Part shown: in pieces, positions 1-64,000 of the stretch
Layout: every line of letters begins with the position of its first letter
Position numbering within the stretch: position 1 is the first letter of the stretch
Assembly (NCBI RefSeq): GCF_965363235.1
Contig: NC_134842.1
Location: forward strand, 2,321,112-2,385,111
From: Mytilus galloprovincialis
Lineage: Eukaryota; Mollusca; Bivalvia; Mytilida; Mytilidae
Length of the DNA: 64,000 nucleotides
Reading direction: 5' to 3'
Position numbers and translations under genes: made by a program
Notes under the pieces: generated by a model
What the model was told of the DNA's origin: nothing
Databases searched by the model: none
What the model saw: the letters and a program-made list of their open reading frames with translations, nothing else

Positions 1-3000
1 TTGGGACAGATTTATGAAGCTGTTAAGATTAAATCTGCCTATACTAACTCATCAGTTGAAAAATTTCCTGAATTAGTAAGCAAACTCATTCAGTGTGGTT
101 ATCCTCTGGAAATAATGAATGGAGATACTGCTTCTGTTCCTTTACTGTGGGTTGAATCGGTCATGGGGCAGCTTCAAAAAGATTTAGGAGATAGAAAACT
201 TTTAGTGATTTCAGTTTTGGGTATTCAAAGTTCTGGAAAGTCTACTTTACTTAACGTGATGTTCGGAGTACAGTTTGCAGTCAGTGCTGGACGTTGTACA
301 AAGGGTGTTTTTGCGCAACTTGTAAAGGTACAAGAGGGAACGTTGCCTTATGATTATGTTCTCATAATAGACACTGAAGGCCTGAGAGCACCGGAATTAG
401 GAGATCAAAAACAAACCCATGATAATGAATTAGCTACATTTGTTCTTGGTTTGGGCAATATCACAATTATCAATATCAAAGGCGAAAATACGCAAGAAAT
501 GGAAGATGTTCTTCAGATTGCTGTTCATGCATTTTTGCGATTAAAAATGGCAAATAGTAATATAGACATGAAACGAACGTGCATATTTGTACATCAGAAT
601 GTGCCTGCAGTCGACGCTGCTACAAAAATGATTCATGCTCGACAGAAAATGATGGACAAGTTAGACAAACTAACTTGTGAAGCAGCGAAACAGGAAGGTA
701 TTGCGGATATTAATTCCTTTAGTCAAGTTATCGAAGTAAATCATGATACACACATGTGGTACTTTTCGGATCTGTGGTCCGGTGACCCCCCAATGGCTCC
801 TATTAATGTAGGTTATAGTAGAAATGTACAAGATGTCAAGCGACAGTTATTGTTTGATTTTGGTAGAAAGAGAAAAACATTTTTGACCATATCCGAAACA
901 ACAACTCAAATGAAAGACTTGTGGTATGGTATTTTATCAGACAATTTTGTATTCAGTTTCCGAAATAGTCTCGAAGTAAAAGCATATCATACAATGGATG
1001 AAAAATTTCATAAGCTTATGTGGGATATAGAATTGGAAATGCATCGTTTTGTGCAGAAAAAAGCAAATTTTCAAATTGTACGATGTGCAAATAACGAAAT
1101 GTTAGAAAAGGAGACCAACACACTCTTAAATACCTTGAATTCAATTCTTCACCAACAATTGCAAGAAAAAACTAATTTGTGGAATAAGTTTATTGAAAAT
1201 TGTCCTCTTCAAGAAATAATGGAACAATGGAGACAAAATAGAATTTTACATTTAACAGAAAATGTGAATGACCTTGTTCGAACTGGTGAAAAAAAAATAC
1301 GTAAACTAAAAGCCCAACAAGCTGCAAACCTAGTCAGTATAGAGAAAAGATCAGTCCATGAATTGGAACTACGACTCAAAGCAGAAGCTTTGGCAAATCA
1401 ATTTAAAGAAAAATCGCTTTCGGATGGAGAACTAGAAAAAATATTTAATGTTTTTTGGGATAAAAGCATCAGTGGAGCGGAACACTCAAATACCCCTGAT
1501 AAGCGTTCGGTGGCAGATGAGATAGAAAAAGTGTTATTCGACCTTTTTAAAAGTGATACGAGTCTTTTAAAGAAGAAAACGAAAAGAAAAGCAAAGGTTG
1601 TATATACTAAAATGAACATGCTTGAAAACTCGATTTCTCCTAATGAACTGAAAGATAAAGATATAAGCATATCACAAGCTTGGTACAAAAATATCTTAAA
1701 TTTTAAAGTAAAAAAAGAGCAGTGCAAAGAGCATGCATCAAATATTATCAACATGATACTAGGGAAAATCGATAACTTCTTAGAAAGCGTAATATATGAA
1801 GACAGTCCATTTGAAAGCACCCATGCTAAAGAGGTATTCATGATATTCATTGAAAGCATTAAATCTCATAATGCTGGAATTGATGATACACATAGCTTTA
1901 CATTTACTGCAGCATTACGTATCAAATTGGCAGTTCATGTAACACGATATATAACTATTGTTTTCACAAATATGGATAAAAGATACGAGGCAAACCACAA
2001 CATTATCGCACAGATAGAGGACTATAAAACTTCTATTTGGCATTATTTTAGAGGTGTGTACAAAAACATTCAAGATGATATTACAACAGCAAACATGATA
2101 ACCCGCCAACTTGAAATAATTGTAAAAAGTGAAATTCAAGAGAATCTACCCTTACAAGTTGTAGACACCATTGTCACTGAACATTTTTTTACAAAACATA
2201 GCTTAATACTCGCAGTGATGGAAGATCTTACGAAAAGAGACGATTTTCAAAGTTTTTACCGTTACATTAATGACGCCGAAAACTTTACTTTGAAATGGGT
2301 AACAAAATTTACCAATGATCGTATGTTTGAAACCAGCGGTAAATCAAGTAGTAGGTACATGGTTATTGTACGAACATTAATTGATGTTTATTTAAAAGAA
2401 ATAAAGCAAAGCGCGGATACTGCAACGTTTGTTTCTAAAAACCACAACCCAAACAAGTGGTCATTTCCGAAGCACGTTATTTGGAAAAAAACATTTGAGC
2501 ATAATCTCTCTAAATACCTTCCTATTCCACTGACTGCTTTTTCTTTTCTTGAAAATCAGACGGGTGTGGATTTTCAAAATCTTCATAAATGTTTAGTCAA
2601 TCAGCTAAAGGATATTAGATGTAACCTTCTGCGGGAATTTCGTGACGAGTCACAACATCATGTTATTTGGAAAGGCGAAAATCCTTGTAAAACCATTTTT
2701 GATAAGTTGTGGGGATGCAATGAAAGATGCCCATTCTGCAAAGAGGTTTGTGAAAAGACTAAAAGACATATATTTGAGAATCATTCTTGTATTCAACATA
2801 GGGTACCAGGTATTGTTGGTGTTCGAAGACGTGAATCAAAAATAATGTCATGGGAGTCTTGTAATTATAAAGTGCACTCAAATCATACATTCAGATGTGA
2901 TGTTGTCGATAAACGTTGTCAGAAATATGGCGAATGCAAAGGAAAAGGTGCAGAAGGGGCATCACATTTTTACAGAGACTATAAAAGGCTTATTCCTAAT

Positions 3001-3186
3001 TGGAAAATTGAACCGTCTTCTTTGATGGATTCGTCTGCATACTGGATGTGGTTTGTTTATACATACCGTGCCGAACTGTCCGTATCATACAACTATATAG
3101 TTCCAGCAAATATTTTGAAATGGGGACGTATTACTAAAACAATGGCTATCGAATCTCTTAAAACACCAGCATTTATGCTACTTTAA
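1..3186 (+). CDS. Very large interferon-inducible-type GTPase (GVIN/URGCP-like), 3' part
   Basis: This is a single open frame of 1061 residues that is already open at base 1 and ends with TAA at 3184-3186, so the start lies outside the window. The N-terminal third is a large dynamin-like GTPase domain. A P-loop GIQSSGKS sits at residues 74-81, a switch/G3 motif DTEGL at 124-128, and the family-type HQNV at about 198-201. A long helical middle region follows. A Cys/His cluster occurs at residues 906-930 (C906, C910, C913, C917, H923, H928, C930), and the aromatic C-terminus (WMWFVYTYRAEL) is typical of the family. Vertebrate GVIN/URGCP proteins are cytosolic and many respond to interferon. In bivalves such genes are often expanded and intron-poor, as here. 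A possible AATAAA lies at 3360-3365. Family assignment is firm, but the exact orthologue and function are not. Confidence 0.88.
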   Translation: MGQIYEAVKIKSAYTNSSVEKFPELVSKLIQCGYPLEIMNGDTASVPLLWVESVMGQLQKDLGDRKLLVISVLGIQSSGKSTLLNVMFGVQFAVSAGRCTKGVFAQLVKVQEGTLPYDYVLIIDTEGLRAPELGDQKQTHDNELATFVLGLGNITIINIKGENTQEMEDVLQIAVHAFLRLKMANSNIDMKRTCIFVHQNVPAVDAATKMIHARQKMMDKLDKLTCEAAKQEGIADINSFSQVIEVNHDTHMWYFSDLWSGDPPMAPINVGYSRNVQDVKRQLLFDFGRKRKTFLTISETTTQMKDLWYGILSDNFVFSFRNSLEVKAYHTMDEKFHKLMWDIELEMHRFVQKKANFQIVRCANNEMLEKETNTLLNTLNSILHQQLQEKTNLWNKFIENCPLQEIMEQWRQNRILHLTENVNDLVRTGEKKIRKLKAQQAANLVSIEKRSVHELELRLKAEALANQFKEKSLSDGELEKIFNVFWDKSISGAEHSNTPDKRSVADEIEKVLFDLFKSDTSLLKKKTKRKAKVVYTKMNMLENSISPNELKDKDISISQAWYKNILNFKVKKEQCKEHASNIINMILGKIDNFLESVIYEDSPFESTHAKEVFMIFIESIKSHNAGIDDTHSFTFTAALRIKLAVHVTRYITIVFTNMDKRYEANHNIIAQIEDYKTSIWHYFRGVYKNIQDDITTANMITRQLEIIVKSEIQENLPLQVVDTIVTEHFFTKHSLILAVMEDLTKRDDFQSFYRYINDAENFTLKWVTKFTNDRMFETSGKSSSRYMVIVRTLIDVYLKEIKQSADTATFVSKNHNPNKWSFPKHVIWKKTFEHNLSKYLPIPLTAFSFLENQTGVDFQNLHKCLVNQLKDIRCNLLREFRDESQHHVIWKGENPCKTIFDKLWGCNERCPFCKEVCEKTKRHIFENHSCIQHRVPGIVGVRRRESKIMSWESCNYKVHSNHTFRCDVVDKRCQKYGECKGKGAEGASHFYRDYKRLIPNWKIEPSSLMDSSAYWMWFVYTYRAELSVSYNYIVPANILKWGRITKTMAIESLKTPAFMLL

Positions 3187-5289
3187 TAGAGTTAGATCGT
3201 CAGTGAAGTGAGGCAGCCAATGGGATATTACCATTCAAATGCTAATGCAAATTATTATATTGATTATTGTTTTACTGATCTGTTGTTGGTTGCTTACTTT
3301 TCTAGCATGTAACTTTTTCTCCTCTTAAACTAATGAATATAAATGGAACGCAAATTAGCAATAAATGTACTATACAGAATTTGTAATTTTGGTGCCAATC
3401 GATTAGTGAACGTTGCCGAGACTAATAATGTGTTTAAGGTGGCTGTGATAATGGACTATCTATCTATCGATTGTGGAAACCTCTGCAGACTTTTCCATAT
3501 GACCAACACAAATCTTTGAGAAAAATGTCATTCGTCATTTTCTAATTCATATGATGTATTTCATGAAGGAATTGTTGTTGTGAATTCATGTGCTGAAAGA
3601 CTGACAATAAAAACACTGATTGAATGGGATTAATGTTAATTATGTCCTGCCACAGATCATCTCGTTTGTCTTGTAAAAGATTACAGGATACCAGTAGTAG
3701 GTAAATGTCCATCTTAATATCATACTGCAGAACATAAGTCAATAACATATTTGGCGGAAGTCCTTGTACAATTTCACACAAAAACCTGCGAGATATTTCT
3801 AACATTGTAAGTTCTGTTTGAGCCAAATTGTTCCATAATTCACAAGCTTTGCTGTTACATATTTGAAGTATAATCTTTGAACACGTCAAATGTTTAAAAT
3901 TGATGGATGAATTCAAGATTGTAGAGCTGAAGCACACATTCTATGTCTGGTTCATTGATCTAACTCTTCAGTTCAGAAGAATGCCGACATGTTTGGCAGA
4001 CGTCATGTGCGGTATGATGTCATTATTTATATAATTATTAATTTCATAATATAAATTTACAATATATGTTTGTCATCGTTTTTACCTTTATAAGAATGAT
4101 TTTTTGTGGATTGAATCAGTCATTCAAATTATTTTCCTTTGTTTTATACAATCAATATTGACATTATTTTCCTTAATACAACTTTACACATACAATTCAC
4201 ATGTTATCGAACTCTAGCTGAGGGGTTAAATTGATGTTCACATGAATGCGGATTCAATGCAAGTTTATAATTCACTACCAATATTTCTTAGCTTAAATTG
4301 GCAAAATTGAATCATACTGGCTGCTAAAAGCAAATAATTATTTCACTATTTCACTTTCATTAATGATTGATCAAAAACAATTATATATTAGATTTTTTAT
4401 ACAGCTTCTAGCTAGTGTCCCTTTAAATTTAGCCAAGTACATTCATTTTCCAATTTCAAATTTTATAATTAGTGGTATCGACTTCAAATGGAAAGGTGGT
4501 CTTTTTTTACCTAGTCTATGTTTCTTCAGATTGTCAGTCCGTTTAATTTCGTCCAAGTTTTTCCAGGCAAACCCTTCTTAAAATAAACAGATATTCATAA
4601 AATATGTATTCGTTTTTGTATGGTTTGAAAGAAACAAAGCGCTTTTTCTCTGTAGATATGATATAAACCAAATGTTATGGTCACCTTACAGGCATGTTGT
4701 CGCTGGAATGTACTGTTATCAAAGGTACCAGGATTATAATTTAGGATGCCAGACGCCTGATTCGTCTACATAAGACTCATCAGTGACGCTCATATCAAAA
4801 TATTTATAAAGCCAAACAAGTATAAAATTGAAGAGCATTGAGGATCCAAAATTCCAAAAAGATGTGCCAAATATGGCTAAGGAAATCTATGCCTGGGATA
4901 AGAAAATAATGTTTTTTCGAAAAAAAGTTTTGTAAACAGTAAATTTATAAAAATGAACACATTTATATTGATATTCTTGTTAACACTGAAGTGTTGCCTA
5001 CTGGGCTGATGATACCCTCAGGGAGAAAACGTCCACTAGCAGCAGGTAGCTTCAGCTGTAGTCCAGTCGATCTAGCATAAATTTGATCCTAACCTTGAAG
5101 TAATTGCAACAGAAGATTTTGAGTTTTAATCTTTAGCATTATACCCCAAATATACACAGAAAAAAGTTCAACAAAATCTAACTTAATCAAAGAGCTGATA
5201 GCTCTGAAGTGGAAGAAGGTGAATAAAAAGTAACTTGAATTACCATAAAAGCAGCCCCACTTACCCAGGCTGCTTTGTTCCATTATTGT

Positions 5290-5575
5290 TAAAATGTATT
5301 TTTTTCTTCAAACAAGAAAAGGTCATAAGTACATGGATTTCCCATCCGTACAATCATTTTCTATGTTCAGTTGACTATGAAAATTAGGTTAAATCTTTAA
5401 TTTGGCAGTAAAATTTAGAAGATCATATCAAGAGGAACACATGTGTACTAAGTTTCAAGTTGATTGGATTTCAACTTCATCAAAAACTACCTCGACCTTA
5501 AACTTTATAACCAGAAGCAGGACGGACGGACAGACTAGAAAACATATTGCCCATAAATGGAGCATAAAAATAGTA
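5290..5575 (+). repeat. Interspersed repeat, 'GACGGACAGAC' family copy
   Basis: The segment shares a long stretch with about 61125-61560 and with the right edge of the window (63775-64000). Shared landmarks are TTTCTATGTTCA, AAGTTTCAAGTTGATTGG, CTTCATCAAAAACTACC and a terminal run of GACGGAC repeats, then AGAAAACAT. A short terminal part also occurs at about 12755-12812. The element class is not assigned. Confidence 0.7.
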
Positions 5576-8500
5576 AGACTTGTTACATACCCGCCAACTT
5601 TTGAAAGTTCCCATATGGGTTTTTACCGCACAACAACAATTTTAAAGGTTACAATTTTTAGCGACGTATTTTGCAAGATCTGGATTGTCTAGAAAAAGTG
5701 TCATATTTGTACGATGAACTTACATGCCTTTTCCTTAAGTCTGTTTGCATGATTCTAGTTATATATTAAATCAGTAGAAAAAATATACATGAAGCTAGCA
5801 GACCAGGGTTTATTTTCCAGATTAAGAATATTAGATGCTTGTTGAAATTTCCAATTTTGAATAATGCACAAAGATGGACCTTTAACATGTTGGGAACAAC
5901 ACTCCAAATGAGGGTAACTAACTGGAAGATCATCACAACCCACTGTAAAAAATGAGCACAAAAAAAGTCATTTATATTCATATTATTTGATGAAACTTTT
6001 CCCCAAGAACTATGCATCTATTAAGTACTGAATGGTCAAAACATCATGTTTTTTATCGACATAAATTTTGTCGTAAATGTAACCAAATGATGTAGAAATT
6101 GTGTTTTTTCTTCAAATTTCCATCAAATTGTGATGTTTATAGTTCCCTTATTGCCTCTCTATTTGAATAAAATAAAATAATAAGAAGAATCTGTTTCTTG
6201 TTTTGTTTTGTTTTTGACAAATGATTGTTCACTGCTTGCAAATGAATCATTATATTTATATATCTTATCTGTATATATTTTTGTTCATGTCTCCATCTCC
6301 TTATCATTTGTAAATGTTTAGACAAATAAGAAAGAAATAAGCTCCACATGTATATTTGCAACATCGTAAATTAATTAAAAAAATAACATACACTAGCACT
6401 AGTACTGCATGGATTTTAAGCATTATGAAAGTCATATTTGTAGAAAGCTTAAAAAGACTTAAAAACAGTGTAAAATGTTTTGCTATTTCTTAGCTTACAC
6501 ATTAAAATCTAATATATACTAACATTTACAAATTTAAATTTCAAGATTTTACTAGGAATTCATCTAACTACTAGACCTTTTATTAGTCTAGTTGCACATA
6601 ATGTATGTTAACTTCTAATCAGACAGAAACAAATTTATCATATAAACTTCAATGTAATCCTTGAAAGGAGGTCTAGATTGCTAAAATAATTTATAAATTT
6701 TAATTTTTTTATTTGTCCAAAATCATTTAAATTCATTTAATCAACATCATTTTATGATTATTTGATTAAAATATTAATCATTTATATTCTTTTTACAATT
6801 TACATTTTTGAAAGCAAAATAACTGGAAACAGGCTAAAACAAAGGGAAGTAACAAAAAAGTATTTCAATATTCCCAATACACATCGTTTTGATAACACAA
6901 CAGCAGTTAGCCGGAGGTAAACATCGTTGATTACCAGTATGTTTGACACCCAAGCTGTCAAGTGAAGCCATATAATAATACATCTTCTTTGATGTTCAGG
7001 TAAAATTTAACACAGGTGTCAATTACACCCGTACAGTAGTAAGAAATGATCAAATATGGCGTCTGAAAATTTTCATTCATGAAATATTTCATACACGGGA
7101 GTTTTTTCTCCTAAACGGGAGGACGGGAGGGGACCCCTGAAAACGGGAGTTTTGTACTCCCGTCGGGAGGTTCACATGTATGTAATACGAAGGGCATCTA
7201 ATTCACATGACAAAGGAAAACCATGAATAAAGACAACACTTTATATATCCTTTTTATTTATATAAAAACAAAATCTTCTTGTCTGCAGGATTGCAAATTC
7301 GTAACTTCAAGGGCGAACTTGTAAACAGGGCGAGTTGTCCCGAAACCAAATTCACGCATGCGTAATACAAATATATACAGTTAAAACATCCTGTTACAAG
7401 TAAACAAATAACGTTCATGTGGATGAGATGAAATCTAATAATTTACATAAATAAAAGGGTCATATTTACGATAGTGATTGTTTTACAATCATAATTTACA
7501 AATTAAATGATGCAGATGCCTAATCATGTGTAAAAATCGGTGTCAGGAATCTTAAGTTGTTTTGAAATTGTAATACACGAAATGAATGCGGCATACGGAG
7601 ACTCAATGACAAGGGTCGGCCCCTTAAGTCTTCAGCAGACACTTGTCTTCTTCCACTAAAAACTTAACAAATGATTTTAAAATTCCTATGGAGATTTGCA
7701 TTGAAATGGGAGATAATTCCGCAAAACAAGCAGAAATATCAATAAAAATTGATACAAAATTATATCTTTATCGCTTCTATTCAACAGAATGTATTGATTT
7801 TGTTTTATATTTTATAGTATAACAAACAACTCTATAGGTGTTTTCATATCTTTTATCAAGCTACAACCTAGATTTCATCATTCATTAGTTGACCATTTAT
7901 TAGATTTTTCAAATAAAGCATCTATTCTTTTTGTGGTTTAAAGTATATTGAAACAAGGTAGATGCTGAACAAATATAATTTACAGATTTAAACAATGCCA
8001 AATTCACTTTTTTTTTAAATTGGTCACATAAATTTGCCATTTGTTTAATGAAAAATGTGCAATAACAAATAAAAAAACACATTTATAACACTTTTCATGA
8101 GCAGAAGATAATTCAATGTAGTCAAATATAAACTTATAATCCCATCAAGTATCATACTTTACATGAATTTTAAGAAAATCAACCAAAATTGACCAAAAAA
8201 GTCTCAATTTTGCAGAGTTATCACCCTTTCCAATGTTAATTTTTTTAAAGCGTGTCTGACCTTTATACAAAATTTTAATCCTGGTATCTATGATGGGTTT
8301 GTTTTCCATTGGAAATTAAAAATGCTGATTTTGAGTTTTCCTCAAGCAAGATTTTATGGGACTTTTTTCTGTGTATATTTAGGGCTAAATGCTATAGATT
8401 AGAACTAACACATTTTCTGGTGCAACTAGTTTGAGGTATAAACTTAGTTTGACCTGATAACTGGTATTCAAATTCATTTGAGAGTAGTTTGTAATATTAA

Positions 8501-8911
8501 GACCTTGAATAAATTGGACCTTCAGGCGATTTTCATGCACTTCTTATAAAGCTATGCAGTTTCTGTCTTTTGCTATCTCCTTATGAATATAAATATGATC
8601 ATCAATCACTCAGTCTGCACTTATAATAGACATATTGAGAATGTGATCATGCTGTTGTTTACAAAGGAAATGAAGCATGTCATATAAGAATTCTTGTTTT
8701 CACATTTCAATTGTTTTGAGCAAAAATGAATCAGCAAACTACATTGGCAGCAGATTCTTGGTCTACATGAATTGTATAACAACACTAGTGTTTCTAGTTA
8801 TCTGGTATTGATATGAGATCAAAAGTTGATCCCATTAAGCAACAACAGTAAAAGCATCTTAACTATAGATAATAATGGACTAATGTTAAAACTAAAAACA
8901 CTGTTACTATA

Positions 8912-8917
8912 TTTATT
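8912..8917 (-). terminator. Candidate SFSWAP poly(A) signal
   Basis: AATAAA on the minus strand, about 55 nt past the SFSWAP stop. The motif is common in AT-rich DNA, so this is only a candidate. Confidence 0.35.
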
Positions 8918-8971
8918 AGAGTGATAACAGTATACAATACAGACAGAATAAACAATTGTAAAATATTGATG

Positions 8972-11900
8972 TCACGTGTCTTCAAATATATCTTCATCTT
9001 TCTTCACTGCTTCCTTGCTGGCCTTAATCAGAGCTCTTACCCTATGTAACATGTACTGGAATGAAGAAGAAAAAATGAAATTTTAGGTAATTTAAAGGTA
9101 TAACTCAAGATCTGTGTTTAAGGTTTACAACTGGTAGAAGATTTTTATGCACTGCTAATAATTGGCAATGTTATATTGTGTTACATGTGTCTGTCCTTCC
9201 ATCATCCATCTTGTTGAAAAGTTGTTTAAACTTATTTCATTGAATCTGCATTGCATTTTGTTCCGGTTTTCCAAACTTTCCCTTGAATTATTCCTCTTAC
9301 CAGGGGTATGTCAAAGAAAGTCTCATCCTTTTTCTAAAAAAGTTCATCGGAAGATACCCAGAACTTGTTGATAAATATTCCGTATCAACTTCACAAATAA
9401 TACAAGATGGTCTTGAAGTATAGATTTTGCGTACTGACTTTGGGTTATCATCTTAATAACGTGTTATATTATTCTTTTATTTGTCTTTATTAATATTACT
9501 TGTACTGTTAAGGAGGCTCGCGGGTATAAGATTTTCAGAAAAAAAATAAACATTTATTTTTCATTACAAATTTTATTTATTACCTTCAGTAGTTATTACT
9601 TTATCATATGGTACAAAAATCATTCCAAAAAATCAATTCGTGTTTGCCTCAGGTGACTTTTAAAATGCAGATATCATTGAAAAAGCTCCAAATTATCTTC
9701 CTTTGGTGCAAAAATGCAATTTTTTGGCATTAAAATTAAAATATTTTTTTTAACACATCGGTGACCTATATTTTTTATTGCTGTTTTCGAATAAGCTGTA
9801 CATTAACTAAATAATTGTAAAATTTAAGCGATTTCTGTAATTAAGTTCTTTTTTTATTTCGATATTACCGCTATTTCTCCTATTAGTTCAACAGAAAAAA
9901 AGGACATAAATTTACAAAAATGTATGCTTTTTTCGAAGGCAGATTGTGAGCGGAAATGAACGGTGACCCCACATTTTTATTTCATATTTCTATTAAGTAT
10001 AAGATAACGTTCACTTATAGAAAAATATAGCGAATTCTTATATCAAAATAAAAAATTTGATTTAGACCCGCGAGCCACCTTAAGTCAGTTTTTTCATATA
10101 TTCTTTTGGAGCGACCCTGTGGTTGTGTAAAACATCATACTTTGATCGCCAAAATTATTTCATTTACAATTATTTCTTTTACGTATTGATCTTGAATACT
10201 ATGAATGACAAAACTATTTTATTCAATAATATTACTTTTTCTGTCAAGTCTGTTTTTTATGATATACATTTGACGTGAAACTGTACTTATGTATCCCGTC
10301 ACACTTTGAACCACACAATTATTTTATTTATTATTATTACTTTTACTGTTAAATCTGTTTTTGTTATATCTACTTTAAGTGACTCTTCATGTATGTATGC
10401 CGTCATACTTGGAAGGACAAAATAATTTTTATGCCTACCTGTGCGAATTTCAAGCGCGCAATTTTACACCAGTACTGAAAACCTTCTATCCTTTACGGGA
10501 AGGCTTTACATACATAATTTAAGTTGTATAAGAAAAACAAAATCAGTATGTTAAATTTCATGTATGCCTTTTTGTGCTTCTTCGGTACATTTGTTGTTTT
10601 TACAGTGATATTAAGATGATAACACATTATTGACTGCTGTACCCCTATTTTTGACATTTTTACTCTTTGAGTATGTTTGTTTTGTTCATTCATCGTTGAC
10701 AATGTAATGGAATTTGATGCGACTGTCATACAAGTGAGAGGTTTAGCTAGCTATAAAACCAGGTTCAATCCACCATTTTCTACATTAGAAAATGCCTGTA
10801 CCAAGTCAGGAATATGACAGTTGTTATCTATTCGTTTGATGTGCTTGGACTTTTGATTTTGCCTTTTGATTTTTGATTTTCCTTTTTGAATTTTCCTCGG
10901 AGTTTAGTATTTTTGTGTTTTTACTTTTCTTATACTGAAAAAATATCATGAAAATGTACTGAGATATAGAATGATGTGGTATGAGTGCCAATGAGACAAC
11001 TGTCCTGTTTTGTTTTATTTTTTTGACATTGACTGCAGATTCAGTTAATCTTTGGTTCATTAGTGTATAATGATAACCTAACAATAGAACATGGCTTTTT
11101 TTCCTGTTGGCAGAATTTTTCTATAATTGCATATCTGTTCAACATCTACTTCCTATTCACTGATTCATGTACTTTGAACTACAAGTATTGTGTTTTCATG
11201 CTTGCATTCCTCTTAGCACTTGCACCTAGTTGATCATTGTTTTAATTGCCCTATAACCCGATTTAAACTAACATTTTTTAAAATTTGTAATTGGTCAGAC
11301 TTTAGATATTTTACAGTAAACTGATCACACACAAAAAAGGTTGCCTTTATGTTCAGGTTGACAAATATTTTTAAAAATAATATACAATTTCCACAAATTC
11401 CACTTTGTTGATACTTACATTAGAAACATTTTTAGAACTATCAGTTGACATGGTACTGTTACTGTCTTCATCTAATGGCTGTGAGATTCTTGTGGAACTA
11501 AGAAAATAAATCATTAAAGAGGTCAACACTTGTGGAACTAAGAAAATAAATCATTAATAATATAAAAACTTGTGGAACTAAGAAATAAATCATTATATAG
11601 AAATTTGTGGATCCAGAGGCTATTTACACAGTAAAATTATAACAAGCATTTAGTTTTAATGATGTTTTTAAAATGATAATTATTTGAGTGATTTTTAATT
11701 ATGTTGTTGTTACAATAGACAACTTTCGAGTTTGATGCATTTTCGTCAAAAACTTTGGTTTTAGTGAAGGTCACTCGTGTGTTTAGGTGCATCCTGACAT
11801 CCGTTTCAATGTAGAGCGAGTGGTTGAAAAACTATAAAGCTATATTGCAGAAATTATTCGGCAAACTATATATTCTTATAATTGACAATCTGCCCCACTG

Positions 11901-14900
11901 TCATTAGGGAATTGTGATAAAGTATCTACTGAACTAACTTTTTTCTAGTTAATCCTGTACAACAATGATCACTAAGACGCTTGATAAACCTTTATAGTGA
12001 AGGGATACAGGCCAGCCCCTCTATCTGGTAAATGACGTCACAAAGGCGCTTATAATTGACAAGTTATTTTCCAGTGAAGGATGAAGTCGAAAGTGGTGTA
12101 TTAGAACATTAATTTGGATATTTAATCTTGTCCTTGATACTCAAACTTATTAAATTTGGTTAAAAAAACCCAACTTAAATGATAATTTATCTCAATCTAA
12201 TAAAATTCTTATTCATTTGTCAGAATATTTGCAATTACATATTATTTATGTATTCCATATGGAATTCTCTGAAATGGGTGTTGCGTTTAAAAAACTTCCT
12301 GTTTGCCTATTTTGGAGCTTTAACTTTTCCAAATATGTCTATGAGTAATAAACAATAAATAACCATTTTTCTCTTGTTTCTTGGACCACAAAGGGGTTGT
12401 GCATTATACACCCCAAAAGACGGTAGCTATTTTAACTGGAGATTTTGAAAAGACAAACTTTAGTGATGCACAATTAGAAAATACAATGTATCCCAACAAA
12501 TATTATCAACTGAGTACTTACATGTCAGGTGATATTGAGGTAGTTAATGGCGCCGGACTAGCTGATAATCTCTCCCTTATACTATCTAATGCCTCGGGTT
12601 CTTCATATTTTTTAGATGACTTTCTGCTGGGAGATCTGAAATGATTATTTAGGAATACAATGAAATATACAATGCATCAACTTTTTGTATTTTTTTCATA
12701 CTTTACCATTTTTGTGTTTTTACTATTTATGTGTAGAGGCTTGCCAAAATGTGTAACCATCATGGACAGACTAGAAAACATAATGCCCCTCTACTATCGT
12801 AGGTAGGGCATAATCAAGGATTTAAATGTATTGAAGAGTTCATCCGACAACTAATACATTGTTAAGTCACTGACCACTGTATAATAATAACATTCTTTAT
12901 CCACAACAGTTTACATAAGATAATCTTTGATCATCATAATAAATAATAAGTGATACAGTGTTTTAATAATGTGAATGAAAACTATTAAATATGTTTGACA
13001 ACAATTATAATTATCAACTTTTAATTTATCTTACAAATAAACATCCCTTTTGTCTACTCAAAGATTATTTTGGATAAAAATTTCAGACATATTTTTGTAT
13101 CCCAATATATAAATATATCCCTTAAAACTTTTCATACGACACTTATCATTAATCATCATACCTGGATTTTGTCCTTGAACTTTTCTTTGACTTCTTTGAC
13201 TTCTTTGTTTTAGTTGGTGGATCTAAATCTATTACAGTTGGTGGTGACCTTGACCTTTTACGACTAGGTGATCTTGACTTTTGATATGGACTAGAATGCC
13301 TGGAAGTTTTATATCTACTTGGTGACCTAGATTCTGACCTTAAAAAAAAATCAATAACATTCAAGTTCAACAACATTATTCTGAGACAACAAAGTTACCT
13401 ACCAATCTAAGTTATATAGTAATATACAGTTGTTAATAAAAGTATTATTGCTTTTCTTCTAATGAAATCTTATAAAATACACATCAGCAATGAGAAAAAT
13501 ATAGTAACCAAGGTTGGTGAGAAATATAATTCAAATATTAACAATAAGTGTTCAAACAAATGCTTATCTTTCATTGGTTGAATAAAATTATAGAAATATA
13601 AGATCTGCCAACCTACACTTGAAATTAATCAACACATTGTTATTATACTTCATTCAAACCGTATGGCTTTTAAAAAATCATGTTTTATTGAATTTAATCT
13701 GACATTATGAATATACTGTGGATTTATTTATTTTTATGGGTACAAAGTTTTGTTGAGGAAACTTGCACATATATTAGATATTTGATTTCATGGTTTTCCA
13801 TGAGTCTGCATGTTTAGTAGGTGTCTTTTGTTGATGTGGTTCATAAGTGCTTCTATTTTTTTTTTTTTTATAAAGATTAAACTTTTGGTTTTCCTGTTTG
13901 AATGGTTTTACACTAGTCATTTTTGGGACCCTTTATACATTTTATAGCTTGCTGTTCCATGTGAACCACTGCTCCTTGTTAAACACTGCACCTTGACCTA
14001 TAAAGGTTTTTCTTTTACAAATTGTGACTTGGATGGTGAGTTGTCTCATTAGCACTCATACCACATCTCTTACATTTTTGTCTTATATCTATATATTCAT
14101 ATTAAGCCAATTTGTAATTCTTTAAATATTTCAATTCTTGGTTTCCCTGTACCTGAAAATACACAAAATTGGTATCTAAAAAATAATAATAATAACAGTC
14201 AGTCGGGGTACTACTTGTATAAGTTATTTTTATTTTCTTGAAGAAGTAAAAAAAAAAAAATACACATATAAGTGAATTGATAATGTTTAAATAATCTCCC
14301 TTCAATTTTCTCAAACATTTACTTGTATAAGTAAATTTTTCTTACAATCCTACAAATATTCTCAAGTTTTGAGATGTAAAATCAGGGCTTTTATGATTTT
14401 ACCAAGGTTAGCTCATATTTTTTAATTAGAGTTCAATGTTTCATCTCATTAATTCAACAAAGAAACTGATTGTGCAAAGATCTTAAGTATTTGCTCAATG
14501 CCTTCAACAATTGCCCCTAGGGGGCTTGTAAATGAGCAGTGTTCTGAAGACAAATGGGATTTTCAATGCCCATGAAATTACACTTAAATGTTTAGTAAAG
14601 ACATCTGCAAGGGGCAGATAACTTAAAATTATATTAGAGCAAAGAAATCTTAAGAATTCAATAAAAGAAGATAGGATGACTTTTTTACTTATACAAGTAA
14701 AAAAATCTGAATGTCTAAGGGACATAAGTCAGCCAATATTTTTTTACTTATACAAGTAAATAAAATTCACTTGTATAAGTAGCCTACAAATTTGCTTATA
14801 TAAGTATATTAATATTACTTCTTCAAGTAATTGTACAAGTAGTACCCCTGACTGACAGTATCAAGAGTATAGCTTTGATTGAAGATAAATACCTTTGTAT

Positions 14901-17900
14901 ACTAGGGAAGGCACTAGGTGGTGGTGCTGGAGATTTACGTTTCCTAGGTGACCGTGACCTTGAACGATGTTTTGATCTCTTAGGTGACCTTGATCTTGAC
15001 CTTGAGTATTTAGACTTTTTTGTTCTCTTTGGCTCACTGTCTTCCCTTGGATCCTCTGATGGAGCAGGTGTGTGTGATCTACTACTACTGGGTGTTCCTC
15101 CATCTGTAAAAACAATAATTTCTATGTCAGTTATATTAATATTACATTGTGCTTACAGTAAGTGCATGTACATTTTAATACAGTACATTGAGGTGCCTGT
15201 AATTCAGTGGGTGTCATTTGTTTATGTGTTACATATTTGTTTTTCGTTCATTTTTTGTACTTAAGTAAGGCCATAGTTTTCTCATTTGAATTGTTTTTCA
15301 TTGCCATTTCAGGGCCTTTTATAGCTGATTATGCGGAACAGACTTTTTGTTGAAGGCAGTGACCTATAGTTGTTAATTTCTGTGTCATTTTGGTCTCTTG
15401 TGGAGAGTTGTCTCATTGGAATTCATAACACATCTTCTTTTTATAGCTAAAACTGACAAGACAGGATTGCCAATGAAAGAACTAGCTTGTTCAAGTAATC
15501 TTGTCAGTGGTTGTCTTTGGTTGTATATTTGACTGTATTTCTGTATCCTATAGAGAGTTCAGTGTTCATGGCAGAGCTTTTTTGTCCCTGTTAAATTTAT
15601 CAACATTTCTTCTAGATTCTGCAGGATTCAGAGCTAGACTAATAGTAAAGACTTTTATCTATAGTAATGATTGTAAAATGATCTCTAGATGCCGTTTGTG
15701 TACTGCTGTTGCTTTCATTAACCCCATAATTTCAATCAATTAAACATAAAATATATCTGTAACCACAAAAATTTTCTGTCAATTTTTAATGATTTACAAT
15801 GAAGAAAAATAAATCTTTTTACAATATCAAACTTTAGTTTTAAATATAATATTTTTTGTTTTATAACACAAATGCAAGGTTTGTCATATATTATATAGCT
15901 AATGCAATTATAAACCTGATACCGGAGGTCAGAAAATGGCTAATGATTACACCTCTCTACTCCTGTATTTCTACTCATAGGATTTTAAAGTGGAGAAGTT
16001 TGACCTACTTTTAGTTTCATCAGAAGATTTTGTAGATTTTAACATATTGATAAACATGGCTGCCTTCCTTTTCCTCTCAGCCTGGACCTGTTTCTCTCGA
16101 CTGGCTTTAGATAACTTCTCTCGAGCAGCCATTGCTAATTTATCTTTCAGTTTTTCTTGAGCTGCAAACAAATTTAAATAAGTTGTAAATCAACTAAAAC
16201 ACTAAATTAATTAGCTTCTTATAAAAATTTTTAAAGTTCTGTGGATCCCTTGTAATTGATATTAATTCATTGGATACCAATTTTCGTTAAAAACCATGAA
16301 ATAAATTGTTCAAGGAAATTACTAATTCTACATGCCTTGAATGGAGACATTGGCAGAACCACGAAATTGCAAGTTTTCCTCAATCCACAAAAATTGGTAC
16401 CCATGAAAATAAATGAATCCACAGTACTTTCTCTGAACTCATGCATGTTTTGATCAAAGTCCTTTATAAGAACAAGAGTGCACACGCTGAAATGTCTCGC
16501 CTTCTATACTAATCATTGATATTATGTTGATAGTCCTTAGTATAAAGCTAAGCTTTATAACAACTGTCACATAAACTTAACATTAACCAAGATAACTAAA
16601 CATAGACCAATGAACCTTGAAAATGAGGTCAAGGTCAGATGAACCATGCCAGGCAGACATGTACAGCTAACAATGCTTCTATACAACATATATAGTTGAC
16701 TTATTACTTATAGTTTAAGAAAAATAGACCAAAACACAAAAACTTAACACTGTGCAATGAACCGTGAAAATGAGGTCACGATCAAATAAAACCTGTGCGA
16801 CTGACATAAAGATCATAAAATATTTCCATACACCAAATATAGTTGACCTATGGCATATAGTATTAGATAAAAAGACCAAAACTCAAAAACTTAACTTTGA
16901 CCACTGAACCATGAAAATGAGGTCAAGGTCACATGACATCTGCCCACTAGACATGTACACCTTACAATAGTTCCATACAACAAATATAGTAGACCTATTG
17001 CATATAGTATGAGAAAAACAGACCAAAACACAAAAATTTAACTTTGACCACTGAACCATGAAAATGAGGTCAAGGTCACATGACATCTGCCCGCTAGACA
17101 TGTACACCTTACAATCGTTCCATACAACAAATATAGTAGACCTATTGCATACAGTATGAGAAAAACAGACCAAAACACAAAAATTTAACTTTGACCACTG
17201 AACCACGAAAATGAGGTCAAGGTCACATGACATCTGCCCGCTAGACATGTACACCTTACAATCGTTCCATACAACAAATATAGTAGACCTATTGCATATA
17301 GTATGAGAAAAACAGACCAAAACACAAAAATTTAACTATAACCACTGAACCATGAAAATTAGGTCAAGGTCAGATGACACCTGCCAGTTGGACATGTACA
17401 CCTTACAGTCCTTCCATACACTGAATATACTAGCCCTATTGCTTATAGTATCTGAGATAGGGACTTGACCACCAAAACTTAACCTTGTTCACTGATCCAT
17501 GAAATGAGGTCGAGGTCAAGTGAAAACTGTCTGACAGACATGTGAACCTTGCAAGGTACGCACATATCAAATATAGTTATCCTATTACTTATAATAAGAG
17601 AGAATTCAACATTACAAAAAAATTGAACTTTTTTTTCAAGTGGTCACTGAACCATGAAAATGAGGTCAAGGACATTGGACATGTGACTGACGGAAACTTC
17701 GTAACATGAGGCATCTATATACAAAGTATGAAGCATCCAGGTCTTCCACCTTCTAAAATATAAAGCTTTTAAGAAGTTAGCTAACGCCGCCGCCGTAGCC
17801 GCCGTAGCCGCCGCCGGATCACTATCCCTATGTCGAGCTTTCTGCAACAAAAGTTGCAGGCTCGACAAAAATCATTAAGAAAAATTGCAAGATACAAGTT

Positions 17901-20900
17901 TATAAATATAATATTGAGGTTATCAAAAGGGACATTTTAGACAAAGAAGTAAAGAAAGGAAAGAGAAAATTTGTAATTCAGAACAATGTATTAAAAAGGA
18001 GGGTGTTAGAATACTATTTTGCTCTCTAAATTCTGTCCTATTTCATTGTATTTAATTTAGATGTGTGGATAGGTAACTCTCAACACTAAATCCTAGAGAA
18101 TATTTTTAATGCATAAGAATAACAAAATTTGGTTAACTTTTATCATCAGTAGCACATTGTGTGGCGACATCCTTCTAGAATCAGATCTACCCATAATTAA
18201 CAAGTTCCTGAAGTTATATCTCACATTGGCTTACATACTATTATATATAGAAATTAAAAGCATGGTATACATGCCAATGAAAGAACTCGCCATCCAAAAC
18301 ACAAGGTGTAAAAAGTAAACAGTCATTTTTGAGGTCCTTTGTAGCTTGCTGTTCAGTGCAAGCCAAGGCTCTGTATTGAATACCATACTTTGATCTAGGC
18401 CTTTAATGGTTTACTTTTACAAATTGTGACTTAGATGTAGAGTTGTCTCATTGGCCCTCGTACCATGTATAGGTCAATATCTCACATTAGTCTTACCTAG
18501 TTTTTTCTCTGACCTCTCTGATTGCCTCTCGTCTGACGATATTCTACTGGACGACTCCCAATCAACAGGTGTTGAAGTTCCAGACAAATCAGATCTAATA
18601 CTTCTATCTCTCGTACTTTCAGAATCTAAAATCAGAAAAATAAATGTATGCTTCATTTAAGCAACTATTTTTTTAAGATTAAGTGTTATAATAGCAGGTT
18701 ATAGAAAGCAGGTTTAAACAAGAGTTCTATACAAAATAATAACCCATCTTATGCTAGCTAGTAAAGTTCTCTTCCATCATTTATACTAAAGATGAATGAA
18801 GTCTTCTGTCACATTATATCCTTAATATTGAAATGGACAGATGGATGGATGGATGGAGTAGAGGGTTACTAGACCTGCTTTCATCTTTGGAAACACAGGT
18901 AATAACAAAATGAATAGAAACCATGGTGAATATGCAAAACTTTAATTTTTTCTAACAAAGAAAATAAACTGAGAAAATAAAGTGCTCAAAAGTGAGCCAA
19001 AAAGGGGTTTAACACGTAAAAAAAAGTAGTTTTTATCACAACCACAAGAAAACTTCAACAAAATATAGAATCCAAAAAGACAACTTGTTTGGTCTCATAC
19101 CTTCATCTCCACTACTGTCATGGTCAAACACTTTCTTCTCTGATGAGACAACACCGTCCTGATCTTTGGTTTTATTCTTTATAGAGAAACTAAGTTTGGC
19201 TGGTTTGTCTTTCTCAAGTTTTTCTCGTTCTTTCAATACTTCCTGGAAATATACGAAAAACAAAATTACAAAACAATTTCCCACAATTCCATATCCTTAA
19301 AGTGTGGTTAAATTCAAAACTTTAACATCAAGGTCAAAGCTTTTGTAAACTAGCCTGTTAACTATATAGCTAAGTCTTGTATTTCTTAGCTAAGCCTAGT
19401 AAAATATTGTTTTAAGAACAAGATTGAAACCCTAAGCTTGTAACGATTGAATTCTGTTTATTTCATATAAGGATTTAAATTTCTACAAGTAGAATCAGTT
19501 TTGATAAAACTAGATTACTGTAGATCTTTCATTTCATATATACCAGTTTTCATGGATTGAGGAACAATTGTTTTATTGGCAGATAATTGTTTTATTGGCA
19601 GATAATTGTTTTATTGGCTTTGCCAGGCCTGCATGGAAGGCTACAACAAATGTTTACTTTGTTGAACATTAAAATTCTGGGTTCACAATAAATAAAAATT
19701 CCACAGTAGTTACATGAGATTTTTCATTTCCTTTTAATTTCTGATAATTAAATCAGTGATCTTGTGGTTGTATGCTCACCTCCAGTGCTAAAGGTTTTTG
19801 TGTGTTTCGACTCCTTGGATCAATACATTAAAATATGTTTTATTAAATTTTATCCTCATTTAAATACAAATGTTCAGGTGGGTATATTCATGTGCCCAAC
19901 AATGGTTTCATTACTTACCTCAATAAATATTTTCTTTTTCGAGTTGTAATATCTGAAGTATGAATGCCATGGTTGTAGAAATTCAAAGCGTGGATCATTT
20001 TTACTTCTGACTACAATCTCAAATTCTACCCCATTCTTGGCGACATACATGGCCATCCTATCAATGATTGGTTGGATGTCAGGCGGAGGTGGTATAACTT
20101 TAGGCTCTAACGATGGACCCATCATCACAGGGGCATGCTGAACACTAGAAAAAAACATTCAAAAATACTTTCATACAGATACTATTATGTAAATAAACTC
20201 ATAGATACCAGGATTAAATTATTGTTTGCCAGACAGTTATTTCGTCTACAAGAGACATCAGTGACATTCACAATTTTTTTTTATTTCTAAAGGCCAAAAA
20301 ATGTATGAAGTTGGAAACACTGAGGAAGGAAAATGATTTATTGATCCTAAAATTAGCATTTTTTTAACATGACAAATTAATACACCAATAGAATACACGA
20401 AATACAGTTGGATTTCAATTATCTTTTTCTATGTACCAACTTTTAATTTGTCAGTTTACCTATTCTTGTAAAATCCAACGAAAAGATGAACCTATAAACT
20501 GAATCTACAGCAACTAAGTAACAACATTTACAATATGTTTTAAAATACAGCTTTTAAAGGTAGACTATGTCTTTATGCCATAACAGATCAGCTTTTAAAG
20601 GTAGACTATGTCTTTATGCCATAACAGATCAGCTTTTAAAGGTACACTATGTCTTTATGCCATAACAGATCAGCTTTTAAAGGTACACTTTGTCTTTATG
20701 CCATAACAGATCAGCTTTTAAAGGTAGACTATGTCTTTATGCCATAACAGATCAGCATTTAAAGGTAGACTATGTCTTTATGCCAGTAGACTATGTCTTT
20801 ATGCCATAACAGATCAGCTTTTAAAGGTAGACTTTGTCTTTATGCCATAACAGATCAGCCTTTAAAGGTACACTATGCCTTTATGCCATAACAGATCAGC

Positions 20901-23900
20901 CTTTAAAGGTACACTATGTCTTTATGCCATAACAGATCAGCCTTTAAAGGTACACTATGTCTTTATGCCATAACAGATCAGCCTTTAAAGGTACACTATG
21001 TCTTTATGCCATAACAGATCAGCTTTTAAAGGTAGACTATGTCTTTATGCCATAACAGATCAGCTTTTAAAGGTAGACCATGTCTTTATGCCATAACAGA
21101 TCAGCCTTTAAAGGTACACTATGTCTTTATGCCATAACAGATCAGCCTTTAATGGTACACTATGTCTTTATGCCATAACAGATCAGCTTTTAAAGGTAGA
21201 CTATGTCTTTATGCCATAACAGATCAGCCTTTAAAGGTACACTATGTCTTTATGCCATAACAGATCAGCCTTTAAAGGTACACTATGTCTTTATGCCATA
21301 ACAGATCAGCCTTTAAAGGTACACTATGTTTTTATGCCATAACAGATCAGCTTTTAAAGGTACACTATGTTATATGCCATAACAGATCAGCTTTTAAAGG
21401 TACACTATGTCTTTATGACAGAACAGATCAGCTTTTAAAGGTACACTATGTCTTTATGACAGAACAGATCAGCTTTTAAAGGTACACTATGTCTTTATGC
21501 TATAACAGATCAGCTTTTAATGTAGACTATGTCTTTATGCCATAACAGATCAGCTTTTAAAGGTAGACTATGTCTTTATGCCATAAGAGATCAGCTTTTA
21601 TAGGTAGACCATGTCTTTATGCCATAACAGATCAGCTTTTAAAGGTAGACTATGTCTTTATGACAGAACAGATCAGCTTTTAAAGGTACACTATGTCTTT
21701 ATGACAGAACAGATCAGCTTTTAAAGGTACACTACGTCTTTATGCCATAACAGATCAGCTTTTAAAGGTACACTATGTCTTTATGCCATAACAGATCAGC
21801 TTTTAAAGGTAGACTATGTCTTTATGCCATAATAGATCAGCTTTTAAAGGTAGACTATGTCTTTATGCCATAACAGATCAGCTTTTAAAGGTAGACTATG
21901 TCTTTATGCCATAACAGATCAGCTTTTAAAGGTAGACTATGTTTTTATGCCATAACAGATCAGCTTTTAAAGGTAGACTATGTCTTTATGCCATAACAGA
22001 TCAGCCTTTAAAGGTAGACTAGGTACACTATGTCTTTATGCCATAACAGATCAGCCTTTAAAGGTAGACTAGGTACACTATGTCTTTATGCCATAACAGA
22101 TCAGCTTTTAAAGGTAGACTATGTCTTTATTCCATAACAGATCAGCCTTTAAAGGTACACTATGTCTTTATGCCATAACAGATCAGCTTTTAAAGGTAGA
22201 CTATGTCTTTATGCCATAACAGATCAGCTTTTAAAGGTTCACTATGTCTTTATGACATAACAGATCAGCTTTTAAAGGTAGACTATGTAGATCAGCCTTT
22301 AAAGGTACACTATGTCTTTATGCCATAACAGATCAGCTTTTAAAGGTACACTATGTCTTTATGACATAACAGATCAGCTTTTAAAGGTACACTTTGTCTT
22401 TATGCCATAACAGATCAGCTTTTAAAGGTAGACTATGTCTTTATGACATAACAGATCAGCCTTTAAAGGTACACTATGTCTTTATGCCATAACAGATCAG
22501 CTTTTAAAGGTACACTATGTCTTTATGCCATAACAGATCAGCATTTAAAGGTACACTATGTATTTATGCCATAACAGATCAGCTTTTAAAGGTAGACTAT
22601 GTCTTTATGACAGAACAGATCAGCTTTTAAAGGTACACTATGTCTTTATGACAGAACAGATCAGCTTTTAAAGGTACACTATGTCTTTATGCCATAACAG
22701 ATCAGCTTTTAAAGGTACACTATGTCTTTATGCCATAACAAATCAGCTTTTAAGGTAGACTATTTATGCCATAACAGATCAGCTTTTAAAGGTAGACTAT
22801 GTCTTTATGCCATAACAGATCAGCTTTTAAAGGTAGACTATGTCTTTATGCCATAACAGATCAGCCTTTAAAGGTACACTATGTCTGTATGCCATAACAG
22901 ATCAGCTTTTAAAGGTAGACTATGTCTTTATGCCATAACAGATCAGCTTTTAAAGGTAGACCATGTCTTTATGCCATAACAGATCAGCCTTTAAAGGTAC
23001 ACTAGGTCTTTATGCCATAACAGATCAGCTTTTAAAGGTAGACTATGTCTTTATGCCATAACAGATCAGCTTTTAAAGGTACACTATGTCTTTATGCCAT
23101 AACAGATCAGCTTTTAAAGGTTGACTATGTCTTTATGACATAACAGATCAGCTTTTAAAGGTACACTATGTCTTTATGCCATAACAGATCAGCTTTTAAA
23201 GGTAGACTATGTCTTTATGCCATAACAGATCAGCTTTTAAAGGTAGACTATGTTTTTATGCCATAACAGATCAGCTTTTAAAGGTAGACTATGTCTTTAT
23301 GCCATAACAGATCAGCCTTTAAAGGTAGACTAGGTACACTATGTCTTTATGCCATAACAGATCAGCCTTTAAAGGTAGACTAGGTACACTATGTCTTTAT
23401 GCCATAACAGATCAGCTTTTAAAGGTAGACTATGTCTTTATTCCATAACAGATCAGCCTTTAAAGGTACACTATGTCTTTATGCCATAACAGATCAGCTT
23501 TTAAAGGTAGACTATGTCTTTATGCCATAACAGATCAGCTTTTAAAGGTTCACTATGTCTTTATGACATAACAGATCAGCTTTTAAAGGTAGACTATGTA
23601 GATCAGCCTTTAAAGGTACACTATGTCTTTATGCCATAACAGATCAGCTTTTAAAGGTACACTATGTCTTTATGACATAACAGATCAGCTTTTAAAGGTA
23701 CACTTTGTCTTTATGCCATAACAGATCAGCTTTTAAAGGTAGACTATGTCTTTATGACATAACAGATCAGCCTTTAAAGGTACACTATGTCTTTATGCCA
23801 TAACAGATCAGCTTTTAAAGGTACACTATGTCTTTATGCCATAACAGATCAGCATTTAAAGGTACACTATGTATTTATGCCATAACAGATCAGCTTTTAA

Positions 23901-26900
23901 AGGTAGACTATGTCTTTATGACAGAACAGATCAGCTTTTAAAGGTACACTATGTCTTTATGACAGAACAGATCAGCTTTTAAAGGTACACTATGTCTTTA
24001 TGCCATAACAGATCAGCTTTTAAAGGTACACTATGTCTTTATGCCATAACAAATCAGCTTTTAAGGTAGACTATTTATGCCATAACAGATCAGCTTTTAA
24101 AGGTAGACTATGTCTTTATGCCATAACAGATCAGCTTTTAAAGGTAGACTATGTCTTTATGCCATAACAGATCAGCCTTTAAAGGTACACTATGTCTGTA
24201 TGCCATAACAGATCAGCTTTTAAAGGTAGACTATGTCTTTATGCCATAACAGATCAGCTTTTAAAGGTAGACCATGTCTTTATGCCATAACAGATCAGCC
24301 TTTAAAGGTACACTAGGTCTTTATGCCATAACAGATCAGCTTTTAAAGGTAGACTATGTCTTTATGCCATAACAGATCAGCTTTTAAAGGTACACTATGT
24401 CTTTATGCCATAACAGATCAGCTTTTAAAGGTTGACTATGTCTTTATGACATAACAGATCAGCTTTTAAAGGTACACTATGTCTTTATGCCATAACAGAT
24501 CAGCTTTTAAAGGTACACTATGTCTTTATGCCATAACAGATCAGCTTTTAAAGGTTGACTATGTCTTTATGACATAACAGATCAGCTTTTAAAGGTACAC
24601 TATGTCTTTATGCCATAACAGATCAGCTTTTAAAGGTACACTATGTCTTTATGTCATAACAGATCAGCCTTCATGGTAGTACTAATACTTTGTACAAGTT
24701 TAGTCTGCAATTAATTTCATATATGTTGTGTTGTTTGGTTATTGTCTCCATTAAGTGAAAAAATATATATAATAACCAGCAACTCAGATCTTAAAACAAC
24801 TAATGACCAGTAACTCAGATCTTAAAACAACTAATGACCAGAACTTTTTTTTCTTCAAATAATGTTGTTTATTGGTTGTTTATAAAAACTTGTTCATTAG
24901 ACAAACCTTGGTGGCTTTTCCTCTTCTTGTTCCTCGTCCATGACTTGTTGTTGTAGATGTGGTGGTATCAATGGTCCCTCTAACTCTGTACCTGGGGGTG
25001 GAGGCTGGTTAGATGATGGTAAGGTGACAGGCTCCAGTCCCGGGGGTGGGGGTACACCAGGGTGCATGTGATGGTAGTCTGTGGTCTGATGTATGAACGT
25101 GTTACCTGACTCCGGGGGAGGAGTGTTGCTCGTAGGCTGTGGAGAGTAACTTCTTCCTGAGTATTGGTCCTGATTAGGTGTTGGTGAACTACTGAAATGA
25201 AAATACAAATCAATTAATTCTAATTAATCTAAACATATTTTGTTCAATAACTTGATGCATCAAAATATTTTAAGTACATATCTTAAGATATATTATTATA
25301 CATGTTATACAGTAGCAGAACTGATAGACTTTGTGCTTCATCACCATGAACAAACAGGTAAGTTTCAATAATATTAATACATTATTATTAATAAATTTGG
25401 TATGATTGAAACAGGAAAACAGTTTTTAACTACAAGATAGATTAAACTACTGTAGAGCCTATCACAAAAGATTTACAACACAAGTAATGGTTTACCATAC
25501 GGTGTATCATGTATAGATACAGCTGACTCAGTACTAACCTGTTTCTTTCTGAGTCAGGAGTAGATTTTTTCAGATGTTTGAGCAGTTTACCATACGGTGT
25601 ATCATGTATGGATACAGCAGGCATCTTGACAGCAGGTGCTAAGTTAGGCTTGGCTGTGTGTGTCTGCACTAAACTGGGATGTAAATATCCATGCTGACTA
25701 TGTGGAGCATCATCATCTGAAATAAAAAGTTTATCATGTAACATTTATAATCAATACAGTTCAAAGTCAATTAAAAATAACTCAATTATTCACACTGAAT
25801 GCTGTTTTTAGTGGATAATTCATGCAGTTATTTATCTCTGTTTATTTAAAAAAAAACACATGGCAAGGTCACAAAGTTAAGTAATCGCCCCTCATATTTA
25901 TGATTTCATTTCACATGTTTATGAAAATATCTAATAATAATTTAGTACCAACTTTCTGATGTAAAAACATATTAATATCATTCCTAACGTAAAAAGCAGT
26001 GTAACATTCAGTGACACTGGCAAATTAAACATGTAAAATGCATATTCAGGAAATGAACACAATAATTGTGTCAGATATGACTATAAACCCTGATTTGTAC
26101 TAGACCGATACGCTTAACTGTATTTTCAACATGCTACCTCACAAGGTAACAGACTGCAGGACGACATGTTACCATATTCAGATACATTATACTGACTCCA
26201 AACAAACCAGTCTTCTTTGTTCTTTTACAGAAGAAGAAAATACAAATCTGTCCTGGATTTTTATCAGAATATGAAAAAATACATAGAATTGGTGAATGGT
26301 TTTTTATTCTATTGGGGTATTTTGGCCCAATAGAATAAACATTTGGCATTGCTGTAACAGACCATACTAACCTCTGTTATCATCATCATCCTCTTTAATC
26401 TCTTTAGGTTTATATTTCCCAGATTTAATCATGTTGACCATATGTTTATAATACTGATTTAACATTGTTATAACTGACCCTACTAACCTCTGTTATCATC
26501 ATCATCCTCTTTAATCTCTTTAGGTTTATATTTCCCAGATTTAATCATGTTGACCATATGTTTATAATACTGATTTAACATTGTTATAACAGACCCTACT
26601 AACCTCTGTTATCATCATCATCCTCTTTAATCTCTTTAGGTTTATATTTCCCAGATTTAATCATGTTGACCATATGTTTATAATACTGATTTAACATTGT
26701 TATAACTGACCCTACTAACCTCTGTTATCATCATCATCCTCTTTAATCTCTTTAGGTTTATATTTCCCAGATTTAATCATGTTGACCATATGTTTATAAT
26801 ACTGATTTAACATTGTTATAACAGACCCTACTAACCTCTGTTATCATCATCATCCTCTTTAATCTCTTTAGGTTTATATTTCCCAGATTTAATCATGTTG

Positions 26901-29900
26901 ACCATATGTTTATAATACTGATTTAACATTGTTATAACAGACCATACTAACCTCTGTTATCATCATCATCCTCTTTAATCTCTTTAGGTTTATATTTCCC
27001 AGATTTAATCATGTTGACCATATGTTTATAATACTGATTTAACATTGTTATAACAGACCCTACTAACCTCTGTTATCATCATCATCCTCTTTAATCTCTT
27101 TAGGTTTATATTTCCCAGATTTAATCATGTTGACCATATGTTTATAATACTGATTTAACATTGTTATAACTGACCCTACTAACCTCTGTTATCATCATCA
27201 TCCTCTTTAATCTCTTTAGGTTTATATTTCCCAGATTTAATCATGTTGACCATATGTTTATAATACTGATTTAACATTGTTATAACAGACCCTACTAACC
27301 TCTGTTATCATCATCATCCTCTTTAATCTCTTTAGGTTTATATTTCCCAGATTTAATCATGTTGACCATATGTTTATAATACTGATTTAACATTGTTATA
27401 ACAGACCCTACTAACCTCTGTTATCATCATCATCCTCTTTAATCTCTTTAGGTTTATATTTCCCAGATTTAATCATGTTGACCATATGTTTATAATACTG
27501 ATTTAACATTGTTATAACAGACCCTACTAACCTCTGTTATCATCATCCTCCTCTTTAATCTCTTTAGGTTTATATTTCCCAGATTTAATCATGTTGACCA
27601 TATGTTTATAATACTGATTTAACATTGTTATAACAGACCATACTAACCTCTGTTATCATCATCATCCTCTTTAATCTCTTTAGGTTTATATTTCCCAGAT
27701 TTAATCATGTTGACCATATGTTTATAATACTGATTTAACATTGTTATAACAGACCATACTAACCTCTGTTATCATCATCATCCTCTTTAATCTCTTTAGG
27801 TTTATATTTCCCAGATTTAATCATGTTGACCATATGTTTATAATACTGATTTAACGGATCCTCAAAATGAAGAAAATCAAACTGTGAATTCTTGGCTTGT
27901 TTGGTCTTTATTATAATCTCCATTTGCATGCCATGACCAGCAATAAACTTGGCCGTCTTTTCTATAAACGCATGTTGTTTTTCTGATTCAGGCTAAAATT
28001 AGAAGTTATATTTAATCATGAAGGCATTATACAAGATATTGTTTTATTACATTGTTAACCTTACTGCAATTTATGTTATTTCTTTGGTGTCATGACCATT
28101 TATTGATCTTTAGTTTTGATTTAACATAAAAGGAGATGTGATTTATGTGTAAATGAGAATTATTCAGCCCTTAAATGAAATGAAGCTGAGAAACATAAAA
28201 GTGTGAAAAATATTTGATATTCTGTTGATCACTGTGTTTATAGGCAATGTTAATGACATAAGCTTATGACATCATCATTTTTATCTACTCGACTGAGACA
28301 ACCATACTCAGTTGAGAAACATGATATGAAAATTATCACCAAAAAAATTCAAAGCAACATTTAAGAAAATGGTGATAAAAATAAGTTTGATGTTTGATTT
28401 CAAATAAAAACACTTGAATAAGTTTCATATTCAGTAAGGGCTGTTCCATTGAGTGAATGTTTGAGGGTAGGCACAGGAATGTCATTTTTGCACATGCAGT
28501 GTGGGTTATTAATTGTGGATTTATGTCACAAATATATTATAAGAATAACGCTAAGAAATATGGGAATTTTCAATGTCCTATGATATTTTCTGGCGTCCAT
28601 TTAAAAGAAATAACCCTAGATGTAACTTACGACTTCCATTTCTGAAGGAACTTGTAAATCTTCTGGTACTATAAAAATAGGCTCTGGTTCTATTGATAAA
28701 AAATAACAATAAATTACATTTATATACAATGATATAATTAAAGAAGTTCTAAGTTTTGAAACAATCTTTTCTCTTAATTTCGATAGTTTTGGCACATTGT
28801 TTGTACACACTGTGACTCACTTGACCAGAAGTTTTACCATCTGTCATGTCTGTGGTAAAAGTGAACATTGTGTTTGTGATCATTTTTGTCAGAAAGTTTT
28901 ACGAAGTCACATGTAGTTATAAGTTAGTGAAAACTAATTGTAGAAATCCTCGTTTAAGGAGGCTCGAGGGTACAAAAATTTCAGAAAAAAATCAAACATT
29001 TGTTTTTCATTACAAATTTTATATATTTCCTTTTGTAGTTGTTACTTTATCATATGGTACAAAAATCATTCAAAACAATCAATTTGTGTTGGCCCCAAAT
29101 GACTTTCAAAATGTATACATCATTGAAAAAGTTCCAAATTATCTCCCTTTGGTGGAAAAATGCCATTTTTTGGCTCTAAAATTGAAATATCTTTTTCAAC
29201 TCATCGGTGACCTATCTTTTTTAATGTAATTTCCATATAAGCTGTACTTAAACTAAATTATTGTAAAATTTTAGCGATTTCTGTAATAAATTTCTTTTTT
29301 TTATTTCGATATTACCTTTATTTCTCCTATTACTTCAACAGAAAAAAACCACCTTTACAAAAATGTATGCTTCTTTCGAAGGCAGATTGTGAGCGCAAAT
29401 GAACGGTGACCCCACTTTTTTATTTTATTTTTCTATTAACTATAAGATAAAGTTCATTTATAGAAAAATATAGAGAAATCCTATATAAATGATTTAGACC
29501 CGCGAACCCCCTTAATTGTTATGGTCAGCTTTTAAAATTAGAGATTTGTTTAATCGGCAGAGAGAGTTGATGTTTGAGCAATAGACAACTTTCGAGTTCA
29601 TCCGTCACTGGAAATGCATCGAACTAAAAAGTTGTCTATTGTTTTCTTGTGCAGACTGCCATTGACATCTATCTGTGTTGGAAAGGACAAAAATTTCCAC
29701 AAAATAACAGAGATATTAAAAAGGCCTATAGCTAGAACATGAGGTCAGATTGGACACAGTATCATCTGATTATTAAATTTTCCACATCGTGTTTTAATCA
29801 AAGTCTCACTGTCATGTGAAGGAAGATCGATTGATTGGTTGATGTTTAAAGCCACTTTCAGCACTATTGTACTATTTTGTGACAGTCAATTCTTGTTTTT

Positions 29901-32900
29901 TTAAGGAAGCCGGAGTGCCTAATTCATGCAATTGGAAGAAGACTGTATGAGATATTGTACTCACAAAAAATTATCTAACCTACCTTGTACTTGTGTTTCC
30001 ATGAAGTCTTGGTGATGTTGGTGATCGTAGCTAAATCCCACCGCATTGAAACCCTCTGATAGAGACTGATAATATCTCTTCCATTCTTCCTCTACAGACA
30101 CAAAAATATATGCATGACACAGTATATACACACATATATATTAAGAACATTTTACAAAATATTATTTTAATTTTTTAGTGATTGAGCACTATGCATATTT
30201 TGAAATAAAAATGTAATATGTAGTTTTTAACTTGCCCTGTGGATTACTTCATTTTTCATGACCTGAGGAAACTTACATTTACATAGATATTTGATTTTCT
30301 GATTTTGTCATCTGCAGTTCAGCTTAACGAAAATTTATGATTCAAAATTCCATGTCATGTTTCACTTGAACCTAGATAATCCACATAAAATAAAATATGA
30401 ATATAATTGACGCCTGATCCTAACTTTTTCAAGTTTTTGGTTGTGAAAAAGGACATTTGATTGATTTTTTTTGGGTCATTTTCCTAGAGATGCAACATTT
30501 TTGTATGCACAAACATTTTTAAGTTTTTCAAGCAGCATGTTGACTGATCAGGATGTTTTCATGTGGAGTAAAATTGACAAGATAAGTGTTTCCAATCATT
30601 TTTTAATATTTCTGTCGAGGAATTAAAAGACCAGAAAGAACATAGATCATTGACGTCATACAAGAGAAATATATATATTTTACCTATACAAATATTTAAC
30701 AGAATTCCTACCTTCGTACATCTTTTTACCTATACAAATATTAAACAGAATTCCTACCTTCGTACATCTTTTTACCTATACAAATATTAAACAGAATTCC
30801 TACCTTCGTACATCTTTTTACCTGTACAAATATTTAACAGAATTCCTACCTTCGTACATCTTTTTACCCATACAAATAATAAACAGAATTCCTACCTTCG
30901 TACATCTTTTTACCTGTACAAATATTAAACAGAATTCCTATTTCCGTACATCTTTTTACCTATACAAATATTAAACAGAATTCCTACCTTCGTACATCTT
31001 TTTACCTGTACAAATATTAAACAGAATTCCTACCTTCGTACATCTTTTTACCTATACAAATATTAAACAGAATTCCTACCTTCGTACATCTTTTTACCTA
31101 TACAAATATTAAACAGAATTCCTACCTTCGTACATCTTTTTACCTATACAAATATTAAACAGAATTCCTACCTTCATACATCTTTTTACCTATACAAATA
31201 TTAAACAGAATTCCTACCTTCGTACATCTTTTTTTCTGCCAGATCATTTTTGAGTTCCAGGTATCTTTCCTCGTCACACCAAGCTTCCATCTGTTTATCT
31301 TCCTCGGATAGCTCTGCCCTCTTAACATGACTGGCATCGTATTTTGAAAGGTCAAACAGATGACCTCGTCCATCATATCTGAAGGTACAGAATAAATACA
31401 TACATTTATAATGCGATCATAAAATGATAACCAGTAAAATTTAAGAATACTATTCTCTTCAATATGACCACCAACATACATATATACATCATAGCATAGC
31501 AAAAATATGCAAAAACCAAACACATGTTCATGCTTTCAAAGAACTGAGGTCAGCTAAAGGTATGCTTAAGAAGTTTTTCAGAGGAAGGTTACACATATGC
31601 AAAAATGATATGTGTACATAATTTGTACAAAATATGGCTAAAATATGCAGATTTTCATTCCTTTCATTATTTTTGTACAAATTAGGAAAGTAACTGTTTT
31701 CTCAAGTTACAAAGCAGTAGATATAATATCAGTTATCATGATTTACCACATGACTTACACAGTAAAAAAAAATCTGAAAAGAGGCCTCACAAGCTTATTT
31801 TTTTGGTTAAATAGCTTCTCACTATTTTGGTTCTTGTCCATCCTTGACTTTCAAATATTCTGCTACAAGTCATGCAAGTGTTCCTAATGAAGGTAAATTC
31901 AGAAAAGTGTTGGAGACTCATGAAACATATAAGGTGTTGTTTTCGTTTGTCATAAATTGTTCCTATATTTTTATATCTATATGTACACATGTATATGGTA
32001 TAGTGTGTGGTCATACTGAAGATAATTTTAATCTACTTTCAAGGTGATTTGAGTTGCATATAGTTTTAAATTAAAACTAATTGCATTTAAAACAAATTTA
32101 TCTGAATTCTAAACATATGTACGGTCACATCATGTAGTGTTCTCCAAAAGGTTATTTATCACATGGACTCATGGTAATCAGTAATATGATTTTAATTTTC
32201 TTGAGTGTGTATTACTATCTTAAGGATGTGATACAGTGTACTTTAACTTTTAGAAACAAGATGCAGTCATGGTATCTTAAATTTATTTGTACAACAGGAT
32301 GATTTATCAAATTTGATGGGAGAACACTAACATGATACAACACAACATGTTTCCTATTGAAAACTATGGTGACCTACATGTATCACTTTATAGTTTTTAT
32401 AGTCATTCTAAGTTGAACGAATTGTTTACAAATAGTAATTAGATTGTAATACAAATACATCAGCAAACAACAAAATGCACCCAAGGGTCATGACCTTGAA
32501 CACTGGACAATTGAATAAATTCAACAGACACTACCAGTTAGATCAAAAACATTTTTCAATAATTTAAAAAATTCTAAAATCATTCACATTTATTTTAACC
32601 AAAATGACTTTGATTTCAGCAAATTTATGCACATTTGGGAAAACTTCTAAATATATTTATATACACATTCTCTAATAAACAAATTTTTCAAATCACCTTA
32701 AATTAGATTAAAATTTTTCACTATGCTAAACATGAAGATCAGTTAATGATATTTTAAATTATTATAAAAATATGTTTGTTTCTATGTAACCATTGAGTTA
32801 TGATACATTATACAATCTTTTTTAGTAGGTCCTGATTATTACATTATTTATAAACAGTAGGTTTAGGAAACAAACATATCCTTATTTTACAACTTCAATA

Positions 32901-35212
32901 TCATAAATTACTGACATGACTGTTATATGTTTTTTCAATGTCTAAAAATACGATTTTACCATGTTTACAATCATGACAATTAATACTAAATTCAATAATT
33001 CAAAAAAAAAATTAATTTTGAAGTTGGATTTACCATTGTTTACCATGTTCATGATGTTTATAAAGAAAGAGAATCTCTTTTTATAGTGTATGGCATGTAA
33101 TGATGCATGTAACCAATTTTCTTAAATTGTTGGCTAAGATGATAATGACAGATGTTTTTTTAGGCCTAGCCACAAGTTAAATGCATATTCAAGACAAGAA
33201 ACATTAATCATTGTTAATATGATATGAAGAATGAAACCTTCTATGTACTAGTTTTACAGGATGAGCTTTATTTTCAACATGCTAGTTTAAAACTAAAAGG
33301 TAACAGTTTGCATGAATACAATTTAACTGTCACTTGTCATTTTACTCAGACAAGTTATTCTGATTCTGAACTCACTCCTACATGTTGAGCGATAAGCACA
33401 GAAGCAGCAAATATGTGTTTTCAAGTCTTTGTTTCCATCTGGATCTGCTTAATCTTTAGTTATCTTTCCTCACCAATATGAATTATTTCAAAATATCTGA
33501 TTAAGTTCTATCAACATGATTGTTTCAATAACATTCTCAGTTATATATAAAGATAAATGCATCTGTTGAATGTTTAGGTTAAATATGTTTTTATGATCTA
33601 TGTCAGAAAATAGAATTACTCTTTATTTTTTTACTGTGTCAGTGTGTGTAATTGTATTGTGTGGCAGATTGGACTAGTTGTTTAATTCTGGGACTATAAG
33701 ATGACTCATAATTGTAGAAAATGTGACCAATAATCACATAAACCAATACTTATCCTGATTAATCAACACTTTTGTATAATTACCAACAGTGTGTTACTCT
33801 CTGTGTTATAACGTCACTGCAAGGCAATCTGAAATTAAACATTCTGCAAACACAACATATACATAATTTTGTTTTTAATTACCAAATATCAATATTGCTC
33901 AAAAACAATATAGACAATAAATTCAAAGGACTTTATATATATATGTATAGTCACTGTCATGTAAAATTGGCACCTGGCTACTATCATGACTATCAATAGT
34001 ACTCATTAAAGGTGAAGTTTTTTCACTAGGCCTAATCTAAAAGTCCTAAAAACAGGGAATGTGTCCATGGGATATAGATGAAAACCCATTTAACATAAAA
34101 CCTTTTAAAGGGTCTTAACTTATGAACTATGAAAGTGAGGACCCAGGTTTGTACTTGATCTGAGTTTTGTGGTAAAAAGCAGTGTATAATTTCAACACAT
34201 TCAGTCATAGGCAACTTAATTATAAGTTTGAGAACAGAAATGAAAAATTCAGCAATTTTTCCATTTGTAAAGGGGCATAACTCTAGAACAGAAAAAGTGA
34301 TGCCACCAAAATTCAAACTTGATCTGTGTTTTGTGGTACAAACAAAATATCTGACGCCACAAAGGAAAAGTTACTGTTGTTGACGTCAAAAGTTCAAGCA
34401 GCCGGGTCGGCCAGGATTAGCAATAAGGTGTATTATTTTATTTATTTGGGCCTGTTCTGTTTGCCACTAAGATTAATGACGCTTAATGGAATGTACACAA
34501 AGCAAAGGAAGTGGGATTTAGAAGAGCAGAAAACAAATATTCTGCACTAATTTTGTACACTGGTAATGGCGTAGTGACGACATTGCAGATTTTTCCTGAA
34601 TGATACGTACAATAACAAAGTCAGGACGAACATGATGACGGATTATAGTCTGCAGTAGAATATATCGATAGTTGACATCTCAAATGAACATATCAGATCA
34701 ATGTAAAGATTTTAAGAGAAAACCTGGTGCCGATTTTACATGACAGTTACTATAGTCTATATCATCAACTGACAAAAGCTTCCACCAACATTTGTCATAT
34801 GGCAGGGCATTCCTTTCATTCATAAGGTCAAGGTCAGTCAGAAATTACTTTCTTCATTTCTGCTGTATTGTGTATAAATTAATAGTTGCTAAATACATTA
34901 TTCATGTTAACAAATTATTTGATCATTTAAGTACAATTATCCTGAAACGAAAATGACGTGATTAACGCGTTCGCGTCGCGAGAAATACGAGCTAATCGAG
35001 ACCTGTAAAAGCAGCTGTTTCTTGAGAACCGACCTGTCAATCAACAGACTGGAATCTCCCATCCATGGTATCAGATGTTCTTCTTCGTCGATGGAGAAGG
35101 CTTTCCTGTCATCTCTGAATAATTTACATGCATAACCAAACACAGAGAGCTCCTCTGGTTCCTTAGATTGTTGATTTTCTCCCTCTGGTATGTCCCATAT
35201 GAGCGCCGCCAT
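8972..35212 (-). CDS. SFSWAP: SFSWAP, suppressor-of-white-apricot splicing regulator, 15 coding exons
   Basis: Coding exons in transcript order are 35034-35212, 31218-31378, 29984-30091, 28631-28689, 27764-27992, 25539-25716, 24907-25191, 19919-20144, 19101-19242, 18497-18625, 16009-16161, 14893-15103, 13162-13338, 11419-11497 and 8972-9055. They sum to 2400 nt (799 aa plus TGA), and every junction is GT-AG with matching phase. The N-terminal region (residues about 20-120) has [26 protein letters not shown] and CDEERYLEL, the family's conserved start. SURP1 lies at about 170-230 ([10 protein letters not shown]) and SURP2 at about 420-472 ([11 protein letters not shown]), with a Pro-rich linker between them. 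A basic helix with [11 protein letters not shown] follows at 570-610, then an RS/SP domain at about 620-745. The product should be a nuclear SR-like regulator of alternative splicing. In Drosophila it represses splicing of its own early introns. Human SFSWAP is somewhat longer, mainly in the linker and RS parts. Confidence 0.95.
9508..10083. mobile_element. Short TTAA-flanked inverted-repeat element (MITE), copy 1
   Basis: The element lies in SFSWAP intron 14. The ends read TTAAGGAGGCTCGCGGGT and, inverted, TTAAGGTGGCTCGCGGGT, so the terminal inverted repeats of about 18 bp begin at a TTAA. A second copy at 28954-29515 aligns along its length. There is no coding capacity. A TTAA target site is known for piggyBac-like and a few other DNA transposons, so a non-autonomous member of such a family is the likely source. 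Confidence 0.8.
10740..11005 (+). repeat. Interspersed repeat fragments in SFSWAP intron 14
   Basis: The segment contains GACAGTTGTTATCTATTCG and TTTTCCTCGGAGTTTAG, which I recall as recurrent in mussel repeats. A short GTGGTATGAGTGCCAATGAG piece follows. That last motif recurs at least eight more times in the window on either strand. No terminal repeats are visible. Confidence 0.5.
11489..11596 (-). repeat. Triplicated 3' splice site of SFSWAP exon 14 (40-bp unit x3)
   Basis: The unit holds the pyrimidine-rich tract, the AG and the first 9 nt of exon 14 (TTTTCTTAG then TTCCACAAG). The AG of the real acceptor is at 11498-11499, with copies at 11538-11539 and 11578-11579, exactly 40 bp apart. 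Use of either upstream acceptor would put an in-frame TAG straight after the added segment. Confidence 0.85.
11714..12370. other. Intronic sequence with one mobile-element terminus
   Basis: This part of SFSWAP intron 13 begins with CAATAGACAACTTTCGAGTT, which matches the terminus of the small inverted-repeat element at 29579-29641. I could not find the matching right end here, so the extent is unknown. Confidence 0.3.
13800..14095 (-). repeat. Interspersed repeat, 'GTGCCAATGAGACAAC' family
   Basis: Read on the minus strand, this segment of SFSWAP intron 12 starts with AGATGTGGTATGAGTGCTAA and continues into the body shared with 18320-18470. Related copies lie at about 15186-15440, 38284-38330, 41423-41760, 51520-51660 and 58133-58330. 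Confidence 0.65.
14196..14858. mobile_element. Inverted-repeat element with subterminal palindromes, SFSWAP intron 12
   Basis: The left end reads CAGTCAGTCGGGGTACTACT and the right end, inverted, reads CTGTCAGTCAGGGGTACTAC. The similarity continues through ACTTGTA and CTTGAAGAAGTAA on both sides. Between them the 12-bp palindrome ACTTGTATAAGT, or its complement form ACTTATACAAGT, recurs several times near both ends. Such subterminal repeats are typical transposase-binding sites of non-autonomous DNA transposons. No coding sequence is present and I cannot assign a superfamily. Confidence 0.75.
15186..15440 (-). repeat. Interspersed repeat, 'GTGCCAATGAGACAAC' family
   Basis: Minus-strand copy in SFSWAP intron 11 with the landmarks GAGACAACTCTCCAC, ATGACACAGAAATTAACAAC and AAAAGGCCCTGAAATGGCA. 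The same order is seen in the partial copies at 39280-39345 and 51520-51660. Confidence 0.7.
16472..17866 (+). mobile_element. Long interspersed element with internal 147-bp tandem repeats and a 3' hairpin, copy 1
   Basis: The element starts ACAAGAGTGCACACGCTGAA and ends with a 35-nt hairpin at 17832-17866 (GTCGAGC, CTGCAAC, loop AAAA, GTTGCAG, GCTCGAC). A second, shorter copy with the same start and end lies at 62227-63286. The middle holds a tandem unit of about 147 bp with the phrase ACCATGAAAATGAGGTCAAG, near-identical at 16900, 17047, 17194 and 17341. A GCC-rich patch at 17785-17817 precedes the hairpin. Because 147 is a multiple of three, a long minus-strand frame opens, but it is only the repeat translated. 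The class is unknown. Confidence 0.75.
18320..18470 (-). repeat. Interspersed repeat fragment next to SFSWAP exon 10
   Basis: Resembles 13900-14095: AGCTTGCTGTTC, then TTTTACAAATTGTGACTT, then GAGTTGTCTCATT. It ends only about 30 bp downstream of the exon 10 donor (18497 in plus coordinates). Confidence 0.6.
20205..20350 (+). repeat. Interspersed repeat, 'ATACCAGGATTA' family
   Basis: Shares ACCAGGATTA, TTCGTCTACA, CATCAGTGAC and a following AT-rich block with about 4725-4880. It lies in SFSWAP intron 7 between exon 8 and the 41-bp satellite. Confidence 0.6.
20549..24670. repeat. 41-bp satellite array, about 100 units, in SFSWAP intron 7
   Basis: Unit landmarks are CAGATCAGCTTTTAAAGGTA, GACTATGTCTTTATG and CCATAA, with period 41 bp. 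Variants GTAGAC/GTACAC, CTTTT/CCTTT and GCCAT/GACAG mark sub-families. A higher-order duplication of 1311 bp is visible: the double TAGGTACACT variant at 22020 recurs at 23331, the TATGTATTTATG variant at about 22558 recurs at about 23869, and the GGTTGACTATG variant recurs at the same distance. Roughly 21.9-23.2 kb and 23.2-24.5 kb are therefore near-identical neighbours. The array does not cover either splice site of the intron. Confidence 0.95.
25485..25535 (-). repeat. Duplicated exon-6 fragment inside SFSWAP intron 6
   Basis: A stretch from the middle of exon 6 (about 25584-25616, coding SIHDTPYGK) reappears with one or two changes just downstream of the exon 6 donor, at about 25488-25522. 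It carries no second donor of its own. Confidence 0.65.
26305..26337. other. Perfect 12-bp inverted repeat (hairpin) in SFSWAP intron 5
   Basis: TATTCTATTGGG, a 9-nt loop, then CCCAATAGAATA. It lies just beyond the distal edge of the 116-bp donor array. The function is unknown. Confidence 0.7.
26355..27855 (-). repeat. Tandem array of SFSWAP exon 5 end plus its 5' splice site (116 bp x13)
   Basis: The unit holds the last about 92 nt of exon 5 (coding [19 protein letters not shown] and [11 protein letters not shown]), the donor AGAG|GTTAGT and about 20 nt of intron. The landmark GGTTTATATTTCCC occurs at 26407 and then every 116 bp to 27799. The exon-proximal copy is the true end of exon 5 (donor GT at 27762-27763), so there are 12 downstream copies, each with an intact donor. 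Copies differ at only a few bases (for example GACCC/GACCA and ATCATC/ATCCTC), so the expansion looks recent. Reading past any donor gives an immediate in-frame TAG. Confidence 0.95.
28954..29515. mobile_element. Short TTAA-flanked inverted-repeat element (MITE), copy 2
   Basis: Second copy of the family at 9508-10083, in the same orientation, in SFSWAP intron 3. It starts TTAAGGAGGCTCGAGGGT and ends ACCCGCGAACCCCCTTAA, so its termini are more decayed than those of copy 1. The 127-codon frame crossing it is a chance opening. Confidence 0.8.
29579..29641. mobile_element. Tiny inverted-repeat element
   Basis: CAATAGACAACTTTCGAGTT at the left and, inverted, CAATAGACAACTTTTTAGTT at the right, only 63 bp overall, in SFSWAP intron 3. 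The same terminus occurs at 11714. This is probably an internally deleted DNA-transposon remnant. Confidence 0.6.
30678..31233 (-). repeat. Tandem array of SFSWAP exon 2 end plus its 5' splice site (46 bp x12)
   Basis: The unit holds the last about 16 nt of exon 2 (AAAAAGATGTACGAAG), the donor GTAGGA and about 25 nt of intron. The landmark CCTTCGTAC (plus strand) falls at 30711 and every 46 bp to the true exon end at 31217. One copy (30941) has lost the donor and another (31171) has a changed exon base. The other extra donors are intact. Each unit also holds a second weak donor-like TATAG|GTAAAA. Reading past the real donor gives GRNSV and a stop. Confidence 0.93.
31379..35033 (-). other. SFSWAP intron 1
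   Basis: A 3.65-kb intron with no recognisable gene. It holds an imperfect inverted pair around ATTTTAATCTA and AAGGTGATTTGA at about 32022-32056 and 32690-32722, possibly the ends of an element of about 700 bp. A fragment at about 34060-34340 (GGGGCATAACTCTAGAACAG) recurs inverted at about 45410-45500. Confidence 0.5.
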
Positions 35213-35447
35213 CTTTGACGTTTTTCTAACGAATGGAATAAGCCAATTTGTGACAAATTTTCTAAAGAAATTTTAGTTTAACGCGAATTTCTCCCCCGGT
35301 TATCTACATTTATTAATTTTCATAAAATCATTTGTTTTACAGTCACTAAATATTGTAAGCATTTACACATAAATAAATATGCATTTACAGAAACCTGATA
35401 ACCCTAAAAGTAAAAATAAGATTGACCCTTTTCATTTCCGGTACAGA
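35213..35447. promoter_or_regulatory. Bidirectional promoter region of SFSWAP and TMEM199
   Basis: Only 235 bp separate the SFSWAP ATG (minus) and the preferred TMEM199 ATG (plus), so both 5' UTRs and both promoters must lie here or overlap the first exons. No convincing TATA box is seen. The local sequence has several CG dinucleotides, including around the SFSWAP start. Divergent, TATA-less pairs of housekeeping genes are common. Confidence 0.6.
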
Positions 35448-38400
35448 ATGGAACCAAAAGTGAAAGTTACAGAAAGGATCAGAGAGTTACTTCAAGATGT
35501 AACAGAAAAACTGGACACTGCCACAACAAATGAGATAGAAGAAATAAAAACATACATTATAAAAAATGAAAAGAACACAGAAATACCATTTAAACTTGTT
35601 CATTTTGCATATAAAAACAGAAAACCAGGTACACATCACATGATCAGTTCAACAGTTGTCATTATGATTAATAACAGACTGCCCGGTGTCCTAGCACTCC
35701 CTTTGTGTTGGTTGGGGATTGATTGTCCTTGTAAAAGTAATTGTCGTATAAACATACGTTAGTGACACATCTCCATTAATCACGTTGGGGAGTGTACATG
35801 GATGCCACTGTACCCTCACAGCTTTCGAGGGGTTCTTCAGATATCGGAGGCATTTACCAGTACATACATACTTATGATTAATGAAAAAGATGAAACTTTG
35901 TTTGTGTAGAAATTCAGTGCTTTGTTGTGAGGTCTTGAAAGGTTATTATATTTTTTTTTGCTTTAACCCCTTTAATCGACCTAGTCCAAAAAATTATGAT
36001 GTCTTAAAAGGCTATATAATCATTTTGTGCTAAGACGCATTTGACATCGCCTTACGTCGACTGTCATGACTAAGGTGTCAAAGCAAAAAAGATAATACTA
36101 ACAGCCTTTCAAGACGTCATAATTTTTTGGACAAGGTCGATTTAAGGCGTCAAAGCGTTACCTATCAAGTAAATGCAGACCTGCCAACTATCCCGATTTT
36201 CGCGGTATCATCCCGATTTTTAACCCGAATCCCGATATTGGGATTGTAAAACTTAGTCAAAATCCTGATTTTCACCAAATATACCTGAAAATTATTGTTT
36301 ACCAATTTTGAAGTTTTTCTGATCAATTTTTAAAAATCTATAATTTTACCTTGGGACATATTATGACAAGTTAACGACCCTATTCTTATCAACAGTCACA
36401 ACAGGTGTCATAATTAGTGGTTGTATGTAATCAGATATTATGGGTTGTAACAGTCCTCAAAATTAATTTGTATACACAAATTTGGTCAAACAGCCTTTCA
36501 ATTTTAATCAATTAATCATACAAGCACAATTTGCAACATTTGCCGTAGTTCCACAACAAAATCATAATTAATTGAAAGATGAGAACTGTAATGAACTCTC
36601 AAGAAAACATCGTTTATCTTGAAACCGTTTAATTTTTTAAACCAGACCTCGTGTGTCTGTTGATTTAAAATCAACGCCATTTTGTATTCACTTCTACTGT
36701 GTTACTGTATAAGCCTCTGCCGGTAAGAGCACCTCTGAATACAAAGAAAGATAACTCAAATTATATCCATTTTCTCATTGACACTGATAAGACCATAAAT
36801 AAGACTAAATCAAAATCTGTCTTTATCCTTCTAACTTAAGGACATGTCGTTTTAGGTCTTTTGTGTCAAGGTTCATAGATAAGAAGGTCTTTGGAGGGGA
36901 AAAAGGGGGGGGGTCTCTACTTATATATATGCAGTCTACATGTATTTCAAACAATAAATAGTATTGATTCAATACCCAGCTTAACAAATTGACTTATGAG
37001 ACACTATTTTAAATATATAAAAAAGTTGTATACATATATTCTTTAAATCAAATTAATCTACTGATACTATACAACTTCATCTTCTTTGTATAAGCATCTT
37101 AATTATAAGAATGCCTCTAATTATATTAGAGACTGGTTAATTTTGTAACTAGAATAACAAAATGTTGGTGTATTATATTTCAATAAACTACATTTATGTA
37201 TTACAACAAACTATGTAGACTCCTCTCCCCCTGAATGTCAATTTTATTTCAATGTAATGTAGACAACTGATGAAATTTCATGCAAGCAGGTGGCTAATGT
37301 ATGGCGCTGGAAACTGCATTCAGTTTGTAGAACCAGTGGAACATGAAACATTTTGAATGTTTATTAGCTACATTTATATTTGGTATGTTTTTAAGTTGAT
37401 GTTAGATAAATATTTGTTATTTTTCGTGGATGCCCTCATGTTGACTTTTATCATGTTAATAGGATATATATGTGTTATAGAAATGCTGGATGACCTATTT
37501 GACAATTTGTGGCCAAATTGTGGGAGCCCCATCCTATTGTCCTTGAAAGATTTGAGCAAGATATTATTTATGACATTCAAAAAGTGACTGCTGTTACCAC
37601 CTAATGTGACATGTCAATTGATGGTGTCAATGAATGTTAACGCCGAAGATCAAAACACAGCTTAAGTGTATATGTTTCATTATCAACATGATCAACCATA
37701 CGAAAATAATACTGTAATTTTTCAGTTTATGAATTTTTCAAATAAGTAACATTTAATGATAAAACAATTCTTCCTTTTCAGAAAAATGCAGTTTATATTT
37801 AAATGAACTCTTAGAAGACAGCGACCTTATTTTAAAGGAATACATTCCACCTACAAGAGTAAGTTACTTATTATATTTTTAAACTTTAACCTTTAGTTAT
37901 TATATTAAGATTGGGCAGTATAATCTCACACCCAGGCACATCATACCTGCTAAGTTTTCAAAATGCCCATGGGAGTTTTACGTGAAAAATGGCTCCCATA
38001 GTCCCACAAAACTTTCAAGGGGGCATTCAAATACATGTTTATGTTGTTTTTTGGCTTCTTCGTACTTTAACAAGCCTATAGCCATTGTAAAATTAATTGT
38101 TTTGTTTGAAATTGTGGACAAATTTGTTCTTTCAAAATTTCCATTTTGGAGCCTCCATGGGGGAAATTCCCCGCCAATAGTGACAGTTGGCAGGTATGGC
38201 ACATTCTACTCAAGGGAACAACTGGATACAAATAATGCTATCAAATTTACAGAAAACTTATTTTCATTAATTCTATCATATATAGAAATGTGGTATGAGT
38301 CATAGTGCCAATGAGACAACTCTCCATGTCAGGGTTTTTTCATTCACCATCTTTGCAAAAATTTCTAAAGTTACAGGATGCATTATATTACATTGACTTT

Positions 38401-41400
38401 TAATTTAAGGAACTAAAATCTTGTTCTGCATGTTTATGTTTTGTTAATTACTTCATCTTCTGCTCTATATCGCACCAGAGGAGTAAATGTAAAGGATTTT
38501 TTTCATGAGGGAAATGTCAGTTTATTAATGTTATTGACTAGGAAATACAATATTTTCACGGAAACAAATGTTATGCATGAAATGAACAAAATCTTAGTAA
38601 TTTTATCAGGCCTCGACAATAACGCTTGTCCGATTGTCCGGTACCAGAGGTAAAAAAGGTCGGACAAGTAAAAGCTATACCAAGCTTGTCCGATGGGACA
38701 AGTAGAATCATTCTGCAGAAAATAAATTTTAATCCAACTTTGATGAACAAAGTATAATTATTAACAAAAAAAACAAGAAAAGAAGATTTGTTTGACATCT
38801 TTCCTTTTTAAACTGAAACTAATTGAAACTTTTTATTTATAAAGACCCCTCAGACTTGCAATCGATAATTTAAAACTGGTTCTTTGTCAAGTACTTTAAA
38901 CAGGTAAAAAGCACACTTTTCTCGGAAACCAGTCTTACAGATTCCATTCAACCATGCGATTTTTAGATAAGGTAACTTTAAAAGACAGTTCGTCTCCAGC
39001 TCAGAAATGATTCGGCTCCAAGTTTAATAGACAGTTGGGCACCGTAGGAGACATATTTCATAGACTTGATTAATAGACAGTTTGGCAAGGCAGTAGACAT
39101 TTCTGGACCAAGACAAATCAGAACCTCCTTTCCTACCTTATTTTGTTGCTTTATAATAATTAATACCAATGTCCATACCGTATTTTTTAAATAAGAATGA
39201 GGAAATTATTTACCATAAAAATCATCAAATCAATTGTTTGATCTTTATGTAGAAAAAACAATACTTGCAATGCAGTGACCTAGCTATAGTTGTTAATTTC
39301 TGTGTCATTTGGTCTTTTGTCTCATTGACAATCATACCTCATATTCTTTTTATTGATTGCATTTGAATAAACTTTTTTCAACTTTTAAAAAAATAGGATA
39401 AAAATCCAATGAGTGTACATTTAGAGTCCAATCAGATGGTGCCTCATGTGCAAAGTATGATGAGACTTTAGCATTTATAGAAACTATAGAACCGAAGTCC
39501 TGTGACACAACTAAATTCAGTTGTTCATGGCTCATATCTTTTAAAAGTATTTCAAAGGATATAAATCAAATTCTGTTCAATTTTTTTTTTAATTCATTTT
39601 GTTTCTTGAATCAACTTGAAATGCAAAAAAGGTTATTATTAAGATTTTTTTTGGACAAGTTACAATTTCATTCGGACAAGTAAGTTTTGGTATGTACTTG
39701 TCCTACTAGACAAGTTGAAAAAAAAGTTATTGTAGAGGCCTGTTTATACCAAAAGATCATTTCAGTTTTTATCAAGTTTTTGTTTTAGAATCCAGAACTT
39801 GAAGCTAGAATTAAAAAACTGAAGACACAACAAGAAAACAAAGACTACAAAAAGATGACAAAAAATGTTGGAACATTCAAGGTAAACTATAGTTATTATA
39901 GTGCTAAAACAGACTTTTTGAGGTCTTTTCTGAAGGGTTGTCTCATTGTTAATCATACCACATTTTCTTTTTATGTTATTATAATCTTTGTATAGTTTAA
40001 GGTAAAACAAATTGAAATGATTCCCATTTAGAAAACTTTCATTATTACTACTTCTTGTACAAGTAATAAAGATCATTTATGTACCTTGGACTACAAAGTT
40101 TAATTAGGGATACTGGCATTATGATACTTAGGTGGACCATTTAAATTAAAAACTTAAGATATATATCGTATTGTAGTAATTCAAGGCAATCCATATTTGA
40201 CTGTTGATCTGTGATGTCCATCTGGCACATTTGAGTTGTCCTTGGCCTCATTTCAAGGTGAAAAGGCATTTATATTGATATAACATGAAGTAACCTTTAG
40301 GTTTAGTTATCTCAGCTACAGTTATTTTAATTAGAATATAATTGGTGCACATGTCACTTTTACTGGATACTTATAATCTTGACCTCATTCTCATGGTTCA
40401 TTGATTCATATTGACTGGATTCTTATGATCTTGACCTCTTTTTCATGGTTCATTGATTCATATTGAATTTAGTGAATAGTTCTCTGTCTGAATTACTTCA
40501 TTAGATAAAACTTGTATCTAAGGTCTTTCCTGATGCCCTAACACAAAACACATATGTAGTTTGTTACTCGAGAAACATAATACTATATAATTTACTTTTC
40601 TACATTGGCTAGAGGTATAGGGGGAGGGTAGAGATCTCACAAACATGTTTAACCCCGCCACATTTTTGCGCCTGTCCCAAGTCAGGAGCCTCTGGTCTTT
40701 GTTAGTCTAGTATTATTTTAATTTTAGTTTCTTGTGTACAATTTGGAAATTAGTATGGCGTTCATTATCACTGTACTAGTATATATTTGGTTAGGGGCCA
40801 GCTGATGGACGACTCCGGGTGCGGGAATTTCCCGCTACATTGAAGACCTGTTGGTGACCTTCAGCTGTTGTTTTTTTCTATGGTCGGGTTGTTGTCTCTT
40901 TGGCACATTCCCCATTTCCATTCTCAATTTTGATATGTATTCATTCAAATTAGACTAATGATCAAGATAAATCTTTTTTTATTTTTAGGTTCATGAACCA
41001 GGTTCAATAGGAAAAGAATGTAAGTTATCTCCCCTTATAAAAAAACTTCTTTGTTTAGCATAGCAAAAGTTACCAAAACAGAAATTTTAGAAAAATAAAA
41101 TATATACATACTATAATGACTTTAAAACCCTCCCTATTATTGAAGACCATATGTCGACCTCTAGATATTTTTTAGTTATTTGTGTCCCTACATGTATTCG
41201 CTGTTACAACATCTTGTTTTACTTATATAAAGTTGAACAATCTGTAATTTAAAAAAGGCCTTCCATCTCATGCATCTGACCCATTTTCATTTCCGCATGC
41301 TAACTTAAGATTGCCTCATACAAAATTAATGAAACTCATACACATTGATAAAAACCAAAACTCTCAGACAGAGTTAAAATTTGGGTAGTAAGTCACTTAG

Positions 41401-43745
41401 GGTTCTAGAGTCAGTAGATAGATATAGGAAGATGTGCTGTGAGTGCCAATGAGACAACCCTCCATCCAAATAACAATTTTAAAAAAAGTAAACCATTATA
41501 GGTCAATGTACGGCCTTCAACACAGAGCCTTGGCTCACACTGAACAACAAGCTATAAAGGGCCCCAAAATTACTAGTTTAAAACCGTTCAAACGGGAAAA
41601 CCAACGGTCTAATCTATATAAAAAAACGAGAAACGAGAAACATGTATAAATTACTTAAACAAACGACAACTACTGTACATCAGATTCCTGACTTAGGACA
41701 GGTGCAAACATTTGCAGCGGGATTAAACGTTTTAATGGTACCAAACCTTCTCCCTTTTTCCTGAAACAATAGCATAACATCACAACATAGAAAAACATAC
41801 GATAAAATATCAATTGGCAGGCTTAACTCAATCAAAAAAGGTAAATTAATACACTGAAGGAATAAATTTGATCTGCGATATCTGAATGATAATTAATAAA
41901 ATATCAGGGATAAACATTCAAGGCCAAAAAGCAAACAAATAAGTCCAAACAAAGCAATGGCAAGACACCACTGCGAAATATTTAACCCTACGAAAATTAT
42001 CACATTTGAAAAAAAAACGGTTTTAATAATACAGGTAAATCTTGAAGTTTATACAAATGTAGTGAAAATTAGAAGATATTCCAAATAATCAAAGCTGGTA
42101 TATATAATATTCCATATTAATATAAAATAACAAAAAGGTATTATAAACAGTTTCAACAGGTCGAATTAACAAGAAAATACGATTAGAGAGTACTCGCAGT
42201 TACTGACAGCTAGTTAAAAGCCAAAAACAATAATAAAAAAAAAAAAAAAAAAAAACTTGGAAAATTGCTATTTTTTTTTTTAGATTCCTCATCCAAACTT
42301 ACATAACTTACATTTGTTACATCCAAATTTTATGAAACTCATACACAATTCTTTCATTTATATGAAATATGACTTTTGTCTGACATATTTTAAATCTTTC
42401 AAATTCATCTATTTATAGGGTTATTCGTACAAAAATTAAAACACCATTAATTCTGCATTATGTTTATTTTTTAGTGAAAACACTGAACAATCAGATGATA
42501 GGAGTGTTTAACTTTGTGTTGACAGTGGGCGGGGCTTTTGTCTTTGGATACATGGCTACAAAGTATGCATTTGCTGATTCTGGACAAGATTCTTTCCCTT
42601 TGGTAAGTTAACCAGAATGTTACAGACATTTTGATAAGAGGAAAGTTTTTCTCAGTCTAATTATATCTTTTGGAATACAGTACCTGAAGTCATCTGTTAT
42701 ACAAACAGACATATTTTGAAAGGTAGTTTTTCTCAGTCTAATTATATCTTTTGGAATACAGTACCTGAAGTCATCTGTTATACAAACAGACATATTTTGA
42801 AAGGTAGTTTTTCTCAGTCTAATTATATCTGTTGGAATACAGTACCTGAAGTCATCTGTTATACAAACAGACATATTTTGAAAGGTAGTTTTTCTCAGTC
42901 TAATTATATCTGTTGGAATACAGTACCTGAAGTCATCTGTTATACAAACAGACATATTTTGAAAGGTAGTTTTTCTCAGTCTAATTATATCTGTTGGAAT
43001 ACAGTACCTGAAGTCATCTGTTATACAAACAGACATATTTTGAAAGGTAGTTTTTCTCAGTCTAATTATATCTGTTGGAATACAGTACCTTAAGTCATCT
43101 GTTATACAAACAGACATATTTTGAATAGTAGTTTTTCTCAGTCTAATTATATCTGTTGGAATACAGTACCTGAAGTCATCTGTTATACAAACAGACATAT
43201 TTTGAAAGGTAGTTTTTCTCAGTCTAATTATATCTGTTGAAATGCAGTACGTGAAGTCATCTTTTAAACAGCTAAGAATGCAAACAAAACATTTTAAGCA
43301 CTTGATTTAGTTTTAAATAATTTTAAACATAAGCTTTAGATAAAATAATATTTAGTGTATTCATCAATTAGATAGCAATAAACGTATTTACACTTTTGGT
43401 ATTTAGCTGTATTTTGCCTCTGAATGACCTTTGATCTACTCTGAATAACCTTCTGACGTCGAGCAACAATCACTTTCTAATTTTAACGTCAAATGTTATA
43501 AATTGTGATGTCAAAGTTTATTGAAACCTGTGTGATTTTATGTAATGGCAAACAAATTTGCTTTCAAGTGTAAATAGTCTTTTAACAAACAAAAAATGTG
43601 TTGAGGTCTAGGTAGGTTCTTGAATTCCTACACCAGTACGTCCATTATCTGTTTTGTATTTCAGCAATTGATGTCTGGATTAGTACTTGGTACCATCGTG
43701 TTCTTTGCTGACCTTTATTTCTTAGTGAAAGAGGACATGAGGTGA
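35448..43745 (+). CDS. TMEM199: TMEM199/Vma12-like V-ATPase assembly factor, 6 exons
   Basis: Exons are 35448-35628, 37782-37858, 39789-39881, 40989-41019, 42475-42602 and 43665-43745. They sum to 591 nt, giving 196 aa and TGA, and all introns are GT-AG with matching phases. The start MEPKVKVTE has A at -3 and G at +4. An in-frame ATG at 35379 would add 23 residues with no family resemblance. Family signatures are SLYLNELLEDS in exon 2 and NPELEARIKKLK with KMTKNV in exon 3. Two membrane segments lie near the C-terminus, at residues about 133-158 (IGVFNFVLTVGGAFVFGY) and 171-191 (LMSGLVLGTIVFFADLYFLV). Human TMEM199 is 208 aa. The product should sit in the ER/ERGIC membrane and help assemble the V-ATPase Vo sector. 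Confidence 0.93.
35961..36157. mobile_element. Hairpin element in TMEM199 intron 1
   Basis: Two arms of about 45 bp (GACCTAGTCCAAAAAATTAT with ATGTCTTAAAAGGCT, and the inverted form with TTTTTTGGACAAGGTC) enclose about 90 bp. The similarity begins at GCTTTAAC and its inverted match GTCAAAGC. It is probably a fold-back MITE. Confidence 0.7.
38607..39742. mobile_element. Non-autonomous DNA transposon in TMEM199 intron 2
   Basis: The left terminus is CAGGCCTCGACAATAAC and the inverted right terminus is CAGGCCTCTACAATAAC. TTTAT flanks both sides (38602-38606 and 39743-39747), a probable 5-bp target duplication. The motif CTTGTCC/GGACAAG recurs just inside both ends. A fragment of the GAGACAAC interspersed repeat (39280-39345) is nested inside. 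There is no transposase frame. The element ends 46 bp before the exon 3 acceptor. The terminus resembles hAT-type CAG starts, but the short duplication does not fit well, so the superfamily is open. Confidence 0.75.
40645..40925 (-). repeat. Interspersed repeat, 'GGGACAACAACCCGACC' family
   Basis: Minus-strand copy in TMEM199 intron 3, ending about 60 bp before exon 4. Shared landmarks with 44805-45085 (plus) and 57875-58110 (minus) are GGGGAATGTG, GGTCACCAA, TTCAATGTAGCG, CAGCTGGCCC, ACTAACAAAGGCCAGAGG and TTGGGACAGG. A shorter minus copy lies at 47820-47945. Confidence 0.75.
41423..42260 (+). repeat. Interspersed repeat with A-rich tail, TMEM199 intron 4
   Basis: It begins with GATGTGCTGTGAGTGCCAAT and aligns with 58133-58330 through ACCATTATAGGTCAA, GGCCTTCAACAC and ACCAACGGTCTA. 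It continues to a run of A residues at about 42235-42256. The A-run may be the tail of a retroposed copy, though I cannot show that it belongs to the same element. Confidence 0.55.
42626..43262 (+). repeat. 81-bp tandem array, 8 units, in TMEM199 intron 5
   Basis: The landmark CTCAGTCTAATTATATC occurs at 42651 and then every 81 bp to 43218. The array starts about 25 bp past the exon 5 donor and does not include it. As 81 is a multiple of three, frames stay open on both strands, which makes the two long frames here artefacts. Each unit carries a donor-like AAAG|GTAG and an acceptor-like TTTCTCAG only 14 nt apart. Confidence 0.93.
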
Positions 43746-43917
43746 CACAAAAGGGAGGTAATCCAGTTTATACAGTGCAATCACATGAAACTGAATGGAG
43801 CCAAACCAATCAGAATGCCAAGAACTATAGACAGAGTCGAGCCACAAGGGAAGATGATGAATTGTAGAAAACTTTGGTGCTAGAATCAAGACTTGTTATT
43901 TATTTATTTATTGAAAT

Positions 43918-43923
43918 AATAAA
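43918..43923 (+). terminator. Poly(A) signal of TMEM199
   Basis: AATAAA about 170 nt after the stop codon, following a TTATTTATTTATTG stretch. It is well placed for a short 3' UTR. Confidence 0.6.
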
Positions 43924-44804
43924 CAGAGATTAAATATATGACTGATTTGTTGTTTTCTTTACAACTTAAATGAGTATCCATAACTTTTTTGTTAAATCTG
44001 TACAGGACTTTTCCACTGACAAACATCCCTTCCTTGAAGTGCCCAGACAATTCACGCTTGAACGTGTAGTATTAATCATTCAATTTCCATACTCAAATAC
44101 TGTTTGGTACAGGTGAACAAGCAAAAGCATAAACTTCTAATTCTTGGGGAGATCTTTTAGAAACTTGATAAGAGACATACATGCACATAATAACTTTACA
44201 AAATACCAATTTTATTGCACTTGATGTGTGTTTGGACAACTGAGGTCTCTTCGGGGATGGTAACATAGTTAATAATCCAAAACCTAATACAAACTTTGAA
44301 GAGTAAATGGAACAACACAAAAGGACAAAAAGTATTGTCAATCCTGGACAAGGATTCAAATCAAAGCTATGCATCATGAAGAAATTAAGTCATTCATTTG
44401 GATGTGTTAGACTTAATCTAGTAATTGTTGTGTCATGGAAGAAAAAACTTGATACTGATATGACACAAAGGTTTACACACATGTCAATGTACAGTAAAAC
44501 ATTATGTTTGGGTCAAAATCACAATTTAGCATAGAAGTAAAATTTCACTTCACAATGAAAGAGAGGCAAAGCTTTCAACAGGACATTTAAAATCATAAGT
44601 CAAAATTAAACTGACAACCCATTGGCTTAAATAGAATGAAGACAAACAGAAAAACAACAGACTGAGTACAAAATACAGAAAACATAACATTAGAAAAAAA
44701 AAGTACTCAGCAGCACAACCCTCCCACCAAAAGCTGTAGATGTAACATGTGTATTAAGTTGCAAGTTGATGTGCCTGCAATTTCATTGTAAAATTGAGAA
44801 AAGA

Positions 44805-45085
44805 AATGGGGAATGTGTCTAAGGGACAACAACCCGACCATAGAAAAGACAACAGCAGAAGGTCACCAATGGGTCTTCAATGTAGCGAGAATTCCTGCAC
44901 CCATAGGTGTCCTTCAGCTGGCCCTTAAAAATAAGTATACTAGTACAGTGATACTGGACATCATACTAAACTCCGAATTATACACAAGAAACTAAAATTA
45001 AAAATCATACAAGACTAACAAAGGCCAGAGGCTCTTGACTTGGGACAGGCCCAAAATTGCGGCGGGGTTAAATCTCAACCCCCCC
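44805..45085 (+). repeat. Interspersed repeat, 'GGGACAACAACCCGACC' family
   Basis: Plus-strand copy of the element at 40645-40925. It ends in GCGGCGGGGTTAAAT followed by a C-run. Confidence 0.75.
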
Positions 45086-45526
45086 CCCCCTATACCTGTA
45101 GCCAATGTAGAAAAGTAATTGATAAAAATACGCACATTAAAATTCAGTTCAAGAGAAGTCCGAGTCCTATGTCAAAATGTAAGCTACCTAAACCAAATAT
45201 TTGAACTCGAGAATGTTCTAATTTCACGCTTTTAAATTATGTATGTTCAGAGAACAATGAAAAAGTGTCAAAACAGTAATTTGGTATATAACTTTAATAA
45301 TGAAAATGTGTATTAAGGTTCAAGTTGATATGACCACAACCTCAGAGTGAACTACCTTCAATAATAAATTTGCTTGAACAGGATAAGCAAATGTTATGAA
45401 ACTTATAAACAATGCTTTTTACCACAAAACACAGATCATGATGAATTTCTGGTGGCGTCAATTTTACCTTACTAGAGTTATGCCCCATTGCAAATCAAAA
45501 ATGTTGAATTTGAAGTTTCAATTTTT

Positions 45527-46447
45527 AACCGGATTTTTGTGACAAAAATGTCGGTTATTGATTTGTGGATGTACGGCGGGCGGGTGGGCCGGCGGGTGGG
45601 CGGGCGGCATCAAATGTTGTCCGTGCATTAACTCATGAACCGTTCAACCAAAGCTTTTGAAATTTTAATATGTTATTACTGACAACTATACGAAGGTCAA
45701 GTTCAATAATGGAGATTTTGACTTTTACCGTTCAGGAGTTATGGTTCTTGAAAGATTGAAAAATGGAGTTGTCCGTGCATTTACGCATGAACTGTTCTAC
45801 CAAAGCTTCCCAAATTTTAATATGTTGTTACTAATGAAAGAATGGAGGTCAAGTTCAATAATGACGAATTTGACTTTTACCGTTCAGGAGTTATGGTTCT
45901 TGAAAGATTGAAAAATGGAGTTTCCAGTCGTGTCCGTGCATTTATGCATGAACTGTTCTACCAAAGCTTCCGAAATTTTTATATGCTGTTACTGATGATA
46001 AAATGGAGGTCAAGTTCAATAATGACGATTTTGACTTTTACCGTTCAGGAGTTATGGTTCTTGAAAGATTGAAAAATGGTTTTTTCCCGTCGTGTCCGTG
46101 CATTTTCTCATGAACCATTCAACCAAAGCTTTTGAAATTTTAATATGTTGTTACTGATGACAAAATAGAGGTCAAGGTCAATAATGACGATTTTGACTTT
46201 TACCGTTCAGGAGTTATGGTTCTTGAAAGATCGTAAAATATGGTGTTTCCATTCAGGTTGTTGCATTTACTCATGAACCATTCAATCTAAGCTTTTCAAA
46301 TTTTAATATGTTGATACTGATGACAAAATGGAGGTCAAATTTGATATTGACGATTTTCACTTTCACCATTCATCAGTAATGGTTCTTGTGATATTGCCAG
46401 GACACAAATAAATGTTAATAAATCCGGTTTGCTGTCGTTGTGACAGC
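45527..46447 (+). repeat. Interspersed element with internal tandem repeat of about 155 bp
   Basis: It begins AACCGGATTTTTGTGACAAA and ends near AATAAATCCGGTTTGC, a short inverted match. In between, a unit carrying GTCCGTGCATT, CAAAGCTT, TTTTAATATG, AGGTCAAG and TTTTACCGTTCAGGAGTTAT repeats about four times with divergence. A G-rich patch (45571-45608) sits near the start. Confidence 0.65.
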
Positions 46448-47103
46448 CTCTTGTCTAACTTTAGTTTGCCTCATCAAAATGTAATGACTCTTATACACAA
46501 TTCTAAAGTATACCATAAACAACTGAAAGCAAATTCTACAACTCTAAACTCTGTGTATATGAAACAGCACTCATATAATATCAGTGACTGTACAAAGGAT
46601 CATTTCATGCACACTATTAAAGGTTCAGGAAAACATGAGCATGTGCAAGGCTACAGTTAGCTAAAATACTAAATACCAATGCAGAAACAAAAGCTAAAAA
46701 TATTTGTCTTTTAAATTTATTTATGAGCAAATTGATGTTAATCTGCCAAAAAGCAGATGTTATAATTGTATGCAACAGTTTAATTATAACTTCTTGACAT
46801 TATTCAGATTGCCACACATGAACATTTGAAGGACATTTCTACATTTTTGTGCTCTAGAAATAATGCCATCATAAAAATCTTAAAGCCTGTTTGCCCTAAT
46901 TGTCTAAAACTTAATTAACTGTCATATGAACGTTATCATAGGTCAGTCATCATAAATCTGTATAAAATAAAGGTCACCAATATAACCTTGTCACAGTAAG
47001 TGAAGAGTAATCTTTTCTATTGCTCTTGGCTCACTGGAATAACTCATTGATGTTTACCCTCGGTTCCTTTTGCATTCGTTTAAAATTAGCATTATTTTTA
47101 CAG

Positions 47104-47367
47104 CGGATTTCATTGAGTGTGAAGCCACATTGTATATCTTTGGTTAGCTGGCTTGTAAGCTGAACAGTGAAGTTATTGTTAGGTCAGGTACACTACCCTC
47201 CTTTGAGAGTAGACTAGTCCAGCAGATAACTAATCTATCTGTCTCTGGTGGACTATACTACTTCCAAATAAGGGCAGTTTACCTGACCTAATAATGACTT
47301 TACGGTTCAGATAACAAGCAAGCTAACCAAAGATATTACCTTTCCCTACACACTCAATGAAATCGGC
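47104..47367. mobile_element. Long imperfect fold-back element
   Basis: The left arm begins GATTTCATTGAGTGTG and carries ATCTTTGGTTAGCTGGCTTG and TTAGGTCAGGTA. The right arm carries TACCTGACCTAA, CAAGCTAACCAAAGAT and CACTCAATGAAATC, the inverted forms. Each arm is about 90-100 bp around a centre of about 60 bp. It is a MITE-like fold-back with no coding content. Confidence 0.75.
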
Positions 47368-47684
47368 TATAAATGAATGAAGATTTCAACATTGTTAGCA
47401 GCATGCGTCTTGTATGAGAATTGAAAACAATTATGTGGAATGCTGAATTAATTAATTTTGAACGAAATATATGTTCTTTTTTGTATTTTAATAGTATTGT
47501 GTTGTCATCTGTGTATCTTATTTTGTGTGTAAGAGAACTTGTCTAGGTGTGATGCGACTCAAAGCTTGACCCATGGTATAAACACTTGTGGTTTGTTGAA
47601 GAAAGTATATTGGCATCTTGTTCTCTTATTTTGTGGGTGAGAGAACTTGTCTGGGTGTGGTGCGATTCAAAGCTTGACACATGC

Positions 47685-47717
<33 letters not shown>

Positions 47718-48825
47718 TTGTGTTTTGTTGAAGAACATACACTGTCATCTGGGTATCTCAAAAGCTTGACACATGGTTTGGACATTTGTGATTTGTTGAA
47801 GAACGTATGCTGTCATCTGGGTATCTACGGGTGCGGGAATTCTCGCTACATTGAAGACCCATTGGTGGCCTTCGGCTGTTGTCTGCTCTATGGTCGAGTT
47901 GTTGTCGCTTTGACACACTCCCCATTTCTTTTCTCAATTTTATCTTATTGTGTGGGTAAGACAATTTTTCTTTGATAGGTTCTACTCAGAGCTTGACATA
48001 TGGGATAGACATCATTATCAGTTTGTATTTTGCTGACGAATGCATGATGTTATCTGGGCTTCTTATTTTGTGGGTAAGAGAATTTGTCAAGGTGTGGTTC
48101 GATTCTTGTTTTTTTGTTTGTTGAAGAACGTATATTGTTAATAAGGCTGGATATCTTGGCAGATTCATGTTTGAATGATCCTTTTCCGTTTTTATAGTTT
48201 TTTGTTTTCTCTTGTGACAAGATAATTTCTCTTCGTTTTAAAAAAAAATCATGTCTTTTTAATATAGTTATAAATAAGCGTTTAAGGAGTCCAACTGCTT
48301 CATTTCCTTGTCAATCATTAAGTTACTTTTCATCGTCCAGTTTTCTTACAATATTTTGAATAAGCCATGCTTTTGCCAGTCTTGTTTATTGTTTTTAGTT
48401 TGTGAAATCCTTTGTTGTGCGTGCAAGGGGACTTTAAAACACGTTTTATATAGTTAGTTTGTTACCAACTCTTGCAAATGTTCCTTTAAAGAGAACTGTT
48501 ATAGTTGATGTTAGAATCGTTCTTTACTTCATCACTGAATAACAACTGGCAAGATGGTGAACATAAAAACTGAAAAGTATAGTTCCTTAAATAGATTTTT
48601 TTTTTTACATATGATTAATTGTCTTTTCGATAATCAATTGAAAAGAGATTAGATTCAGATATGGATTTAAAGGGGTCAGGGGCAGGGGTTTCCTCCCCTG
48701 AAATGTCACCTAGAAAATATTGGTGAGTGTCTGCTCTATGTCGAGGCAGTATGTTAATACGCCTAAAGCCATATGATCTTAACATATAATTTAAGTACAG
48801 AAAATATTGCGGTTTTACAATTATT

Positions 48826-48831
48826 TTTATT
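48826..48831 (-). terminator. Candidate poly(A) signal of F-box gene A
   Basis: AATAAA on the minus strand about 50 nt past the stop codon. Confidence 0.45.
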
Positions 48832-48882
48832 CATAAATTAATCAAACTTCATACCAAATAAATAAGGTAGCTATTCAGATTT

Positions 48883-51800
48883 TTACAATTCTTCGTCCGT
48901 TGTTTCTGCTTCATTTATCGATCTATCGTCGTTTTCATCATCACCCTCATCTTCATACTCAGTAGACTCATCATCCTCGGATCTATCCTCCATTAAAACA
49001 ACATCGTAGTCTTCGTCTTCCTCTTCATCATCAGTTTCTGCCATTAATTGGGCAAAAATGTCATCGACTGAATCTTCATCTTCTTCATCGCCTTCATCGT
49101 CACCCTCATTCTCATCATCATTTTCATCTAAATGATCAGTTTCATCGGCTTCGTCGTCTTCAGGATCATCGTCATTGATATCGGAATCATCAATGCCATC
49201 ATGGATATCATCTTCATGATCAATGTTATCGTTTTCATGGTCGATGTTTTCATCATCATGGCCTATGTTTTCGACATTGATTTCGTTGTTTCCTTCATCA
49301 TCATTGTGACAAATTCCTTCGTCCACGCCTCTTTCATCGATATCATTGTCATCTGCGTTATTAAAACTCTCCGGTTCGACGTCGGAAGGGCCATGTTCAT
49401 CGTTTATTTCTACACTTTCTCTATTGATCTCTTCACTATTTTCATCGTTCCCTTCATTGTCGATATTATCTCCATTCTCATCATTGTTTTCTGCATTTAA
49501 GCCGCCCCTGTCCTGGACACCATCGGTTTCAATGTCCTCCCAGGGGAAGTATTGGCTGACCTCGTTATCGACACCATGGAAATCTTCTCTGGCACGGGTC
49601 CTACTATTCTCCCAGTAGAAAACTTCTACGTATCCAACGCAATGCCCAGTACTGCTGTCTCTGTCATTATTCCGACTGGTTTCTCCCGGATAACTATTGA
49701 TCTCTTGCATGTTGCTCTGTTCATCTATTCCAATATTTTCTGTATCATAATTAATGACGTCTTCAATGACAGATATATTTTCGTAATACTGATCAAAGCT
49801 CATTCCATAATTATGTTCAGTATTAGTCCTGTCGTCTTCGATGTGTTGAGGCTCACCATTTTCACCATTCAAAGAGTTGTGTCCAATAATTGTTCTGATT
49901 TCCTGTTGACCACTAGTCAGGTTTTCTTCTTCATTGTATTGTTCCACATTCTCCTCATCATCTACATTTCCGCCATCAATGTTTTCAGTATCAAGCATAG
50001 CGTTTCCTTCATTCAAATTGTTTTCATCTTGGTTCCCATTGTTAACTTCGCCATCATTTTCATTGTTAACCTCTACATCGTTTTGATTACCATCCTCGAC
50101 CTCATCATGTTGAACAAGTAAACCATTGCTTTCGTCTCCCTCTTCATTTTCAATAGCCTCTACAATTTCATTGTTTTCTTCGTTATTTTCATTTTCCTCC
50201 TCATCTTCGTTACCCTCATCCTCATTATTGACCACCTCACGAGGTTGTTCTGCATTAGACTGTCCATCAAGATTTCCAATTATGTGACCATTTTCATCTC
50301 CATCTTGGTTGCTCTCTTCATTATTTTCATTTCCCTCTTCGTTGCCATCATCTTCATTATTTACAACAGCCGCAAGAGGTTGTTCTTCATTTGCCTGTCC
50401 ATCGAGATTACCAAGTACGTGACCATTTTCCTCCTCAACACTTTCCTCCTCATCTTCATCTTCTAAAACATCTTCTTCGTTTTCCTCTTCCTCTTCCGAT
50501 TCCTCTTCCATGCTTTCCTCGTCATCGTCTGACTCGAGCTCCGATGTGATGACGACGTTATTATTGCTTTGGCTGATAGCTTGTGTAAGTTGTACTCGGA
50601 CGGTCATTAAATACTTCAATTCTGTTTCATCTAGACCCAATACTCCAAGATTCAGGGATCGCAGATCTGAATTTGACAAAAGTATTCTTATTGTAAAACT
50701 CATCTAAACATTTTTCAAACAGTAAAACTACATTTAATATACATTTCTGTTTGTTCTATTTTCACTGTAGTTTCAGTATAGACTTTTCTTTTTATTGATA
50801 CTACCCTGGGACTTCTACAACAGTCTCTATACTACCTACCTTAACAATCGCATATGCCTTACATCTTATTAGTCCCATTCACCAATGTCAAACTTTTTTT
50901 TTATGGACAAAACCTTATTATTTATTCTGTAATACTTCAGTCATTGATTTTGTTTCTATCGTATCATCAGGATGTAAGACTATTTTAACACATAGTCAAT
51001 GTTATAGTTATCTCATTTGATTCCAAAGACCCGATTCCAAACAATGTATAAAAGTCAAAACTTATAAATTCTTACTTAATTGTTTATCATACTGCATCTG
51101 GCAAATTTTCTCCACAGTGTTAACAGACATTTTGCAGAACAGACTTAAATGTTTGAGACGATAGCATCTCCCCAGAAAGTACAGGATCTCGTCGTCAACT
51201 GGCTGGTTCTTGTCAAGGTGAAGGCTGAAACTCTCTGAAAACAAATAACCTAAGTTAATAATTAATCTCAAGTAAAATAAGTGTTCGTATGCAGATTTAT
51301 GTTTAAAAACGGGAGATGTATATGTTTGGTTACCTTGACATACAATTAGTGGTAGGATCCATGTAGAAATTTCATAAGTGGGCTTCAGTGATTGCCTAAT
51401 TTATCAACAAACAATTTACCACAAAAGAAGGATCCGTGTCCCTCGAAAACCCTCCAAATCCGCCTCTAATTACATAATGGTGATATCGGATTATCCCGTT
51501 AGTTTTATCGTTTGAATCGTTTTACATTGCCATTTCGGGCTTTTATAGCTGCCTATGCGGTATGGAATTTTCTCATTGTTGAAGGCCGTACGATGACCTA
51601 TAGTTGTTAATTTCTGTGCCATTTTGGTCTCTTGTGGAGAGTTGTTATACAACTTAATGACACTTTCAAAATTATAAGGTTCCATTAGAAATTCGGTTGG
51701 ACTAAACCGCTGCGAATAATTGAATCAATGATTATTTCTTTTGTTAGAGTAAACAATGATTATTTCTTTTGTTAGAGTAAACAATGATTACCATACTTAT

Positions 51801-54446
51801 TGTAAAAACAGCTGATGTTATGAAGTAAATTTAAAAATCATCGGTTGTTGCTAGAGGAACATTGTTGTTGTGATGAATCATGTATTCATTATGTTATTAT
51901 ATCGGAGAAAACATTGCTGATGAGATTAATCAATGTTTCACTACCAAAATTGTCATAGTACACATTACTGGTGTGATAAATCAATGATTCGCGACACAAA
52001 TAGTTTAATTATGATTGCTGATATAAACCAACAATGATTCATTTATATAAAGTGTTAAATAGTTATTGCTGATCTGAGTTATCAGTGATTCACTTACCTA
52101 TAGTGTTTAGAGTAAATATTGCTGATGTGATTAATCAATGAATCACTTACCTAAGGTGTCAGAGTAAACATAACTGATGTGATTAATCAATGATTCACTT
52201 ACCTAAGGTGTCAGAGTAAACGTTACTGATGTGATTAATCAATGATTCACTTACCTAAAGTGTCAGAGTAGACATTACTTATGTGATTAATCAATGATTC
52301 ACTTATCTAAAGTGTCAGAGTAAACATTACTGATATGATTAATGAATGATTCACTTACCTAAAGTGTCAGAGTGAACATAACTGATGTGATTAATCAATG
52401 ATTCACTTACCTAAGGTGTCAGAGTAAACATTGCTGATATGATTAATGAATGATTCACTTACCTAAAGTGTCAGAGTGAACATAACTGATGTGATTAATC
52501 AATGATTCACTTACCTAAGGTGTCAGAGTAAACATTGCTGATATGATTAATGAATGATTCACTTACCTAAAGTGTCAGAGTGAACATAACTGATGTGATT
52601 AATCAATGATTCACTTACCTAAAGTGTCAGAGTAGACATTACTTATGTGATTAATCAATGATTCACTTACCTAAAGTGTCAGAGTAGACATTGCTGATAT
52701 GATTAATGAATGATTCACTTACCTAAAGTGTCAGAGTGAACATAACTGATGTGATTAATCAATGATTCACTTACCTAAAGTGTCAGAGTGAACATAACTG
52801 ATATGATTAATGAATGATTCACTTACCTAAAGTGTCAGAGTGAACATAACTGATGTGATTAATCAATGATTCACTTACCTAAGGTGTCAGAGTAAACATT
52901 AATGATGTGATTAATCAATGATAGACTTACCTAAAGTGTCAGAGTAAACATTGCTGATATGATTAATGAATGATTCACTTACCTAAAGTGTCAGAGTGAA
53001 CATAACTGATGTGATTAATCAATGATTCACTTACCTAAAGTGTCAGAGTAGACATTACTTATGTGATTAATCAATGATTCACTTATCTAAAGTGTCAGAG
53101 TAAACATTACTGATATGATTAATGAATGATTCACTTACCTAAAGTGTCAGAGTAGACATTGCTGATATGATTAATGAATGATTCACTTATCTAAAGTGTC
53201 AGAGTAGACATTACTGATATGATTAATGAATGATTCACTTACCTAAAGTGTCAGAGTGAACATAACTAATGTGATTAATCAATGATTCACTTACCTAAAA
53301 TATCAGAGTAAACATTAATGATGTGATTAATCAATGATAGACTTACCTAAGGTGTCAGAGTAAACATTGCTGATGTGATTAATCAATGATTCACTTAATC
53401 AATGATTCACTTAATCAATGATTCACTTAATCAATGATTCACTTACCTAAAGTATCAGAGTAAACATTACTGATGTGATGAATCAATCCACACAATCTAG
53501 TCTGTGCCTCTGCTCTCGACTCTACAATCGCTGGCCATGCAATAATGTCAATCTCTTTCATAGGAACAGTTTCTGGTAGTGCATGCTGTATACCATGACG
53601 GAATCCAGAAGCATAGATATAGAATATGACTTTGGTGTCAGGACATTGCCTTTTAAAGTAGGTCCACGTCTCTGGTTCTATTACCCAACTATTAATATCG
53701 CAATCAATAGTAAGAGTAAATGTTTTCATTTTCTGTTCCCTGGCGAAATGCCTTAGAATTTCTCCGTTTACCGTGTTGTAATTAGTATAGATATAAGTTA
53801 ATCCTTTCATCTTTGACATAGCATTTCTATAACGTGATATAGAGATGGGGATGACATTGGTTTGGAACATGTCTTCCATGTATAGAAATTTCAGAGTTTT
53901 TGATGCTGCTCCCCGTCCGAGGGACTCTAATATTCTACAACCATCTACAAGTGTTACACGTGCAGCGATTAAGTTTAGTACTTCAAGTTCCCGGCATCGT
54001 CTCAGAAAACGACAGAGCGAAGCAACGACACGATTTTTAGAGGCTACAAAATGCCAGTGATTTTCCATATTAGCATGGTAGAGTGTAAATTCTTTGAGTC
54101 GCATGTTTGCTATGACTGCTAACTTCTTCAGAAAGACTTCAGTCGCTTGAGAAATGACTTTCACCGTTCGATAGGTAGGTCCCTGGAATCTTATAGCTAA
54201 CGATCGCAAGTGTTTTCCAAACCTTTTAATATATCTACAAGCTCTTTCCGCCGTGCCCATAGCATCGAATCCACCAAAGCTAACACACCGGTACCGCCAT
54301 AGTAATGGCGTTTCAAAGAGCCGCAACCAGTTTTTACATACACGGGCTGCAGCCACTCGTTCACTGTCATCCAAGTATTTGTAAACCTCTATTAAGGCAA
54401 CATCTGGAAGATAACACCAGTCGCTACTTTGTCCTAAATCACACAT
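48883..54446 (-). CDS. FBXO39-like F-box protein A with a giant acidic tail, 3 exons
   Basis: Exons are 53447-54446, 51076-51234 and 48883-50666 (2943 nt, 980 aa, TAA). Both introns are GT-AG and in phase. Residues about 9-53 are an F-box (LPDVALIEVYKYL, ARVCKNWLRLF, LLWRYR). LRR-like leucine-rich segments follow to about residue 425, collinear with paralogue B and with human FBXO39 (442 aa). Exon 3 opens with LRSLNLGVLGLDETELKYLM, matching B's last exon, which validates the splice. It then continues for about 555 residues of Asp/Glu/Asn-rich sequence ending TTDEEL. The tail contains an internal duplication of about 45 residues (GNLDGQANEEQP and GNLDGQSNAEQP). F-box proteins usually recruit substrates to SCF ubiquitin ligases; this role is inferred. 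The tail has no counterpart that I know in the family. Confidence 0.88.
51720..53470 (-). repeat. Tandem array of F-box A exon 1 end plus its 5' splice site (52 bp, about 26 units)
   Basis: The unit is about 29 nt of the exon 1 end (CATCAGTAATGTTTACTCTG, then ATACTTTAG in the true exon), the donor GTAAGT and about 17 nt of intron (GAATCATTGATTAATCA). It repeats every 52 bp from about 52091 to the real donor at 53445-53446. Most copies keep TTTAG|GTAAGT or CTTAG|GTAAGT. A few read GATAAGT and are lost. Between 51720 and 52090 the copies become steadily more decayed. Next to the exon there is extra slippage of a 16-bp piece (AATCAATGATTCACTT). Reading past the real donor gives Gly-Lys-stop. Confidence 0.93.
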
Positions 54447-54870
54447 GTTTAGGAAAGTTTGTAGACACCAACGTTACCCATGCAAACACTTATCCTGAAG
54501 ATCCAAGCGTGCGCAGATTTACCACAGAAACGACAATGGGGAACGTCACAAAGATCATTACATTATAGTCGGTCCAATCAGAAATTTTAATAAAAAATAC
54601 CAAACATTAAAATGGCTTTAAATATCGTAAATCGCTTTTTTTCGTTGTCTAAATACTTCTAAAAAAAATTAAAACATGACGTCCAGTTGATTTTTCCCAA
54701 ACAAAAAATGCTTAAAAATTCGGACTACGGCGAGTCCAACGTCATAATGTCTCAATTTGACACTATGGAGAACGTCAAGCCTAGTAACGTCAAACTGAAT
54801 GGAAAGTAGTTGGGTTGTTGGAAAAGTTTGTGAGATATTCACGTCAGTGTCAAGAATATTTAACAGTAGT
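54447..54870. promoter_or_regulatory. Shared promoter region of the divergent F-box pair
   Basis: 424 bp lie between the two start codons, so both promoters must fit here or overlap the first exons. An upstream in-frame ATG for gene B lies at 54799. I favour 54871, whose start MEQSTW lines up with paralogue A. No TATA box is convincing. Confidence 0.55.
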
Positions 54871-57800
54871 ATGGAACAATCGACATGGGTTGATCTACCA
54901 GATGTCGTGGTTATAGAGTTATTTAGATTTTTAAAAGACAAAGATCGAGCGGCTGCCGCGCTAGCATGTAAAAACTGGGCAAGATTGTTTAAGACGCCAT
55001 GCCTATGGCGCTCTCGACACTTTGAGATGGGAGGTTATAGGGCGCACAATAATGGAAGCCGCGCTTGTGCGTTTTCAAGTTTATTCGGAAACTATGTTAG
55101 ATATTTATCGATTTCGTGTAGTCATCCTTCATATCACACAACAAAAATATTCCAGAGAGCTATCGAGGACGTCCTAGGAAAAATGCGCACGTCGAATTTA
55201 TTTGAGTTTGAGCTGGAAAGATTAGAACTTGAACGTTTTTGGAAGTACGAAACACCCCGTGATAAATTAATAGCATGTTTTGTTAGGTTTTTAAAAACAC
55301 AAAAATATTTGAAAATATTTGATATGACAGCTGCACAATGTAACTTAGATGGAGGTTGTCGAATTCTACAAGCAGTGGGCAATAATTCTGGTCACAAAGT
55401 ACAAGATGTTTTTATAGAAGACTTTTTTCATTCAAGGCTAGCAGTATTTCAAACTGATCATTATAAGTCTGCAATTTACAAATTTACAAACATAAACTAT
55501 TTAGGAATCAATTACAACTGCTTGTCCGATGAAATTATTGAAACTTTTTCCAAAACACTTGAAGGAAAATTGGAGTGTATGAACATCAAAGTTTACCGAA
55601 ACGATCCACATTTCCACACCATAAGTGGCAGCCAGTGGTCTATGTTACGACGGAAGTGTCCAAAGTTGAAGGTAACCATGTGGTTTGAAAGCATTGGACA
55701 TTCCACAGATATAATTCCGGTTCTTGTGAAGGAGATTCCATTAAAAGACTTACATATCTGGACAGGATATGATGATGATGTGGAATGGAGACTTGCAATA
55801 ACGATAGACCATATTGCAAATTCTTACGCCAATACTTTAAGTAAGTCAAATTGAATACTTGCAAGTCTTATCAATAGGATAATTGGTCAGCGGAAAACAT
55901 TAGAAAAGTAACCCTTCTTTTGATTAAGGTAAAGAAGACAAGAATGTGATTACCTCTACTAATATTCAATAATAGAAATTTTAAAACGAAATCGTTAATG
56001 TTTTGATTTTAGAAATATATATATACAAATTGTCTTTTGAACAGTTTTATTTAAAATACATGTATATACACACTCATTATTTATCGTATGTGTCTGTCGC
56101 ATATTGTTGGTTTTTTTTATTTAAGTCAGACCGATAGTTTCTCGTTTCTTGTTTTACATTTATTATTTCGGCGCAATTTAAAGCTATATAAGTGATATTG
56201 GTTTTGCTCATTGTCGAAGGTCTACAGCAGCGACCTACAGTTGTAAAAAAACATCATTAAAGTGCAAAAACTCCGATAAGGTGTCCTTATTATCTTATTT
56301 GTAGACCTTGTCTTACTGGTCATTTTGCTTATATTAGTTTCTTTCTATCTGTACTGTTTTCAAAATGACGAAGGAAAATTAAGATAAAATTTGTCAATTA
56401 AGGGCATTAATTCCTGCAACAAGGCATCTGACTGTCTTGATTTAAATTATAGCAGGTAGATCGCAACATTCTGGACATTTTAGATCCTAATATATTTTCT
56501 CTATTCATAGCAGTTTTTAGTATAATAGACAAAAACTTGCATTTTACCCCTTTGTTCCATTTTTAGGCCATGGCGGCTATATTGGTTGTCTGGCGGGGTT
56601 ATCGGACACATTCCTTAAACTACACACCCCTATTATAATTGTGGCCAACTTTGGTTGAATTTGGCCCAGTGAGATTAGTTTCAGAGGAGAATAATGTTTT
56701 AAAAGTTAATCGACGACAGATCGAGGCCAAGTGATGAGAAAAGCTCACTTGACGCATTGGTCCAAGGGGAGCCTCACATTTATCTGATTTTTTCCTGCAG
56801 TACCACATTATGATAAAATTTAAACTATGCTTTGAGACTTGGATTGAGGGTTGTCTCATTGACACTCATATCGCATCTTCTTATATTTATTAAACGGTAC
56901 GAATGCGAATTAAGGCGTAAAAAACAAAAGAGGAAACACAGAACTGCACTTATTATAATGACTTTACTAAAAGATTGATTGTTTTATTTTATTCCAGGCA
57001 TGCTCTCGCTAGAACTAGATAATAATCACGAATTTGTGGACGATAATGTACTGGCACTGTTACAAAAGTGTAAGAAACTAAACCAGCTTACTCTCAATGC
57101 CAATGTTGTGGTCAGCACGATCAGGGCTATCTGTCTCTTGCGGTCAGAAAAGAAAACCAGTAAGTAAAATTCAATAGTAAAAGTACCACAAACGATATGA
57201 CAGGTAAAATTGAATTTTAACAGTTTGTGTGAATTGATATTAAAACTAGAAAAAATATTTTTCTAACTATTTGGATAGTGTCGGTTTTAATTAACGCTCA
57301 GCAGAAAACAAAATGCATATCTAGGACGAGAATATGTTAATATTATATGAATCTTAACACTGCTCTGTACCAATTCCCTCAGACGGACTTTTTTCAGTGC
57401 TAGTTCACAAGGTAACAGCCCACAGGACGAAATGTAAGCCTAACTGGACACATTATTCTGACTCCGAGACGACTGCTTAACATTTGGTCATTGATGCAAC
57501 AAACCTTTTAAAGAAGAACATTTTTAATAGCACTATAATACAATTCTCAGGAATACAATTTAGATAACGATCACATTTTTACGTAGATCATAATACTAGT
57601 ACACAGTTTTGCTTAGTCACATTTTGGAGCAGGTATATACAGTTTTTCATAACTGACACGCTTAGAGTAGGTATATAATATAATTTAAATTTCTTAGGGT
57701 AAGAATTTAGGAATGTTTCTGTTACAACCTCGCATCTTAGAGAATATATTTGTCGTTAACCTCAAGATGTCCTTTTGTTTTTGTGCAATCCCCTTTTATT

Positions 57801-58560
57801 CATACTGTATAAATAACAATTGCTGAAGTCCTTGTTCATAAAACTGGATAGACATAATATTTTATATGCTGACTTCTGGCCTTTGTTAGTCTTGTATTAT
57901 TTTAATTTTAGTTTCTTGTGTACAATTTGGAAATTAGTATGGCGTTCATTATCACTGGACTAGTATATATTTGTTTAGGGGCCAGCTGAAGGACGCCTCC
58001 GGGTGCGGGAATTTCTCGCTACATTGAAGACCTGTTGGTGACCCTCTGCTGTTGTTTTTTATTTGGGCGGGTTGTTGTCTCTTTGACACATTCCCCATTT
58101 CCATTCTCAATTTTATTCATCTGTATAAATATAAGAAGATGTGGTATAAGTGCAAATGAGACAACTCTCCGTCCAAGTCACAATTTATAAAGGTAAACCA
58201 TTATAGGTCAAAGTACGGTCTTCAACACGAAGTCTTAATTGGCCCACACTGAACAGAAGGGCCCAAAAATTACAAGTGTAAAAACATTCAAACGAGAATA
58301 CCAACGGTCTACTCTATATAAAAGTATGAATAGGTAAATAAAGACTGTTTTGGTCGTCATGTTTTGTTGCAATCGTGTATAATGATAATGCTTTTACATT
58401 TACAGCCTTACAGTCCCTCCATCTGACCGCATGTGGACTGTCCGAACAAGAATGGACTGTCTTGTGTCAAATCAAAGATGAGTTTTCTGAGATGATTGAA
58501 CAACAGGGTCTGGACTACAAATTCTGTACTGATTTGTTAATAGACCTGACGCCAATGTAG
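54871..58560 (+). CDS. FBXO39: FBXO39-like F-box protein B, 3 exons
   Basis: Exons are 54871-55840, 56998-57159 and 58406-58560 (1287 nt, 428 aa, TAG), with GT-AG introns in phase. The F-box lies at residues about 5-48 (VDLPDVVVIELFRFL, ALACKNWARLF, CLWRSR). The long middle matches FBXO39 in order: KYLKIFDMTAAQCNLDGGCR, then DVFIEDFFHSRLAVF, then LGINYNCLSDEIIE, then a basic CPKLKVTMWFE. Exon 2 has LSLELDNNHEFVDDNVLALL and exon 3 ends LLIDLTPM. Total length is close to human FBXO39 (442 aa). Gene A, transcribed away from it, has the same exon structure, so this is an inverted tandem duplication. FBXO39 is expected to act as an SCF substrate receptor. The substrate is unknown. Confidence 0.9.
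56998..57159 (+). other. Exon 2 of F-box gene B
   Basis: It is too short to stand out by itself. The acceptor is TTTATTCCAG|GC and the donor is ACCA|GTAAGT. The coded peptide is collinear with exon 2 of gene A (SFSLHLDKNQPVDDEILYFL). Confidence 0.85.
57875..58110 (-). repeat. Interspersed repeat, 'GGGACAACAACCCGACC' family
   Basis: Copy of the element at 40645-40925 in the same orientation, in intron 2 of F-box gene B. It is followed at 58133 by a member of the other common family. Confidence 0.75.
58133..58330 (+). repeat. Interspersed repeat, 'GTGCCAATGAGACAAC' family
   Basis: AGAAGATGTGGTATAAGTGC, then ACCATTATAGGTCAA, then ACCAACGGTCTA. It aligns with 41423-41640 and lies about 75 bp before exon 3 of gene B. 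Confidence 0.75.
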
Positions 58561-58769
58561 ATGATCTTGGTCCATCATAAAAAATATTGACAATCAATTA
58601 TGAAGTTTTGAATATATATATATATTGTTTTCTTGATTAAAAGAGCTATGTAAAACCACTTGCTCATCTTTAAGGTTTTGTTTTTGCCATTGCATTGTCA
58701 GTTTTTCTTCGCTTTATGAGTTTTGAATCTCAACTTGGTATGAACAGTGAATATGATTATCTTGAATGT

Positions 58770-60370
58770 TCATGAAATATTTGCCACTGTAGTAAAACAT
58801 CTATCAATATGTGAAAATAATCCTGCATTTACATGGAACAAGCAATATATGTGAATATAATCTTACAAATACATGAAATATTCGCCACTGGACTCAACAA
58901 TTAATAAAAACTTGATAATAATCCTACATTAACATGAGAAATATTTGCCACTGGACTCATAAATGCTGCATATAAATGAGAAATATTTTCCACTGGACTG
59001 TGCAATCAATCTATGTGCGAACATAATCTTCCATGTACATGCAATATTTGCCACTGGACTCAACACTCAATCAATACATGAACATAATCCTGATCCTGCA
59101 AAAAGATAAATGTATGTCACTGAACTCAACAATCAATATTTGAAAAATGTCTTGCATATACATGAAATATATGTTACTGGACTCAACAATTAATCAATTA
59201 ACAAACATGATCTAGCATATACATGAAATATTTGCCACTGGACTCCACAATCAACAAATAAACACACATGATATTACATGTACCTAAATTGATTGTCACA
59301 GGACTCAACAACCAGTCAAAAAGTGAAACTTATCTTGCATATATATATATATATGAATTATTTACCACTTTACTCAACAATCAAGCAATACAAGGACATG
59401 ATCTTGAATATGCATGAAATATTTGTCATTGGACCTATCAAACAAGCAAAAAATACGTGATCATGCTCTTGCATATACATGAATTGATTGCCACTGGAAT
59501 CAACAATCAATCAATACATGAACAAAAAGATCGCATGTACATAAAGTTTGCCACTGGATTCAACAATCAATCTATGTGAATATGCAAGAAAAATTTGTCA
59601 CTTGACTCAGCAATCGATCAAAAAGTGAACATTATCTTGCATATACATGAATATTTGCAACTGAACTCAACAATTAATATATTCATGATCATAGTATTGC
59701 ATATATATGAAATATTTGCTACACTAAGCGATAATGATGTTCTTAAATATGTATGAAATATTTGCCACTGGATTCAACAATCAATTCATAAGAAACCATA
59801 AGCTTGCATTAACATGAATAATTTGCAACTGGACTTAATAATCTTTCAATATGTGAACATAATCTTGAATACACATGAAATATTTGCCACTGGTTCATAG
59901 TGTTTCTGACACATGAAATATTTGCCAATAGACCCAACAATCTATCAATATGTGAATATACATGATATATTTGTTACTGGACTAAACAATCAAGCAATAC
60001 AGGGACATGATATATTTGTTACAGGACTAAACAATCAAGCAATACAGGGACAAGATATATTTGTTGATTGATGTTAAGTAAGGCACAACCAATCAAATTG
60101 TGAAAATGAAGTTTGGTTTTGGGGATTATCAAGGATTATGTGTTATTTATTCACAGAGATCACATTCTTCCAGAAAAGAATTCCTGTTCACTTTGAGTTT
60201 ATCATCAGTCCTTGTTCATAGTGTAGGATTCTTACACATGATATATTTCCCACTGGACCCAACAATCTATCAATATGTGAGGCTTATCTTGAATATACAT
60301 GATATATTTGCCACTGGACCCAACAATCTATCAATATGTGAGGCTTATCTTGAATATATATGATATATTT
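58770..60370. repeat. Diverged tandem array with the phrase TTTGCCACTGGACTCAACAA
   Basis: Units of roughly 60-65 bp with the phrases ATGAAATATTTGCCACTGG, CAACAATCAATC and ATATGTGAACATAATCTTGC run downstream of gene B. Units are strongly diverged, with insertions and deletions. A fresh duplication of about 60 bp is seen near the end, at about 60245-60365. The array starts about 200 bp after the stop codon, so part of it may be in the 3' UTR. Confidence 0.8.
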
Positions 60371-60659
60371 GTCAACAATCAAGCCTGTATATGGAGTAAA
60401 TATCTCCAAATTGATAGGATATTCCAGGGTTTGTATGTCCTTATATGATTTCCTTGATAGAGGGTTGCTGCTCACATCTGACGCAAGGAAGCCATTAAAC
60501 CAAAAGTTCCAAATGGTGAAGTTGAAATCATACATTCGTAAATTTTACGGACACCATCACCAGTTGGTTGACTGTAATGGAATTTCCTTTTCACAGATGA
60601 TATTGGATATGTTCCATATGTTATAACTATAATTCCCTTTTAAATGTGACCAAGCAAAT

Positions 60660-60880
60660 TAAGACTTTTTACCGGGTTTGTAATAACATGAGCAACATGA
60701 CATGTGCCACGTGTGGAGCAGAATCTGCTAACCTTTTCAGAGCACCTGAGATCACCCCCAGTTTTTGTAGGGGTTAATGTTGCTTAGTGTTTAGTTTTCT
60801 ATGTTTTGTCTTGTGTACTATTGTTTGTTAGTCTCTTTTTTAAGCCATGGCAGTGTCAGTTTATTTTTTATCCCTCTTTT
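60660..60880 (+). repeat. Interspersed repeat fragment 'ACCGGGTTTGTAATAACATG'
   Basis: Landmarks are ACCGGGTTTGTAATAACATG, GCACCTGAGATCACCCC, TAGTTTTCTATGTTTTGTC and AGCCATGGCAGTGTCAGTTT. I recall this sequence as a recurrent segment in mussel genomic DNA. There is only one copy in this window and its class is unknown. Confidence 0.5.
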
Positions 60881-61124
60881 TTAAACCACTCAATGCATTA
60901 ATGAAATAAAAACACCAGATTCTTTCATTTGTATTTTTATTATATCAACATGTGTATATTCAATGAACATATAGATTAACAAAATACCTGATAATAAACC
61001 AGTTATAGCACACTTTGATACTGTGTATACATAATTGGTATCAGTGTCACATTGCTTATGGTTGTTCAGTTACCTAGGGAAGCACCTTGTTATCTCATCT
61101 ACAGATAGGTTCTAACAAGAATGT

Positions 61125-61560
61125 GTCCAAAGTACATGGATGCCCCACTAGCACTATCATTTTTCATGTTCAATGGACAGTGAAATTGCATAAAAAATCT
61201 AATTTGGCATTAAAATTATAAAGATCATATCATATGGAACATGTGCACTAAGTTTCAAGTTGATTGGACTTCAACTTCATCAAAAACTACCTTGACCAAA
61301 AACTTTAACCTGAAACTCCCACTTTCATTTATTATGTTCAGTGGACCGTGAAATTGGGGTCAAAAGACTAATTTGGCTTTAAAATTAAAAAGATCATATC
61401 ATAAGCAACAAGTGTACTAAGTTTCAAGTTGATTGGACTTCAGCTTCATCAAAAACTACCTTGACCAAAAATTTAACCTGAACGGACGGACGCACAGACG
61501 AACAGAGCCACAGACCAGAAAACATAATGCCCCTCTACTATCATAGGAGGGGCATAAAAA
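61125..61560 (+). repeat. Interspersed repeat, 'GACGGACAGAC' family, with partial internal duplication
   Basis: Two consecutive partial units (TTCATGTTCAATGGACAGTG and TTATGTTCAGTGGACCGTG) each continue into AAGTTTCAAGTTGATTGGAC. They end in CAGACCAGAAAACATAATG and CCCCTCTACTATCATAGG. Related to 5290-5575 and 63775-64000. Confidence 0.75.
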
Positions 61561-62226
61561 AATCATATATTGATGGTTTTCAATGACTTCATCGGGTGTT
61601 ATGCACATTCTAATCTGACAAACATTATGAACTGCATGTTAAAAAGTTACAAGTTATTTAAAAAAAAAATCCCCAATTTTAAAGATGATTATAACTTGCC
61701 TCTTGCTGAGGGAATAGCATTACATAAATGGTGATAAGAAATAAGATTTTGTTTTACTATTGTCACACTTCTTCATTAAAGTTTTCCAGAAATGCAGAAT
61801 ACATGCAAGTACATATGAAATTTAGTTTTTGGATTAAAATTTTGTTGCATCAAATAAAAATTAATTTAGTGATTAGCATGATAAATCAGATACTAATTTT
61901 ACATCTAATTTACTTAACACAACTACCAATATCTTGGATTCCACAAACCCTCATGATAAAATTAACAATACACAACATATTATTCTTTTGAAATTTTATG
62001 AAATTATACACCAATCTCAATTTTTTTTATGAATGAGTAACACCATTTGACCAGAGGTCAATTTGCGTAAATTTTCACTGTGACATTATAGTATAAGCAT
62101 TGTAACATATGAAATAAATGGGAAAATGCAGTTATCTATGAAGTTATCTAAACACTATAAAAATATTGCACACGAATAAAATGTCAGAGGTTTTCAATTT
62201 ATAACCATTGAGTACAGTAATTAAAT

Positions 62227-63286
62227 ACAAGAGTGCACACACTGAAATGTCTCGCCTTCTTTACTAATCATTGATATTATGTTGATACTCCTAAATATAA
62301 AGCTTTATTACCACTGTCACATAAACTTAACATGGACCATGAAAATGAGGTCAAGGTCAGTTGAACCATATGCCAGGCAGACATGTACAGCTAACAATGC
62401 TTCCATACAACAAATATAGTTGACCTATTGCTTATAGTTTACGAAAATAGACCAAAACACAAAAACTTAACACTGAGCAATGAACCATGAAAACCAGGTC
62501 AAGGTCAAATAAAACCTGCACGACTGACATAGAGATTATAAAATATTTCCCTACACCAAATATAGTTGACCTATGACATATAGTATTAGATAAAAAGACC
62601 AAAACTCAAAAACTTAACTTTGACCACTGAACCATGAAAATGAGGCTAAGGTCAGATGACATCTGCCCGCTAGACATGTTACACCTTACAATCGTTCCTA
62701 TAACAAATATAGTAAACCTATTGCATAAAGTATGAGAAAAACAGACCAAAACACAAAAACTTAACTATAACCACTGAACCATGAAAATGAGGTCAAGGTC
62801 AGATGACACCTGGCAGTTGGACATGTACACCTTACAGTCCTTCCATACAACGAATATACTAGACCTTTTGCTTATAGTATCTGAGATATGGACTTGACCA
62901 CCAAAACTTAACCTTGTTCACTGATCCATGAAATGAGGTCGAGGTCAAGTGAAAACTGTCTGACGGGCATGAGGACCTTGCAAGGTACGCACATACTAAA
63001 TATAGATATCCTATTACTTACAGTAAGAGAGAATTTAACATTACAAAAAATCTGAACTTTTTTTTCAAGTAGTCACTGAACCATGAAAATGAGGTCAAGG
63101 ACAATGGACATGTGACTGACGGAAACTTTGTAACATGAGGCATCTATATACAAAATATGAAGCATCCAGGTCTTCCACCTTCTAAAATATATAGCTTTTA
63201 AGAAGTGAGCTAACACCGCCGCCGCCGCCATAGCCGCCGGATCACTATCCCTATGTCGAGCTTTCTGCAACAAAAGTTGCAGGCTC
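62227..63286 (+). mobile_element. Long interspersed element with a 3' hairpin, copy 2
   Basis: Same start (ACAAGAGTGCACAC), same body and same terminal hairpin region (63255-63286) as the element at 16472-17866. It has fewer internal tandem units, which explains most of the roughly 335-bp length difference. The last bases of the hairpin are lost. Confidence 0.75.
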
Positions 63287-63774
63287 AAAAAAAACTATAA
63301 ATCTGTCATAAATCTGGCTTTGATACTATTTTAAATTTACCTAACATTCACTAATAGTATCATCATTGTTGTTTTTCTTTCTTTCATCTTTTTATTTTGA
63401 ATTTTCATCGATTTTTTGATTTTTTGAGGTCATTCCCTCATTATTTTTAAACTAAATGTCATGACTGTGTTGTTCTATGATACAAAGACCAGACAGTTCA
63501 CACAATAAAACTGTGGCTGGAATCTCTTCATACAACATCTGTGGTACATAATGTTGTCCTCTCATACAACCATACACATGAATGTCATGTACAACAAAAC
63601 TAACATGTATTCTTTGGTTAATTATAGTCATTACACTACACTAGCTGTACGTCTTTGTTCCTTGAAATGGTAAGTAGTTTTAGAGCCCTGAGTACCTGTA
63701 ATATAAAAACAGTCAGTAAGTCTAAAGCCAGAGAAAATGTAGCATCAACAAATTTTAAAAATAAAAAATAACCA

Positions 63775-64000
63775 AGAATGTGTGTGTACCTAGTACACAG
63801 ATGCCCCATCCGCACTTTCACTTTCTATGTTCAATGGAAATGGGGTAAAACTCTAATTTGGCATTAAAATTAGAAAGATCATATCATAGGGAACATGTGT
63901 ACTAAGTTTTAAGTTCATTGAACTTTAACTTCATCAATAACTACCTCGACCAAACTCTATAACCTGAATCGGGACAGACGGAAGATCGAACAGACGAAAG
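63775..64000 (+). repeat. Interspersed repeat, 'GACGGACAGAC' family, cut by the window edge
   Basis: Third long member of the family at 5290-5575 and 61125-61560. It runs off the right edge in its GACAGACGGAAG part. Confidence 0.7.

Follow-up and report, generated by a model that had tools for sequence, protein, structure and literature searches.

The repeat units of the minisatellite in human IFI6 (also G1P3 or 6-16) are 12 bp long and in frame. This minisatellite carries multiple splice donors (Turri, Cuin, and Porter 1995, cited in PMC4526556 and PMC2572611), and the passage on it in PMC4526556 states that two downstream repeat units serve as donors, with three mRNA species as the result. 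In the potato RdRp gene, an intron is described as having been gained by tandem duplication across a splice junction (PMC4974935). In an earthworm metallothionein gene, tandem repeats lie inside intron 1; the passage describing them does not mention donor copies (PMC12783039). Drosophila su(w-a) belongs to the same gene family as SFSWAP, for which SFRS8 is a synonym (PMC12017769). Donor minisatellites are thus known from human IFI6; we found no report of three in one 64-kb window, and among the matches listed in our literature search, no title or abstract start dealt with arrays of donors for SFSWAP or for any mollusc.

The window analyzed here is the whole 64-kb stretch of DNA, with gene models built from open reading frames, domains, a paralogue, and splice consensus, i.e., from sequence alone. 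The SFSWAP gene lies on the minus strand and is recognized by Pfam matches to DRY_EERY and to two Surp domains. No Rfam match reached the gathering score anywhere in the window. The features discussed below are as follows, with a slash marking the exon-intron boundary.

31218..31378, minus strand: SFSWAP exon 2, DRY_EERY region; real donor AAG/GTAGGA, first intron base 31217.
30678..31233, minus strand: 46-bp array with 12 copies, the one in the exon itself counted; the unit joins the last 16 nt of exon 2 and the donor to 30 nt of intron.
27764..27992, minus strand: SFSWAP exon 5, first Surp match; real donor GAG/GTTAGT, first intron base 27763.
26347..27855, minus strand: 116-bp array with 13 copies, the one in the exon itself counted; the unit joins the last ~91 nt of exon 5 and the donor to ~25 nt of intron.
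25539..25716, minus strand: SFSWAP exon 6, first intron base 25538; positions 25585-25618 are the source of a 34-nt partial copy.
25490..25523, minus strand: 34-nt copy of the exon 6 interior, beginning 15 nt past the exon 6 donor at a lag of 95 bp.
53447..54446, minus strand: exon with the F-box of an F-box gene; real donor TAG/GTAAGT, first intron base 53446; putative start at the first ATG of the frame.
51905..53487, minus strand: third donor array, 52-bp unit of ~34 nt of F-box exon end, the GTAAGT donor, and ~18 nt of intron.
51076..51234, minus strand: following exon of the F-box gene, located through its similarity to the paralogue.
54799..55840, plus strand: exon 1 of the paralogous F-box gene; homologous junction TTTAA/GTAAGTC.
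42644..43270, plus strand: intronic 81-bp array of a Vma12-like gene; the donor (first intron base 42603) lies 41 nt before its start.

Two predicted SFSWAP exons are followed by tandem copies of their own ends. TRF reported the exon 2 array at 30678-31233 (46 bp x 12.1, 95% matches) and the exon 5 array at 26347-27855 (116 bp x 13.0, 98% matches). An earlier note on this DNA had described 11 extra copies of a 46-bp unit, made up of the final 16 nt of exon 2 and its donor, and 12 extra copies of a 116-bp unit with the final 92 nt or so of exon 5 and its donor; both series were found in place, with the exonic part of the second measured at ~91 nt. Real donors included, AAG/GTAGGA is present in 11 of the 12 exon 2 copies, GT being lost in one (30942), and GAG/GTTAGT in all 13 exon 5 copies. 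The description of nearly all extra donors as intact was borne out accordingly (GT kept in 10/11 and 12/12, respectively). Translation past the exon 2 donor gives G-R-N-S-V-stop, a stop after 5 codons, and past the exon 5 donor G-stop, a stop after 1 codon, in agreement with the stops that had been placed within five codons and one codon. The 46-bp and 116-bp units also appeared unrelated, as claimed, when compared by eye. The exon 2 array occupies SFSWAP intron 2, within the first two introns; the exon 5 array occupies intron 5, outside them. By coordinates, exon 2 is preceded by an intron of 3,655 nt and exon 5 by one of 638 nt; the introns that follow measure 1,126 and 2,047 nt.

Absent from the earlier note was a third array of the same type, in a gene unrelated to SFSWAP. 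It sits in the 2,212-bp intron after the F-box exon and was assigned 30.6 copies by TRF. Patterns caught 28 of these, comprising 23 with TAG/GTAAGT (the real one included), 3 in which GT has become AT, and 2 decayed copies. Within the window, TAGGTAAGT occurs 23 times on the minus strand, matching the 23 of the F-box array, and not at all on the plus strand. The neighboring F-box paralogue provides a natural control: its protein is 33% identical, the alignment runs through the shared junction, and no exon-derived copy was found in the 700 nt past that junction. A new intron absent from relatives, which intron gain by AGGT duplication would give, is not seen in the F-box gene, whose paralogue has the same junction without the array. 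The earlier note also lacked the partial two-copy case at exon 6 (25490-25618), in which copy and source are identical at 33 of 34 positions and the exon 6 donor itself lies outside the copy. The 81-bp array of the Vma12-like gene serves as a contrast case, its unit being devoid of exon sequence.

In mobile, Helitron-borne satellite arrays, the unit would occur at dispersed sites. The donor array units derive from the local exon, and the count of TAGGTAAGT given above covers this window. The satellites in this DNA fit bivalves. Since the copied exon ends fall in conserved protein regions (Surp, DRY_EERY, and, for the F-box gene, the paralogue alignment), the exon is the original from which the array was copied. 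Viral contigs scanned for exact matches to an exon 5 array junction gave no hit, and a protein scan for relatives of SFSWAP exons 2 to 5 returned 8 stretches that matched a pattern, none of which was confirmed.

As in IFI6, the tandem unit carries a consensus 5' splice site, with the real donor 9-mer in 13/13 (exon 5), 11/12 (exon 2), and 23/28 (F-box) copies, and the first copy is the exon's own donor, judged by sequence and, at the F-box junction, also by paralogue alignment. Unlike those of IFI6, the units here (46, 52, and 116 bp) have lengths that are not divisible by three; they contain between 16 and ~91 nt of exon and introduce a stop. The resemblance to potato RdRp is that a tandem duplication crosses an intron-exon boundary and is absorbed by splicing; the potato case involves one duplication at an intron end that yields a new intron, whereas the present arrays, with their many copies, lengthen an intron that was already there, behind a donor that was there too (PMC4974935).

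We consider it reasonably probable (roughly 60%) that the arrays are donor-spanning minisatellites, seeded by local duplication across the junction and tolerated because the nearest donor wins. A back-jump or slippage event across the exon-intron junction would place a second exon end and donor inside the intron, and unequal exchange would then expand the pair into an array. With exon definition at work, splicing would prefer whichever donor lies closest to the acceptor of the same exon, and everything beyond that donor would stay intronic. Such insertions may be tolerated because the SFSWAP exons are flanked by introns longer than about 250 nt, so that the exon would be recognized first. Any use of a later donor would meet an immediate stop and give a message fit for nonsense-mediated decay, presumably with little leakage. 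Of two identical donors, the upstream one was favored in minigenes whose flanking introns were 365 nt long, and minigenes with larger exons showed exon skipping when both donors were weak (passages in PMC9225289). The exon 5 donor is not strong, a point against tolerance given the skipping of larger exons with weak donors in those minigenes. The F-box exon, at ~1 kb, may be a first exon with no upstream acceptor, in which case the cross-exon rule may not apply.

Mean pairwise unit identity was 0.989 for the exon 5 array (13 copies), 0.963 for the exon 2 array (12 copies), and 0.914 for the F-box array (25 copies, decayed copies left out), which fits differing age or differing homogenization. 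Pooled donor 9-mers displayed no excess conservation, with 4/27 variable donor columns versus 26/187 elsewhere, and GT was absent from 1/12 exon 2, 5/28 F-box, and 0/13 exon 5 copies. The F-box array alone hints at constraint on the donor, as its 9-mer ranks with the less variable stretches (of the 52 circular 9-column windows, 4 are as quiet or quieter, a marginal result). In the exon 5 array, variable columns were fewer in the exon-derived part (1/91) than in the intron-derived part (4/25; P = 0.0075, uncorrected); neutrality offers no explanation for this difference, which counts against tolerance. With an acceptor matrix built from the 18 own acceptors and one unit sequence per array, the best AG per unit scored 7.2 (exon 2), 5.8 (F-box), and 5.2 (exon 5), all below the 95th percentile of 1,213 background AGs (7.6). 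A weak AG is not necessarily a dead one, given that 3, 1, and 1 of the 18 real acceptors, respectively, scored below these values. In the exon 2 unit, 18 nt that stay in frame and free of stops separate an AG from the donor. Because the acceptor there is weak and the implied intron would be 28 nt, recursive splicing or in-frame microexons, a possible reading, were set aside.

Unspliced forms of Drosophila su(w-a) carry stops, and a nonproductive form of the present gene would likewise carry an early stop, as in an autoregulated SFSWAP intron. The earlier note had suggested on this basis that the arrays could work as poison exon extensions or as U1-binding decoys that tune autoregulation. In such a device, use of the extra donors would rise with SFSWAP protein. 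The note's background claim of early-intron control by su(w-a) is upheld by a passage that, citing Zachar 1987 and 1994, reports control of the first two introns, which are retained, and mentions no donor array (PMC12017769). The same source states that SFSWAP knockdown raised excision of retained introns and that the gene's own first two introns are under SFSWAP control. The mostly intact donors, the unrelated units, the immediate stops, and the position of one array in intron 2 all stand; that the arrays serve autoregulation is nonetheless unlikely, because an array of the same design occurs in an unrelated F-box gene, the second SFSWAP array is found in intron 5 and so outside the early introns, the copy at exon 6 has no donor, and donor-specific conservation was not found upon pooling. 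A separate and improbable reading is a U1 landing strip, in which additional U1 sites downstream would reinforce recognition of the real donor or keep the intron from being polyadenylated prematurely. Modified U1 particles bound downstream of a donor rescue exon inclusion (passage in PMC4822034), and by approximate 5' splice-site weights and U1 5' end, the exon 5 donor GAG/GTTAGT is the weakest of the three (U1 pairing energy -6.5, versus -9.2 and -10.2 for the others). However, the array with the largest number of copies lies behind the strongest donor (F-box, TAG/GTAAGT), and the pooled donors again show no specific conservation. Inflation or collapse of copy number by the assembler is very improbable: near-identical units are hard to assemble, but variant units occur in irregular order in all three arrays, unit lengths differ, and the F-box array has decayed copies toward its far end.

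In support of donor-spanning minisatellites, exon-derived copies (three arrays in two unrelated genes and one partial copy) were found within 700 nt of the adjoining intron at 4 of 19 donors versus 0 of 18 acceptors (one-sided Fisher P = 0.059; null maxima from 6 shuffles per site), the sites being those placed in SFSWAP, the two F-box genes, and the Vma12-like gene, minus the last SFSWAP exon and some others. Local duplications spanned a donor in 4 of 18 cases, against about 0.4 to 0.5 expected (P of about 4e-4 to 2e-3), and never an acceptor; the 18 include satellite-type arrays and one duplication inside an open frame. Without the two arrays for which the window was chosen, the excess drops to P = 0.04 to 0.08. 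With donor-spanning duplications above chance, tolerance may fall short as an explanation unless a hot spot or selection is added. We weighed, as a rather doubtful alternative, a 5' splice site that is itself a mutational hot spot promoting backward template jumps, with donor-spanning minisatellites as a genome-wide class. Exon 6 would represent the simplest form, a 95-bp back-jump copying 34 nt, and the 81-bp array likewise starts 41 nt from a donor. Against this, the numbers are small, the window was picked for two of the four cases, and selection alone could remove acceptor-spanning duplications. Such a hot spot might arise, for example, from the template state where U1 binds nascent RNA or from a step in composition between exon and intron. 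Three exon ends, in two unrelated genes, have been copied between 11 and almost 30 times into the intron behind them, and the splice signal is kept in most copies. Taken together, the arrays look like a recurring DNA duplication accident tolerated by splicing, more than a control device special to one gene.

The 11, 13, and 23 identical donors behind three exons amount to a natural test of how a choice is made among equal sites, with splice site strength removed as a confounder. The third array shifts the question from the autoregulation of one gene to a process by which donors throughout a genome may be seeded again and again. A more tentative extension, on which we place limited weight, is that donor-seeded minisatellites are widespread in this genome through duplication favoring 5' splice sites, which would leave many genes with identical competing donors. 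Should the class prove common, introns would keep growing through such arrays, which would also supply a steady stream of unstable isoforms and of copy-number variation acting on splicing.

Donor arrays, that is, tandem copies of an exon end and its 5' splice site within the following intron, are a real structure, and three of them occur in two genes of this one window. Two lie in SFSWAP, as 46-bp and 116-bp arrays after exons 2 and 5, where the earlier note had placed them; the third lies in an F-box gene.

∼35.2 to ∼12.5 kb, minus strand: SFSWAP gene, 14 exons placed
31378-31218, minus strand: SFSWAP exon 2, 161 nt; 46-bp array (30678-31233) directly after
27992-27764, minus strand: SFSWAP exon 5, 229 nt; 116-bp array (26347-27855) directly after
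51905-53487, minus strand: 52-bp array of the F-box gene

That the extra SFSWAP donors are nearly all intact also held: with the real donors counted, AAG|GTAGGA (bar, exon/intron border) is kept in 11/12 copies of the exon-2 array, GT being lost in one copy at 30942, and GAG|GTTAGT is kept in 13/13 copies of the exon-5 array. Early stops past the real donors were likewise found on read-through (GRNSV-stop for exon 2 and G-stop for exon 5). Exon-2 units also contain, from TATAG to the donor, 18 nt that are in frame and free of stops; the acceptor is weak, and the stretch, if ever spliced as a microexon, would add six residues. Separately, SFSWAP intron 7 contains an array of 41-bp units (∼4.1 kb, 20548-24668) with a larger-scale repeat of ∼1,311 bp; the frames at 22713 and 24024, both of 47 aa, have identical sequences. 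As far as seen, these 41-bp units have no exon origin.

The F-box array was absent from the earlier note, which was confined to SFSWAP, and is central to how the finding is read. Its 30.6 copies (TRF) start where an exon of the minus-strand gene (Pfam F-box-like, 5.5e-9) ends, and every unit includes ∼34 nt of that exon plus its donor. Among 28 copies caught by patterns, a count that includes the real donor and leaves out further decayed units, 23 read TAG|GTAAGT, three have GT changed to AT, and two, both at the far end, are decayed. Read-through past the real donor gives G-K-stop. A plus-strand paralogue starts ∼0.35 kb away, its protein being 33% identical (126/387 aligned positions). The two genes share the exon junction (TTTAA|GTAAGTC in the paralogue; junctions 2.4 kb apart), and neither the tandem-repeat listing nor a comparison of exon edge with intron revealed an array at the paralogue junction. 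Because the paralogue has the junction without an array, the F-box array is, on this sequence comparison, a copy of the exon, younger than both the junction and the exon end.

Exon edges were compared with 700 nt of adjoining intron at the 19 donors and 18 acceptors that could be placed (donors/acceptors: SFSWAP, 14/13; the two F-box genes, 4/3; a Vma12-like gene, 1/2). Exon-derived copies were found at 4/19 donors (SFSWAP exons 2, 5, and 6 and the F-box exon; scores, 28 to 104) versus 0/18 acceptors (scores, 7 to 10; one-sided Fisher P = 0.059). The remaining 15 donors scored 6 to 10, and the largest score among shuffled introns was 13 (six shuffles per site). The window has 18 local duplications by this measure (lag, 30 to 150 bp; ungapped score, ≥20); four span a donor and none spans an acceptor. 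For at least 4/18, P is 4e-4 to 2e-3 under a chance of 2 to 3% per duplication, our own estimate from the 19 donors and unit length; without the two arrays that drew attention, P is 0.04 to 0.08 for at least 2/16. The donor excess among copies and local duplications is suggestive only. At SFSWAP exon 6, a 34-nt piece of the exon interior recurs 15 nt past the donor (lag, 95 bp; 33/34 identical), and the donor itself lies outside the copied piece. One backward jump of the template would explain such a copy, and an event of this type could seed an array.

Other features of the window are as follows.

42644-43270: intronic 81-bp array of the Vma12-like gene, with its start 41 nt beyond the donor
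16605-17518 and 62336-62947: 147-bp satellite-like arrays
45618-46388: 161-bp array
1-3186: large open frame that runs off the window start and encodes a URGCP-like GTPase domain (Pfam, 5.5e-98)
48883-50703, minus strand: single 606-aa open frame, very acidic and repetitive

On the plus strand, the 81-bp array has six AAG|GTAGTT sites above the donor-score cutoff. The 147-bp and 161-bp arrays are presumably of the dispersed kind borne by mobile elements in bivalves. The first 147 residues of the 606-aa frame matched no Pfam family at an E value of 0.001.

The earlier note proposed that the SFSWAP arrays serve autoregulation, as poison exon extensions or U1 decoys. SFSWAP does promote intron retention, and the first two introns of its own gene are among its reported targets (PMC12017769); a role for the intron-2 array is possible. 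However, the other SFSWAP array lies in intron 5, and an array of matching design occurs in an F-box gene for which we see no link to splicing control; both argue against an SFSWAP-specific control device. Nor are donor columns specially kept when the three arrays are pooled (13 exon-5, 12 exon-2, and 25 F-box copies): 4/27 donor columns vary versus 26/187 others (Fisher P = 1.0). Circular windows as quiet as the donor or quieter number 34/46 in the exon-2 array and 86/116 in the exon-5 array; the F-box donor is quieter than most stretches (4/52). Within the exon-5 array, fewer exon-derived than intron-derived columns vary (1/91 versus 4/25; P = 0.0075, uncorrected), and for two of those four the variation is confined to the last unit. 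The quieter exon-derived columns might reflect conversion from the coding copy, which is under constraint.

Classically, competition between donors is won by whichever lies closer to the 3' partner across the intron, a rule that predicts use of the last array copy and loss of the message. This rule is reported to be valid for short introns, whereas an exon flanked by long introns uses the donor nearest to its own acceptor, as tested in minigenes that had 365-nt introns and two identical donors; with donors weakened, larger-exon constructs mostly skip the exon (PMC9225289). The introns before and after SFSWAP exon 2 are 3,655 and 1,126 nt, and those around exon 5 are 638 and 2,047 nt. With introns of this length and exons of 161 and 229 nt, the first donor should dominate at both exons, extrapolating from another species; the array would then be mere intron, each added 46 or 116 nt making a longer exon and lowering the odds for later donors. 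The rule is less safe at the F-box exon, since it is ∼1 kb long and may be a first exon, and leak into later donors may be larger there. Such leak occurs in a known case, human IFI6, in which two downstream repeat units are reported to act as donors (PMC4526556). With IFI6 as precedent, this kind of structure is already known from human; the mussel arrays are of interest because they recur and because they offer a natural experiment in donor competition.
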